Shown: positions 1 through 64,000 of the stretch, piece after piece | How positions within the stretch are numbered: the first letter of the stretch is position 1 | How the letters are laid out: the number at the start of each line of letters is the position of its first letter | Assembly (NCBI GenBank): GCA_029834535.1 | Contig: JAQMWT010000524.1 | Location: 310,001 to 374,000, forward strand | DNA: 64,000 nt | Reading direction: 5' to 3' | Source of the DNA: Chrysophaeum taylorii | Taxonomy: Eukaryota; Sar; Pelagophyceae; Pelagomonadales; Pelagomonadaceae | Notes under the pieces: model-generated | Database searches by the model: none | Seen by the model: only the letters and a program-made list of their open reading frames with translations | What the model was told of the DNA's origin: nothing | Made by a program: the position numbers and the translations under genes

Positions 1-305
1 AATTGTTTGTAGCCAGAAGACGTTGCGACGAAAACCTGACCAGAGTTTAAACAAAGGTTGTGAAAGAGTCACCGGAGTGTTATAGGCTCTGCCTGGCTCG
101 ACCATCTGGGTTTGTGCGGTGTAAGCAATATTATCAGATTCGGATTCAAAACGACTTCCGCGCGGGTAGTTCCGGAGGTACTCCAATCGTCGTAGATGAT
201 GCAGATTGGGCGGCAATCGTCGCAAACCAGCGGAAACGCAAGCCCTAGCGAGTTTTTTTGTCTCTACATCGATGAGGCTTTGCTTTAGCGGAGAATGCTT
301 GTTTA

Positions 306-884
306 TCATCGAAGATCGCGGCGACTGCGGGTCGGCGTTCGTACTTCAGAATCGGAGAGTCGACAGATTTGCCTCGATAACGTCGACGTCCATGCGTGAC
401 TTGACTTCGAAATTCGATCATGCGGATAATCCACTACGGCGCCCAGCAGTCGAATATCTCCCTCGCAGAAATAGCCTGTTGATATCGGCGACAATAGCCA
501 CTAACGGTGCGGCGAATTTATTGGCAATCGCGACACGGATCGTAATCCATTCGTAAATCGTGGTCTGGTTTAATCCTGACCCAAAGAGCGCTTTACTGGC
601 ATTTCCCTCATCAATGATCATGCGCTGAACTGAGCAGCTAGATCCCGGCAAATATATCAGCATCCCATCAATGCCAATCGTCGTAGCAAACTTTTGTTCT
701 TTTAACGTTTCCGATAAACTTGAATCGACATAAAAGTTAACGTGCACGGATCCAAATAACTAATAGTCTCCAATCCATTCTCAATCGCTTTTCCGTCTTG
801 CGGCGAGAACGCAGCGTGATAACACCTAGCCTCTGGCTCAGCATCACCTGGATCTGGCATCGATACGTGAACGCAATGCTCCAA
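306..884 (-). pseudogene. Retropepsin-like protease fossil of copy B
   Basis: Three overlapping minus-strand reading frames (884-702, 747-418 and 494-306) each match successive parts of the copy A protease region at 41.3-41.8 kb. Shared landmarks are VSMPDPGD versus VSMPNPGD, TTIGIDGM versus TTIGVDGM, the segment FGSGLNQTTI versus YGSGLNTTTI, AIVADIN, and LLGAVVDYPHDRI near the end. The catalytic DTG of the aspartic protease family, intact in copy A, reads DPC here (TISYLDPCTLTF), so this copy cannot be an active protease. Frame changes around 720 and 450 also break it. Confidence 0.78.
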
Positions 885-1307
885 ATATCGGAAGTATCCT
901 CGGCAGCTCCATCCTGAAGATCCTTGGCTCTCTCTGGCGTCGGCTTGGCGGAACTAATCCCTTCTGCCCCGGCTTCTTCTTTGCAATCGACTAGTGCTTC
1001 GAAATCCCTTCCCAGGCTGACTCCATCAGATCATCGTCCATCGACACGTCCGAACATACATCGTCCTCTTGCCGAAAAAAAAATCAGACCAAACGCCAAT
1101 AAGCTCTCCGGCGGAAAATAAATTCTTGCCTTGCTGGCGGAATCGCACCTCCTTTCGGTCTCTTGGCTTTTTGCTAAGAAACTGTGGGCTCGTGCCCACA
1201 TATTCTGTATACCCAACTCCATCTTATCAGTGCTGAGAGTCCAATTCAACTTTTCTCTGGGCGGCAGCTCATTTCATCATCAAAAATCCGCTCGGGACCT
1301 TCCTTGG

Positions 1308-2834
1308 TCACACGCAGCCGTCATCAAGTACAGGTTCTTTTTTACAGTCAGTAGTCCCCTTCATAGGCAACACGTCAGGGCTTTTGTCCGGCTCCCAAGA
1401 CGGTTCCTTCATAATCGTGTTCGCGATTTCTTGTGACTTCGTTTCGTCTTCCTCGGTCGTTTCGCTCGGAACGGCATCATCAGTTCTCTCGCTTAAAACG
1501 CTCAAATTCGGCTCGTCGTCGCTTAAAACGTCAAATTCGGCTCGTCGGGGGGGGGGGGCTGGAAAAGAAGAAGGCGTCGTCCCCGACGTCAAAATCGTCA
1601 GCAAGTAACCTTCAGTGGTTACGTAAAAATCGATGGGTGCGCCAAAGGATGCGCTATCATCATCATCTGAAACTTCGCTCTCCGTCGCGTCATCGAGACC
1701 AATTCGGGAATCGAAGCGTCGCCACCATTCGACATGGGACTCGGGTGGCGAATCCAAATACAAAATCCCATAGTATCAAGGGTAGCATCCTCAAATCCAC
1801 CGTCGAAGACGTCATCCACGAAATCTGTCTCGTCCGGAAGATCAGATCCATCAGCCGTCTGAGGATCCGGACGAGAATCAGCGTCCATCTCGCTATCATC
1901 TGTCCAATAAAGCGAGTCACGGCAGAGCTCCTGTTCAGCAGCGTGGCGCAGGGCAGCTTCCAACTCGCCATCGGATAATAACTCATCGATGACCTGCACG
2001 GAATCAAAACGGTGGGAAGGGACTGGGGGCGCAAAGGAAACATTGGTCGTCGACTGCTGCGGCGGTGTTCGATCGGACACGTATCCTCTGGGGATGTAGG
2101 TGGGTTTGTGGTTTTGGGTGTGATCGTATATCTGAAAATAAGTGGTCGGTTCGTCCGAGGACGTTCGCACGGCAAAGGCGGCACTCGAATGAACGGAGTC
2201 AAAGGTGGCACTCGAATGAACGGAGTCTTCATCGCGGTCATCAAAATATCGACCCGCATAATCGGTGTCGAAGCGTGTACCCGCATAATCGGTGGGTTCG
2301 TTCCGCCTATCGTCGTCGCGGCGGCGGGGTCGTCGCGCGGTTCTTATCGTCGTCGACGTTTCGTCACTTCTGCCCTGCAGACGTGGTGTTGCTGCCGAAA
2401 TCTTAGATTCTTGTACTCTGATCGTCGGACTTCGGCGTCTTCAGTCTCTCCTTCTTTCGGCGGCGCTCGTGCTTTTCCTTCTCCTTGAGCCGCCAGCTGA
2501 CTTCTTCTTTGAGCACGAGTATCTCGGCTCGCACTGCCTCTATCTCTTTCATCATATCGTCTTCATCATGTTCTGCAACCTTCGCGGCTCTGATACTAGC
2601 CGAACTGGGCTTATTTGCATATCGCCTGCCGGTCGGCGGCTGCCTCGCCGGACCATCGAAATCATCATCATCATCATCATAGTAGCGCACTCGCAGTACT
2701 TCCCACTCGCGCTCTTCATCGGTAAGTTCTTCCACCGTCTGGGATCGCATGAGACGTCCTTCTGGGGACCGAGTCCAGGAATTCTCTTGATACGCCTTCT
2801 TCAAACTGCGGCTAATGAGCGCTCTCTCGCTCAT
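1308..2834 (-). pseudogene. Gag-linker region of copy B (coiled coil plus acidic linker)
   Basis: The minus-strand frame 2834-2403 encodes 143 residues with an acidic run (YYDDDDDDFDG) followed by a Glu/Lys/Arg-rich predicted coiled coil. Frames 2170-1619 and 1763-1308 encode an acidic linker that aligns loosely with 40.2-40.9 kb of copy A; for example YWTDDSE matches YWEGDSD, and ATLDTMG matches EALDAIG. Short tandem repeats at 2172-2290 lie between the two parts. No enzymatic domain is visible. Frame changes separate the pieces, so this is a remnant, not a gene. Confidence 0.6.
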
Positions 2835-3229
2835 GTGTAATACGCTTCGACACGAATCATCAGCTCACGATCGGTCATAAACACGTCAACGAACGAGGTA
2901 CGAGGACTTGCTTGATTTCGGTGCTCCTATCGACGCCCGTGGTTGGTCGACATTACACCACCTTCGCTGAACTCGCAGCGGGACACAAAGAAAATATACG
3001 TGCCGCGATCCGCGCACGACCCGAACGACCCGAACGAAATTTAGAAAACATCGCGTGTAACCCAAACGCGTAAAGAGTCTGTCGAAATTTTGGAGCTCGG
3101 CGGCTTGATCAGGGCGCGCGGGGCTCTCTCGACCCGAATAGTCCGAACTACGGAATACAAGTTCGTCGACGTCAGATATACGCTCCGATCTCGTGGCGGC
3201 AAGCTCACCAGACACGCCGGCACCTCTCC

Positions 3230-3629
3230 TACCCGCGGTCCTCGGAATAGGCCGGGGGTACACCTCGCTCGCCGCCAAAAAGCCACAAATAATCGCTCGC
3301 CAAGACCTCTGACTACTTGAGGTTGGGAGATCGTTTATGATAGAAGATACTCCTTATGAAATTGTGGTCTCCGCGTCGCATGGCGACAAGCCTGATGATC
3401 ACTCCCCACCCAGACTCACCTTTCGGCGCCCTTCGTCTACAGACCCCGTCATTCTGGACCGGCTCCTGTCGGCCCGGCCTGGCTCTCACGCTCGGGAGAG
3501 CTCTGAAGTTAGTTGTGAACACGAAGCCGTCACCACGAAAAGGGTAAGGAAAAGGAGTTAGGAGAAGCCCTAAGATTTAGGGGAAGCCCTTTAAAGCCCT
3601 AAGAAGGGCAGGAGCTTTTGCCACAACCC
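3230..3629 (-). repeat. LTR-like terminal region of copy B
   Basis: The reverse complement carries the same ordered landmarks as 37.73-38.0 kb and 54.73-54.95 kb: a GGTTGTGGC start followed by a CTTCTTAGG-type block, a GTGACGGC/GTCAC block, TATCATAAACGA, CAACCTCAAGT, then AGGTCTTGGCGAGCGATT and TTTGTGGC. It lies upstream of the copy B gag start in element orientation, as a 5' LTR should. A SINE-like fragment is inserted at about 3380-3525. Exact ends are not defined. Confidence 0.5.
3380..3525 (+). repeat. SINE-like repeat, 3' fragment
   Basis: This belongs to a dispersed family whose 3' part reads TTTCGGCGC, TCTACAG, GGACCGGCTCCTGTCGG, CCGGCCTGGCTC, CTCGGGAGAG and ends in GTTAG repeats. Other copies end at about 53236, 57363, 60226 and 61688. 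Here it interrupts the copy B LTR, so it arrived later. Confidence 0.6.
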
Positions 3630-3685
3630 ATACGCACCCACAGTCGACCTTCAAAAAAAAAACCGAGTACGAACAAAGTCGATCG

Positions 3686-4456
3686 ATGTTGTTTGAAACG
3701 CCAAGTTCATGGCTCGGGGGTGTCGCAAGAACAGAAGCGGTTGGCGTTGCGGTCGATCGCGCCTGGGTGGACCCCAATGACCAAGCACAGGCCTGGTATC
3801 CGCCAGGTACGTGCGCCGAAAACACTTCCTTGAAGACGGAGAGAGCGCGGCGGGCTCAAATTCTCGCAAGGGAAGCGCCGCGCGCCTCGAATTGGAACCG
3901 GCAGCCAATGGTTGACTGGCTGGCGAGGCATGAATCACCGGACGACAACTGGAACGAGACCGGCGCGGGCACCGCATACACGGTCATAACGGTACCAGCT
4001 GCGCTCGGTGTTCCCGCGTCGCCGGTACGGACACAGCCAACGCGCGCTCAGATCGGCCCGAATTCGCCGCCACCTCCTGCGACTCAGCAATGGACTCGCC
4101 AGCACAGCCACCCGCGGAGGGTCAACGTCTTTCTCGAGCTGGGGACGGACTTTCTCATGCGGGACCAGACAGCGGCGCAGGCCGAGCTGGACGCTGAGGA
4201 CGCCAACTGGATCTGAAAAAAGGCGGCCGCTAGCTTCAACACGCCCGACGACGCCGAGCTCGACACGAACCTCTTCCGTAGCAAGGAAAGCTACCCCGAG
4301 GATCTCACCAATCTCACCCCGTTCCCCAGCCCTGGCCTTGTCGCCAGCGCCACCGAGATCAAGAAAAAGCTTGCCGACCTTAGCGCTCATGTGCGCCCGC
4401 TTGACCTCTGCGCGCCTCTGAACTCCCGTTCCCGACCAGATAAGTGTGTATCTTAA
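3686..4456 (+). pseudogene. Unknown ORF with one in-frame stop
   Basis: A 176-codon frame runs from the ATG at 3686 to a TGA at 4214-4216. The same frame then stays open for 79 more codons to a TAA at 4454-4456. The extension looks like protein (AAASFNTPDDAELDTNLF, then an alternating charged segment EIKKKLADL). The product would be hydrophilic, Ala/Pro/Glu-rich, with no signal peptide, membrane segment or motif I recognise. It sits between repeats, so a decayed transposon ORF is plausible. The single stop could also be a sequencing error. Confidence 0.35.
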
Positions 4457-5303
4457 AGCTATGCGCTCGCACGTTTAGGCGGACACACAGGGTTTAGGCG
4501 AACAACAGGCAGCGGCGTGGGTCAGCGGCGTGCCGCGGCGCCCCGCTCGTCGCAAGCCACGAGCGCGATGAGGCGACGACGTTTCATTCACAACGTGTAA
4601 GACGGCCTCGGGCCTCCTCTTCCGCTCGAGCCTGAATTCCGCTCGTCGTCACCACCTGCGAGCGAGATGTATACTTAGCAGACGTGAACTTTTTATTTTG
4701 AAGTTCGATCCCCTGTGGAGAACGGGAGCGCCAAAGTTGCTCAATAAGGGCTTAGCACTTTTCGCAACTTTGATGATCCTGTAGAGAACGACCCTAACTT
4801 CGTAAAAATTACCCAAAGTTTTATCACGAGACTTTTCAAGTTTGATCATCCTACTCGACGTTTGTTTGTCAAAAATCCTGATCACTCGGCCTCGAACTTC
4901 CACAAGCATTGATTATCAAAAAAAACTTTTGCTGTGACAGCTAAACTAAATTACAGGGGGCGCGCGAGCGAGCGCTAGTCAGGGCTGGAATCGGGGTTGA
5001 AAAGTAGCTTCCGAAACCCTAATATTATCAAGAATTTCAAGCAGGAAATCAAGTTAAAACTTCTCCTCGGCCCCACGACCCCCCCCATTGATCGAGGGGC
5101 TTCACCCCCCCGAATCCCCCATTTCGCCGCCCCGCGAAAAAATGGCCTCTGCGTGAACTTGAAAAAGGGGGACCGCCAAATTGATCAAGATATAGCGCCC
5201 GGGAAGCGGGCTACTTGCGCCTCGACTCCTGCACTGGCGCTAGTTGGTGCGAAAATGCCAAAAACGCGAGCTAGGAGCTGCAGCTACGCAGATATTAGCG
5301 TAG
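4457..5303. other. Non-coding interval
   Basis: No convincing ORF, RNA gene or family member is visible here. Base composition is mixed, with C-rich runs near 5080-5110. Confidence 0.5.
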
Positions 5304-5818
5304 CTAGAGATAAAAAAATTTCTATATAGGGTTAGCCTTACCATCACACACTAAGAAACCAGAAACCGCTGTGTTTCACAACACCGTGCTGTCCTTGTCC
5401 CTATTGTTAGGACAACACTCCTATTGTTATTGGACAACACTCCTATTGTTATTGTTAGGAGTGTTGTCCTAACAATAGGGACAAGGACAGCACGGTGTTG
5501 TGAAACACAGCGATTTCTGGTTTCTTAGTGTGTGGTGGTATACTAGTTAATAATAGGCGCGCGGACAGTTAGGCTAACGCCTTGCCGCCCCCCTCACACC
5601 CACGCACCCCACTCTCATTTCAGCTCGACGCTCTCACCCCCGCCAATCTAAGCTGCTTTGATCGGCGCACGTTCGCTAACCTTTGATTTTACTCCTAAAA
5701 CCCTATAGTTGGGAACAAGGACAGCACGGTGTTGTTGTTGTTGTTAAACACAGCGATTTCTGGTTTCTTAGTGTGTGGTGGTAAGGCTAACCCCATATAA
5801 GAATGCTTCTGTCTCTAG
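5304..5818. repeat. MITE-like element with long terminal inverted repeats
   Basis: The left end reads CTAGAGATA, then GGGTTAGCCTTACCA, CACACACTAAGAAACC and GCACGG-complement sequence. The right end (5713-5818) is its reverse complement and finishes GGTAAGGCTAACCC then GTCTCTAG. The terminal repeats are about 100 bp with small indels, including an extra (GTT)n run in the right arm. The centre (about 5585-5700) is the reverse complement of a unit found twice at 58.8-59.1 kb. There is no transposase, so it would be a non-autonomous element. Confidence 0.7.
5339..5540. repeat. Near-perfect 83-bp hairpin inside the MITE
   Basis: Arms 5339-5421 and 5458-5540 are inverted copies that match at about 81 of 83 positions, around a 36-nt loop made of TATTGTTA-like repeats. 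The left arm is the MITE left terminus. The right arm is an extra copy of the right terminus, as if a second end had been copied into the element. Confidence 0.85.
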
Positions 5819-6870
5819 TAGCGGTACGCGGACGGCATGGGCACCCTCCCATGACCGCCTTAGAAGGAGATCCTAAGACAGCGCGGCTATACGCGAGGTG
5901 TTTGGGGTAGTCAGGGCAGCGATGCGCGGCCTCGCCAGCAGCTTCCCAAGGTGATCATTTAGTCCGAGCATTCCGCTTTCATCGTCTCGTCACGGTAATT
6001 CCGTGCCGTGCCGTTGTGCCGTGGCGGTCGAGCCCTGGGGACAGTTTGTGACATCATGGCGGTCTTTTTAGGGCACGGTGCGAGAATTCTTTACAAACTC
6101 GATAAAAAAAGTGCCGTGTCGAGGGTAAGCATCAAAAAGGAAGGTCCGTCAAAGAGCATCATAATTGACGTCAAACTTTTTAAGCCGGCCGCCCGCGGCG
6201 GTGTGGGATACAAAGCCCCAACTGGGGCGGCGACGTGCGAGTGGCGGTGCTGCAGTGGCGACGAATTGTATCGAGCGCGCCTCGACGGACGTCTGCATCG
6301 CGACCGACCCTCCGGCACCGCAAAAACATCACACAGCGGAACTACAATATAGTAGTTACTTTGGCGCTGTCCGGCGCCAACAAGCGACAGCACGACCAGG
6401 AAGAGTCAGAGCGTCGTCGTGCCAGTGCACGGGGTGAAGACACCGTCACCTTGGCCGATGATCCCCTCGCTCAAGCCTGTTTCCCGTTGAGCACCTTTTG
6501 ACTTGACGTCTACTACGCTTGACTTTCACCACTTTACTTTACTTTACTTTACTTGGGAGAAAGTCCATAATCTTGACTTGAACTAAATCTTAGAGTCAAC
6601 ACCGACGAAGGCTGCTGGAGATAACTCTCAAAAGCATTTGGACGGCTGACGCGCAAGTTGTTGAGCCTGACTAGAAAGGTGTAGACGACCTCGAGAAGAG
6701 TGAGATTTGAGATCTGTTGAGATATGCTTCGTTTCTGGGAAGATTCTGGTCGTTCCGAATCTTAAAAACTTGTAGTACTGTACTTTCGAAGTACTTGTAG
6801 TGCAGGTAAATTTGACTCGCTGTTTTAGGTTTCTAGGAATTGTGACGAAGCGAGAGAACCTCTACGCTCG
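5819..6870. other. Upstream region of the FG-GAP kinase gene
   Basis: No supported gene. There is a short (TTTAC)n tract at about 6532-6555. Open frames at 6008-6352 are short and lack recognisable protein features. The promoter of the kinase gene is presumably here, but no specific element can be named. Confidence 0.4.
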
Positions 6871-9800
6871 ATGATGCGGGGTGTGGTGGTGTTGGCCAGC
6901 TGGTTCTTCCATCGCATCAAGGCGTCCAAGAGGCGCCGCCTCGACGAGGTGGTCCAGACGCAAAAGTTGACGGCGAGCGACGCGGCGGAGGACGCCCGGT
7001 TCGGCTACGCCGTCGCGATTTCGGGATACTTTGTGGTCGTCGGGGCCTACGGAGACGACGAGGGCGGGGATAGATCGGGCTCGGCCTACGTCTTTCGGAC
7101 CACCGACGACGGTGTTTCGTGGGAACAAACCCAGAAGTTGACGGCGAGCGACGCGGCCGCGTACGACTGGTTCGGTTGGACCGTCGCGATTTCGGGAAAC
7201 TTTGTGGTCGTCGGAGCCATATACGGAGACGACGACGGTGGGTTGTCAACTGGGTCGGCCTACGTCTTTCGGACCACCGACGACGGTGTTTCGTGGGAGC
7301 AAACCCAAAAGTTGACGGCGAGCGACGCGGCGGAGGACGACTTTTTCGGCAACGCCGTCGCTATATCGGGAAACTTCGTTGTCGTCGGTGCCGACAAAGA
7401 CGACGACGGCGGGGAAAGTTCGGGCGCGGCCTACGTCTTTCGAACCACCGACGACGGCTTATCGTGGGAACAAACTCAAAAGCTGACGGCGAGCGACGCG
7501 GTGGAGGGCGACGCGTTTGGCGACGCCGTCGCTATATCGGGAAACGTCGCCGTTATCGGTGCCTTCAGACACGACGACAACGCGGATAATTCAGGCTCGG
7601 CCTACGTCTTTCTAACCACCGACGACGGTGTTTCGTGGGAGCAAACCCAAAAGTTGACGGCGAGAGACGCGGCGGAGGACGCCCGGTTCGGCTACGCCGT
7701 CGCGATTTCCGGAAACTTTGTGGTCGTCGGGGCCTACGGAGACGACGAGGGCGGGGATAGATCGGGCTCGGCCTACGTCTTTTTAACCACCGACGACGGT
7801 GTTTCGTGGGAGCAAACCCAAAAGTTGACGGCGAGCGACGCTGTGGCGGGCGACGTGTTCGGCTACGCCGTCGCGATTTCCGGAAACTTTGTGGTCGTCG
7901 GAGCAATTTGGGACGACGACGACGACGACGGCGTGGAGAATTCGGGCTCGGCGTACGTCTTTCGGAGCATGGACGACGACGGCCTCTCGTGGGAACAATT
8001 TCAAAAGCTGACGGCGAGCGACGCAGCGGAGGACGACTTGTTTGGCGACGACGTCGCGATTTCCGGAGACCTCGTCGTCGTCGGGGCACCCTACGACGAC
8101 GTCGGAGACACCGTCGTCTACTACGATGCCTCCGGCGCTTCTTCGGGCTCGGCTTACGCGTTTATGTTATCCGCGTCGACAACTGCACCCGTGGCCTCCC
8201 CAACACAAAGCCCAATTCCCAGACCAACTCTAATACCGACGCCTAATCCTACGCCCCAACACAAAGCAGACCCGACGACGCTCGAGCCGACTACTTCACC
8301 ATCAGTGCCTGAGCCAACGATTTTTGCTACTACGGAGACACCAAGCCCAGTTTTTGATGCTCCATCACCCGCTACTTCAAGCCCAAAGCCAACTACCACG
8401 ATACCACCAACGTCGATTTTGATGCGAACGCCGAGTCTGCGCGTCACGACGACGCCGCCTACGGGGCAATCGCTCCGGTCGACGCCATCAACCTCCGCGC
8501 CGTCGACGCTTCAAGCGAAGCTCGCCGCATCGGGGTCTGGTGGAAGCGGTTCGAGCAATGGAGGAGGCGCGGGTGGCAACGGCGGTGGCAACACGATGAT
8601 CGTGATGGCGGGCACCATCGTGGCGGCCGGCGCTGCTCTCGCGATCGTCGCTGGGTGCTTTCTTGTCGCGCGCCGTAAGACCAGCCGGGGGAAGGAGAAA
8701 GTTGAGGCGGATGAGGAGGCGCTTGCCGCCGACGGTTCCGCCGCAGATTCCTCCTCCTCCTCCTCCGCCTCGCAAGGAAAATCTGGCGCGCCACTACCAC
8801 AAAAATCGCGCCAATCGAACAAGCATCATCACAACATCGAGGATTTGGTGGTCAACTCCAAAATGGTCGCGGACGCGTTGCTGACCGTCGGTGAAACGAT
8901 TCCAGGTATCGCACCGGTGTGCGCCACGGCCAAGGCTATCCTCGATGGCGTCGCTCATTTGCATCGCAAGGCCTCGGACGTGAGAACGGCCGGCGAGCGG
9001 GTCGCCAAGACGCTCGAAGTCCTCGAAATTCTCGCCGAAAACACCGACAAGGTTCGCGACGGCGACAACGCCAAGGAGCTCGTAGAGCGTCGCATGAAAG
9101 ATCTTCACGGGCTGATGACGATGATGCAGGAACAAGTCGAATCGTTCGAAGACCGAGGGTGGTTACGGCGCAGATGGGGCTTTATAAATTACTGGTCCAA
9201 ACTCACAGATCTCGACGCGGCCATCGTCACGTGCCTGGACAATCTTCGTTTCGCCTACCAACTGATGAACGATCGCCACGTGAGGAGACTTGTGTGCCGT
9301 CTTTGTCTCACCCAAACCCCCTCCACAGGTCACGTCGCTCCTGGAGGTGCAGAAATACGACCTGGAAGACGCGATGGTCGCGGAAGTGCGGCGTGTCATG
9401 CGCGAAAGTTCGCTCGACGAAGAGAGCGCCGCCATGGCACTCGCCGAGGACGACGAGGCGAACGCAGCGGTCGCCAAATCGGCACATGTTGCGAGTGACG
9501 AGCTCGCGGCCGAGCTTCGCGATCATCTTTCGCTGGTCGCGGAGGGCATGAACGGCCTTCAATCCGAGATGACCGGTATGCGCAAGGGCTTGGAGAAGAA
9601 GTCGCGGCGCGAGCGCGCGCGCGAACACAAGATGTCAGTGCTCGAGAAGCACGAGATCAGCCTCGACTCGATCGAAGAAAGCCCGTTTGCATCCGGCAGC
9701 GTGGGACTGCTTCATCGCGGCACGCACGCGCGGAAGGCAGTCGCCGTCAAACTAATTCCACTCAACGGGTTGAGTTTGGCACGCCGTACCAAGCTGCTCA

Positions 9801-10728
9801 ACGAGTTTACCAACGAGCTCACCATCATGTTGTCGCTTCGGTCGCCACTCGTCGTCCAGGTTTATGGAGTGGCGCGACGCCGGTGTCGACGAATTGTGCC
9901 TGCCCTCCGTAACGAATTCAATTCTGCCAGCCCTCGAAGAAGAAGATAAAGTGACGGTTTGGCGCACAGGTCACGACCGAGACGAATATGCTGGGTTTGG
10001 TCATGGAGTATTTGCGACAAGGCTCACTACGCAACTTGTTGGACGATGCGTCAACGCCAATCACAGATGATCAGCGCCGAACCTGGGCCGAGGAGATCGC
10101 GCGGGGCATGGTTTACATCTATGATCACGGGACCGAGGTAAGGCCGACATCGTTCTGCAGTCACAACGACGGGCCAACCCGCAGCACCGCGATCTGAAGA
10201 GCAACAATATCCTCTTGACCGACGACTTCTCGTGCAAGATTTCGGATTTTGGGCTCTCGCGCTCGGCCGAGTTCCGGACGCACGCGACACTCGAATCGAA
10301 GCACGGAGGCGCCGCCGGCACGGCGCCGTTCATGGCCCCCGAGTACGATCGAACGCGCGGTGATGCCTGACAGCTCCGTGTGTTGCAGGCTGCTTGAGAA
10401 AAACGAGTTCACCGAGAAGTCGGACGTCTATTCGTACAGCATGGTCCTCTACGAGATCACGACGCGCACGCATCCGTGGGCGGGATTGAAAGCCATGCAA
10501 ATCATGCGCTGTATCGTCGATAAGGAGCTGCGACCAGCCGTCTATAGAGACGCCGATGCGCACCTCGTCACCATCATGCGGCACTGCTGGGCGCAGGATC
10601 CGAACGAGCGGCCGAGCTTTGATCAAGTCGTCGCGCGCTATTTTCAAGTTGCGCCACCTCCCGAGTCCCCCCAAGAGTCTGTCTGCCGCGAGCGACGTCT
10701 TCACCAAACTGCTGTCTTTCGAAAATAG
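6871..10728 (+). CDS. FG-GAP receptor-like protein kinase (TKL type), 5 exons
   Basis: Exons are 6871-9279, 9329-9868, 9970-10137, 10185-10342 and 10389-10728. All four introns have GT..AG ends and joining them gives about 1204 residues. Residues 28-430 hold seven or eight FG-GAP-type beta-propeller repeats (each with QKLTASDA, FG..VAISG, VVVGA and GSAYVF). A Pro/Ser/Thr stalk (435-560), a Gly-rich patch and one membrane helix (about 571-596) follow. A helical domain (about 620-800) resembles HeLo/MLKL-type N-terminal bundles. The kinase domain has VAVK, HRDLKSNN, DFG and APE, each restored by splicing. No signal peptide is obvious, although the start is hydrophobic. Likely a surface receptor signalling by Ser/Thr or Tyr phosphorylation. 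After FDQVVA the alternative frame, ending at 10762, reads more protein-like, so the last 25 residues may reflect a one-base error. Confidence 0.87.
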
Positions 10729-10762
10729 CCTCATCGACGACGGCTCGACATCGGATGTCTAA

Positions 10763-13050
10763 ATTGCATCGATTTTCTGGAATAGCGACGATGCGGGTAC
10801 ACCCAGGTACTGGTTTGTACAACTACCTCGTCGCACATGATGTCCGGCGGCAACGTTCGTGCGACCTAGGGGCGGTGCCCACCCATCCTCTCTTCACCTG
10901 TCTCGCGGCTCGGCGATCACCCCGACTAGACCGCGCCTTTCAGGCATTCCTCGCGTGTTCACCCCGAACCCCCGAACGGGATACCCACTTCTGCCTTCCA
11001 GGCATCCCTCCCGTCTCCTCACAATCCAAGCTGGCGGCTACACCTCTATTCGTGCCGCCTTTCGTGACAACCAACCTTCCTCCTCAGCCGAGTATAGTAC
11101 AGCGAGGCTCAAAGAGCTGGCCGCCAGAGTGGAGGAACAAAGAGAAAAAATATGAACTAAGAACCCAACACAAAAATCACTGACATTTGGCCACGATAGA
11201 TACCCTTAGATCCACCGACCGACCGACCGACAAGAGAGGCGCGTCTTCCGCGCACACGCGATTATATCACTCTTGCCTTATTTTTGTGTACACTTGAGAA
11301 AGATATATAGATAGGAGATTGAAAGTTCGTGGACGCTAGGCCCCGTAGAGTCAGTCGCCACAAGAATCTCTCGATTCTCGGCGCCGATTCATACGCTTTA
11401 TGTACGAGAGTTCCGAAGAGCTCCTTGATCGAGCAGGAGAACCGCCCGAGAGACGGACCCTGAGAGATTAGAAAGGAGAGAGGAATAGATCACGGACCGC
11501 CACGCATCGCTGGATTGAGTCAGCCAGCGAGCGAGTGGGCTCGTCGCGACAGTCTTTTTCGCTCTTATCTGTTATTATTGATCACCTCGCTTGCTCGCTG
11601 GTGGTATCACTCATTTAGCAAACGCGAGGACAACGTAAGGAACAGGCCAGAAACCGGCGTCGATGGTGCATGCTCGCTTTGAGATGGCGGCTCAACCGAG
11701 AGACCGGGTATGTATGCGTCAATTTCGCCTGTCGACCTTGCAAAACTCCTCCCAATGCCTTGCGTATCACGAGATGACGTCGATATTAGTGGATTATCTC
11801 GACGTAAACGTTGATTCAGCAAGAAATACTCGTATCTAGGGAGAAACGCTGCTCCAGACAACGTGAGGAGCTCTTGTGATGGGATCGATAGCCATGGTGC
11901 GCCGTTGGACTCGGCGTCAGAGATGGAAGACTAGTCACAGAACGAAGGGACTTGTACCATCGAGAGTGCACACTCTCGACAATAGCCTCCCCCATAGAGT
12001 TCCGGCGTTCGCGCATCGAAGCCGTCGAAACCCGTCGATACACTCAACCTTGGAGTCCCTGACTCGCAAAACTTGGCAAAGCGTGCGAGAAAAAGGAGGC
12101 CGCACCCGTGAGCGAGAGACGAAAGTGTGCTGTCGCACGCGTGCAGTGGTATCCCGCTGTTGTTGGGTTGCTTGTTTCCAAAAAAAGAACCAGCCTCTGT
12201 TGCGTCGTGCGGACGAACAATAATGTTCTCCGATTCCGCAAGAACATCTTGATATCAACAACACCACCCCTGCAAATTACACTCTTGCTGTTCGCCGCGG
12301 CGAAAATTGAATATAAATGGCGGAGTCGCGAAAAACACAGAGCTTGGCCCCTCGTCGTCGTTGAGATTTCGATTTCTTGATGTCGTACTTGCGTCGCTCT
12401 GCGACGACAGATCTTTCGAATGCCATACGAGGCAGGGAATCTAGATTTGCCGCGATTCGTTTTCGTATCAACGAATACATTACGGTCAACTTCGCGAGCA
12501 CTCGACTCGCATCGCACGAAAGAAAGTGACCAATAGTTTGATTGGGTAAACCGACGGCAGCAAGAGCGTCGTTAAGGGCAGCACCGTGGTCGTACTCGAG
12601 CGCGAATCCGAAAGACTCGCAGTCGGCGCCGGCGCTGAACGATACGCGCTTCGCCAAAAAACTCGGTTGTTCAGGAGGTGGAACACGAGTCGGATCAGAC
12701 GATGTACTTGTCGTTGGTAGCGCCGCAGGCGTGCTTGGTGTCGAGCTCTCGAGCTGCCGACGGTCGGAGATTGCGAATCATGGCGCTGAGTTCGGTGAGA
12801 CGGTCGGCGTCCTCCTGCCAGTGGAAAATTATCTGGGTGAAATCGTCGTTCGCGGCGCCGTTTGGCGTCATCGCTGGCAGCAAACCCCAAGGACTGGCAG
12901 GCCATGGCTCTGAGCATGTCGAGACGGTCATCGGCCCGTTTGGTCGTGCCGACGGAGCAAGAGAGAGTGAGGTCCGAATGGTCGGTCGCTTGCAGTGCTT
13001 CGCGCGCACGCGTGACCCGAAGGACTAAGAGTTGGACTCGCGTCGGAATC
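10763..13050. other. Intergenic stretch with possible decayed minus-strand coding
   Basis: No repeat family or RNA gene is seen, apart from short (CCGA)n at about 11215-11230. On the minus strand, 13050-12400 has protein-like pieces in changing frames (for example IIFHWQEDADRLTELSAMIR near 12830 and ALEYDHGAALNDALAAVGL near 12590). They could be an extra 3' exon of the neighbouring gene or remnants of another gene. I cannot assign a function. Confidence 0.4.
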
Positions 13051-16000
13051 TCAAGTCGGCAACTCCGTCGGCGCCCTAGTTGATATATTAGCGCGTGTGT
13101 CAGACCGTGCACTCGTTAAGTTGGACGAGAGACCGTTCGTTCGCAGCGCCGCCGGCGTGCTGCCTGGCGAACCCCAAGAACTGAGAGCCGGTGCTGGTGT
13201 TGGTAGACAATTTGCAAGCCTAGCACTTAAGCGATCCTCCACAGTCAACTTGTAGAGGTCATCGACTTCTGTCGTCGAGAGCGCCTCGTCAAAGACCATG
13301 ACATCGTCGATTGCGCCAACCCATCCTAAGAAGTCGTCGCTGGGCACTTCATCCACGTGCCCAACGACCAGCTCTTGACCGGGGCCTGTCACGACCGGCA
13401 GCAGGGGCGTGTACGTCACCAACAAAGCGCCATCGGCGTGGATCGTCACGTCCACGCCGTCGTAACCGATGCAGAGAAAGTGCCAGTCGTTAGGATCGGG
13501 CACTGTCTCGGACGATGACTTGAAGATCACATTGCAGCTCGTCGGTCCACCTCCGATCCAGTACAAGCGACCGTTGCCAGAATTGAAACGAAGCTCGAAT
13601 CTCGTACAATTGACCTCGCCTCCCGCGTCTCCTGTATGGAATAGCGCGTAAAACGACGAATCTGCTGAGTTGTCCGCGCGAGCCCAAGCGCAATACGTCC
13701 GCGGATCTACCTCATCGACGGCCGTGCCGTCACAAAGCACGTTACTCGAGCCGTTGAAGAATAGAGCGCCAGAAGTGTCATCGAGACGATCGGTCGTTAT
13801 CGTGGCACCTTGGACCACGCAGTTCTGACTATTGCCGGTGTACTCAACAGCCAGACCGTCCTCGAAAGGAAAATAAGCTACCAACCCTGAAAGCTCGAGG
13901 CAAAGTGTTGTCGGCAAGAATGAGGGCTCGGCACTTGGCCCAGTGCTCGGTCCAGCGGATGGAGCAAAACTTGGATTGGACGAGGGAGTGACCGTCGGAA
14001 GTGCCGTGGGCATGCTCCTCGGTGAACCGGAGACAGTCGGAACTAAAGTTGGCCCCGAGGATGGTGCTGCTGTTGGTGGACAATTCGCGAGCCTGACACT
14101 CAAGCGATCCTCAACAGTCAACTTGTACAGGTCATCCACTTCGGTTGTGGAAAGCGCCCTGTCAAAGACCACGACGTCGTCGATTGCGCCAACCCATCCT
14201 AAGAAGTCATCGCTGGGCACTTCGTCCACGTGCCCAACGACCAGCTCTTGCTCGGGGCCGGTGACAACCTGTAGGAGAGGCGTGTACGTCACCAACAAAG
14301 CGCCATCGGCGTGGATCGTCACGTGCACGCCGTCATAGCCGATGCAGAGAAAGTGCCAGTCGTTAGGATCGGGCACTGTCTCGGACGATGACTTGAAGAT
14401 CACATTGCAGCTGGACGGTCCACCTCCAATCCAGTACAAGCGACCGTTGCCAGAATTGAAACGAAGCTCGAATCTCGTACAATTGACCTCGCCTCCCGCG
14501 TCTCCTGTATGGAAAAGCGCGTGGAAAGACGAATCTGCGGAGTTGTCCGCGCGAGCCCAAGCGCAATACGTCCTCGGCGTTTCCCCATCGACGGCCGTGC
14601 CGTCACAAAGCACGTTACTCGAGCCATTGAAAAATAGAGCGCCAGAAGTGTCACCGAGACGATCAGTCGTTGTCGTGGCACCTTGGACCACGCAGTTCTG
14701 ATTATTGCCGGTGTAGTCAACGGCCAGGCCGTCTTCGAAAGGGAAATAAGCTGTCATCCCATCAACCTTGAGGCAAAATGTCGTCGGCAAGGAGGTAGGC
14801 AAGACAGTCGGCGCCGCGCTTGGTTCTGCCAATGGAACAACGGTTGGGTCAGAAGTAGGACTCGTCGTATGCTTTGCCGAGGGCACGCTCGTTAGCGAAC
14901 CCGAGGAATAGACTGTCGGAACTAAAGTTGGCCCCGAGGATGGTGCTGCTGTTGGTGGACAATTCGCGAGCCTGACACTCAAGCGATCCTCAACAGTCAA
15001 CTTGTACAGGTCATCCACTTCGGTTGTGGAAAGCGCCCTGTCAAAGACCACGACGTCGTCGATTGCGCCAACCCATCCTAAGAAGTCATCGCTGGGCACT
15101 TCGTCCACGTGCCCAACGACCAGCTCTTGCTCGGGGCCGGTGACAACCTGTAGGAGAGGCGTATACGTCACCAACAAAGCGCCATCGGCGTGGATCGTCA
15201 CGTCCACGCCGTCATAGCCGATGCAGAGAAAGTGCCAGTCCTTAGGATCGGACACCGTCTCGGACGATGACTTGAAGATCACATTGCAGCTGGACGGCCC
15301 ACCTCCGATCCAGTACAAGCGACCATTGCCAGAATTGAAACGAAGCTCGAATCGCGTGCAGTTAACCCCGCCTCCCGCGTCTCCTGTATGGAAAAGCGCG
15401 TGGAAAGACGAATCTGCTGAGTCGTCGGCGCGAGCCCAAGCGCAATACGTCCGGGGCTTCGCCCCACCGACGGCCGTGCCGTCGCAAAGCACGTTACTCG
15501 AGCCATTAAAAAAGAGAGCGCCAGAAGTGTCACCGAGACGATCAGGCGTTGTCGTGGCACCTTGGACCACGCAGTTCTGATTATTGCCGGTGTAGTCAAC
15601 GGCCAGACCGTCTTCGAAAGGGAAATAAGCTGTCATCCCATCAACCTTGAGGCAAAATGTCGTTGGTACGGAGGTAGGCAAGACAGTCGGCGCCGCGCTT
15701 GGTTCTGCCAATGGAACAACGGTTGGGTCAAATGTAGGACTCGTCGTATGCTTTGCCGAGGGCATGCTCGTCGGTGAACCCGAGACAGTCGGAACCAACA
15801 TTGGCCCCGAGGATGGTGCTAGTGTTGGTGGACAATTCGCGAGCCTGACACTCAAGCGATCCTCTACAGTTAACTTGTACAGGTCATTCACTTCGGTTGT
15901 CGAGAGCGCCCTGTCAAAGACCACGACGTCGTCGATCGCGCCAACCCATCCTAAGAAGTCATCGCTGGGCACTTCGTCCACGTGCCCAACGACCAGTTCT

Positions 16001-19000
16001 TGCTCGGGGCCGGTCACAACCGGCAGCAGAGGCATGTATGTCACCAACAAAGCGCCATCGGCGTGGATCGTCATGTCGACGCCGTCATAGCCGATGCAAA
16101 GAAAGTGCCAGTCCTTAGGATCGGACACCGTCTCGGACGATGACTTGAAGATCACATTGCAGCTGGACGGCCCACCTCCGATCCAGTACAGGCGACCATT
16201 GCCAAAATTAAAACGAAGCTCGAATCGCGTGCAGTTAACCCCACCTCCCGCGTCTCCTGTGTGAAAAAGCGCGTAAAATGAAGAATCTGCTGAGTCGTCG
16301 GCGCGAGCCCAAGCACAATACGTCCGCGGCTTCGCCCCACCGACAGCCGTGCCGTCGCAAAGCACGTTAGTCGAGCCATTGAAAAAGAGAGCGCCAGAAG
16401 TGTCACCGAGACGATCAGGCGTTGTCGTGGCACCTTGGACGACGCAGTTCTGATTATTTCCGGTGTAGTCGACGGCCAGACCGTCCTCGAAAGGAAAATA
16501 AGCTGCCATCCCAGAAAGCTCGAGGCAGAATGTGGTCGGCAAGAATGAAGGAACAGCAGTTGGCACTTTGCTGGGTCCAGCTGGTGCAGTCGAAGCTGAC
16601 GATGGCATTGAGATTGGCGAGACAGTCAGTGTGCTGGTTAGATTTGCGGACGGAGTCTGAGTTGGTTTGGACAAAGGACTGGTCGACATCGTCGGCGTTG
16701 GTGTGCTGACTCCGGAACGCGAAGAACTGACAGTCGGAACTGGCGTTGGCCCGGAGGATGGTGCTGGTGTCGGTGGACAATTCGCGAGCCTGACACTCAA
16801 GCGATCCTCTATAGTCAACTTGTACAGGTCATCCACTTCGGTCGTCGAGAGCGCCTCGTCAAAGACCATGACATCGTCGATTGCGCCCACCCATCCTAAG
16901 AAGTCATCGCTGGGCACTTCGTCCACGTGCCCAACGACCAGTTCTCGCTCGGGGCCGGTGACAACCCGTAGTAGAGGCGTATACGTCACCAACAAAGCGC
17001 CATCGGCGTGGATCGTCACGTCGACGCCGTCGTAGGTGATGCAGAGAAAGTGCCAGTTGTTAGGATCGGGCACTGTCTCGGACGATGACTTGAAGATTAC
17101 ATTGCAGCTGGATGGCCCACCTCCGATCCAGTACAGGCGACCATTTCCGAAATTGAAACGAAGCTCGAATCTCGTACAGTTGACCTCGCCTCCCGCATCT
17201 CCTGTGTGAAAAAGCGCGTAAAATGACGAATCTGCGGAGTTGTCCGCGCGAGCCCAAGCGCAATACGTCCGGGGCTTCGCCCCACCGACAGCCGTGCTGT
17301 CGCAAAGCACGTTACTCGAGCCATTGAAAAATAGAGCGCCAGAAGTGTCACCGAGACGATCAGGCGTTGTCGTGGCACCTTGGACGACGCAGTTCTGACT
17401 ATTGTCGGTGTAGTCGACGGCCAGACCGTCCTCGAAAGGAAAATAAGCTGCCATCCCATCAACCTTGAGGCAAAATGTCGTTGGCAAGGAGGTAGGCAAC
17501 ATAGAAGGTGCCGTGCTCGGTTCCGCAGAAGTTGGATCGGACGAGGGACTGGGTGTTACCGTGGGCGCTCTGCTCAGTCCCGAAGATGGGGCGCTAGTTG
17601 GGCCAGACGAGGGAGTGCTCGTAGGTAGCTCCGTGGGCGCGCTGATTGGTGAGGTTGTGGGACCGACACTCGGAGCTGGCGATGGCACCAAGGTCGGCGA
17701 TGCCGACGGCGCCGCGCTTGGTTCCGCCGATGGCGAATGAGTTGGGCCGAAGGAGGGAATGCTCGTTGGCAGCGCCGTAGGCGTGCTGGTTGGCGAATCC
17801 GAGGGGCTTGCAGTCGGAGCAGGTGATGGTGCCAACGTCGGTGACTTCGTTGGCACCGCGCTCGGTCCCTCCGATGGGACACGAGTTGGGCTTAACGAGG
17901 GGATGTTCGTTGGCAGCATCAAGGGCATGCTCGTTGGCGAACTTGAGGGGCTGACAGTCGGAATTGGCGTTGGCCCGGAGGATGGTGCTGGTGTCGGTGG
18001 ACAATTTGCGAGCCTGACACTCAAGCGATCCTCTACAGTCAACTTGTACAGGTCATCCACTTCGATCGTCGAGAGCGCCTCGTCAAAGACCATGACATCG
18101 TCGATTGCGCCAACCCATCCTAAGAAGTCATCGCTGGGCACTTCGTCCACGTGCCCAACGACCAGTTCTTGCTCGGGGCCGGTGACAACCCGTAGTAGAG
18201 GCGTATACGTCACCAACAAAGCGCCATCGGCGTGGATCGTCACGTCGACGCCGTCATAGCCTATGCAGAGAAAGTGCCAGTTGTTAGGATCGGGCACTGT
18301 CTCGGACGATGACTTGAAGATTACATTGCAGCTGGATGGCCCACCTCCGATCCAGTACAGGCGACCATTTCCGAAATTGAAACGAAGCTCGAATCTTGTA
18401 CAGTTGACCTCGCCTCCCGCGTCTCCTGTATGGAAAAGCGCGTAAAATGACGAATCTGCGGAGTTGTCCGCGCGAGCCCAAGCGCAATACGTCCGGGGCT
18501 TCGCCCCACCGACAGCCGTGCTGTCGCAAAGCACGTTACTCGAGCCATTGAAAAATAGAGCGCCAGAAGTGTCACCAAGACGATCAGTCGTTGTCGTGGC
18601 ACCTTGGACGACGCAGTTCTGACTATTGTCGGTGTAGTCGACGGCCAGACCGTCCTCGAAAGGAAAATAAGCTGCCATCCCATCAACCTTGAGGCAAAAT
18701 GTCGTTGGCAAGGAGGTAGGCAACATAGAAGGTGCCGTGCTCGGTTCCGCAGAAGTTGGATCGGACGAGGGACTGGGTGTTACCGTGGGCGCTCTGCTCA
18801 GTCCCGAAGATGGGGCGCTAGTTGGGCCAGACGAGGGAGTGCTCGTAGGTAGCTCCGTGGGCGCGCTGATTGGTGAGGTTGTGGGACCGACACTCGGAGC
18901 TGGCGATGGCACCAAGGTCGGCGATGCCGACGGCGCCGCGCTTGGTTCCGCCGATGGCGAATGAGTTGGGCCGAAGGAGGGAATGCTCGTTGGCAGCGCC

Positions 19001-22000
19001 GTAGGCGTGCTGGTTGGCGAATCCGAGGGGCTTGCAGTCGGAGCAGGTGATGGCGCCAACGACGGTGACTCTGTTGGCAGCGCGCTCGGTCCTGCCGATG
19101 GGACACTAGTAGGTCCGGACGAGGGAGTGTTTGTTGGCAGCGCCGTGGGCGTACTGGTTGGCGAACCAGATGGACTCGCAGTCGGAGCGGGGGATGGAGA
19201 AGACGTCGGCATTGCGGTCGGCACCGCGCTTGGTCCTGAAGATGGGACGCGAGTTGGGCTTGACGAGGGAGTGCTCGTTGGCAGCGAAGTGGGCGTCCTG
19301 GTTGGCACATCCGAGGGACTTGCAGTCGGAGCTGGCGATGGCACCAAGGTCGGCGATGCCGACGGCGCCGCGCTTGGTTCCGCCGATGGCGAATGAGTTG
19401 GGCCGAAGGAGGGAATGCTCGTTGGCAGCGCCGTAGGCGTGCTGGTTGGCGAATCCGATGGGCTTGCAGTCGGAGCAGGCGATGGCGCCAATGTCGGTGA
19501 CTCTGTCGGCGTCGAGCTCGGTCCTGCCGATGGGACATTTGTAGGGCCGGACGAGGGAGTGCTTGTTGGCAGTGCCGTGGGCGTACTGGTTGGCGGACCC
19601 GAGGGTCTTGCAGTCGGAGCGGGGGATGAAGCCGTCGTCGGCATGGCTGTTGGCGCCGCGCTCGGTCCCGCCGATGGGACGCGAGTTGGGCTCGTCGAGG
19701 GAGTGCTCGTTGGTAGCGAAGTAGGCGTCCTGGTTGGCACATCCGAGGGACTTGCAGTCGGAGCTGGCGATGGCACTAAGGTCGGCGATGCCGACGGCGC
19801 CGCGCTTGGCTCCGCCGTCGGGGAGCTAGTTGGGCCTAAGGAGGGTGTGATCGTCGGCAGCGCTGTAGGCGTGCTGGTTGGCGAATCCGAGGGACTTGCA
19901 GTCGGAGCAGGCGATGGCGCCAGTGTCGGCGCCGCGCTCGATCCTGCCGATGGGACACTAGTAGGCCCGGACCAGGGAGTGCTTGTTGGCAGCGCCGTGG
20001 GGGTACTGGTTGGCGAACCCGAGGGAGTCGTAGTCGGAGCCGTGGATGGAGCGGACGTCGGCGAGGCGGTCGGCGCCGCGCTGGGTGCTGGCGATTGGCC
20101 ACTAGTCGGGAGGGACGAGGGAGTATTTGTCGGCAGCGCGGTGGGGGTGCTGGTTCGCGTCACCGAAGGATGGACAGTCGGAGCTGACGATGGCGCCGAG
20201 GTCGCCCACGGTTCCGTGCTTGATTTTGCCGATGGAGCACTAGTTGAAGGCGTGGGGAGGGCCGTGGTCGCTCCGACAGGGGAATCCGATGAACCGACAG
20301 TCGGGGATGGTGCCGATGTCCGCGAGGCCGTCGGCGCCGCTCTTGGTTCTGCTGGTGTGACATTCGTAGGGCCAGACGAGGTTGGCGTCGTCGACAGCGT
20401 CCTCAAGTTTGGACTGACAGTTGGTGATGATGCCGAGGTGGGCGAGGCCGTCGGTGCGTGTCTCGGTCCAGCTGTAGGGGGGCTCCTCGAGGGACTTGTC
20501 GATGGCAGGGCTGCGGGCAAACTAGAGGGCAAACTAGAGGAAGTTTCATTCAGCCCTGTCCGCTGTCCTCCCGAGCTCGGCGAAGTGGTTGGCGCCGCGC
20601 TCGGTCCCGCCAACAACTGAGCAGTAGTTGGGTAGGACGCGAGGATTGTAGTTGGACACGCCGTAGGAATGTTCGCCGGCGAACTCAACGGATTGGCAGT
20701 CGGCCAATTCCCCGCGGGACTGATCGAAGGCGAGCTTGCTGGCAAGTCCGACGAGAGAGTCGGCGTTGACGCCAAGGTCGGCAAGGTGGTCGGTGCCACT
20801 CTTGGTGCTGTAGAAGGAGCGCTTGTTGCGTCGGACGTGGGACGGCTCGCTGACACGTCGTCGATGGTCGGGCTCAAACTCGAGGGAGTGATCACGATGC
20901 CCGCTCCAGATGAGGTCGGGGAGGCAGGATGTGCAGCGCTCGGTGTCCGAGATTGAGCAATAGCTGGTGCTCCCGAGGAGGGGCTGCTCGTTTGCAGCGC
21001 CGCCGGCATGCTTCCCGGAGCCCCCGTGACATCCGGAGCAAGCGTGGAGGTCCGCGAGGCCGTCTGTGCTGCGGTCGGTGCTGGTGACGATGCACCACCA
21101 TTTAAGTCAGACAAGCAGGGGGTGCTCGTTGGCAATATCGTGGGCGTCGTGTTCGCTGGCGAACCCGACGGACGCGCAATCGCCAACCTTCGCGTTGGCG
21201 AAAAAATTCTTTTCTGCGGTTGATTGCTCTGTTTTGCCGACGACGGAGTACAACTTGGGTCCAGGGAGGGTCTGGTCGATGGCAGCGCTGTGGGCGTGCT
21301 CAACGATGACGACCCCGTGGGACTTATGACTGCAGCTGGCGATGACACGGAGGCAGTTGGCGCCGCCGTGCTTGGCCCCGCGGCGGCTCGAACGCGCGTT
21401 GGGTAGAGCGAGCGCCCGCTGTTGGTTGTTGGTGTCAGCAGCAGCAGCAGCAGCTCGGGGGGCTGGGAGTTCGAGTGACTGGGAGTCGGCGCGAGCGATG
21501 ACCCCGAGGTGGTCGGGGAAGCCGTTGGAACCCTGCTCGGTCCCTTCAAGGATGACGTATCACGCGTCGGGTGGTGGTGGTGGTGGAACGAGGGACGCGC
21601 GAGTGGCACTGAAGGCGAGTACTTCGACGCGGCGAGCGTCGGCCCAAAATCAAAAGTCGAATGATGAGTCGGGGAGACCGACGGTGTGCTTGGTTTAGGA
21701 GACGGAAAAGACGTTGGGTCGAACGGCGGACTCATCATACTTAATGGTGGTGATGGGGACCAGGAAGACGGAAAGTTCGACTCCTCCTCGCTCCGAGGAG
21801 GCCGCCTCGACGGGCGGAGCGAAGGCTCGTCCGCGGGCGCAATCGACAAAGGCGTCGGCATCATCGAGGTGGTAGGCTCGGAGCCTGGCGGGGTCGGCGA
21901 AATAGAAGGCACGCTCGTATTGATCGTCGGCGAGAGCGATGACGCACACGTATATTCTTGATCGTAGCCTCGTCCGTTGAGTTGGGTGTGTGCGGCATTG

Positions 22001-22749
22001 TTGTTGTCGTCGTCGTACGCCAAGGCGACAACGAAGCCATCGACCAAGCCGACGCCCTTGAGTTGGACCTTGGCAAACGGGGCGAGGATCGAGAGCGCGA
22101 CGTCATCGTCGGTAAGAACAACGTTTGCCGTCCCGAGAAAGACGACAAGGGCTATTCGGCCGTCGACGACGCCGCCAAAGTTGAAGGTGTCGCCCTCCTG
22201 TTGCGTGCGGACTATAATACTCTCGGATTCCTTGATCGCGAGCGCGAGGTCTTCTACGTGGCCCCAGTCGTGGAACCACTCGGGAAAGTTCGTCGTTTGC
22301 ACGCCGCTGCCAAAGTCAACGTTCGCGAGGGGAAGTCCGTCGCGAACATAGCTCGTCCCGCCGCCGTTAAAGTCGGTCGCAATCCTGATGGTGTGATTCG
22401 CGTCGCTCGATAGGTTCCCTCCCACAATAATTGGCCGGGAAGTTCGCTTCGCGGCGATTTTCGCATCCTCGCGCGTCACGAGGGAGTAGCGCTGGAACGC
22501 ATTCGTCAAGTTTCCAAACACCTCGTCGCACGGGTACGTGCCCGGGACATCGTCAAACGATGCCCCGAGAATCTCTGGCACGAGTGTCGTCAGCGAGTTC
22601 GTCCATGTCGGAGAAGCGCTTGCCGCGTCCTTCGCGCTTTGCCGAAACGGTCGAAGCCTGCCCATCCCAAAGAAGAAGAAGAAGAAGGCTGCAATGCCAA
22701 CGAGCACCGCGACAAACCCGACGACCAACCCGTCCCATCGCCGTTCCAT
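13051..22749 (-). CDS. Giant adhesion-like membrane protein with choice-of-anchor-A-like head and six LamG-like domains
   Basis: A single intronless frame of 3232 codons. Residues 8-30 form a hydrophobic signal anchor. Residues 50-270 resemble the choice-of-anchor-A type domain (RPIIVGGNLSSDANHTI and following beta-rich segments). About 1070 residues of Pro/Ser/Thr repeats (PTASPTSAPS-like) follow, as in heavily glycosylated algal wall proteins. From about residue 1350 to 3180 there are six LamG-like jellyroll domains of about 225 residues. Each has an FCL(K/E) start, AYFPFEDGLAV, ALFFNGS.NVLC, YCAWARAD, ALFHTGDAGG, WHFLCI, HADGALLVTY, ELVVGHVDEVPSDDF and GWVGAIDDV, and they are separated by short PST linkers. 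LamG-like folds bind glycans or proteins, so a role in cell adhesion or surface coating is likely. Start: the first ATG gives the membrane anchor. The C-terminus ends in linker sequence with no anchor. Confidence 0.88.
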   Translation of the reverse strand: MERRWDGLVVGFVAVLVGIAAFFFFFFGMGRLRPFRQSAKDAASASPTWTNSLTTLVPEILGASFDDVPGTYPCDEVFGNLTNAFQRYSLVTREDAKIAAKRTSRPIIVGGNLSSDANHTIRIATDFNGGGTSYVRDGLPLANVDFGSGVQTTNFPEWFHDWGHVEDLALAIKESESIIVRTQQEGDTFNFGGVVDGRIALVVFLGTANVVLTDDDVALSILAPFAKVQLKGVGLVDGFVVALAYDDDNNNAAHTQLNGRGYDQEYTCASSLSPTINTSVPSISPTPPGSEPTTSMMPTPLSIAPADEPSLRPSRRPPRSEEESNFPSSWSPSPPLSMMSPPFDPTSFPSPKPSTPSVSPTHHSTFDFGPTLAASKYSPSVPLARPSFHHHHHPTRDTSSLKGPSRVPTASPTTSGSSLAPTPSHSNSQPPELLLLLLTPTTNSGRSLYPTRVRAAAGPSTAAPTASVSSPAAVISPTGSSSLSTPTALPSTRPSLDPSCTPSSAKQSNQPQKRIFSPTRRLAIARPSGSPANTTPTILPTSTPCLSDLNGGASSPAPTAAQTASRTSTLAPDVTGAPGSMPAALQTSSPSSGAPAIAQSRTPSAAHPASPTSSGAGIVITPSSLSPTIDDVSASRPTSDATSAPSTAPRVAPTTLPTLASTPTLSSDLPASSPSISPAGNWPTANPLSSPANIPTACPTTILASYPTTAQLLAGPSAAPTTSPSSGGQRTGLNETSSSLPSSLPAALPSTSPSRSPPTAGPRHAPTASPTSASSPTVSPNLRTLSTTPTSSGPTNVTPAEPRAAPTASRTSAPSPTVGSSDSPVGATTALPTPSTSAPSAKSSTEPWATSAPSSAPTVHPSVTRTSTPTALPTNTPSSLPTSGQSPAPSAAPTASPTSAPSTAPTTTPSGSPTSTPTALPTSTPWSGPTSVPSAGSSAAPTLAPSPAPTASPSDSPTSTPTALPTITPSLGPTSSPTAEPSAAPSASPTLVPSPAPTASPSDVPTRTPTSLPTSTPSTSPTRVPSAGPSAAPTAMPTTASSPAPTARPSGPPTSTPTALPTSTPSSGPTNVPSAGPSSTPTESPTLAPSPAPTASPSDSPTSTPTALPTSIPSFGPTHSPSAEPSAAPSASPTLVPSPAPTASPSDVPTRTPTSLPTSTPSSSPTRVPSSGPSAVPTAMPTSSPSPAPTASPSGSPTSTPTALPTNTPSSGPTSVPSAGPSALPTESPSLAPSPAPTASPSDSPTSTPTALPTSIPSFGPTHSPSAEPSAAPSASPTLVPSPAPSVGPTTSPISAPTELPTSTPSSGPTSAPSSGLSRAPTVTPSPSSDPTSAEPSTAPSMLPTSLPTTFCLKVDGMAAYFPFEDGLAVDYTDNSQNCVVQGATTTTDRLGDTSGALFFNGSSNVLCDSTAVGGAKPRTYCAWARADNSADSSFYALFHTGDAGGEVNCTRFELRFNFGNGRLYWIGGGPSSCNVIFKSSSETVPDPNNWHFLCIGYDGVDVTIHADGALLVTYTPLLRVVTGPEQELVVGHVDEVPSDDFLGWVGAIDDVMVFDEALSTIEVDDLYKLTVEDRLSVRLANCPPTPAPSSGPTPIPTVSPSSSPTSMPLMLPTNIPSLSPTRVPSEGPSAVPTKSPTLAPSPAPTASPSDSPTSTPTALPTSIPSFGPTHSPSAEPSAAPSASPTLVPSPAPSVGPTTSPISAPTELPTSTPSSGPTSAPSSGLSRAPTVTPSPSSDPTSAEPSTAPSMLPTSLPTTFCLKVDGMAAYFPFEDGLAVDYTDNSQNCVVQGATTTPDRLGDTSGALFFNGSSNVLCDSTAVGGAKPRTYCAWARADNSADSSFYALFHTGDAGGEVNCTRFELRFNFGNGRLYWIGGGPSSCNVIFKSSSETVPDPNNWHFLCITYDGVDVTIHADGALLVTYTPLLRVVTGPERELVVGHVDEVPSDDFLGWVGAIDDVMVFDEALSTTEVDDLYKLTIEDRLSVRLANCPPTPAPSSGPTPVPTVSSSRSGVSTPTPTMSTSPLSKPTQTPSANLTSTLTVSPISMPSSASTAPAGPSKVPTAVPSFLPTTFCLELSGMAAYFPFEDGLAVDYTGNNQNCVVQGATTTPDRLGDTSGALFFNGSTNVLCDGTAVGGAKPRTYCAWARADDSADSSFYALFHTGDAGGGVNCTRFELRFNFGNGRLYWIGGGPSSCNVIFKSSSETVSDPKDWHFLCIGYDGVDMTIHADGALLVTYMPLLPVVTGPEQELVVGHVDEVPSDDFLGWVGAIDDVVVFDRALSTTEVNDLYKLTVEDRLSVRLANCPPTLAPSSGPMLVPTVSGSPTSMPSAKHTTSPTFDPTVVPLAEPSAAPTVLPTSVPTTFCLKVDGMTAYFPFEDGLAVDYTGNNQNCVVQGATTTPDRLGDTSGALFFNGSSNVLCDGTAVGGAKPRTYCAWARADDSADSSFHALFHTGDAGGGVNCTRFELRFNSGNGRLYWIGGGPSSCNVIFKSSSETVSDPKDWHFLCIGYDGVDVTIHADGALLVTYTPLLQVVTGPEQELVVGHVDEVPSDDFLGWVGAIDDVVVFDRALSTTEVDDLYKLTVEDRLSVRLANCPPTAAPSSGPTLVPTVYSSGSLTSVPSAKHTTSPTSDPTVVPLAEPSAAPTVLPTSLPTTFCLKVDGMTAYFPFEDGLAVDYTGNNQNCVVQGATTTTDRLGDTSGALFFNGSSNVLCDGTAVDGETPRTYCAWARADNSADSSFHALFHTGDAGGEVNCTRFELRFNSGNGRLYWIGGGPSSCNVIFKSSSETVPDPNDWHFLCIGYDGVHVTIHADGALLVTYTPLLQVVTGPEQELVVGHVDEVPSDDFLGWVGAIDDVVVFDRALSTTEVDDLYKLTVEDRLSVRLANCPPTAAPSSGPTLVPTVSGSPRSMPTALPTVTPSSNPSFAPSAGPSTGPSAEPSFLPTTLCLELSGLVAYFPFEDGLAVEYTGNSQNCVVQGATITTDRLDDTSGALFFNGSSNVLCDGTAVDEVDPRTYCAWARADNSADSSFYALFHTGDAGGEVNCTRFELRFNSGNGRLYWIGGGPTSCNVIFKSSSETVPDPNDWHFLCIGYDGVDVTIHADGALLVTYTPLLPVVTGPGQELVVGHVDEVPSDDFLGWVGAIDDVMVFDEALSTTEVDDLYKLTVEDRLSARLANCLPTPAPALSSWGSPGSTPAALRTNGLSSNLTSARSDTRANISTRAPTELPT
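16740..19190 (-). repeat. 1224-bp tandem duplication inside the LamG gene
   Basis: Sequence at 16769 onward recurs at 17993 onward, and 17465-17740 recurs almost identically at 18689-18964, an offset of 1224 bp (408 codons). The unit holds one LamG-like domain plus its PST linker. Only a handful of substitutions separate the copies, so the duplication is recent compared with the other four domains. Confidence 0.9.
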
Positions 22750-22759
22750 GTCGACAGCT

Positions 22760-24748
22760 CAAAATCTGCAACCCATCGCGTGGTTGACGTGGTATACTTC
22801 ATACATATATAAAGTAGTATCCTACACGTCCCAAAATAACTAGGGCCCGAACATTTTCTTCATTTTACGAGTGAAAATGAGTCTCGGCGGGGCCTTCAGG
22901 TCATGAGCCGCCCCGAGTTTGACATTTTAAAATTGAGCGCCGGTTGTCTGGAACTCGTGGAGTATCTCGGCTCTCGGCGCGCACACCATATGGAGAAGTG
23001 ATCTTCGGAGGAGAGGAGGGGTGGTGCCAGCAATATTGAAATAGTAAAAATCGGATGCTTTCTTCTGTTAAACAAACGGATATCGCTTGGGTGAACCTCG
23101 CAACTTGAAGTTTAAGGCACGTTCGATTTCTTTCGTACTGCAGGTGTGCACCGACTACTACTCGAGCGAACCTCCTAATATTTGACGACGACGACGACGA
23201 CGTCGTCCTAGTTTTTACCCGGGCGGACAAGCTTGACGAACGAGAGGCCAGCCGTGTGCATGGGGCGCAGGCATTTTTCCAGCGCCATGGCGCGTGGATT
23301 AGGGTCGCTGGGCGATGAGAGGGGGGGGGATTGAGGGGAGGACGAGTTGATTTGTTGTCGCCAGCTTTTTTTTGAGCGAGGGAGTACCCAGTCGTTGTCA
23401 AAAAGCTGAATTTGCGGAGTGCCTTGTTGAGACCACGGCCGCGCGCGAACTGGGGGGACCCGCGGGGGCGTTTGGAGGCGCACCAGGAGGTGAGCATCTT
23501 CCGAGGGAGGCGATGCCAGGGCATGCATGCGGGCAACGTGGCTTGCCCAGGGGAAGTTTTTCGGCACGAGATTTAGATGTCGATAGTCTCCAGGCCGAGG
23601 CGCTGGAGGAGGGTGGTTGAAGTTTTGCTACGACGCTGCCAGGTCTGGCGTCGTGTAACGCGGCACGTCGCGCGTGCGCACTGTGCGTGAAAGCATCGTA
23701 GACGATTGTAGACAACCTCGGTTAGGCACCACGATTCCGCACCGTGATGGAGGATGGGACCGACATCGACAGTACGAGCAGAGACGTAGCACCTACGTCG
23801 TCTCTACGTCGGAGAGGCCGGCACCATCATCGTAGGTAAAAAACGGGTCATTGTAGAGAAAGCCTGGCTTGGCGACAAACAAATACTCTGTGCTCTCTCA
23901 GTGACTCTGGGGGCGGACGGAGAGGCACCGTGTATATTTGTTGCTTTTCGCATAAAGTTTGCTACTTTTATATTAGAGTCGAACACCACGACATTGAACG
24001 TCTACCGCCTTCGACGTCCGACATGTCACTCCGGACTGGATTAGGACGAACACCATCTTCAGGGTACCGCGATGGGTGCTCGCGAAGGGCCGGGAGGAGA
24101 ATGCGCACGTCGTCGCTGGAGTCTCGTCGTCGCGGGGTCTGCCCGACGCGCGAGTTTCGTCGTCGATTTTTCACGTCGAGTTTCCGTATGCACATACTAA
24201 TATTGTTTTCGAACGGGCGTTTCGAGTAGTAGTATCATCCAAGCATAAGAGCGCCCACGTCATCGACGACACCGCGATGCAGAACCCGCGGTGTCGGTCC
24301 TGAAATGGCAGGAGTGCTGGGAGGAACCCCTACGACGAGTTAAACACTGGCTCGAAGGTTGGTTGGTGCCCCGGAAGTCGACGGAAAGGCAAATAACGTG
24401 GATTTGAGGCAAAATAACGACATTTCCACGAAGGAGGACGACCTGGGTCCGCGACAAGTACATCGGCTACGTAAAACGGCGGAGCGTCTCACGTCCCCAA
24501 CGTGGTAAATCTCCCAACGTTCGAAGTTCGTGTACTCAACTCCGAGAGTGCCGCGTTGTTTCGCGACGACCGCGGTTTCGAAATGATGTCGTCGGCCGCG
24601 CGAAACGATTCTTCTTCTTCTTCTTCTTCTTCTTCTTCTGATCACGGCCTGTAAATGAATTCCTTCAGGAAAAATGCCGAGCGTTCCCAGAAGATGAAAT
24701 AAAATGAAGTAAAGATTGGTTGATTTTTAGTGGCAAAGAAGACGTGTG
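22760..24748. other. Intergenic stretch, mostly without supported genes
   Basis: It lies between the divergent starts of the giant LamG gene and the membrane protein, so promoters for both are expected at its ends. A minus-strand frame at 23567-23208 looks partly protein-like (LLVRLQTPPRVPPVRARPW, then a tail NPRAMALEKCLRPMHTAG) and could be an exon of an unrecognised gene, but I see no clear splice sites or start. A (TTC)n tract is at about 24609-24640. Confidence 0.4.
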
Positions 24749-25840
24749 ATGGACTGGGCGGCGAAGCCGTGTTCGCGCGAGTGGGGGGAGTCTCGGCCGT
24801 GCGCGTGGTTCAAGGCGGGCGAGCGGTGCAACCGTGCGTGGGTGGAGTTCGTCGGGCCCACATACTTCGAGGCGAGCTTTTTGGTGGTTGGGTACGTGAA
24901 CTTGAGCATCATCGGCGTGTGCCTCGCGCGACGGCTACGTCGTGCGAAGAGTGCGTACGAGAAGACGGTGTGGTGGTGCCTGTGTTCGGTGGTGGCGCAG
25001 GGGGTGGTCTTCGCCGACGTCGACGGCGGGTCGCGTCGGCTGCCCGAGGGTGCACGACTTCCCGCTCAGGCGCTGACGCGGCTGTTCTTCGAGTTCGCGC
25101 TCTTTGAAACGTGCCTCGCGTACCGAAAGGTCCTCGGTGCCCCCGGGTTCCCCAAGTTCGCGGCGTTCGCGGTCGCTACCCTTCTGATCTCGGGGACGGG
25201 GATCGCCGAGAAAGCGCTGGTCGTTCCGGCGCGACGCGCGGCTTGTTCGAACGCTTTCTGGAATTTTTTGAGGAACTTCGCGACGGCACTTTTAGAACTC
25301 GGTGCCTGCGTCCACACGCTCCGAAGCGCGTGGCGTGTCAGGACCGAGTTGCGCCGGTTCTCGGAATTCGACAGGAAAGCAGCCGTCGCGAACATCGCGT
25401 CGCGCGTCGCCGCGCTGACGGGACTCATGAGCGTGGTCGTCGCGTGGGGAGCCTACGCCGGCTGGCGGAACATGGGTCGGTCGCGCGCCGTCTTTTGTAC
25501 GCAGCCGCGATGCGGGGTTATGCCCTATCTCACGCACAATGCGGGCTACGCGATCGGCCTCGTAGTGATCGATTGGTGCGTCGTTTTGTTTTTGGTTCCA
25601 AACCGCCTGGTGACCGGAGTTCTTTTTTGCGTCGAACGACGCCGGAGGGAAGAAGACGGCAAATTCGTCGAGATGACCGCGGTTGGGAGAGCACCAAGAG
25701 TTGACGAGGCGGAGCTCGAGGCGGATGTCGCGGCCGCGGTGACGTCCTCGACGCGGACCTTCGAGGACGTGGAGCGCGGAAAACCAGGGACCGCCCCGTC
25801 GTCGAGCGACATCCACCCCGTCGACAACGATACATTATAA
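24749..25840 (+). CDS. Multi-pass membrane protein of unknown function
   Basis: 363 residues from the ATG at 24749; a GTG three bases earlier is not a likely start. Hydrophobic segments appear at about residues 42-60, 80-95, 110-125, 138-155, 165-185, 225-245 and 265-290, so six or seven membrane spans are plausible. Arg/Lys clusters lie between them (RRLRRAK, RRREEDGK). A hydrophilic, acidic Ser/Thr-rich tail follows (about 300-363). Cysteines cluster in the N-terminal 30 residues (PCSREWGESRPCAW). The topology resembles seven-helix receptors, but no family motif is visible. It converges on the PDK-type gene, with stops 128 bp apart. Confidence 0.68.
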   Translation: MDWAAKPCSREWGESRPCAWFKAGERCNRAWVEFVGPTYFEASFLVVGYVNLSIIGVCLARRLRRAKSAYEKTVWWCLCSVVAQGVVFADVDGGSRRLPEGARLPAQALTRLFFEFALFETCLAYRKVLGAPGFPKFAAFAVATLLISGTGIAEKALVVPARRAACSNAFWNFLRNFATALLELGACVHTLRSAWRVRTELRRFSEFDRKAAVANIASRVAALTGLMSVVVAWGAYAGWRNMGRSRAVFCTQPRCGVMPYLTHNAGYAIGLVVIDWCVVLFLVPNRLVTGVLFCVERRRREEDGKFVEMTAVGRAPRVDEAELEADVAAAVTSSTRTFEDVERGKPGTAPSSSDIHPVDNDTL

Positions 25841-25845
25841 ACGTT

Positions 25846-25870
25846 GATCGATCGATCGATCGATCGATCA
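25846..25870. repeat. (GATC)n microsatellite
   Basis: About six GATC units directly after the stop codon of the membrane protein gene, in the convergent 3' interval. Confidence 0.9.
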
Positions 25871-25968
25871 GGAAGAAGGTGCCTTGCTTTTCGCTTTCAG
25901 CTTTCTCGTGGATGTTAGAGGAATAGTGCGTTGGTGGACGCGGCGTATGTACAGCAGTCCACCAACCC

Positions 25969-27126
25969 CTAGGGGAGGGGCTCGTCGTGGTCGCCGAGGC
26001 GGGAGAGGTAGACGTAAGCGTCGGTGCCGTAGCCTTCCATCGACATCAAGGTGACGTCCCCCCCAAAGTAGCGCGCGTAGGCGCGGGAGATGGGGAGGCC
26101 GTAGCCGAGGCCGGCCAGGGGAGCTCCCCCAAAATCCGAGGACCGTGAATTCGTGTCGAGAAACCCCCTCTCCTGGACCTCGTGCGAGGCGGTAGTGAAG
26201 AGGTACGACCAGACCCGCGGCATGTGTGACCTCGCGATGCCGCCACCCTCGTCGCTGACCTTCAATGCGACGTCCTCGTTTTCCTCGCCGTCGGCGACGA
26301 CGACCTTGACGGGCGCGAGGGTCTTGTGATCGACCTCGCCAACAAGCTTCGCGTGCTGCTCGACCGTCGCCCGCATCGAGTTCTTCAAGAGCTCGAGCAT
26401 GATGTAGTAGAGGTGGTCGGGGACGTAGGAAAAGGCGAGGTCTAAACGTCCGTGAAGTTCGACTTCCGGAGCGACGCCAAACTGGCGCTCGCACAGCATC
26501 GTCGCCTGGTCGACGGCATCGACGGCGACCTGAGCGGGCACCACCTGGGTGTCGAGGAGCCCTATCCTCGTCGATTGCGGGGTACACTGGCGCAGGGCCA
26601 GATACTGTCCGATGATCACGCGAATGCCTATCCGAGAGGTGTAAAACGAATCGAGGAACTGATGAATCTGTAGATCGAGTTCGAAGGCGAACCTTTCCTT
26701 CATCGAACTCCGGAGCTCGTGGGCGCCCTTGGCCATGGTGATCAGCACGGCCGCGTGGCGTTCGTAAATGGCATCGATCAATCGCGCGAACCGCTCTTCG
26801 CTGAGAGGATCGACGGGCCGTTCGGATTCAAATATTTCGATCGCTGATTGCGCGTACCATTCGCGCACCAGTTTCACCGACGGCATCGCGTACAAGGAAG
26901 GGAGCCGGTCCAGTTCCGCGACGCGCCGCGCGAGCCGGATGGGGAGTTCGCGATGGAGGAACGCTGCCACCGTCAGGAGCATGGGTGTCGGCGAAACCTC
27001 GGGCAGCTGCCGCAAATGTTCGCGGCCCGCGGCGAGGAGTCCGCGCAGGGACACCCCCGTCTGCCGCTGCCTCGACAGCCGCGTCACGACGTCCGAGGAC
27101 GTGCCCAAAAACCTGCGGTGAATCAT
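25969..27126 (-). CDS. Mitochondrial alpha-keto acid dehydrogenase kinase (PDK/BCKDK family)
   Basis: 385 residues, a normal length for the family, and intronless. These kinases sit in the mitochondrial matrix and switch off pyruvate or branched-chain keto acid dehydrogenase by phosphorylating its E1 subunit. The N-terminus (MIHRRFLGTSSDVVTRLSRQ) is Arg/Ser-rich and lacks acidic residues before position 12, consistent with a mitochondrial presequence. The helical regulatory domain is followed by a GHKL ATPase fold. N-box ELLKNSMRAT is near residue 243, G1 box DEGGGI near 291 with the downstream SYLFTTA, and the G2 box GLGYGLPISRAYARYFGG near 339. All nucleotide-binding boxes are intact. The sequence alone does not separate PDK from BCKDK. 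Its ATG lies 10 bp after the stop of the upstream EGF-like gene. Confidence 0.93.
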   Translation of the reverse strand: MIHRRFLGTSSDVVTRLSRQRQTGVSLRGLLAAGREHLRQLPEVSPTPMLLTVAAFLHRELPIRLARRVAELDRLPSLYAMPSVKLVREWYAQSAIEIFESERPVDPLSEERFARLIDAIYERHAAVLITMAKGAHELRSSMKERFAFELDLQIHQFLDSFYTSRIGIRVIIGQYLALRQCTPQSTRIGLLDTQVVPAQVAVDAVDQATMLCERQFGVAPEVELHGRLDLAFSYVPDHLYYIMLELLKNSMRATVEQHAKLVGEVDHKTLAPVKVVVADGEENEDVALKVSDEGGGIARSHMPRVWSYLFTTASHEVQERGFLDTNSRSSDFGGAPLAGLGYGLPISRAYARYFGGDVTLMSMEGYGTDAYVYLSRLGDHDEPLP

Positions 27127-27136
27127 ATTTTTACTC

Positions 27137-29236
27137 CTAGTAGAACCGTCGGTGGTGGCCGCAGTCCGGGAGGGTTCCGGATCCCCCCCTCGCGTCGCTC
27201 ATCCCGTACCCCGAGAAGCAGCTGCAAAGCCCTGTCGTCCGGTCGCAGGTCCCCTGGTTGGAGCACTCGACGGCCTCGGTCGTCCCGGCGAGGGACGCGT
27301 AGGTGCGCCCGACGTTGTCCGCGAGCGTCGAGCCGTCGCTCCTGACCCACACCCTAGCAGCAGCGGTGGTGTCCGCAGCAGCAGCAGCAGCAACTTGGAC
27401 ATCGGGAACATCGCCGTGTTCGGTGACGAACTGGATGTGGACCACGTTCTGGTGCTCGCCCGTGGTCGTGCACAGCGCGTCGCCGTACGAATAGGTCACT
27501 TGTATCTGTCCGACGGTCGGGAGCGACTCGAGGGCCGTCTCGAGCGTCCGCGCCGTCGCGTCGAAAGGCACCGACGCGGCGGAAGCGTCGCGGAACGACA
27601 CCTCGAGGGTCCCCGAGGAGGAGGAGGAGGAGGAGGAATGGGTGGTGGTGGTGGCAACGCACTTGAGGAGCTGGAGTTCGTTGGTTTGGCCGCGGGTTGC
27701 TGGATTGTCGCCGACGGGACACGTCCGCAGCGAGCAATCGTGACCCGCGTAGCCGTCGTCGCACAGACAGCCGTATATTCTGTCGGCGTCCCAGTCGTCG
27801 TAGCCGACGGCGAGCTCGCGCATCGATAAGCATCGACCCGTGCCGGAACACTTGTTCGGACAGTCCATGAACTCGCACGCGGCGCCGGCGAAGGGAGGCG
27901 GGCACGCGCAATCGCCGTCCTCGCAGGTCCCGATCCCCGAGCACTCGAGCAACCCGTCGTGCGCGGCGTCGTCGGCGCTCGGGTACGCAAACCACGAGTA
28001 GCCCCGCGGGCAAATTCGGTTCCCGCAATCGCCGTCGCGCCAGCCCGCGTGGCACGCGCAGTAGAACGGCTTGGCCGCCTGCCAACCGGCCTCGGGAGCC
28101 GCGGGCGACGGGAATGGGGTCGCGTCGTCGTCCACAACGCCGTCCCCCCGGCACACGCCGTTGTTCGAGCACGCCTCCTCGCCGGGACAGAGGGTGATCG
28201 ACGTGAGCGGGTAGCCGCAGTCGCCCGCGACGCCCGGTCCGCCGTAGAGATTCGAGCTCCCGTAGAGCTCAAAGTTCGAGCTGAAACACTCGCACACCCC
28301 CTCAGAACTGCACGAGCCCCTTCTCCCGCATTCGGCGTACTCTTTGGTGCATTGCTGGGCGTACGTGTATCCGCCCCTCCCGCGCAAAAACGCCCCGTCG
28401 CCGTCCGCGCCTACGGTCTTGACTTGCACCGTGCCGGCAAACGTCGTCGACGACGACGCGTCGACCGTCAGGTCCGGGACTGTCCCGAAGAGAGTCGTAA
28501 ACTCGACCTCGATCACGGTTCTGTCCTCGAAGCTCGCATCCTCGGGGAAGCAGGCTCGTCCTTCGAACGACGCGGCCACGTCGACGCCCGCCTCCTCGAT
28601 GGCCGCCTCGACCTCCCTGGCGTACATCGTATGCGTGATCTCGCCGGTCTCGAAGCCTCGGAACCGCAGCTTGAAGCTGCCCTCCCCCGCGCACGAAACG
28701 AGCTGAATCTCGTTCGATTGGCCGCTCGTGAGCGGATCGTCGCCCTTGGGACACTTGCGCCGCGCGCAACCGGGACCCTCGTACTCGGCTCCGCACAAGC
28801 ATCCGTGGATCTTGTGGGCGTCCCACACATCATCGTACGAAAATTGCTCCGACTTGTCGTTGTACTCCCATCGCGCCAAGTCGTACATCGACAAGCACGC
28901 TCCGCGACCCGAACAGCTCGCGAACCCGTCGCCCTGGCACATCAGCCGCTCGCACGCGGCGCCCGCAAAATTCGTGTCGCACACGCACTTTCCGCTTCCG
29001 CGGTCGCACGATCCGCGATTCGAACATTCCGCCTCCGAGTGGCCCTCGAGGTCCGCCCACGCGGCGCCCATAGGGCACGTCCGCAGCGAACAGTCCCCGC
29101 CCGTCCACCCGTTCCAGCACTCGCACCGGACCCCAACGCAATCCCCGTGCCCCGAACAATACGGCACGTCCGCGTAGTTCGGACACGCCGCGAGGCTGCT
29201 CGCGCTCAGACATACCCAGAACCGCCGCCGCGTCAT
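27137..29236 (-). CDS. Secreted EGF/tenascin-like cysteine-rich protein
   Basis: 699 residues, intronless. A short hydrophobic start (FWVCLSASSLAAC) could act as a signal peptide. Repeated modules carry the EGF-type pattern C-x-G-x-G-x-C (CSGHGDC, CSNRGSC, CSGRGAC, CSNNGVC, CSGIGTC, CSGTGRC, CSNQGTC) followed by CxC and a Gly/Asp-Cys close. Two larger cassettes contain KCPKGDDPLTSGQSNEIQL and TCPVGDNPATRGQTNELQL, a hallmark of a family common in stramenopile genomes, each followed by a beta-rich non-EGF insert. There is no C-terminal membrane anchor. An extracellular matrix or cell-contact role is likely. It is transcribed towards the PDK-type gene, with only 10 bp between stop and ATG. Confidence 0.85.
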   Translation of the reverse strand: MTRRRFWVCLSASSLAACPNYADVPYCSGHGDCVGVRCECWNGWTGGDCSLRTCPMGAAWADLEGHSEAECSNRGSCDRGSGKCVCDTNFAGAACERLMCQGDGFASCSGRGACLSMYDLARWEYNDKSEQFSYDDVWDAHKIHGCLCGAEYEGPGCARRKCPKGDDPLTSGQSNEIQLVSCAGEGSFKLRFRGFETGEITHTMYAREVEAAIEEAGVDVAASFEGRACFPEDASFEDRTVIEVEFTTLFGTVPDLTVDASSSTTFAGTVQVKTVGADGDGAFLRGRGGYTYAQQCTKEYAECGRRGSCSSEGVCECFSSNFELYGSSNLYGGPGVAGDCGYPLTSITLCPGEEACSNNGVCRGDGVVDDDATPFPSPAAPEAGWQAAKPFYCACHAGWRDGDCGNRICPRGYSWFAYPSADDAAHDGLLECSGIGTCEDGDCACPPPFAGAACEFMDCPNKCSGTGRCLSMRELAVGYDDWDADRIYGCLCDDGYAGHDCSLRTCPVGDNPATRGQTNELQLLKCVATTTTHSSSSSSSSGTLEVSFRDASAASVPFDATARTLETALESLPTVGQIQVTYSYGDALCTTTGEHQNVVHIQFVTEHGDVPDVQVAAAAAADTTAAARVWVRSDGSTLADNVGRTYASLAGTTEAVECSNQGTCDRTTGLCSCFSGYGMSDARGGSGTLPDCGHHRRFY

Positions 29237-29659
29237 AGCTTTATATCTTCTTGCTTGCTTGCTTGCTGCGACCGTTGTGGCTGCTGCTACTTGTAATATA
29301 TCCGTGTAACAACGACGTCTTTTTTCTTCTGCTCAGCCTCGGGAGGTAAAAATGAGAGATTTCTTTTCTCACGGACCATTGGCATTGTACAACAACCAAC
29401 CTTTTTTTGCTTGCTTGCTTGCTGCTGCTGCTGCTGCTGCGTTGGCGCAATAATAATCGCGGCGGCGTCGTCTTTGTCGTCGTCTTTGTCGTCGTCTTTG
29501 TCGTCGTCTTTGTCGTCGTCTTTGTCGTCGTCTTTGTCGTCGTCTTTGTCGTCGTCTTTGTCGAACCCGTGGAGATGGGCGGCCCCAAACCGGAAAAGTG
29601 CGAAGGAACCTCGATGATTGATCATATATCCTTTTTTTTTAAAATAAAGATGATACTAT
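29237..29659. other. Intergenic interval between same-strand genes
   Basis: It holds the promoter side of the EGF-like gene and the 3' side of the glycosyltransferase gene. It contains a (GCTT)n tract near 29250-29265, a (TGC)n tract near 29420-29440 and the microsatellite listed separately. Nothing else is recognisable. Confidence 0.6.
29467..29562. repeat. 12-bp tandem repeat (GTCGTCGTCTTT)n
   Basis: About eight perfect copies of a 12-bp unit. Either strand reads through as a low-complexity peptide (DDDK repeats on the minus strand), which explains the spurious frames here. Confidence 0.95.
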
Positions 29660-31054
29660 TCATGGTTTGTAGTGGTCGATGACGGACTGGGGGACGAAGC
29701 AGGGGTGGTTTGGGTCGCGGGAGACTTGGAAGGCCGTTTGGTAGAAGAGGCGCTGGGCCTTGTGGTTGAGGAGGAAGCCGTCCATGGCGTCGTCGGAGAG
29801 TTTGGGAAAGTTCTTTCCCGGATAGCGGGAAGCCTCGTCGAGGGACGTCGTGCAGCGGAAGCACTGAAGCTTGGGTCGATCGGGGGTCTCGGTGGCGACC
29901 CAGAATGGGGCAAGTTCGGGGTTCGCGAAGCCGCGGTCGACGACGTCGCCCGCGTCCCACTTGGGAAGGGTTCCTCGGAGATAGGAGAAAACGCCCGCTC
30001 CCGCGGCCTTCCGGAGGGCCTCGTTCCAGAGCGGAATGCACGACCAGAAGCCGCCGCAGGTGGCCGCCTTTGGAGACGTTCTTGTACAGTTGAATCCGAA
30101 GACGTCGTTCCGGAGATGCCAGAGCTGGAGGTACTGGAGGGCAGCCTGATCGTGAGGGTGACAGGAGGCGAGGCCGGCGTCGGCGACGGCGCGCCACATC
30201 GCCAGCAGCTCCCGGCCGCGGCGGCCCGACCGCACTGCGAGGACGCCCGTGTTAAAGCCGCGATAATTCGCGAGCACGATGTGCCGGTCTTTCGGAACGT
30301 CCCGGAGCCACAAGTCGAGGCCGAGGGTAGCGAAGCGCGGATTCACCCAGACGTCCGCGTCCATCCAGACGAGCCATTTGTGCCGGCGGTTATTGTGCGC
30401 GGCGTCCTGGAGAGCGTCGATCTTTGAGAATTCGAGGGGTCTTCCGTCATCTTTAGGGACATAAAACAGAAATTCGTAGCCGTGGCGCAGAGCGTAAGCT
30501 CGTTTGGAAGCCGCGAGATCGACGTCGGCGACGCCGTTCGGGGGGGGTCTCTCGTTGACGCCCGTGACGATGGCGATGCTTTGGGGCGGGGCCTTCCCGG
30601 CGCCGACGCACGCGAGGCGCTCCGCGTCCATGACGCGGGTCGCGAGCACATTTTTTTTTTTTTCGGGAGAACAGGTCCTCCTCGAGTTTCGAGGAGCGTC
30701 AGATACGTAACGAACGGCTTCGCGCACCGAATCCTTTCGCGTCCAGTTGTGGACGCTCGAAAAGCGCTTCGCGGCCGCAATAAATCTTCGAACTTTCCGG
30801 AACGGCGGCCACCGCGCCGCGAAGAACCCGTTGGGAACCAGAGACACGAAGCCTTCGCTTTGCCGCGCGATTTCCATTATTTTGTCCCCGCACTGCTCTG
30901 CCCATTCCGGCTCGACGACCACGAGAGCCCCCGCAGGCCTCCGGCGGATCGACCTCTCCAACGTCTCGATCACGACATCGCTGCCGCCCACAACTACCTC
31001 GATGTCATCGGCCAAGACAGAGAGTGATAATAATAGTATTAAGCAGAGCAGCAT
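29660..31054 (-). CDS. GT34-like glycosyltransferase (GMA12/MNN10 type)
   Basis: 464 residues with a cleavable-looking signal or anchor (LLCLILLLSLSVLA, residues 2-16), so a Golgi or ER lumen enzyme. The family moves galactose, mannose or xylose from a nucleotide sugar. The catalytic part begins with SIAIVTGVNERPPP (about 159), then SKRAYALRHGYEFLF, a Lys-centred KIDALQDA and the metal-binding DxD in VWMDADVWVNPRF (DAD at 232-234). FNTGVLAVR and CHPHDQAALQYL follow, as in GT34 enzymes. A run of about 13 A on the coding strand (near 30650-30663) encodes a Lys stretch in the poorly conserved region 125-140. It may be error-prone or mark a small mis-assembly or intron. The gene starts 29 bp after the stop of the homeobox gene on the same strand. 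Confidence 0.8.
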   Translation of the reverse strand: MLLCLILLLSLSVLADDIEVVVGGSDVVIETLERSIRRRPAGALVVVEPEWAEQCGDKIMEIARQSEGFVSLVPNGFFAARWPPFRKVRRFIAAAKRFSSVHNWTRKDSVREAVRYVSDAPRNSRRTCSPEKKKNVLATRVMDAERLACVGAGKAPPQSIAIVTGVNERPPPNGVADVDLAASKRAYALRHGYEFLFYVPKDDGRPLEFSKIDALQDAAHNNRRHKWLVWMDADVWVNPRFATLGLDLWLRDVPKDRHIVLANYRGFNTGVLAVRSGRRGRELLAMWRAVADAGLASCHPHDQAALQYLQLWHLRNDVFGFNCTRTSPKAATCGGFWSCIPLWNEALRKAAGAGVFSYLRGTLPKWDAGDVVDRGFANPELAPFWVATETPDRPKLQCFRCTTSLDEASRYPGKNFPKLSDDAMDGFLLNHKAQRLFYQTAFQVSRDPNHPCFVPQSVIDHYKP

Positions 31055-31083
31055 TTATAAGAATGAACGAATAATCAAATCAA

Positions 31084-31932
31084 TCAAGATGGGGAGGCCT
31101 TGGTAGCTTTGTAGGTGCTGAGGAGGTGGACCTCGAAGTCGTCGCGGGGGGGGCGGCGCAGGTCGATCACGGGAAAATACTTGCGCTTGCGCATGTTCGA
31201 GAACCAGTGCTGGACCTGGCCGATCGACAGGTTGAGGACCTCGGCCAATTGCTCCTTCTCCTGCGTTGTCGGGTAGGGGTGGTGGGCGTTCCGGAGGGTC
31301 CACCGCTCGAGGTCGTTAAACTCCGGCGGCTGCAGGCGCTCGGGGGCTGGGGCGACGATCTTCGAGGCCGCCGTCGTCGAGGTCTCGAGGCCATAGTACC
31401 GACGCAAGTTGAGTTTTTGCTCGAACTCGAGGTCGATTTCTGCCTCGAGATCTTCTCGTTCCTCTTCTTCAACTTGCGGGGCATTTTTCTTCAGGTGAAG
31501 GACGGCTGGGTTTTCCTTCGACCGGAGTATCATCTCCCTCACGGCCGTCGCGTTGATGGCGACGGCGTCGTTCCCAAAGCACGCGGTCTTATAGGCCGCG
31601 ACGGCGTCGACTAACGACACAAAGTCCCCAGACCTCGCGAGGTCGTGCAGACACGTCGCCTCGGCCTGCTCCTCCGGCTTGTCGATCGAATCAACCACCG
31701 AAGTGAAGTGCGCAAAGTCGTACGGATTTTCCTTAATGTTCGGACCCTCGGGGACTTCTGGTCGACGCATGTCAGCCATCCAAGCCATCGTCTCGCGGTG
31801 GCACAGCTCCTCCTCGGCATTCAGCTCGTTCAGCACCTGGACCCGCCGATTCAGCTCGGCCTTGAGGGCCGCGATCCCGTTCGCAGCGCGGTCTGAGGGT
31901 CGTCCGCGCGCGTTCCGTCGTGTCGACGCCAT
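31084..31932 (-). CDS. TALE-class homeodomain protein
   Basis: 282 residues, nuclear DNA-binding transcription regulator by family. The C-terminal homeodomain (about 205-265) shows the TALE signature: LERWTLRNAHHPYPTTQEKE, with the three-residue loop extension before helix 2, then LAEVLNLSIGQVQHWF and SNMRKRKYFP. The key recognition-helix residues W, F, N and R are kept. The N-terminal 200 residues are mostly helical, with an acidic coiled-coil-like region (EEEEREDLEAEIDLEFEQ) that could be a dimerisation part as in KNOX/BELL or MEIS proteins. No specific partner domain is identifiable. In many algae, TALE proteins control the switch to the diploid stage. Its ATG directly abuts the longest ESCO frame on the other strand, so the two share a divergent promoter. 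Confidence 0.88.
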   Translation of the reverse strand: MASTRRNARGRPSDRAANGIAALKAELNRRVQVLNELNAEEELCHRETMAWMADMRRPEVPEGPNIKENPYDFAHFTSVVDSIDKPEEQAEATCLHDLARSGDFVSLVDAVAAYKTACFGNDAVAINATAVREMILRSKENPAVLHLKKNAPQVEEEEREDLEAEIDLEFEQKLNLRRYYGLETSTTAASKIVAPAPERLQPPEFNDLERWTLRNAHHPYPTTQEKEQLAEVLNLSIGQVQHWFSNMRKRKYFPVIDLRRPPRDDFEVHLLSTYKATKASPS

Positions 31933-31998
31933 ATGGGACAGACAATACTATACAGTCTGGACCAACAACGTGACGTCAAGTTGTTGAAGTCGTTCCCA

Positions 31999-32577
31999 AT
32001 GGCCTGCTTTTTGAACCCGGAGACCAAGACTACGCGGAAGCGGAGAAAACTCTGCACCACAAAGGGCACGCAGCTCGTCCTCAGCCACCCGCGGTGGCGC
32101 GAGTGCAAGCGATGCGGTCTCGAGTGTCTCTGCGCGCCGGTTCCGATCCGTTGGAAATCCCATCGCGTCGCAAAAAACGTCTTTCGCGTCAAGCCCGCAG
32201 ACGATGCCAAGTACTGGGACAAGGTCCGGCAAGTCGCGCGCCGAGTCGACAGGGACCTCGGCGGCTGCGGCAACAACGACGACGCCCACGCCTTTCTTCT
32301 CGTCGAGGACGGCGTCTGCGTCGCTTTAATCTTTGCCGAGGCCCTCGACGACGCGGCGACCAGCGATATTATAAAAGTCGGGGTCCGGAAAATTTGGGTC
32401 CACGCAGCCTCCCGCCGCACGGGCCTCGCCACCGCCCTGCTCGACGCCCTCCGCGCCTCCTTCTTCTTCGCCACAAAACTCCCCAAAACCGCCCTCGCTT
32501 TCACCCACCTCACCGACGACGGCACGGCCTTCCTCGCATCCTACCTCGACACCCCCCCCGTCGTCTACAGCCCCTGA
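31999..32577 (+). CDS. Sister-chromatid cohesion acetyltransferase (Eco1/ESCO type)
   Basis: 192 residues from the ATG at 31999. The longest frame begins at 31933 but would start exactly where the divergent homeobox gene starts, so the inner ATG is preferred. The family acetylates the cohesin subunit Smc3 during S phase. A C2H2-like finger (RECKRCGLECLC...W.SHRV) precedes the GNAT fold. The C-terminus is diagnostic: GVRKIWVHAASRRTGLATALLD carries the acetyl-CoA loop (R-x-x-G-x-A), and AFTHLTDDGTAFLASY matches the AFS.PT.DG..FA..Y block of ESCO proteins. At about 190 residues it is close to yeast Eco1 (281) minus its tail, and far shorter than animal ESCO1/2. Its stop is 13 bp from the stop of the convergent MYND gene. 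Confidence 0.9.
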   Translation: MACFLNPETKTTRKRRKLCTTKGTQLVLSHPRWRECKRCGLECLCAPVPIRWKSHRVAKNVFRVKPADDAKYWDKVRQVARRVDRDLGGCGNNDDAHAFLLVEDGVCVALIFAEALDDAATSDIIKVGVRKIWVHAASRRTGLATALLDALRASFFFATKLPKTALAFTHLTDDGTAFLASYLDTPPVVYSP

Positions 32578-32589
32578 CTTTCTTCTTTA

Positions 32590-33111
32590 TTAGGGATCCT
32601 CGTTGGCCGCGTATCGGGGGACGCACATTGCCTCGATCTCGATCACCTCCTCGGGAACGGGGGGCGGCTCGGAGTCCGAGTCGTCTTCGACGAAGATGGT
32701 CGGCCCTTTTTTCTTTTTCTTTTTCTTTTCCCCCACGACAGCAGCAGGCGCTTTTTGTGTCGAAAAAACATTGCCTTTGAGGTGAAGCCCGACTGCCTCC
32801 TCCCGCCTTTTGCACACCGTCCGATGCTCGCGCCAGTGTTTTCGCTGGCACCGCTCGGAACAATACCACACACCACACCGCGAACACCGCAGCCCCGCGT
32901 CCTTGCTGCAGCACGCGGCCGAGCACACGGGCGTCCCCTTCAACTCCCGCGCCTTCGCCGCCGCCTTCTCCGCCTTCTCCGAGTCTTCGGTCACTTCCAC
33001 GAGATCCGCATCCTCCTCCTCCTCCTCCTCCCCGTACAACGACTCCTCGTGAAACGAAAATCTCACGTGGTCATCCTCTTCGGTCTCGATGCGCATCACC
33101 GGGAGAGGCAT
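32590..33111 (-). CDS. MYND zinc-finger protein
   Basis: 173 residues. Residues 58-96 form a MYND finger, with the spacing C-x2-C ... C-x2-C-x4-YC-x3-C-x7-H-x3-C visible in CCSKDAGLRCSRCGVWYCSE and CQRKHWREHRTVC. MYND fingers are protein-interaction modules, often in chromatin or translation factors. The N-terminus is acidic (EEEEEEDADLVEV). A Lys-rich run (EKKKKKKKGP, near 130-140) is a possible nuclear signal, and the tail is acidic. No SET or other catalytic domain is present, so it is a small adaptor of unknown partner. Confidence 0.85.
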   Translation of the reverse strand: MPLPVMRIETEEDDHVRFSFHEESLYGEEEEEEDADLVEVTEDSEKAEKAAAKARELKGTPVCSAACCSKDAGLRCSRCGVWYCSERCQRKHWREHRTVCKRREEAVGLHLKGNVFSTQKAPAAVVGEKKKKKKKGPTIFVEDDSDSEPPPVPEEVIEIEAMCVPRYAANEDP

Positions 33112-33432
33112 ATTATACTTTTACTATCGGCGTTACAGAGGGTTTAGCAGAGGACTTATGAGTTACTACGCACTCTCTCTCTATGCTTAAGCCATCTGTG
33201 GTGTGTCCGAGTAGTACTTGGTGCGAAGCGGCAGACGTTGATCCAAGAAAACCAAAACAAAGAGTCAAACGTTCCCACCCCACTCCCCGCTGCTGTCTGT
33301 CGCGGCACCGACCGCGTCTTCCAAGAAGGTCACAACACGTGGCGGCCCCTGCGCGACAAGCGACGACTCGAGTTTTGATGCTCGTGTAGTATTATCTTTA
33401 TCCCCGCGGAGAAGGAGTCCAGCATTTAAGTA
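33112..33432. other. Intergenic interval
   Basis: It holds the promoter side of the MYND gene and the 3' side of the aldolase gene. No RNA gene, repeat or ORF with support is seen. Confidence 0.6.
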
Positions 33433-34245
33433 CTATCGTATCGAAGCGAAGGCGTCGAGAAAGGGCGCAATCGCGGTTTGGGCGCCCACGAGAGGGAGAT
33501 CCGAGGCAAAGAAAGGGGCCACGAAGACAGTGGCTCCGAGATGGATCGCTTCGCGAATCTTCTCGACGGCGACGTCGCGCGGATCGTCCCGGGCCGTAAA
33601 GATACCACCGACCGGCACCGTCGCCTCGCGGTAGAGATCCCGCAGGAGGTGATCAAAGGGTTCACCCCTGACCTTGAGGTCGAGGGCCCCGACGAAGGCG
33701 ACGCCCCGCTGCAGCTTGGCCAAGGCCTCGGCCCTCTTCTCGAGCAATTCGACCGTCTCGAACTGGAGCCACGGTTGCGTCTGGGTCTCGTCGTGGGCCA
33801 TCAAGTCAGGCCGGAGCTCTCCGAGGCCGTCGCGCGGCGGATAGGCCCCGCGCACGCCCTTGGGAGGGTACGTGACGTGCGCCAAAAAGTCGTCCACGTC
33901 GCCGACCGTCGTCGCGTACGGAAGCATTGCTCCCCGCGCACCGAGCGTCAGCGCTTCGCCGAACAGCGAGCCCGCATCGCGCGGCAGCCGCTGGATCGGC
34001 GCAATCCCCAGTCGCAACAAAGCCGCGTTCTGCGCGCGGCCGTACACGCACGCCGAGTGTTCGCCGTCTTGAATCGAAAAGTCGAACCCAGCGACGGCCC
34101 ATCGCATCGCCTCGTCCTCGCGGAACTGCGCGGCAGGAATATCGTTCACCAACCCCACGATCAACCGCCGCGACGCCACCGGATTCCGCAGCGGATCCAG
34201 CACGAACTGCGACGCGCGCGACGCGAGCTCGCCCACGCTTACCAT
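33433..34245 (-). CDS. HpcH/HpaI-family aldolase (class II, pyruvate-type)
   Basis: 270 residues, typical for the family, which cleaves or forms C-C bonds of 2-keto-3-deoxy acids or similar substrates using a divalent metal. Family blocks in order are AGFDFSIQDGEHSA (the D-x-EH substrate and base region, near 50), PIQRLPRDAG, LGARGAMLPYATTVGDVDDF (near 105), TYPPKGVRGAYPP (near 127), and LQFETVELLEK with the metal-ligand Glu (near 163). FVGALDLKV supplies the second metal Asp (near 190). The usual G at the end of the first block is Ser. No mitochondrial or plastid leader is evident, so a cytosolic location is likely. The exact substrate cannot be given. Confidence 0.9.
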   Translation of the reverse strand: MVSVGELASRASQFVLDPLRNPVASRRLIVGLVNDIPAAQFREDEAMRWAVAGFDFSIQDGEHSACVYGRAQNAALLRLGIAPIQRLPRDAGSLFGEALTLGARGAMLPYATTVGDVDDFLAHVTYPPKGVRGAYPPRDGLGELRPDLMAHDETQTQPWLQFETVELLEKRAEALAKLQRGVAFVGALDLKVRGEPFDHLLRDLYREATVPVGGIFTARDDPRDVAVEKIREAIHLGATVFVAPFFASDLPLVGAQTAIAPFLDAFASIR

Positions 34246-34443
34246 CTTTTTTAAGTAAAGAGCGCGTAAACTTATTATGTAAAGGCGGCTGCAAATTTAT
34301 TATTAGTTTTGCCGCCGCATTTCAGTGCAAGCCTCGTTGCGCATTATTACACTTCGCTTTTAATCGTCGTCGTCTTCTTTGTTTTCATCGAGGGGAACTT
34401 GGATCTTCTTGATGATGTGGTTGTACTTCTTCTTTCGAGCCCA

Positions 34444-36100
34444 CTAAATAAATTCCGTCTTCGTGCTGCGCAGGGTCGCCAGCATGTCCAGCTCCTCGTC
34501 GCTCAGGAGGGTGTTGCCCTCCTCGGTCGTGACGATGTTGGCAGCTGAGATGATGCGCTCGCAGAAGCTCTCAGCGGGCAGGGCGCCGATAGTATTTCCC
34601 CGTCGAACCTCGTGCCACGTCCGGAAGGTAGCCGCACTCCTGGTTGCCTTGGCTTGCCGACGTTGCTGAGCATTATCAGAGGTCCAAGAGCTTCGGGATC
34701 CTGGCGGTTTTGGAGAAAAAAATTTCTCCGAGAGGTCGGTCGTCCGGAAATTCCTTGATCCAATCCATGCTGCGAGCGTGCTGGACCCACTTCACGAAGA
34801 CGCGTTCGAACTCCACATTCAAGTCCGGCATCGCCCCCTCCGATTCCCCGGCTCGCTGCTGCTGCTGCTCCTCGGGCTGAGGAATGGCTTCAGCCCAGCA
34901 GTCGGGGGGCTCGACGTCGTCGTCGTCATCTGAGTCGTCGGACGCCGGTGCCGTCGCAGATGCAGCCCGTTCCGGCGCCTCCAATGTTGCCGCCGCCGTC
35001 GCTGCCGCGGCTGCAGAGTCAGCTCTACGTTGGCTTCCCTTGCCCGGCGGTACCAAAATGCGGTCGAAGCATCATCTTCTTGAGGATGGCCTTGGCCGCG
35101 TCCGACTCGCGCCTCGATTCTCGAAAGCTTTACAAACCAGCCGCAGGTCCAAGAGCATGGCCGCCTACACTCTTCCCTCACTCAGCACGTGACACAAATT
35201 GAAACCCGGCGACCAGGCATGCATAGTCTCGTCCGCGACGGTACCGCCATCATGAAGGTCCTGGCCGAACTGGTGCGCCTCGTCAAAGCACGAGTTGATG
35301 ACCTGAGTAGTCAGGAGCTCGACAAAGTTCGTGAACTCGAACCGAACGTCGTAGGTGAGTGCCTTGCGCGTCAAGTACTCGCAATAGCCGCCCCCCCGCC
35401 AGCATTGTAGTACCCGACGAGCATATCCCGGAAGAAATCGTCCGTCGAAGTGTTAGACTCCGAGACGTGGCATTTGACGTAGACGTAGAAGTGTGCCGTC
35501 TCAGCGAGCGCCAACGACTTCATGTCGTTGTTCCCTTTCAGCACGAACGAGTCGAGCGTCCCCGGGCGTTCCCCCGCCGCGATCGCTCTGCTAACCGCGC
35601 TACCGGCAGCGACGTTGAGCACCTCCTGGATCTGCCTCTCGTGGACCTGCTTGCACTTTTCCCGGTTGATGTCCGACTGTGGGTGCTTCTTGGCGAAGTG
35701 TTCGATAGCCTCGGTCGTGTTCCAGCACCTCTTCTTTTTGTTGCACTGCAGCCTCAGCAATGCGTAGCGCGTGCTGGTGTCGTTGTGGTACTAGCGCGCG
35801 CGCGTCTTCATGGACTAGTTGGCGTGCGGCTTCAGGCACTCGGGGTGGTCGCCCTTGAGGCGCTTGACCACGCCCCAGACGCCACTCTTCTGGCCCCACT
35901 TAACATTTCCCTCCTTTCTTGGCGTGTTGTCGCCGTACTGGTCCCTATAGCACAAAGGCGTTGCCGCCCCCTTCCTCACCGTCGTCATCAGCACCACCCT
36001 TGCTCTCATCCTCCACGTTGTAGCACGCCACCGGAGGCGACTGCTCCGCGTCGGCCGGCCTGGCCGTCGCATGCGCGGGGTCCGTAACTTAGACATAGTC
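34444..36100 (-). pseudogene. Fossil hAT-type DNA transposase
   Basis: Read on the minus strand in several frames. 35760-35371 has a BED-finger-like start (LRLQCNKKKRCWNTTEAIEH, then HPQSD) and a linker into FFRDMLVGYYNAGGG. 35374-35165 continues with a segment containing HDGGTVADETMHAW, which resembles the catalytic core of hAT enzymes. The end (34680-34444) reads GALPAESFCERIISAANIV followed by LLSDEELDMLATLR. This matches the C-terminal dimerisation region (PA.S...ER.FS..G.I...L....) of hAT transposases. Frame changes and stops make it inactive. The reading before 35760 up to about 36100 is weaker. Terminal inverted repeats were not found. Confidence 0.65.
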
Positions 36101-36974
36101 GACAGGCTTGGCCCTGCTCGACTTGGGTGACGTACCGGACGGACTTCTTAATGTAAAATAATACTTTACCATCGCTTTGGCGCAACAGTAAAGCAATAGT
36201 AAAGTAAAATAGGTAAACTAAAAGAATTTGGTAATTTTTTTACTATGTAATATGTTTGAGTATAAATGCACAACCCTGTGACATTGTAGCTCGTACCGCA
36301 CCTCTCGCCCAACCGCGCGATTGCGATGGACGAATGTTCCTTATAAACCTGCGCCTTTGCGAGGGCATCCGTCCTCCCGGCATAGGTCGATACCTGTTCA
36401 CTCCCCGTGTTGGGAGCCGGGACGTTCGCAGTGGGGCGGGTTATGCCCAAGGACCCAGAAAGAAAAGTTGTCGACGAAATGGTTGTTAGTCAAATCGCGA
36501 TCTCCTTGTCGCATGGCGACAGGCCTTAACTCTCCCCTGACGGCGCCTCTCGTCTCTTGGCCCCGTGATTCTAATGCTACGTGCTACAGCGCTGGGATTA
36601 GCCTACGCCATTCACTAGGCGGCCTATTGGTTGTTGGTTTTGTGTCTTTAAATGTCGACTGCTAAGAGGGGTGTGTGTGTGGGGGGCAGGTTACTTGGAT
36701 TTAGGGGGTTAAGGTTCCGTACCGTCACGTCAGCTCAACCGCTCTTTGGGCTTACTCCTGCCTCAGGACCTCCTGGCAAACGAAACTTGTTCTCCTTACT
36801 TCTACAATTGTCGCTCAGGGTTTTAGGAAGCCAACGCTAAGTATTCGAAACATACTGGGCAATATTGGCTTCGATTTAGGAAGCCAACGCTAAGTATTCA
36901 AAACATGCTGGGCAGGATTGGCTTCCTAAACCCCTCCGCCACAAATGTAAAATCGAAAGGTTTGTTTGTATGCT
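36101..36974. other. Repeat-rich interval left of copy A
   Basis: No gene. It contains weak matches to the SINE-like family at about 36505-36575, a LINE 3'-tail-like segment at about 36640-36690, and a short imperfect repeat (AGGAAGCCAACGCTAAGTATT) at 36825-36900, present twice with one near-inverted partner (GGCTTCCTAAA). Confidence 0.5.
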
Positions 36975-38230
36975 GCAACGGCAGGAAAGAAAAGGGGGGC
37001 GTCCACTTACCCTGACACGGCCGAGATCCTCGTAGACCACGGGGATGCCGGACAGGGCGTAGCTTCCTTTGTGCCTCGTGGAATCACCAACAGATCGCCA
37101 TCTCAAATCGAGAGCTAAAAAATCATTTATGGTGAGAATAAGGGCCAAATCGACAGCTGTCCTTGGAGAAGGATGCTGACGTGGTCTTGGGGAGAAAAAG
37201 GCCAAGGAAAAGTGTGGAATCAGGACAAGGAATGATAGGTAGGGTATGGCGAACAGTAGGAGTTGTGGAGAGATTTGACTCTCTCCAGGGGTATGGTAGA
37301 GACCACGTGCTGTCTTAGATGTCATTAGACCATTCCGCCCACCACGTGCTACTACTCACGTAGGATTAAGCTCCTCACCTCCCAGGTGACATAAGCCCGG
37401 AGAAGCTTTCACACTGGTAGCGAGGAACAGAGCCACTCCCAGATAAACAACGGACTCTGTACCTTGCGGCACGCAAGGGTGGATTACTCCAAAGGTCGCA
37501 TGGAGAACCGGACGAGCTTCTTGTCGGGTTTATTGCAAAAGAAAGCGGTAGGAGAGAGGGGAAGGGTAAGGATTTTGAACAGAAGCCGTGATATGACTCG
37601 GACAGAATACGCTCAAATGACAAGCGTAAGGAGTGGTCCAGTGGACCTGAAGTGGTGTGCTGGAGCACCAGCGAGTCATATACGATATGGGTGAACTCTC
37701 TGGGCCCCCTCAGCATGTGGGACACGCTATAGGTGTTGTGGCGGCAACTCCCGCCTCCTAAGGCTTACCCCTCTTCTAGGGCCCCCCTTATCAGGGGCAC
37801 CGTACTCCGTTCTGATGATGTCAGTTTTCTATGATGATGTCAGTTTTCTATATGACATCATCTTCCCTTTCCGTGACATGTGTCACCCTGATTTCTGTGT
37901 TTCGATAATACCTTGATCATAAAGCAACAGCCGATCCTCAAGTTGTGAGGACCAGGCACGGAAGTTGTTTGTGGTTCTGTGGCGGGAGAACGGCCACCCT
38001 CGTCCAGTGACACCACCAAGGGCACGGACGCGAGCGGCGAGCCAGGATTTGAAGGCACGCCAGGTAGCCCCTAAAATTCTCATTACGCCACAGGTGGTGG
38101 AGGATATGTGTGGCGGGAGAACGGCCATCCTCGTCCAGTGACTCCACCAAGGGCACGGACGCGAGCGGCGAGCCAGGATTTGAGGGCACGCCAGGTAGCC
38201 CCTAAAATTCACCTTACGCCACAGGTGGTG
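36975..38230 (+). repeat. LTR-like and leader region of copy A
   Basis: Similar in order and orientation to 54328-55010. Shared blocks include GGCAGGAAAGAAAAGGGGG, TACCCTGAC.CGGC, GATGCCGGACAGG, GATCGCCATCTC, TTATGGTGAGAATA, ATGCTGACGT, GTTGTGGCGG.AACTC, GGCTTACCC, TGATCATAAA and CCTCAAGT. Part of it also matches the copy B end. The 37280-37730 portion has no counterpart at 54.6 kb. Ends and a primer-binding site could not be fixed. Confidence 0.5.
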
Positions 38231-38239
38231 GAGGAATGC
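37978..38239 (+). repeat. 131-bp tandem duplication in the leader
   Basis: The segment starting TGTGGCGGGAGAACGGCCA at 37978 recurs at 38109. Both units end in an ACGCCACAGGTGGTGGAGGA block. They differ by only a few bases, so the duplication is recent. Confidence 0.9.
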
Positions 38240-39772
38240 GAGATTCGAGCGACTATATCGGTCGCAGCGAACTAGTGCATCTTGCATTCTCTACACGGTC
38301 CGGACAAGCCGTGCGCGCCCTGATCAAGCGCGCCGACAAGGAATTCCAGAAGGACCACTGCCGTGGGAAAGTTCCCCGGCCGGATACGTTAGTCGTCCGA
38401 AGTGACGACGCGCGATTCGGTGCTAGCCGACGCGCAACCCGGGTACCGCTGCCGCAGGCGAGCGGAGTGAGATCGCAACTCACGGATAAGGCGTTGATTG
38501 CCGGGCAGAGACGAATTCTGCCGCCCACCGGACTGATAGATTTGTCTGTGGAAGACGCACGCAACGACGATATTACACGTGTCGTGGACGATTAGAAGTT
38601 CCAGAGTCGAAGGAGCAGAGAACGACGACGACTCAACCATTTTGGACCCGCTCTGATCTCGGCCGACTAGAACGAGCCAGAGCCGATATGGAAGACGATG
38701 ATGCTGCCGTCGAGCAGCTACGATATGAAGAACCGCCAAGCCGTCAGGATGAGACGAGCGAGCGGAATGATGATGATGATAATGACGATGATGAAGAAGA
38801 AAAGGAGGAGACGCGTGGCGACGGAAGGATTGACACCCAGGAGTTCTTGATGGGCTTTACGGATCGATTCGCCAGCGCGTTAGCTAAACACGATCGCAAC
38901 AACGAGCGGCGATCAGCCTCTGGATTAAAAACCGAAACTTTTAAACTGGTTCTCGATGGACGCGATCAGGACCAGTTCGATTTAGATGCGGGCGCGGTGA
39001 TGAGTACGTAAGCCGAAGACCATTTCAGCTTGGAGAAACTACGATACCTGCTTCCCGCGACCCTGCGCGACACAGTCGCACCGATTTTCCGAGAACACTT
39101 AAAGAAGTACGAAGACCTGTGTAAAGACCTCGATCACCCAGCGTCTTTTTATTTACGTCGGGATATCGACGATGAGGAGTACGGTTCCGTGGTACGACGA
39201 TTACGACGATTGAACGAGAAGTATTGCCTCAAGATTTTGAAATATTTCCGAGAGAGTTGTCCACTGCCGGTGACGGCAGAGGAATCGCTACGAAAGTTAC
39301 AATGCACGACCCAAGCGACCGTTCCGAAGCGCTCTGGGGAACGCCACGTGCATACGCGTTGCATTAAATTTCAGCAAGAGGCCATGGCGTACAACAGTAC
39401 GCCGTGGCCAACCGAGATCTCAACGATGTGGAGATCATTTCTTACTTGATACGCGGATTGGAGTCCAGCGAATTGAAATCCCGCGTGCGAACGATGCGCA
39501 GCGGACACCCGACGACGTATAAGACGTTTACGTCTACGTTGTCACTGATTACACGGCTCGAGAACGACTTCGCGACAGCCATGGCGGAGAAGAACAGCCG
39601 AAACTCAACGAACCCATCGAGCGGGAAGCCGCAGAAGCCACCGTTTGGACGCGGAGGACGGGCGCTCGCCTCGGGAACGAAAGATAAAACGACGAAATAC
39701 GAAGCATTACGCCTCGAAGAGAATCCGAAAAGTGATTCGAGAGGACATGTAAGGATTGTGGGTTTTTCTTAA
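38236..39772 (+). pseudogene. Gag of copy A, broken
   Basis: Four reading frames make up this region: 38236-38595, 38688-39011, 39030-39449 and 39404-39772. The second and third are in the same phase and separated by one TAA (39009-39011). The others need frame changes. The 39030-39770 part is helical and gag-like: LRYLLPATLRDTVAPIFREH, RCIKFQQEAMAYNSTPW, then DVEIISYLIRGLES and LITRLENDFATAM, as in retrotransposon capsid domains. A very acidic stretch (near 38770-38815) precedes it. The retained protein-like composition across frames suggests that an intact gag existed recently. Confidence 0.65.
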
Positions 39773-39837
39773 CGACCCACGACAAGGATGAACACGGGAA
39801 CCGAGTCATTTGCAACCGCGAGGCCGACGACTATTAT

Positions 39838-41133
39838 GTGGCGATGTGCAAATACATCGAAGACGGCAGAAGGCCCATTTCGCGAGGACGATGGGAGAGC
39901 CGACAAAGGAAAGATAATCATTCGCGTGACGACGGCAGTTCTAATGCCACCCTCGGTTCGAGCGCTGCTCAAGATATTCAGAGCAGACTCAATGATATGG
40001 GCACGCAGCTGACCACGGTTATGGATTCCGTGAAGCACTTAAAAGATAGACTCGGCCAATCGTCTTCGACACGACCGGGCCGTCGAGATAGCCGGAGCCC
40101 ACGACGCCGCGACAAGAGCCGTAGCAGCTCGCGCCAGCGCCGACGGAAAGATAGCAGGAGCTCTAGCAGACATTCACGCCGCCGCCGGCGACGAAGATCT
40201 CGCGATCGAAATTCGGACGATGGTCGTTACCGGGAAGACTCGGGACATTCATCTGCCACGTTCGCGTTTACGACCCCTTGCGGTCAACAGTTACCATTAG
40301 GAGTGATGGTGTACCCGAACACGGACACCCGCACCGACGACGCAGCCGACGCCCTTGCCGCGGCCGCATTCGAAGATCTTGCTCGCCCGCCGATGGACGA
40401 GCCACCCAACGACGTGCTGACCAATCGTCGGTCTTTGGCACAGATTTATGAGCAGATGTCGAGCGATGAACTCGAAGATTCGAGCGATGAACTCGAAGCT
40501 CCACGATACTGGGAAGGCGATTCAGATTCGGAAGATGAAGAAGCTACACCTTGTGAACCAGTGTCCGCGATAACGTTATTTGACGAGTCCTCCACGGACG
40601 ACCCACCGTTTATTTTTGACGAGGAAGCCCTCGATGCCATCGGCTTGTCTTTGGACCCGCCAGAGACGACCGTTGGCGACCGAACTGGCTGTGAGCCAGA
40701 CATGGATTTCTGCAGTGATAGCTTGTGCGCTCATTCGCCTGACGAGACGATGACCACCGCGAGTGATGCAGACGACGATCTTACGATAGAGTTGACGTCG
40801 GGGACGACGACATCTTTTCCTGCGGACCCCCCCGAAACGGTTTCGGTTTCTACGGATCGAGCCACGGATACGCCGCCGGAAGAAAAGGATAGATTTGAGA
40901 AGAAGATTAGCAGCGTTCTCAAGTGGGACGAAGACGAGCCGACGTGGAACCTGCAGGATTGGTGGACGAGAACTCGGAACTTCTTGCTAAAGAAGCCACC
41001 AGAACAACCGCTCAGCTACGGACGCGAAGCTGCAGCCGACACGGAACCGATCGCCGATGATGGTGATGATCAACCGAGGACGAATGAATTTACAAATGCA
41101 TTCTGGAAAGACGAGATGAATGATTTATGGTAG
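39838..41133 (+). CDS. Gag-linker ORF of copy A (coiled coil, RS-rich and acidic)
   Basis: 431 codons open. It begins with gag-type sequence, then a short coiled coil (IQSRLNDMGTQLTTVMDSV). A basic Arg/Ser-rich tract (residues 80-125, SRSPRRRDKSRSSSRQRRR) probably binds nucleic acid in place of a zinc knuckle. A long acidic linker follows (SSDELEDSSDELEAPRYWE, later GDRTGCEPDMDFCSDS). No CCHC finger is present. A single TAG (41131-41133) separates it from the protease frame in the same phase. That could be stop-codon readthrough, as in some retroviruses, or decay. The start shown is only the first in-frame ATG; the natural product likely begins upstream in gag. Confidence 0.55.
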   Translation: MAMCKYIEDGRRPISRGRWESRQRKDNHSRDDGSSNATLGSSAAQDIQSRLNDMGTQLTTVMDSVKHLKDRLGQSSSTRPGRRDSRSPRRRDKSRSSSRQRRRKDSRSSSRHSRRRRRRRSRDRNSDDGRYREDSGHSSATFAFTTPCGQQLPLGVMVYPNTDTRTDDAADALAAAAFEDLARPPMDEPPNDVLTNRRSLAQIYEQMSSDELEDSSDELEAPRYWEGDSDSEDEEATPCEPVSAITLFDESSTDDPPFIFDEEALDAIGLSLDPPETTVGDRTGCEPDMDFCSDSLCAHSPDETMTTASDADDDLTIELTSGTTTSFPADPPETVSVSTDRATDTPPEEKDRFEKKISSVLKWDEDEPTWNLQDWWTRTRNFLLKKPPEQPLSYGREAAADTEPIADDGDDQPRTNEFTNAFWKDEMNDLW

Positions 41134-41148
41134 GGGTCCTTTGCTTAC

Positions 41149-42195
41149 GTGAACTACGAAGACCAGGATCCCCTACCAGCACTGATTCCCTCTGAGATTG
41201 TCTTGGAGGAAGAGCGGAAGCCGCCAGATAAAGAGGCTGCCGCGAGCGTTACGTCGATGACGCCAACAACAGATGATACGAGAGCTCAAGCCGCGGTATC
41301 GATGCCCAACCCCGGAGATGAGCGAGTCAGAGCCCGATGTGCTCACACTTCGTTGACGCCGCGAGACGGCAAGACGAACGAAGATGATTTGGTTACCCTC
41401 AGTTGTTTAGATACGGGTACTCTTACGTTTATAGCCTGTCACATCTACAGGAATCGTGACGGGCCGAAATTCTCGACGACCATCGGTGTCGATGGAATGC
41501 CAGATATTGCTTGTATTTGCCGAGAAATGGTCAGAAAGTTGGCCAAAGATCAGTTGATTTTCGATGAAGGCGAACTTCCGATTAAGCGCAAGCTGTACGG
41601 ATCAGGGTTGAATACGACGACGATCTTTCGTTGGATCGCGATTCGGGTCGCCCTCGCCGACAACATCGCTGCCCCCTTTGTCGCTATTGTAGCCGATACG
41701 AACTATCTGTTCCTGTTGGGAGGGCGCGATATACGAGTTTTAGGAGCCGTCGTGGACTATCCCCACGATCGGATCTGTTTTTATCGAACCCAAGTCGTCT
41801 ACGGGCGCAAGAAGATTAAGTTCAAGGATGAACGAATCGATGCACCAATCGTGACCTTTCGATCTATTTACGATCGAGATCCGATAACCGTGCCGATTTA
41901 CAATCATCAACACGATGCCTTTCGGAAGAGTCTCGACCTGGTCAAGACTCGAGTTTACGCTCGTTTGAGCACGATTAAAGATCTCCGAAGCCCGCCGCCG
42001 GAACGTACGGTAGCCTTGGCTACGCGGGGACATGCTACGACCAAATTCTCCCCAGCTCCGGGAGAAGCCGCGCAGGAAGTAGTTGCTTACGCTGCGCGCA
42101 CGCTTCAAATCGAGCCCGGGTCGAACTTACAATCTACCGGTTATTTTGTCGAAACCTATGGAAATGGGACAGGTTTTCGTCGCTACGTTTGCTGA
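41149..42195 (+). pseudogene. Retropepsin-like aspartic protease region of copy A
   Basis: The frame is in phase with the preceding gag-linker across the single TAG. An active-site motif LSCLDTGTLTFIA (DTG at residues 88-90, base 41410) is followed about 110 residues later by FLLGGRDIRVLGAVVDY. That matches the flap-to-C-terminal ILG.DFL..G..IDY pattern of retropepsins. Such proteases cut the Gag-Pol polyprotein. Homology with copy B covers this whole part. Reading must move by one base near 42165-42175, where the alignment with copy B continues in the next frame (GQVFVATFAENEQL). The frame shown starts with GTG and is not a natural translation start. Confidence 0.7.
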
Positions 42196-43620
42196 GAACG
42201 AGCAGTTGGGGGTTGTCGAAGGAATGTGTTCTTCTTGCGAAGAGCACGACCGGTCCGCAGCTCGGGTGGCGGTTCCTGCCACGGAAGAAGTGCCGACGGT
42301 CGTCACTCAAGGCGGTGTCCTTGCGATTGGCGGTATCGTTAGGTACGAAGGTGAGTTGAACGTCTCCACGATCAACGAACTTACGAAAGAATGTGAAGAA
42401 GGATACGACAAGGGGAACCATTCTTTCACCGTTTCTGTCGCTAGTCACATGACGCGATGCGACGAATCTCCCCCGCCGATGCTGCTGAGCACGGTGCAGA
42501 AGGACGTTACGACCGCTATTGCGGACAAGTCCACCCTCCAACGACCCGAAGGCAGCGACGATTTCGCTCGAAGGTCAGAAGAAGATGAAAAGAAATGCCG
42601 CGAGATCACCGAAGCGGAGATCCGCCGCCGATACAAAAAGGTTCAGTGGCTTCCAATCACTTATCGCAAGGTGGTGATGCTGTTCAGTGGAGCCGGAGGC
42701 AGTACTTTAGGTCTCCAACGAGCCAACGAAACGTGTGGGACGTCGTTTCGAGTCGTGCTAGCACTCGATGCGTCGGACACCGCCAACCAGATCCACCATA
42801 AGAATTTTCCGAACATTCCTGTGGTGCAGCACACACTGTGTGGTCGCTATGTTACAGCCTTACGGTTGATCGAATCTTATTTACCCTACGCGAATGGTCG
42901 TCGTCGATGTGTATCGCGTCGCCACCCTGCGTACACTCCGCTCTGTGCAACTTGACCTCCAGAGATGTTGGGAAAGGAGTCACCGCTACCCACTGGACGA
43001 TGAAATTATGCAAGATGGCTGGTTTCTTCATGTGGTTGATAGAGCAGGAGGCTTCGATTGTTTCTTACGTTGCAAGTTTGCACCCTTACGTGTACGTCGT
43101 CAATTTTTACGACATAACTCCCAGTTTGATGAGCTGTCGCGTGCGATTGTTGGTTTCCAGCCATCCGCTCCATTTGCGCGCAGTTCCAAAGACTTGCAAG
43201 AATATGCAGCAAGAGTTCGCCGCAGCACTTGGCTACGCCGACGAACGACATTTACTTCAGATGAACAATTTAGGATCATCACGAGCCGCGACAGACGCAG
43301 CTTATACCGTTACGCGTGTCCCTCTTCGTGTAGGACCGCACCGTTCCGATTGCAGATCTCTGAATCTGAAAATGACTTCGGAGTTGCTGACAATGCCCCT
43401 TGATTTTGATTGGGCCGGCTTCTCCAGGACGACCTCGTTGAAACACTTGGCGTCCGTCGTGCCACCAGACACGATGACCTTATTAGTACTCGATCTGCAC
43501 AACTCTGTGACCAAGGATTTTCACCTGAGCGGCGAAGCTTTGCCGTCAGCGTTGAGTCCTGCAGACCGACCGTTTGATTATTATTTGCAAATTGATGAAA
43601 CCACCCTTCGTCACGTATAA
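42083..43620 (+). pseudogene. Cytosine-C5 DNA methyltransferase domain inside the retroelement
   Basis: Two frames, 42083-42955 and 42838-43620, join with one frame change near 42885-42905. After about 190 residues of linker the catalytic domain starts: VVMLFSGAGGSTLGLQRANE (motif I, AdoMet binding, FSGAGG at 42683), VVLALDASDTANQIHHKNFP (motif II/III region) and CIASPPCVHSALC (motif IV, catalytic Cys codon 42928-42930). WLIEQEASIVSYV sits at the motif VI place with Glu kept but not the usual ENV. YVVNFYDITPSLMSCRVRLLV matches motif VIII (R-x-R), and near the end LTMPLDFDWAG and LASVVPPDTM fit motifs IX-X. The domain adds a methyl group to cytosine C5 in DNA. It lies between protease and reverse transcriptase, in phase with the latter across one TAA (43618-43620). 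The frameshift makes this copy inactive as sequenced. Confidence 0.8.
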
Positions 43621-45230
43621 GCTCCGCTGTTAAACACGCGCACACGTGTCGTAAGATGGGTGTCGACTGATGATCTCCAAGATCGCACCAAATGGAAACC
43701 TCCAGAGGTACCGTTGATTCCGCCTGCAACAGATGAGCCGGGGACGTCTCATGCTTCTTCTGCTGGGCCACCCCGACAACCAAATTTGGACGTTCCGCCA
43801 GATCCTGAGCGAGATCGGGAACCGAAGATTAAGTGCGAGTCGAAGGTTCGTATCAAAGGCGAGAGGATCAACAAAAGCCACCCGGAAGTGAGGCTAAAAT
43901 ATGAGAAAAAGTTTGATGTGCCATGGAAAGATGCGCCGCGCGATGCTGAGGGTGCACCGCTGCCGCAAACTCCCGAGCATGTCAAGGATAATGAAGCTAT
44001 GAAAGTTCAAATTCCTACGAAGGAAGAAGTTGACAAGGTTGTGCAGGAGCTAGGAATTCCTGACAATCCGCACTTAGATGACGAGGCGAAACTGATGCTC
44101 CGTCACTGTGTGCAGTATTCTTGGGCCTTTTTCGACCCGATTATGAGACCTGTGGACTCGCCTCCTGTGTCTCTACGATTCAAAGACGCGAATCCGCGAC
44201 CGATAAAGATGACGCCCTACCGATTGACGCCTGCGAAGCTCGATTGTCTCCGCAAGCAGATCAGCGAGTGGTGCCGGGATGGAGCCATTCGTCCGGCCAA
44301 CTCACCTTGGGGCTTTCCTGTGTTGATGCTTCCGAAGAAAGGAGCTGAGATTGGAACGTCAAACGCGTTCCGTGCTGCAGTTGACTTACGTCAGCTCAAC
44401 GATCAATTGGTCAATGACAGTTGGCCGAACATTCGACAAGATGATGCTTTAGCCTTTCTCGCGATGAGACGATGGCGGACATGCATTGATATTAGATGGG
44501 GATACCACAACCTTCGTTTGGATCCGGCAGCGCAGGGCGCTGTCACGATGGTTAGCCCACTTGGCGCTCATAGTTTCTTGCGATTACCTCTAGGTGTGAA
44601 GACGGCCGGAGCTCTTTTCTGCAAGCAAATGGCGAGCGACCTTTCGAAATGGATGTATCAAGACTTGGTTGTGTTTGTTGACGATATTATGATGGGATCC
44701 GACGATCTTCATCGACATTTACAAGTTTTGATCGAAGTGATGTGTCATTCGCACAGAGAGGGTACAGCGGTCGAACCGCGAAGTTCCACCTTCTCAAGAA
44801 TGATATAGAACTTCTGGGACACATTTCTACCCCAGAAGGCTTGAAGCCGAATCCGAAGACGCTGGAAGCACTGCAGAAGATGCCGATTCCAGGTACTTTG
44901 CCGAATACTTCCCCGAAGACCCAGATACGCTCTTTCATCGGCATGAGTAATTACTGCCGGCGATATGTGAAGGGCTACTCGAAGATCGTGGAACCGCTGA
45001 GACGATTATCCCTCGAAGGTGTGAAGTTCGAGTGGACGCCCGAGTGTCAAAAAGCTTGGGATACGATTATTGGAGCTTTGGTTGATTCCAGAGGAGTCTA
45101 CCACCCCGATTATGACCTGCCTTTTCAGATCCGATCCGATGCTTCCAAGGATGGACTTGGAGCATATCTCTTCCAGATTGTCGAAGTTAAGGACGATGCC
45201 GGAAGAGTGTCTCGAGAAGAACGAGTGAGT
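43621..45230 (+). pseudogene. Reverse transcriptase and RNase H start of copy A
   Basis: The frame continues directly from the methyltransferase frame after one TAA. An acidic and basic spacer (43.66-44.1 kb) leads into the RT domain: RPIKMTPYRLTPAKLDCLRK, GAIRPANSPWGFPVLMLPKK, AAVDLRQLNDQLVNDSWPNI, ALFCKQMASDL and VVFVDDIMMGS, where FVDD is the catalytic Y/F-x-DD box. Near 44745-44760 a frame change leads to 44742-45260 with LLGHISTPEGLKPNPKTLE, IRSFIGMSNYCRRYVKGYSK (RT connection) and IRSDASKDGLGAYLFQ, the start of a Ty3-type RNase H (first catalytic Asp in SDAS). The protein breaks off near 45230 where repeat sequence begins. No integrase follows. Confidence 0.85.
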
Positions 45231-45236
45231 GAATTA

Positions 45237-45345
45237 ACGACACAAAGAGCAGCACGATGATCGACACAGCGATTCTTTGTGATTTGGGTGTGTGAGTGTG
45301 AATAGTAGCCCTAGAAAGGAATCTTCTATCTCTATTTGTACGCCC
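45237..45345 (+). repeat. Terminal-repeat-like segment at left edge of the inserted block
   Basis: It begins TTAACGACACAAAGAGC and ends TTCTATCTCTA. It is a direct repeat of 53861-53975, about 75% alike by eye. Both resemble the right terminus of the MITE at 5.3-5.8 kb (GCACGGTGTT, ACACAGCGATT, GTGTGTG, TCTCTAG). Confidence 0.6.
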
Positions 45346-46460
45346 TCGCAGTTTGAACTCGGGTGAGTAAAACATGGAACAAACAAAACAAAACAAATGT
45401 CTGGCCAAAGACAAAGAGAAGGTGAGTTCCGAGGAGGCGTGTGGTGAGAGGTGTGCGAAGTGCACGAGAGACGTATGGAGAGAGAAAGAGAGAGAGAGAG
45501 CAGGTGAAGTGTGGTAAGAAAGGGGAAAGTGCGCAAAGTAGAAAGCGGAACAATATGTAAGAGGTGACAAAGTGAGGAGGCGAACGTAAGGAGAGGAGGC
45601 GAACAAATAGAAGGGGGGGGGGGGGGGGGGTATTGGTTGCTAAGGGGGAGAAGCTGTGAACTAGAATGCTAGATGAGTGAAATGTGAAACAAGGTGAATA
45701 CAGTAATAGAGGTCAGATCGTCATCTTCTCCAGTGACTAATGAAAGAAGGTTTGAAGTGGCAACAGCGCGAAAAGTGATGCCATATTCAATGTGGACAGA
45801 AGGGCCGTTCGTGTGTCTAGAAAGAAGCGAGTGCATCAGTGCCATGGTAGAAAATGAGGGTTGCATACATAAAGTCGTGGGTGTTTCATTGTATAGAACG
45901 ACTATACGTGCCGGTGGGTATATCCTAAGTGATTGATGGATCCTCGTAGTAAGATGGGTGATCTAATTGGTAGCAATGGCATTGATCATAATGTGAGCAG
46001 TGACCGAACGGTATGTTGACAAATAAACAGCGATTGTGATCGTGAGAACGATATTCTATGGTGACTAGAGACGTGCTGAGAAACATGTGACGATGTGACT
46101 GAGCGGTAGCGTTATTCCAAGAAGAGATATGACCAAGTGACAAAGCCGGTGTCGACATGATGAGGTAACCGTCGTAATGACAACGAGCAGTGCGAGACTG
46201 TTGTTGAAGGATGATAAGTCCAGTATTGTCGGTTACATGCGTGTCACGGCTGTCGTCCTGAGTGCAGCGTGGTACAGTAAACTATGAGCGTCTAAAACAA
46301 CATGCGAATAATCGTCGTGAGATGTCGATATAGGGACAAAGTTGTCTGGGGGTGGCCAATAAAGCAGGATTAATTCTAAGTATTATTTTGTCGAGTTTGA
46401 GTCTTGTTGGTAGTCCTGGATATCAACTGTCGACCTAGGATTGTGGTCTGGTGGAGGTTT

Positions 46461-47798
46461 CTATTTTCTATCATCAAAAGATGATTGGACTGCGACCGAA
46501 GTTTGCGAGTACATCCTGTGTGGTGGTGGATATAGACGTGTGTCCCATGCAGAAGGGTCAGGAGACGGGAGTAAATGCCCGAAAGCGATGGACGGTGCGA
46601 AGGCATTGTCTTTGCCTGGGGGAGAGCTGACTTCGAAAGCGAGCTCGGAGTCGTATCCTGCGTGTTCGACTGGAGGGTCGTGTTCTATTCGGCTAAAATC
46701 GCATCCCGAGTCATGACTATTGATTGGTTCAGGATTTGTTCCATGTCCGGAATCTATTTCACCAGAATCAAACTTCCCTTGATGTACAAGCGCGAGTGAG
46801 CGCGGTGCATCCCTGGTGAATTGTGCAGTGACTGAAAGTTGGGGCATTCGACAAAAGGGAGAGGTCGATATGCGATAGCTGTACAGTATGCAACATGGAG
46901 GGGGCGTGTGGTTCAAGAGAGAAAATAGCTGTGGACAGGAGATGTCCAAAGTGTGAATCTGATGTGAGACAATTGACATAGTGTGAAGACTGTCCGATAA
47001 GAGGGAGTCATGCGAGACTGTGGCTTGCAGCGAGTGTGCGAGATTAAAGGAAGATAATGGTGTGGCAAGTGACTTCCCTTGATTCAAAACACAGGAGAGT
47101 GGGGCATGCGACGTGCGGCAGTGACGGTCGGTAATATGCGGATAGCAGAGCGCGTGTCCAACCTGAAGAGATTGGGGATTATCCTCGCGGATGCTGCGGA
47201 GAATATCGACTGGGTGCGAGTCGCAATAGCAGCCGGTGAGCTCGGAGTTCAGCTGGGGTTGCAAAGGGGAACGTGCAGTATGAACGGAGAGGAGCGAGCC
47301 GGGCGCATCACAGGAGCATAATGTGCGAGTGCAGACTGAACTGTGTCCTAGGTGGACTTCTGGCAGTGATGTCGATAGATGCGAATCGTAGTCAGAACTG
47401 GGTGAGGACGTCGCGTGAAGTGGCATTGTAACCGAATCATAGAGGTGCAGATCTTCAGCGGAATGTAGATCTTCAACGTGAAGCTGAGTGCTGGGAGGTA
47501 CGATTGAAAGAGCAAGGAAAAGACTCTGCGAATGTCTACCAGTAAGTGAAGTGCGTGGGACAGGCGGTGAGTGCGACACATGACATTGGCATGACAAAAC
47601 TTGAGTTGCACATGGCAGCATACCGGATGGAACCGAGTGAGCTGAAACTTGGGGGGTGTGACCTGTAAAAGGCGGACAGAAGAGCGTGGGAGGCTCGGAA
47701 TTGCATTGGTGACGAAACTTAGTGTCATCACGAATCGTCGGGAATCGCGTTTGAATAAATGCTGAGAGGAAAGACCAGTTCTCATCAGGTCTAGTCAT
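46461..47798 (-). CDS. Long ORF of unknown function, Ser/His/Pro-rich
   Basis: 445 open codons. The product is rich in Ser, His, Pro, Leu and Asp, with scattered Cys, and lacks long hydrophobic segments. Pieces such as DSHLSTSLPEVHLGHSSVC and EIDSGHGTNPEPINSHDSG look like disordered linker. It is in the same phase as the 361-codon frame upstream (49160-48075), from which it is separated by about 280 bp with stops, so both may derive from one longer frame. Low G content on this strand raises the chance of open frames, but 445 codons is longer than that alone explains. Confidence 0.35.
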   Translation of the reverse strand: MTRPDENWSFLSAFIQTRFPTIRDDTKFRHQCNSEPPTLFCPPFTGHTPQVSAHSVPSGMLPCATQVLSCQCHVSHSPPVPRTSLTGRHSQSLFLALSIVPPSTQLHVEDLHSAEDLHLYDSVTMPLHATSSPSSDYDSHLSTSLPEVHLGHSSVCTRTLCSCDAPGSLLSVHTARSPLQPQLNSELTGCYCDSHPVDILRSIREDNPQSLQVGHALCYPHITDRHCRTSHAPLSCVLNQGKSLATPLSSFNLAHSLQATVSHDSLLSDSLHTMSIVSHQIHTLDISCPQLFSLLNHTPPPCCILYSYRISTSPFCRMPQLSVTAQFTRDAPRSLALVHQGKFDSGEIDSGHGTNPEPINSHDSGCDFSRIEHDPPVEHAGYDSELAFEVSSPPGKDNAFAPSIAFGHLLPSPDPSAWDTRLYPPPHRMYSQTSVAVQSSFDDRK

Positions 47799-48074
47799 GT
47801 GACGGAGATCCTTATGAAGAGGAACTTCAGTGCGTGCCTTAAAGTGAGTTCCGATGTAGCCAGAATAGCCATAGAAAGCGTGGCTGACATGAGTCGTAAC
47901 AGGTGTTGTCGGCGGTGGAAAACGAATGCGCCCTCGTAATTCTAACTTGATAAAATCTTCGAATTGCCGGTGAGGCTGCGAGACCGGTGTTGTGGAACCA
48001 GCGCAGAACCGGGCGGCGGTCGCAGGGGGCGCGTAAGCGGTGACTGAAATGGCAGTGTTTTGTTGAACCTGAAA

Positions 48075-49160
48075 CTAAAGATGTTCGGGTATCGTACTGT
48101 GCAACAAGCGATCGCGCATCTCAGTTGATGGTGAGTGCGCCGGAAGGATGGCGCTATGTGGGTAGTCTAAACCGAGAGAGGTGACGAGTGTGTCGTCGCG
48201 AGTGCGCAAGAGCCTTTGCGATGTCTGGGCTGTAGTCGGAATATGACGTATGACGACATACAATGCGATGGGAGCTGAATCAGACGCGATAGGACTGGAT
48301 AACAGCGCGGGGAGCAGCATGTCGGGGGTAACGCTCAGAGAGGAGGGTGGAACACAGTCCACGTCGATCTTGGCCGTATATGGCGATACCATGAGCGTAA
48401 ACATCTGACTTGAAGGAAGTGCTTGTGTCCCAAACGAGAATGCGAGCATAGGCGCATAGGATGGTTGCATCTTGTCTCTGCTACAGTCGAGAGTTAAGGA
48501 AGAAACCAATGGAGAAACCATGAGCATATGGGTAGCGTCTGGTGGCCAAAGTTCCTGTGGGATTGGCTGAGTTGGATCCGGAATAGGGTTCCTTCTCGGA
48601 GATGACTCGAGCGTTGCGATGAGTTCGTGCTCGAGATCATAGTCATCCAATAGATGACATGAAGTGATCGCTAAGGAGCGATGCATCGACATAGTATCAG
48701 GGGAGACCGAGGTGGTGCAGTGATCTGCCGGGCCGAGGTGGCCGTGCTGGTAAGATTCCGGCGCGTGCGCGTAACTCTGGCGAGTGCTGACATTGGCTAG
48801 TGCCTGATCTGTAGTTGTGAGGGGAAGCGAGATCATCTGCGCTGACGTGGATTGCGGCAGCAGGGGCGGGTCATCTGCCTGGGAGGTTGGAAGGTGGCCT
48901 TCGTCTTCCAGAGGCGAAGAGAGCAAACGTAGCTGTAGCTTCATTTCGTCGTGATTGGACAGGCGTAATACGCTAGTGCGCGTAATCGCGGTGCGCTTAC
49001 CTATATCTTGACGATGTGCCTGTGCGTACTGTAGTGCTGCTTCTGTGAGCGGGACATGTCTGAAGGGCTGATCAATCGGGTGGGGTGCATCAGCTATGTG
49101 TGAGACAGGAGCCTGTAGTAGTGCAAGGTCGAGTGACAGAACGTGTGCGTGGTCAATCAA
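48075..49160 (-). CDS. Long ORF of unknown function
   Basis: 361 open codons from the ATG at 49160, with a composition like the 46461-47798 frame (Ser, Leu, Pro, His, Asp). Leu-rich patches (LLPALLSSPIASDSAPIALY) and charged stretches alternate. I see no catalytic motif. It ends at 48075 with IPEHL. It is probably part of the same degraded polyprotein-like unit. Confidence 0.35.
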   Translation of the reverse strand: MIDHAHVLSLDLALLQAPVSHIADAPHPIDQPFRHVPLTEAALQYAQAHRQDIGKRTAITRTSVLRLSNHDEMKLQLRLLSSPLEDEGHLPTSQADDPPLLPQSTSAQMISLPLTTTDQALANVSTRQSYAHAPESYQHGHLGPADHCTTSVSPDTMSMHRSLAITSCHLLDDYDLEHELIATLESSPRRNPIPDPTQPIPQELWPPDATHMLMVSPLVSSLTLDCSRDKMQPSYAPMLAFSFGTQALPSSQMFTLMVSPYTAKIDVDCVPPSSLSVTPDMLLPALLSSPIASDSAPIALYVVIRHIPTTAQTSQRLLRTRDDTLVTSLGLDYPHSAILPAHSPSTEMRDRLLHSTIPEHL

Positions 49161-49428
49161 GCGATTGAACGTTGGACCTGGACATCGTCTTCTTAGTCTG
49201 GAGCAGTGCAGTGCAGTGGGTGTGCCTTGTCTCGTCTGCTACATCAATTGACTGACTGGTGTATCTAGTCGTTGTGGTCTTATCTGTCATCTTTTCGTCC
49301 ATGAGAGACTGCGAGTTAGTAGTCATTGCTGTGAGCGAGACGAGAAGTAGCTGTTGAGCAATAGCTATGTGGAGCTGAATGCTTACTTGGCTGGCGGTTT
49401 CGGTGGATGTGATGTTCCAGGGACATGG

Positions 49429-51022
49429 CTACGTAGCGGCTGACGTCTTGGCATTGGAGATTGCCATGAAGTGACTCGTAAGTTCAAAGTCGGACGTCGG
49501 GGAATGTGTCGAAAAACCCGTGAGGTTGCCAATTGAAATACGCCCTCGTAAGGCGCGCGCGGCTAGGTGTGGGCGCGAGCGACTTATGCTGGTGATCGGA
49601 AGGTCGAGAGACACGTGACGGCGCGGAGCGTCTGTGGAAAAGACAAGTGTCTGGGTGTTATAGGCGGTGACGCGGGGAGCATTGAGAAGCGGGTCATGCT
49701 CAAGAGCAAGATCGCGTAGTGCGATTTGTCCGAAATCAGTGCCAAAAGAGGTGTGGCGCGCGGCTGATCTGTCTGTAAGGTAGTGCAGATGGGTGCGCGA
49801 GCTGAGATGCCGTTGGGGAGAATATCCGGCCTGGATGTGGGTCCGGTGCGGGAGATCGACAGGAGAGATCTCGAAAGGAAAGTGCGAGTCCGCGGGGGTT
49901 ATGGTGCGTGAATGCAGTAGAGCCAAGGGCGATGGAAGGGTCTGGCATACTGGCGGCATCCTCAATGACGGAGGTGCGGGGATCAGAGCGGCGAGTGCGA
50001 AAGTGACCAGGGTTGCCCATAGGCGTGTAGAGCATGCGAAGATACGAGAGTATGACATGCGTCCTCGAATGGGGAGTAACGTGCCGAGCGATAGGGCGCT
50101 GTTGAGGGAGACGTCGCACGTGGCGATTGTGCATGTCTGCGGTGGAGCCGACAGTTGGCGTTAAACATTCGTCGTGCGTTCCTGTTATGCGAATATGCGG
50201 GCATGAGGGGTTCGAGAATAGCGAGTCAAAACAGTGTGCGCGGAGAATGTCTCCTGAGAGCGCAACATCGATTTTCCGGAGGCAGCGTAGGCGTGTGGCG
50301 TCCAGAAGAGAGCTACGTAAGCTGACATATAGGACCGAAGTGGTCGCGATAGGAAAGTTCGTAGTTTGCGGTTGACCATAGCGTTCATAATTCTCGAAAT
50401 CTGTGTCTGCGACTGCGGCCATGGTTGAAGCTTGCCAAAAACATGGTCGCGGTGAGACACAAGGGTCGGCATCCAAAAGGTGTGCGTCCTCTGACTGAGA
50501 GTGGGGGGGCGGTTGAGCCTGTGCTGCGAAATCCATTGAGTCGTAAATCGGTGATCGCAAGTGGGTCCATGCAACCTGCTGGGCAGAGTCATCATTAGCA
50601 TCCGGCCGGGAAGGTGGGTGGTTGGTGTAGCAGTGAGCGTCGGTGAGCGTCAGTGCGTGCCTGTTTGCGGAGAGAGAAGGCAGTGAGGTGGAACCAGCTT
50701 TGAAGTGTTCGGGAGTGACTGATCGATAGATATCGAACAAGGCGGGAGTACTTGGTGAATCTGAGGTGATACCTGCAGGTGCGGTGAGTTCCTGCGGGTA
50801 TGGTGACCGTGGGAACGTTGGCGGCGTGTCGTGTTCCCTTGGATACGACATAGCTGGGGCATTGCTGATGGCGTATGGATCGGGTTGTTGATCGAGAATG
50901 GTAGGGGAGATCATCTTCGAGACTAGTGAAGTTGGACTTGCTTTTTCACTGTACGCATAAGACCAGGGGTCGGAATCAGAGAAGATATCGTCAGTAGCCT
51001 GCAGCGCTGTTGCTTGGGGCAT
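49429..51022 (-). CDS. Two overlapping ORFs of unknown function in the inserted block
   Basis: Frame 51022-49736 has 428 codons and frame 50058-49429 has 209 codons in another phase. They overlap by about 320 bp, suggesting one protein broken by a frameshift near 49.8-50.0 kb. The first begins with ALQATDDIFSDSDPWSYAY and is Pro/Ser/His/Asp-rich. The second continues with similar composition. No recognised domain. Confidence 0.35.
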
Positions 51023-51150
51023 CGGAGGTGTTGCGGCTATTGGTCCATGAGTGGGGCTGCCATAGTCGATGTAGGCGTAATGCTCGGGAACATCTCGAGG
51101 TGTCTTATGCGTTGACTTGTCGGTCGTGGGAACGAGGTGGCTTGGCGTTC

Positions 51151-51490
51151 AGTCGGCAAGGCTGCTACCTGGGCCGTTGTGCCCAAAGAGAGAAGAAGCC
51201 CAGTGCATGTCATAGCAGCATGATGGTGGTAGTGACCATCGGGGAGAGAGCTGTCTTTCGCCCATTCCAAAGTTGTCGACTCTTGATCTATGTTGTTTTG
51301 ATTCTTGGTTTCGCTTTGCACGTCGGCAGGGCTGCTATCTGGGCCGTTGTGCCCAAAGAGAGAGGAAGCCCTTATGCATGCCGTGGCAGCGTGATGGTGG
51401 TCGTTACCATCGGAGATAGAGCTGTCTGTTGCCGATTCCGAAGTTGTCGACTTGTCATCGTCGTAGTCTTGTTTCTTGGTTTTGATTTGC
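51151..51490. repeat. Direct tandem repeat, period about 170 bp
   Basis: GTCGGCAAGGCTGCTACCTG at about 51152 recurs as GTCGGCAGGGCTGCTATCTG at about 51322. The following blocks GGGCCGTTGTGCCCAAAGAG, GTTACCATCGG-like and AAGTTGTCGACT are also repeated. The minus-strand frame reads the repeat as two similar 57-residue units. Confidence 0.85.
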
Positions 51491-51711
51491 ACGTGGAGAA
51501 CGTCGCCGGTGGTGGGGGTACGGTCGCCGGTGTTGGATGTACGCCCTCGCAACTCGAGCGCGGGGATGTGGTCGAGTTGGTGTGAACCAGATGGCCAAGG
51601 AGGCGAGCGGGTGCAAAGGGGGACAGTGGGTGCCGGAGAGGCGAAGAGGGACGTGGCAGAGGAGGAGGTGCCAGAGCGGGCGGGGGGTTGAGGACAGAAA
51701 GGCGGAGCGGG

Positions 51712-53607
51712 TTATGAATCAGGAGAGCCGGGTCCGGGGCATCCGTGGAGTTGGTGATGGCACGCGGGTAGGAGCGGGAGAGAGGCATCGGGGAAGGTGT
51801 GTTGGGAAGGGGATGAAGGTAGGCGATGGGGGGAGGAGGGAGGTGAAAGATGCGAAGCAGTATCCGAGGTGGAGTTTGTGCCGTCTAAGGAGGCAAGTAT
51901 GGTGTGGAGGACGGCGTGGGTTTCGGAGTGGGAGTTGCGGATGTCAACGTGGGCAGTTTCGAGTGCCTTGAGCTGGGTGTCCTTGAGATGGAGTTCGGCG
52001 TGGGTGGAGAGCAGTTCGCCGGCTTGGATGGCGAGCTTAGCGGTGGCGGAGGCTAAAGCAGCGTCGGTTATGGTGAGTGTAGTGTTGGCGGAGGCCAAAG
52101 CATTATCCTTGAGGGTGAGCGCGGCCTTGGTTGCGGCCTACTCGGCGGTGTGGGAGTCGAGTGCAGCTTGTGTGGCGGCCAACTCTTGTTGGAGCGCGGA
52201 CGGAGGTGCATGGGAACTTGGAGAAGGAAGATTGAGTGAGGCTGGGGTTGTGATGGGAGAAGGGTCGTAGCTGTGGAGTGCGCAATCACGCGGGTGGAGG
52301 TGAAAATCGGGGGGACAGCGACTTTCGAAAGATGATGAAGATTGGACAGGAGGGTCCGATGGTGGGGCGGCAGGGTCCGATGGTGGGGCGGCAGGAGCTT
52401 GAGCCGCGGAAGGGGCTTGATCAAGGATGGATGCGCCGGGGCCGTCATGGCCGTAGGTGGCATGGTCTTGTGGATGGAGGTGTGTGTCGTGGCGAATGGG
52501 TGGGCGAGGATGGTGGGGAACTTGAAATAATGTGGAAGATGGAGTCGCCGAAAGTGGGGAGGAAGGCTCCAGCGAAGGAGGTGGAGGCTCCGGTGGAGTA
52601 GGTGGAGTGAAGGGGGTAATGTAGAGTGGTGGTGGTGGAGGAGTGTTTAACATCGCTGGTGCGATATTCGAACAAGGTGGAGTGTCCTCGTGAATGTGGG
52701 GTGTGCCAGGTTGTGGAGTAACCTTGGCTATGCCGGGGTCCGGAGGGAAGGCAGTGGGGTCCGAGACTTTGCCGTGGGGTGTTTGACATCCGGTGGGGTT
52801 GACGGCAGGAGGTGGATGTTGTCCATGCATGTATGAGATCCCAACCCTGGTATCGCTAACCGTTGGTTGCGATGGAGGACGGCGCCTAACACGCTTGCTC
52901 CCTGCGGCGGCCCCGGCCGTCCCGGAGTGAGACGGTGCCTGCTCGCCTCCCGGGCTGGCCGGTTAGCACCCGGAAAGTCCGCGCTGGGATGGGGTTCGCT
53001 CGGTTGGGCAGAACGCGACGGACAGGTCAATTGTTCGTGGACCAACGCGTCCGCGGCCTGCGACGTTTTTGCACGACCTCGCACAAGACCGCGCGCAGTG
53101 GCGGTCCACCATCAACAAGTCCGTCCTCGTCCCTCGCCCCTGCCCCAACTGCGTGATTTTCCTCTGTGCTTCCGTACCGGCTCCTGCCGGTCCGGCCTGG
53201 CTCCCATGCTCGGGAGAAGTCTGATGTTAGTTACTTAGTCCATGTTCGAAAACGTGTTGAACAGCAGGAGCGGGGGTGACCATCGAGATGACCAGGTCTT
53301 GGGTCGCGACTTCGGGAGAAGTTTGCTTGAGGGGGGTTTCCTTAAGAACATCTGGTGGGGGAGCCTGTTCAAGTTGCTCGTCCTGGTCGAGTTGCTCGTT
53401 CATAGCTTCGCTTGTTGCGGCGATCTTAGCTTGTAAGGCAGCGTTTGTGGCTTTGAGATCAGCTAAATCAGCATTGAGCTGTTGCCAGAGAGCTTGTTGT
53501 TCTTGTGGTGTAGCGAATTGCGTTGCTAATGCCAGACTCGGGACTTGTGGGTCGTGAGTCGCCATCGTTTTGGGGTTGCTTTTTGCGCGTTGTTGGTTGC
53601 CTTTCAC
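51712..53607 (-). pseudogene. Coiled-coil, Pro-rich ORF split by a SINE-like insertion
   Basis: Three segments lie in one phase: 53607-53227, 52830-52138 and 52098-51712. The first has a coiled coil (QALWQQLNADLADLKATNAA) that looks like the N-terminus of a gag protein. The second is Pro/His/Ser-rich and ends in a new coiled coil. A single TAG (52138-52140) interrupts this coil, and the third segment continues it (LTLKDNALASANTTLTITDA). The gap 52850-53236 is exactly a SINE-like repeat whose length keeps the phase. So the original ORF was longer than 500 codons before insertion. Confidence 0.6.
52850..53236 (+). repeat. SINE-like repeat, near full length
   Basis: Closely matches 59812-60226. 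The head is GGTTGCGATGGAGGAC, then TAACACGCTTGC, faintly like a tRNA-Ser/Leu 5' half. The middle reads GTTAGCACCCGGAAAGTC and GGTTCGCTCGGTTGGGCAGA, a possible B-box place. The 3' end is CTCGGGAGAAGTCTGATGTTAG followed by TTAG-like tail. No ORF. Its insertion interrupts the coiled-coil ORF. Confidence 0.7.
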
Positions 53608-53786
53608 ACCTTTTCACACTTTTCACCAGTAGCAAGCGATGAGACTTGACTACGGTCTTAGAAACTTCAGGAACTTCAGGAGATTGCTCTTACCTGGAAA
53701 TCCTGGGTCTTTGTCCGAGACGTCGATCGAGATCGATGTCTTTCGGAGGGACGTTTCTCTACCAGTACCCGACTGGGTCCAAACCT

Positions 53787-53975
53787 AGAGATAGTAAAAG
53801 TTCACTGTGCCCCTTGTAGAGAATGATGGCAGTGGTAGTGCCGTCTTTATCGCCCTGTCCTTAACGACACAAAGAGCGGCACGGTGTTCGACACAGTGAT
53901 TTTTTTGGTGATTGGGTGTGAGTGTGATTAAAGGGGGGGGGGGTAATAACCCTAAATCACATTTTCTATCTCTAA
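53787..53975. repeat. Small MITE-like copy at the right edge of the block
   Basis: Ends CTAGAGATAG and CTATCTCTA are inverted, as in the 5304-5818 element. The interior shares GCGGCACGGTGTT, ACACAGTGATTT and GGGTGTGAGTGTG with the right terminus of that element. A run of 11 G lies inside. Confidence 0.55.
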
Positions 53976-54327
53976 AAAATGCGGATGGAGTCAGCCGATC
54001 TTGAATTCGCAGATGCCCTCACTTGAGTGATTCCATCCCTGGCACATCTTCCTTCCGAAATCAGGAACATGGAAGCAATCGTGTGATCGACCACTACCCG
54101 TCGTGCCGCGTGCAAGATTCCATTTCCTCGAAAAAATGATGGAGAAGTTAGCTGCTCGCCCACTTTTTCTTGGATGTGTTTCCCGTCAGCATCGACGCTT
54201 CTTTAAGCCAGCTCGTTCTTGCGCTCTTCCTCCTGTTTCGCCGGCGCCCCTTCCTAATCCTCATCAACATTCTCCTCCACCTCCAGGTACTGCGGCTCAA
54301 CCAATTTCGCTCAGACGGAGTTGGGAG

Positions 54328-55010
54328 CAGGGTGCGACGGCAAGAAAGAAAAGGGGGTTGCCCGCGTACCCTGACTCGGCTGATGTCCTCGCAAAACACG
54401 AGGATGCCGGACAGGTAGCGGCTTCTCTCTCTCCGCCTCGCAGAAATCACCCCTGGATCGCCATCTCGAGTGCGAGACGGCAGATCACTTATGGTAAGAA
54501 TACGGGATGGGGCGACTGCTGTCTTCAGGATAGTATGCTGACGTAGGCTTGGAAGCTTGCGAGTGAAGAGTGAATGAAGGGTAAGGCTGACAGCAGACGT
54601 TGCCATTACATGGGGTCGGCCTCGGATGTATGAATGTGAGGTGAATACGTAAGGGACAAATGTGAAGTAAAGTGAAGTGAGTTTGGTGAAGTGAGGGAGG
54701 GATCGAGAATATGGAGTCTTCCGCGAGGTGGTTGTGGCGGGAACTCTTGCTTCTTAGGCTTACCCTACTGTTAGCGCTTATCCTAAAAGCTTTTCTGTGA
54801 CGGCGAGTCACACCCTCATAAGGAGCATATTTTATCATAAACGAACCCCAACCTCAAGTGAGAGGTCTTGGCGAGCGATTGGTTGTGGCGACCAGCGAGG
54901 CGAAACCCCTCGCCTAGGCCGATTACCTCGAGTGTTAGAGGTGCAGGCGTATCTAGGTGAGCCCCCCGAGGTAGCCTTGTTTTTGCTCCCGCCATAGAGG
55001 TGTGGTTGAT
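54328..55010 (+). repeat. LTR-like sequence (possible 3' LTR of copy A)
   Basis: Matches 36975-38000 block by block in the same orientation, and shares with the copy B end the stretch TATCATAAACGA, CAACCTCAAGTGAGAGGTC, TTGGCGAGCGATTGGTTGTGG. It could equally be a solo LTR of another copy. Short open frames within (54103-54546 and others) have no recognisable content. Confidence 0.5.
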
Positions 55011-55451
55011 CAAAGGGGAGCGCTGTTGCTCCCATGTTCATACGAACAGTGTTTAAGTAGACAATAAGACTCCTTAGACATTCCGCCAGGGCAGAAAGTT
55101 TCGCCAAAGACGGAACCCTTTTTGTCCCCGGGCCGCCGCAGGCGGCTTCGAGGGCTAGACGCAGGCGGCGGGCGGCGAACGACTCGGCCGCGGTAGCTGA
55201 GCTGGCCGTCAGCGACAGAATTCTGCGAGGCGTCCACCTGCGGGACGGAGGCGGATCGGCGCCACGACACTTCCGGTCGAGACGCCCCCGTCCGTGCGCG
55301 CGCGGGCCTGACGCGCGCTGTTGACCAACCGCGCTCGTCTCCGGAGACGGGATCCGCCGAGCCGAAGACGGCCATCTCCACGTCGCCCTCCTATGGGAGG
55401 AAGGTGGAAGACCCCTCTCCGGCGCTGCGAGTGTTGAACGACAAGGTACTT

Positions 55452-56844
55452 CTAGGTCATTCGATCCACCAACTGAGGTGGTGCGGGAGGGGGGAGCGAA
55501 CGAGGAGACCATGCTGACCCACGATGCCTGCAAGCCCGCTCGCACTGCTCGTACCAGAGGACAAGAGTCGCGAATATGGTCTCGGTCATCGGCCAGGGCG
55601 ACTCAGCCGGCAGGAATTCGGGCGGACTGGAACTGTCGAGTTGGAGCAGGTCGATGACCATGCGGCGGAGCCTAGCCTCGTCCACGCCAAGGGTGATAAT
55701 GAGGACCGCAATCGAGGCGGGATTCGGACCAGTGCCGCAAGAACCGTACGGTTGTGGTGTCGGCCAGCCAGCGAGGACGGTGGCGCCGGGCATGAGGATG
55801 GCGATGTCCGCCCTGAGATACTCGGAGAAGGCGCTGATGCCGCGCAGGTCATTGCCCGTGACGTTGACAGCGAGCTCGCCAGGGATCCGCGCCACGAGAG
55901 TGTCGCATACGCCGACGCGCAAACTCGGAGCTGAGTTGCTGATTGGCAAGCACCGGAACTGCCTGTCCTGGTGGAGTCTGCAATCGCTGCCAACCACCAG
56001 ATCCTTGAGCCAGCTTCTTGCCAACCTCTTTGGCCGCCTTGTGCAAGAAGGGGTAGAGCCAACAAGCGCAGCCTGCGTTGTCGTCGGCGCACGGTCCCAG
56101 CAATCGAGTCGTCACCATGAAGCAGCCCATCGCGAAGCGCACATCGCATGTCGGTCCCGGTCACCATGGCCCCGAGCTTGTAGCTGCCGACCTTGGAAAT
56201 CGGCGTCTTCGTCACGCCGCTCTTGAACTCGAGGTCCCAGGACAAGCCCGCGCCCGGAGTCCATGCCGACTCAGACGTCTGCCTACCAAGCACAAGCCGA
56301 GGATGCCGAAGTTGCGCGTAAAGGAATCCCTGGTGCCCTCGTGCGAGTAGATATCGACGACCGCCTCGATCATCTGTAGGTACGCGGCCGGCGCCGAGTT
56401 GTCCGGGTCCTCGCCGGCGTCCTTCGTGCGTTGCAGGCAGATGCGCTTGATGTTATGAATCACGCCTTCGAACTCAGTCGCTAGATGCGTCTTGCTATCT
56501 TCGTCAAGGCAGGCGAAGAACAACGTCACCGCCGCCGAGCCGCCGGCGGCCTGGAACCTGCTTTGGGCCGAGCGGAGGAGCGCGCGGTGTTTTATGGAGA
56601 CGTCCGCCGACAATGGCTTATCTTTGTTCACGGGCCCCTCGGACTTGGACTTGTACACGTTGACCAGATAGTGGGCGAGCTCCTGGTACAGCTTTCTACT
56701 GCAGGCCGTCACCTCATCCAACGAATCCCAAGACGGCATCCCTTTCCCGCCAGACGCGCGCCTCCGCGATCCGCTTCGTATTTTTTTGGCCCGGACCGTC
56801 TTGTCCGAATCGCCAGCCGAGCCGATGAAGTTTGCAGAGGACAC
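55452..56844 (-). pseudogene. Broken unknown protein gene
   Basis: The minus-strand frame 56844-56212 encodes 210 residues with a basic start (KTVRAKKIRSGSRRR) and a helical region (LYQELAHYLVNVYKSKSEGP, AAVTLFFACLDEDSKTHLAT, YLQMIEAVVDIYSHEGTRDS). The sense then moves to frame 56293-56080 (AGLSWDLEFKSGVTKTPISK) and on to 56024-55452 (VCDTLVARIPGELAVNVTGN, SEYLRADIAILMPGATVLAG, GTGPNPASIAVLIITLGVDE). At least two frame changes, near 56280 and 56090-56030, are needed. The protein would be about 450 residues, globular, without membrane segments. Family not recognised. Its position among repeats fits a decayed mobile-element or host gene. Confidence 0.55.
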
Positions 56845-57111
56845 ACTCGCTGCCGTTCAAATCGCAAAGGCCCGCGAGACTGCGAGTCAGTGTACGAGGA
56901 AATGTGTGCACAGACTCGTTTGCCTTCGCGCTTCCAGGACATTGCCCTCTTCGACTCCGACATTGTGTACAACTCGGCATGGCTTGATAAGCGTCTTGTC
57001 TTTACTTACGCGATATATATTTCGTAGGTGTTTTAGATGACAACAAGTTTCGCACCCCCCGACTTCCCTGTCGGCGGACCCCCTCCATTCTAACGGCCCA
57101 GCGGAATCTTC

Positions 57112-57363
57112 AGGTATGTGGAGTTACTCGTGGACCAAAACGTGCGCGGCTTGCGTCGCGACAACGGCGACGTCGCAAGACAGCGCGCAGTGGCGGTCCT
57201 CCACCCTCAAGGTACTCGTCCCTCGCATCCTCTCCGCACTCGTCCCTCGCACCCTCTAACCCCACTGTGTGCTTCGACTCCGTGTTTCCGGGCCGGCCCC
57301 TTCCGGCCCGGAAGGGGCCAGCCCGGCCTGGCTCCCATGCTCGGGCGAGGTCTGAAGTTAGTC
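57112..57363 (+). repeat. SINE-like repeat, 5'-truncated
   Basis: It starts within the family at GTGGACCAAAACGTGCGCGG and continues through CGCGCAGTGGCGGT, CTCGTCCCTCGCA and the terminal CCTGGCTCCCATGCTCGGG to GAAGTTAGT. A short internal duplication of the TCCGGCCCGG block is present. Confidence 0.7.
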
Positions 57364-57429
57364 GTCGTAAAGAAAAATAAAAATCTTTTGCTCAAGTTAT
57401 TTTTAATCGTCGTCTGTAGAAGCCTTACT

Positions 57430-57575
57430 ACTAATCGACAGATGTTTGTCTGTTTGTCTTTAAACGTCGACTGCTAAGAGGGGTGTGCGTGGGGAGATGA
57501 AGGATGTGGGTGTGTGTCTTTAAATGTCGACTGCTAACTAAGAGGGGTGTGTGTGTGGGGAGCATGAAGGAATGT
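57430..57575 (-). repeat. LINE 3'-tail-like sequences (two in tandem)
   Basis: TTTAAACGTCGACTGCTAAG at 57461 and TTTAAATGTCGACTGCTAA at 57520 are each followed by GAGGGGTGTG and GGGGAG..GAAGGA. The same sequence lies just after the stop of the non-LTR ORF at 62.3 kb, so these are probably severely 5'-truncated copies of that element in minus orientation. Confidence 0.55.
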
Positions 57576-57609
57576 GTGTCCCCCGATGTAGGGTAAGGAT
57601 CAGGTAGGC

Positions 57610-58140
57610 CCGCGAGCCAGGCATTGATCCTCCAAGCCGTCTACGGCGACCTCGCAGACTATTTCCACGACTCGCGGCGGCTCTTTCAGCGCGCCATTCT
57701 CACGCCCCGTCGAAACGATGTTGTCGATGCTGACAACGCGCGCATGACCGCGGCCTTTTTTTCCCGGAGACGAGGCGTCGGAGTTCTTTTCGGCCGACTA
57801 GGTTGGGTCGGAAGACGACGCCTCGCTCTTTACAGTCGAGTTTTCGACTCCCTGACAACCAACGGCATCCTGACTTTGATCGCGAGCTTAAAGTCTTCGC
57901 AACCTCGACCCGTCGCACGGCCACTGCAACGGTACCAGACACATGACCGATCGTGTCGTGTCACCGAGGCTCCTCCAGCCTGTATCCCTTAAGGCCCGCC
58001 GACGCCAAACGATCAACAAGAGCCAGGGCCAGACGCCCCGCGAGGTCGGCGTCCTCTCGCCCAAGCCCGTCTTCTGTCACGTCCAGCTCTACGTGGCTCT
58101 CTGTCGATCGGCAACCCCGAGGATATGCTCTTCTGAGTCG
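57610..58140 (+). pseudogene. C-terminal fragment of a Helitron/Pif1-type helicase
   Basis: The frame from about 57624 gives VYGDLADYFHDSRRLFQRAI and LTPRRNDVVDADNARM, the standard sequence after motif III in Pif1-like helicases of Helitron type. Frame changes follow. Then TINKSQGQTPREVGVLSPKP and VFCHVQLYVALCR appear at about 58009-58110, corresponding to the conserved TINKSQGQT...VFSHGQLYVALSR C-terminal motif (motif VI region). In Helitrons this domain belongs to the Rep-helicase that drives rolling-circle transposition; a host PIF1 fragment is the alternative. The rest of the protein is absent, so it is a relic. A minisatellite follows directly. Confidence 0.8.
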
Positions 58141-58178
58141 ACGACTCCACCCTACCCCACACGTGCTGCGCAATACCG

Positions 58179-58700
58179 ATGCGCCCCCCTCCCGGCGTCT
58201 ACACGCGCCCCCCTCCCGGCGTCTACACGCGCCCCTCCCGGCGTCTACACGCGCCCCCCGTCTACACGCGCCCCCCTCCCGGCGTCTACACGCGCCCCCC
58301 TCCCGGCGTCTACACGCGCCCCCCTCCCGGCGTCTACACGCGCCCCCCTCCCGGCGTCTACACGCGCCCCCCTCCCGGCGTCTACACGCGCCCCCCTCCC
58401 GGCGTCTGCTACACGCGCCCCCCTCCCGGCGTGCTACACGCGCCCCCTCCCGGCGTCTACACGCGCCCCCTCCCGGCGTCTACACGCGCCCCCTCCCGGC
58501 GTCTACACGCGCCCCCCTCCCGGCGTCTACACGCCCCCCTCCCGGCGTCTACACGCCCCCCTCCCGGCGTCTACACGCGCCCCCCTCCCGGCGTCTACGC
58601 GCCCCCCTCCCGGCGTCTACACGCCCCCCTCCCGGCGTCTACACGCGCCCCCCTCCCGGCGTCTACACGCGCCCCCCTCCCGGCGTCTACACGCGCACTG
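58179..58700. repeat. GC-rich minisatellite, 24-bp unit
   Basis: More than 20 head-to-tail units built from CGCCCCCCTCCCGGCG followed by TCTACACG, with small length variants (missing C, missing CG, or an extra GC before TACACG). It produces spurious PPPGVYTR or LPASTRAP frames. No coding support. Confidence 0.97.
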
Positions 58701-58767
58701 TAGGTGAACTTACTGGGACCAGGTGGACTTACTCGGTCTAGACATTGGGACTAGGTGAACTGAGTGA

Positions 58768-59125
58768 CCAGGTGAACTTACTGGGGACCAGGTGAGCTTA
58801 CTGGAGTTTTTTGACAACTCAAACTCAAAGGTTGGCGGCGCGTGCGGATCAAAGCAGCTTAGATTAGCGGAGGTGAGAGCGACGAGCTAGCTCAAAGGAG
58901 AGTGCGGTGAGTGGGTGTGAGCACGAGTGGGTTTACGCCGGGATAGCCAGGTGAACTTACTGGGGACCAGGTGAGCTTACTGGAGTTTTTTGACAACTCA
59001 AACTCAAAGGTTGGCGGCGCGTGCGGATCAAAGCAGCTTAGATTAGCGGAGGTGAGAGCGACGAGCTAGCTCAAAGGAGAGTGCGGTGAGTGGGTGTGAG
59101 CACGAGTGGGTTTACGCCGGGATAG
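58768..59125. repeat. 179-bp tandem duplication, plus flanking short repeats
   Basis: CCAGGTGAACTTACTGGGG at 58768 recurs at 58947 and the two units are nearly identical. The interior (TTGACAACTCAAACTCAAAG, GATCAAAGCAGCTTAGATTA, GTGGGTGTGAGCAC) is the reverse complement of the centre of the MITE at 5585-5700. Diverged GGTGAACTTACTGG and GGGACTAAGTGAACTAATTG units continue to about 59325. Confidence 0.9.
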
Positions 59126-59339
59126 AGATTGGGACTAAGTGAACTAATTGGTACTAAGTGCACTAACTGACTAGGTGACCTTACTGCGACAAGGTGAGCT
59201 TGAGTGGGTTTACGCCGGGATAGAGATTGGGACTAAGTGAACTAATTGGTACTAAGTGCACTAACTGACTAGGTGACGGTGAGCTTACTAGGGTTAGAGA
59301 TTGGGACTAGGTGAACTTACTGGCCTGTCCTTGTACTGT

Positions 59340-59400
59340 CATTAAATTTCGACTGCTAAGAGGGGGGGGGGGTGTGTGTGGGGAGCATGAAGGATGTGGG
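59340..59400 (-). repeat. LINE 3'-tail-like sequence
   Basis: ATTAAATTTCGACTGCTAAG then a run of nine G, GTGTGTGTGGGGAGCATGAA and GGATGTGGGTA: the same tail as at 57.5 and 62.3 kb. Confidence 0.55.
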
Positions 59401-59560
59401 TACTGTACTTGTACTGTCTCCTAATCAAGATTTTCACAACACAATGCTCAGATTTCCACTCCGCTGACCAGAAATGTGACTACCTCCGAGGCTTTTCCGA
59501 GGCTTCCACACGGAGGAAAAAAGTCACAACGTGCTCACTCCGCCTCGATCAAATAGTGTT

Positions 59561-59632
59561 TAGCAGGTGTTCGTTTCGATCGAACGACCTCTGGGTTATG
59601 GGCCCAGCGCGCTACCACTGCGCCAACCTGCT
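59561..59632 (-). tRNA. Initiator tRNA-Met (CAT)
   Basis: The 72-nt cloverleaf on the minus strand is complete. The acceptor AGCAGGT pairs with ACCTGCT over seven pairs, the D stem is GCGC/GCGC, the anticodon stem is CTGGG/CCCAG with loop CCCATAA, the variable loop is AGGTC, and the T stem is GTTCG/CGAAC. Three initiator hallmarks are present: A1:U72, three stacked G:C pairs next to the anticodon loop, and a T loop reading ATCGAAA (A54 and A60 instead of T54). There is no intron or encoded CCA. It loads Met for translation initiation. It sits alone between repeats. Confidence 0.96.
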
Positions 59633-59811
59633 CCAAACACCAACCAGGTCGGGGGCGCGAACCCGCTAACTGTGAGCTATGGCTCTCACACCCCGATTCA
59701 CCCGGGGCACCGCGACACTTGGGAGTGGGATGTTTGTTAACATTATTGTTATATAAACTGTATAAAGGACACACACAGGGTTTTGTTTGTGTCGTACCCC
59801 TTACCCTGGTC

Positions 59812-60226
59812 GGTAACCGTATGGTTGCGATGGAGGACAGTGTCTAACACGCTTGCCTCCTGCGGCGCCCCCGGCCGTCCTGGAGTAAGACGGTGGCTGC
59901 TCGCCTCCCAGACTGGCCGGTTAGCACCCGGAAAGTCTGCGGTGGGATGTGGTTCGCTCGGTTGGGCAGAACGCGACGGACAGGTCGATTGTTCGTGAAC
60001 TAAAACGTGCGCGGCCTGCGACGCGACGAGCACGATTCGCACAAGACCGCGCGCAGTGGCGGTGCGCGATCCACTCGTACTCGTCCCTCGCACCCTCTAC
60101 GTACTCGTCCCTCGCACCCTCTACCCCAACTGTGTGCTTCCTCCGTGATTCTGTGATTCTGGACCGGCCCCTGTCGGCCCGGCCTGGCTCGAATGCTCGG
60201 GAGGGGTCTGAAGTTAGTTAGTTAGA
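59812..60226 (+). repeat. SINE-like repeat, longest copy
   Basis: Collinear with 52850-53236 from the head GGTTGCGATGGAGGACAGTG to the tail GAAGTTAGTTAGTTAG. It includes a duplicated CTCGTCCCTCGCACCCTCTA block near 60085-60125. The variable (TTAG)n end and 5'-truncated relatives fit a retroposed family. Confidence 0.7.
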
Positions 60227-60278
60227 TTTGCACGTCTTTACATGCTACGTTTTATTATGGAAACGTTGCTTTTCGACG

Positions 60279-60690
60279 ATGGCAGGCACCGAATTTCCGG
60301 ACCTGGGGAGGAGCGCCGAGTCGGTACTCGTCGGCGGTGCGTGTGTTGGGTCATCGGAGGCCCTGCCATGCGTGTTTTTGAGCAAGCTACGGCCGAGAAT
60401 CGCGGCCATCTGCTACGGCGCTGTCAGGAAGAAGGCTATCGAGATCAAAAAGACCGCAGGTGTCGTGGAGGCGATCAAGACGCGCGCGCAAGGCGCAGTT
60501 GGCCAGCCTTTCGACAACTCTGATGTCGTCGGCGCTGACGCTCTTACCATCGTTTCGTAAACTCACCGTCGCCGACCCGGACACCAACGCCCGCATCACC
60601 GACAGCCCGCGCCTGGCTTCTGCAGACCTCCAGGCAAGAACTGGCGCCACCAACTCGCACGAGAAGACGCAGCTCTCGTCAGGCGTCTAG
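60279..60690 (+). pseudogene. Small broken unknown ORF
   Basis: The frame from the ATG at 60279 encodes 93 residues (MAGTEFPDLGRSAESVLVGG, then LRPRIAAICYGAVRKKAIEI) to a stop at 60560. From about 60545 the adjacent frame continues in protein-like style (LLPSFRKLTVADPDTNARIT) to 60690. So a frameshift near 60540 probably splits one ORF of about 135 residues. Not recognised; no motif seen. Confidence 0.35.
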
Positions 60691-60699
60691 GCGATCATA

Positions 60700-61569
60700 G
60701 GCCGAGAGCTGCGTGTCCATCAACGAGCTTGTCTCTGTCTTTTGACAGCGGAGTCTTTTGACGATGGACGCAAGATGCAAACCTACCTCTGTGATTGCCT
60801 CCTGCCGAGAAGGACACGCTCTCTATATTTTGATAGAAAATTCGGATCCTCAAGCTAAGCGCCACGCGTGCTCGACGGCCATTATTTTCTCGATTCGGAA
60901 GCGGGCCTCGCCGCGCCGCGCCTTGATGGCGCAGATCGGCAAGCACACGTGCTTAAGCATGTCACGGACGATGTTCTGACAGAGACCAGTACAATAAAAT
61001 CATCAGGGCTATGGATCTACGTCGGCTAGGAGTGGTTTGTTGCCGAAGACTCAGTCCGGCGTGCTCCTGGTATCAGTAGTTGCATACGTAGACGGCCGAC
61101 GGTTAATAGCGATCTATCCGACGGTTTTACAGGAACAGGATGTTATTTTCCATCAAGCAAAAGGGCGACCGACAGACCAAAGGGGCATATTATTATTATA
61201 CTTCCAGCGCATCCAGAGAGGTGGGTAGAGCCTGCGTGCGGCCTAAGATGGTACTACACCACTCCGCCTCACCACATGCTACTAGCGCGAGCAAGAAGAG
61301 CTCCTCCTTACTGCAGAGCATTTAGCAAGCAGTGGTAAATCACCTGGGAAACCATCCCGTCTCATCATGGGCGTCTGGAAGTATTTAATTCGGGGAATGA
61401 AAAGGTATGTTCCCTATATCCTCAGAACACGACAGGCGGCATCTAGAACTACACGAGAAAGGTAAAGTGTATAGTGCTACACACCTCGGGACGCGCTAGA
61501 CCATGATGATGAGCTTAAGCACGAATCAGAGGACTATTTGATTGTGTAGAAAGGAAGAAGCTTGATGGT
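60700..61569. other. Interval without supported genes
   Basis: Short frames only. 61230-61310 shares blocks (CCACTCCGCC.CACCAC.TGCTACTA) with 37330-37370 in the LTR-like region of copy A, so it is probably another relic of that family. Confidence 0.4.
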
Positions 61570-61690
61570 CACTCTCCGCCGACCGACCTTTCGGCGCTCC
61601 TCGTCTACAGGCCCGTGATTCCGGACTGGCTCCTGTCGGTCCGGCCTGGCTCACATGCTCGGGAGAGGTCTGCAGTTAGTTAGTTAGAAA
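61570..61690 (+). repeat. SINE-like repeat, 3' fragment
   Basis: It contains TTTCGGCGCTCCTCGTCTAC, GTGATTCCGGACTGGCTCCT, CCTGGCTCACATGCTCGGG and the tail CAGTTAGTTAGTTAG. It has the same 5' breakpoint zone as the copy at 3380. Confidence 0.7.
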
Positions 61691-61959
61691 GGAAGAATAA
61701 GGGTAAGGAAGAGATCACGTTCTCAACGGACGGATAAGGGTAAGACACAGTAGGACTCTGCATTTTACGGCACTCAAGGTTGGACTGACCGTGAGCGGAA
61801 AGAACAAGCCACTGGGAGTGAAGAGTCTTGTTGAAGTCGTGAGAGCGTGAGAATGGAGGAAATGCGGAAGGTATGAGGGAGTGCCGAACTGAACGGAGAG
61901 AAAACCCACATAGAGAAGAGATGTCCCCTAACAAGACCGGTGGTGTCGATCATAAATCC

Positions 61960-62340
61960 TAACTACTAATCGACAGATGTTTGTCTGTTTGTTAGGGTCG
62001 GATAAGAAAGTTCGTACGAGCCGTTAACTATGTTTCAGTTTGTACTAAGACATACTCAACGGATCGCTGAGCTATGTTCATTTGTACTCAAGCAGTATGT
62101 GCCGCCACGCCGCGAGATCGTCGCGATGGAACTAGTCCCCATAGTGAAGTCGGCATCCTTTCGCCCCCTCACGCAAAAAAAGGAAAAATCCCACGCGTTG
62201 TAGGACCCGTCGTTGCGGCGCGGGCTAGTCTCGTTTTCTTATCCGACCCTATGTTTGTCTGTTTGTCTGTCTGTCTTTAAATGTCGACTGCTAAGAGGGG
62301 GGTGTGTGTGGGGAGCATGAAGGATGTGGGTGGGTTTGTG
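61960..62340 (-). repeat. LINE 3' tail interrupted by a MITE
   Basis: ACTAATCGACAGATGTTTGT and TGTTTGTCTGTCTGTCTTTA then TGTCGACTGCTAAGAGGGG correspond to the single block at 57.43-57.49 kb, split here by a 259-bp insertion. It lies directly downstream of the non-LTR ORF on the minus strand and so gives the identity of the tail. Confidence 0.6.
61993..62251. repeat. 259-bp MITE with 17-bp perfect inverted ends
   Basis: Starts TAGGGTCGGATAAGAAA and ends with its exact reverse complement. The similarity continues imperfectly inward to about 29 bp. Both flanks carry TGTTTGTCTGTTTGT, consistent with a target duplication in a repetitive target. No ORF. Confidence 0.92.
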
Positions 62341-62385
62341 GGGTATGAGGGATGTGCCTGACGGGCAGAGATAAGTACGCGGGAC

Positions 62386-63991
62386 CTAGTCGGGGTCATC
62401 GCCGAGGCGTGGGGCAGGCGAAGAGAGGACGGGCCCCGCCCGTAGGTCGTACGCATGCTGCCGCCGGACGTATGTGCGACGAAGGGTGACGTCCTGCTGG
62501 GATCGGGCGGCCTGGGTGGGTTTCCCCGCGGCGGCGACATGGGTGAGGGCAGTGAGGGCACAGCGAGCCCGGCCTAATGCGTTGGCGATCCCCCACTCAC
62601 GGTAGATGCGGCGAGTTTGGGCTGCCTTTGCCTCTGTGAAGTTGGCGCAGCCGCTTGTCACCCAGGTTCGCGCAGCGATGCGCTCTGCGCATGTTTGGGC
62701 GAGAGCGTGGCACGCCGCGCTGGCCTCACCGAAGGCACCAAAGACGAGGCCGGCGACGGTGCCGTAGCTACGTAGCCGCTGTTCGACAGGGCCCAAGAAG
62801 CCAGGCGGTGGTACTGTACCCGGCTGGGGGATGATGGCGTCGATGCCGCGGGCGTGAGCGAGGTATTCGGAGTGGACTTGCGCTGCGCGCCGATCGACAG
62901 GCGACGGGTGGGAGGGATGGAGGGCGTGGGCGGTGTACAACGAACCCCAAGCGAGGGTTTTGATGTCGTAGAGTTGCTCCTTGTTGTCCAGCGTGGTGAG
63001 GATGTCTGGGACGACTTGACGTCGGGCGAGATTGCCTCGGTACCGGCCGTAGAGGCGCGTGCGAATGGTAGGGGCGACGACGTCAGCAAAGATGCCGAAA
63101 ACCTCGGACAGGGCTGGGATGCCGGCCTCTTTGACGCTGCCGTGGACGCAGTCGAGCTGGCCGTCATGCCAGGTGGTCCGCGCTCCTCCGCGGTTGACAA
63201 GGTTGGCCTGCGTGAGAAGCACCTTGCCGTGAGCGTCGAGAACGACGTCAGTGCCCAGAATGCGAGTGCCCACGAGGCCCAAACAAGCTGGAGAGGGGTA
63301 GCCAAAGTACTGGGCACACATCTCAGCCCAGCAGCGGTTGGGGATTTGAAGGCCAGAGCTGGGCCACGAGCTGATGAACGTGGTCGAGAAGCGATCCCAT
63401 GAGGACGCCGCTACTCGAAGTGCTTCGGTGATGGGAAGGGTGGCCGCAAGGCGCTGGAGTGCAGTGGCCCGAGCTGTCTCGCGCTGGGAGGTTAGAGCAC
63501 GCTGGAGTTGGGGTATGAGCACGGGTGTCGAGATGGTGGGGTCGACGAGGACGCCCATGGACACGAATTCGTGGGAGAGAGGACCGTCGACGAGATGAAC
63601 GTTGGCGGGGTCGCCGGAACCAGCGCCGCCGTGGGAAGCCAGCGTGGTACGGAGATCAGCCCGAAGTCCGTCCCACGCAGTCTCGAGTGCCCGCCCCAGG
63701 CGGCAACCGGATGCGAGGAGGTGGTGCCAACGGTGCAACTCGTTACCTGTGCGAAAAGAAGTGGCACCCAGGACCGAGGCGAGGCGGGGAGGTAGCCAGG
63801 GACCTCCAAGGCACCCGTAGGATCGCGAAGGTCGACGAGGTGTGGGAGGGCCTGGGCCGCCGTGCCAACAAAGGCGGCGGGGCTGAGGTCGGCGCAGGAG
63901 CGAATGCCGCCACCCCCACTTCGAGCAGGAAGACGGAGGCGTTGGAGGACGATGCCGTTGGAGTCAAAAACCTGACGCGGATCTGCGCCAA
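62386..63991 (-). pseudogene. C-terminal part of a non-LTR retroelement ORF, open at the window edge
   Basis: The minus strand enters from the right edge with LQRLRLPARSGGGGIRSCAD followed by LSPAAFVGTAAQALPHL. This is the LPARLGG.GLRS...APAAF.GS block found after the reverse transcriptase of algal non-LTR elements. Near 63740 the frame changes (or a small intron occurs, since a GTAACG is present), and a 450-codon frame (63738-62386, first codon TTG) follows with LASHGGAGSGDPANV and SWPSSGLQIPNRCW. PDILTTLDNKEQLYDIKTLA fits the PD..(D/E)xK layout of a restriction-like endonuclease. RRAAQVHSEYLAHARGIDA and YGTVAGLVFGAFGEASAA follow. The 3' end carries the tail repeat. The RT core lies outside the window. 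Confidence 0.65.
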
Positions 63992-64000
63992 GTGCTGTGG

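Follow-up and report, generated by a model that had tools for sequence, protein, structure and literature searches.

A divergent cytosine-C5 methyltransferase domain under purifying selection in a Ty3/gypsy retrotransposon family of the pelagophyte Chrysophaeum taylorii

The element in the window and its neighbours

The window, by which we mean the whole 64,000-nucleotide stretch of DNA analysed (contig C524, 310001-374000), contains a decayed, 3'-truncated Ty3/gypsy LTR retrotransposon at positions 37737-45234. A C5-cytosine DNA methyltransferase (DNMT) domain lies between its protease and its reverse transcriptase (RT). The parts of this copy were mapped as follows.

37737..38092, + strand: 5' LTR (blastn with the LTR of the open copy C5b, 88% identical)
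38110-38223, + strand: partial LTR duplicate behind the 5' LTR (tandem repeat 37978-38235)
38224..41133, + strand: 5' internal part with leader and gag-like coding region, frames broken (gag by position alone; no convincing Pfam match among the ORFs tested)
41134..42195, + strand: retroviral-type aspartic protease region (DTG at 41410-41418, LLGGRDIR downstream; motif recognised by eye, no Pfam match)
42587..43617, + strand: DNMT (C5-cytosine methyltransferase) domain in two reading frames (tblastn with the open-copy domain L009:5790-6827; PF00145)
42683..42700, + strand: DNMT motif I, FSGAGG (within the PF00145 match)
42916..42930, + strand: DNMT motif IV, ASPPC, with the catalytic Cys (open-copy equivalent aligned to the SPPC motif in host DNMT2)
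43039..43056, + strand: DNMT motif VI position, IEQEAS in place of ENV (placed by eye)
43456..43476, + strand: DNMT motif X position, VVPPDTM (placed by eye)
43897..44915, + strand: RT with FVDD, frame breaks near its end (PF00078, RVT_1, E 7.7e-9; tblastn)
45033..45234, + strand: start of RNase H (PF17919, RT_RNaseH_2, E 1.9e-11; the match to C5b ends at base 45234)

Stop codons and frame changes interrupt the mapped element, and because the match to the open copy stops inside RNase H, the window copy has neither integrase nor 3' LTR. An earlier sequence-only reading of this DNA had named the motifs FSGAGG, ASPPC, IEQEAS, R-x-R and VVPPDTM, all of which are present in the window sequence. It had also read them as one DNMT domain. 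With the open-copy domain as tblastn query, residues 1-121 and 103-344 were matched in the window. PF00145 supported the assignment for the motif I half (E 4.4e-4, 20.2 bits, just below the cut-off of 22), and the second half on its own reached no Pfam family. That reading had noted neither the broken and truncated state of the window copy nor the second, Ty1/copia-type DNMT family of the same genome described below.

Positions 38799-40146, within the gag part, gave no blastn match to copy C5b (E 1e-8), with flanks on both sides 94-96% identical to that copy, and positions 38940-39594 were 65% like the subfamily B copy C235. The unmatched stretch between closely matching flanks suggests that gag was exchanged between subfamilies.

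Other features of the window include three long ORFs on the minus strand just behind the truncated element (46461-51148), none with a Pfam match. One of these (49739-51148, -) matched the genome at least 92 times, with identities of 47-100%, and represents another large repeat family. Host genes comprise an FG-GAP repeat ORF (6829-9498, +), a 3235-aa ORF with Laminin_G_3 repeats (13051-22758, -) and a BCDHK-type mitochondrial kinase (25969-27198, -).

A Ty3/gypsy family with a conserved DNMT across the genome

We searched the C. taylorii genome (70.8 Mb on 697 contigs) for further copies. With the 346-aa open-copy domain as query, we obtained at least 117 matches, some of them partial, of which 25 contained a stop and 92 did not; a 272-aa query gave at least 142. 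Insertion counts may be inflated, since some contigs look duplicated (e.g. C10 and C297). Two copies on contig C5 (L009/L010 and L011/L012) each retain one uninterrupted reading frame, 3063 and 3067 aa long. Pfam searches with pieces of the 3063-aa copy identified, in order, PF00145 (E 1.4e-4), RVT_1 (1.4e-12), RT_RNaseH (6.8e-26), Integrase_H2C2 (2.7e-18) and rve (3.5e-12); in the 900-aa piece concerned, PF00145 scored 21.8 bits, just below the cut-off. The DNMT aside, the RT-RNase H-integrase order is that of Ty3/gypsy elements, the protease being recognised by its DTG motif alone. The Pfam scan covered the 3063-aa copy, and DNMT and RT matches are also present in the 3067-aa copy.

The family has the ends of an ordinary LTR retrotransposon. 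LTR pairs of 336-341 bp were 98.2% (C5a), 100% (C5b) and 99.7% (C477) identical, and a 312-bp pair at C524b was 95.2% identical. The LTRs are direct repeats with TG...CA ends, and C477 and C524b are flanked by 5-bp target duplications. The near-identical LTR pairs, together with these ends and duplications, indicate that the family was active recently. No target duplication was seen for C5a or C5b taken singly; the two copies lie ~24 kb apart, AGGAG stands in front of the 5' LTR in one copy and behind the 3' LTR in the other, and the two look as if they were parts of one compound insertion. After the 5' LTR lies a tRNA-like stretch, a candidate primer-binding site; a search of the genome revealed no separate tRNA gene ending in exactly these 21 bases.

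The protease-DNMT-RT order proposed from the window was borne out in many copies genome-wide. In 73 of the 119 RT matches listed, a DNMT match ends -5 to 508 bases upstream of RT on the same strand. Four of the other 46, those lacking a listed DNMT match, were fetched (C24, C14, C686 and C263) and all four carry the DNMT, in C24 and C14 with broken frames, so no copy without the domain was encountered among these four.

For METHYLTRANSFERASE, the kind of domain was given by PF00145, which matched all 13 aligned stop-free copies (best E 2.3e-6), extending the profile evidence from the window to single-frame copies; the first member of the tested set scored 25.1 bits, above the cut-off. The match covers motifs I-III only, and TIGR00675 gave E 0.0015. 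The motif IV Cys and, placed by eye, the R-x-R of motif VIII were present in all 17 stop-free aligned copies. The Pro before this Cys was kept in 16, one copy having ASPLC instead of ASPPC. The unusual motif VI pointed out in the window copy recurred, with IEQEAS in 16/17 copies and IKQEAS in one, the Glu thus being kept in 16/17 (the pairing with ENV was made by eye). A regular expression for the motif order matched 0/20000 shuffled sequences, although this counts for little, as the pattern was written after the sequence had been seen. An identity as adenine methyltransferase was rejected, no such Pfam match occurring in the window ORFs or the open-copy pieces.

Conservation was also apparent at the codon level. 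Ka/Ks was calculated by the Nei-Gojobori method for 12 subfamily A and 5 subfamily B copies (17 in all). The window copy (L001) was left out, as were L002 and L003 (same places as L025 and L019), copies with stops, breaks or gaps (L007, L008, L064 and L065) and, for RT, also L021. Within subfamilies, DNMT Ka/Ks was 0.193 for A (66 pairs, 12 copies) and 0.198 for B (10 pairs, 5 copies), about equal to that of RT (0.219; 45 pairs, 10 A copies). Between A and B the DNMT value was 0.070 (60 pairs), with Ks saturated at ~1.8 and an uncorrected pN/pS of 0.171; the corresponding RT values were 0.032 (10 pairs, one B copy) and 0.071, a looser constraint on the DNMT than on RT at this distance. The Ty3/gypsy DNMT is under purifying selection. 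The low Ka/Ks and the conserved Cys and R-x-R indicate that it has long retained a function of some kind.

The affinity of the domain was harder to establish. Among solved structures (E up to 10), the only methyltransferases matched were DNMT2s (9hgm, E 0.039; 1g55, 0.044; 4h0n, 1.3), with E-values that are not significant; no Dnmt3 was seen among these matches. With the family profile as query, DNMT2s gave E 0.17 and 0.18, and the adaptor GGA1 scored about equally. Local alignment to the DNMT2 of the host ran from motif I to SPPC (z 5.8; 0/500 shuffles as high), stopping at motif IV, compared with z 1.0 for the DNMT5 of the host. We treat the resemblance to DNMT2 as a hint rather than a classification. 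Since any alignment beyond motifs I-IV would be arbitrary, the domain has diverged too far to be placed in a tree with the cellular families. No relatives were found among 5.8 billion proteins (best 7995 word-sharing candidates scored), and of 13 and 85 pattern matches in viral contigs none was confirmed. AlphaFold models of the DNMT domains of this family and of the second family reached pLDDT values of 34.3 and 32.8, which is too low to look for similar folds.

The sequence-only reading had suggested an independent capture. This is favoured by a host outside both the dinoflagellates and the charophytes, by the ordinary LTRs and by the lack of a Dnmt3 match among structures, whereas the divergence of the domain rules out the tree that would place it. 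On this sequence evidence, the DNMT was likely captured separately from those of known elements.

A second DNMT family and the methylation genes of the host

When the genome was scanned with PF00145, at least 57 matches were obtained, all above the cut-off and none belonging to the Ty3/gypsy family; other very divergent DNMTs could therefore be missed too. Of the 57 listed, two were host genes and 55 were others. Of these 55, 28 were read, and all 28 aligned with the DNMT of a second retrotransposon family; 26 of the 27 others lie where a search with this second DNMT also gave a match (the exception lies on C216). The representative copy was as follows.

G000:C96:59500-70400 (L057, L059): second DNMT retrotransposon, Ty1/copia type, 1952-aa frame

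Its DNMT (PF00145 E 6.2e-9) has the motifs LPCQ and ENV. The order of parts is a DGGAS protease-like motif (by eye), the DNMT, a weak integrase match (E 0.0021, below the cut-off) and RVT_2, the Ty1/copia RT (E 9.7e-40). Members of two retrotransposon superfamilies, Ty3/gypsy and Ty1/copia, thus carry a DNMT at the same place, right behind the protease. The second DNMT is likewise under purifying selection (Ka/Ks 0.136; 28 pairs, 8 copies, Ks up to 0.95) and had at least 137 matches in the genome, some of them pieces of one copy. No homologues were found among 5.8 billion proteins (best 2978 candidates scored).

The two DNMTs showed no similarity to each other by alignment (z 1.5; 39/500 shuffles as high), and profile-profile comparison, with both profiles shallow, revealed no relation. 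Their acquisition could reflect either two captures or one ancient exchange followed by fast divergence. That two dissimilar DNMTs occupy the same post-protease slot suggests a repeated advantage.

The host genes were a DNMT2 on contig C634 (L027; E 3.9e-39 to 1g55), adjoined by a light-harvesting gene 99% identical to C. taylorii CTAYLR_008532, and a DNMT5-like protein in a 2086-aa frame on C621 (L028; E 3e-143 to 7r76, entry name Rad8, which we take to be the Cryptococcus DNMT5). DNMT2 is a tRNA methyltransferase, and DNMT5 is a maintenance enzyme in other organisms. Five MBD-domain matches were also present, two perhaps from duplicate contigs. Neither DNMT1 nor DNMT3 occurred among the PF00145 matches listed, a scan that may miss intron-split genes. 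According to a previous survey, pelagophytes have DNMT5a, and DNMT3 is missing from most stramenopiles except diatoms (PMC9998398).

CpG content was used as an indirect record of methylation. CpG observed/expected was 1.14-1.22 in 12 Ty3/gypsy copies, 1.22-1.34 in the window's first 36 kb and 1.01-1.07 in its last 19 kb; the corresponding TpG values were 1.17-1.24, 0.80-1.07 and 1.04-1.21. The copies showed no excess of mutation at CpG, with 0.0355 C/T differences per site between copies at CpG, compared with 0.0429 (ratio 0.83; 55 pairs, 11 copies). By context, CCT, ACA and ACT were the most changed, coding constraint not being controlled for. With CpG undepleted and C/T differences no more frequent at these sites, nothing points to heavy CpG methylation accompanied by decay.

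Possible function and comparison with known elements

The explanation we favour, and to which we give about an even chance, is that a recently active Ty3/gypsy family carries within Gag-Pol a selected DNMT that methylates the element's own cDNA. Since the DNMT lies inside a single Gag-Pol frame, it should be packed into the virus-like particle along with RT, RNase H and integrase, where the element's protease would free it. So packed, its natural substrate would be the new cDNA. The freed enzyme would methylate this double-stranded cDNA, the copy would insert already marked, and the host DNMT5 would then maintain the mark. The element might gain by resembling host or silent DNA at insertion, or by limiting its own damage. 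De Mendoza and colleagues proposed cDNA methylation for SymbioDIRS (PMC5890265), and the mode of action would be that of SymbioDIRS-Dnmt3 and KnitGypsy-Dnmt3, with a very divergent, probably separately acquired DNMT. In yeast, SymbioDIRS DNMTs brought about de novo CG methylation, and the DNMTs of KnitGypsy-Dnmt3 and SymbioLINE gave no activity, which the authors called inconclusive (PMC5890265). In favour of cDNA methylation we counted the long open frames, the near-identical LTRs, the PF00145 matches, the purifying selection, the conserved Cys and R-x-R, the DNMT5-like gene and MBD matches of the host and the SymbioDIRS precedent. We counted against it the undepleted CpG, the restriction of the PF00145 match to motifs I-III, the departure of motif VI from ENV and the poor AlphaFold models.

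Some of these observations would fit other functions. The domain could be a DNMT2-like RNA methyltransferase acting on the tRNA primer or on element RNA rather than on DNA. The structures matched and the alignment scores with the two host enzymes lean this way, and an RNA substrate would leave no CpG decay. We nevertheless consider this unlikely, as the structural E-values were not significant and with the profile were approached by GGA1, the alignment with DNMT2 ends at motif IV, and the primer tRNA gene was not found in the genome. It is similarly improbable, in our judgement, that catalysis was lost and the domain persists because it binds nucleic acid or S-adenosylmethionine or helps the polyprotein to fold. 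EQE in place of ENV in 16/17 copies and a PF00145 match ending by motif III could be read in this sense; against it, Cys and R-x-R persist in 17/17 copies across two subfamilies whose synonymous divergence is saturated.

The DNMT could instead be aimed at the host or at rivals, namely at host chromatin near insertions or at the cDNA of other elements. Two families with mutually dissimilar DNMTs suggest a shared selective pressure in this host, but a site within Gag-Pol points first to particles and cDNA, and we hold this to be very unlikely. Chance motifs or an assembly artefact, the single-locus chimera that the sequence-only reading had itself raised and for which the weak first PF00145 score of the broken window copy might speak, are in effect refuted by more than 100 matches on many contigs, the recurrent DNMT-RT spacing, the Pfam matches in 13/13 copies and the purifying selection.

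A wider role can also be envisaged. Since the host C5 enzymes among the matches listed were DNMT2 and DNMT5, and two element families carry DNMTs, the DNMT-bearing retrotransposons might be the sole source of de novo cytosine methylation in this genome, with the host copying the mark. We regard this as a long shot. The system also makes it testable how lineages with mainly a maintenance DNMT5 gain new methylation.

DNMT-bearing retrotransposons are on record from Symbiodinium and Klebsormidium (PMC5890265), the one paper describing C5-DNMT retrotransposons that our literature search brought up. KnitGypsy-Dnmt3 of Klebsormidium nitens resembles the C. taylorii Ty3/gypsy family in having a C5 DNMT in a gypsy-type Pol, several copies and purifying selection. 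It differs in that its DNMT is Dnmt3-related, whereas the C. taylorii domain matched no Dnmt3 among structures, and in its DIRS-like repeats, compared with plain direct LTRs, 5-bp duplications and a stramenopile host here (PMC5890265). SymbioDIRS-Dnmt3 of Symbiodinium shares the DNMT and RT in one polyprotein and the many copies, but has a tyrosine recombinase in place of an rve integrase and LTRs (PMC5890265). SymbioLINE-Dnmt, also of Symbiodinium, shares a lineage-specific orphan DNMT on a retrotransposon; it is a LINE with the DNMT in an upstream ORF, whereas in C. taylorii an LTR element carries it behind the protease (PMC5890265). Among stramenopiles, Sola1-1_Ec32 of the brown alga Ectocarpus is likewise a mobile element with a DNA methyltransferase domain, but it is a DNA transposon with a separate ParB-methyltransferase gene, predicted to produce N4-methylcytosine or N6-methyladenine and not 5-methylcytosine (PMC12477816). 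DNMT2/TRDMT1 (1g55, 9hgm), the nearest, non-significant structure match, is a cellular tRNA enzyme and belongs to no mobile element.

In the open-access journal papers searched, we saw no C5-DNMT retrotransposon described from a stramenopile, and the strings retrotransposon, transpos and repeat are absent from the main text of the C. taylorii genome paper (PMC10366177). A copia case may already have been published, as the text of PMC12344493 names LTR Copia elements with DNMT3; that paper cites PMC5890265, yet places DNMT3 in LTR Copia where the original has Gypsy. Stramenopiles thereby join the few lineages with C5-DNMT retrotransposons, and do so with two mutually dissimilar enzymes in the same post-protease slot. 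In comparison to the known elements, what is new is the stramenopile host, the very divergent DNMT and the copia-type case.
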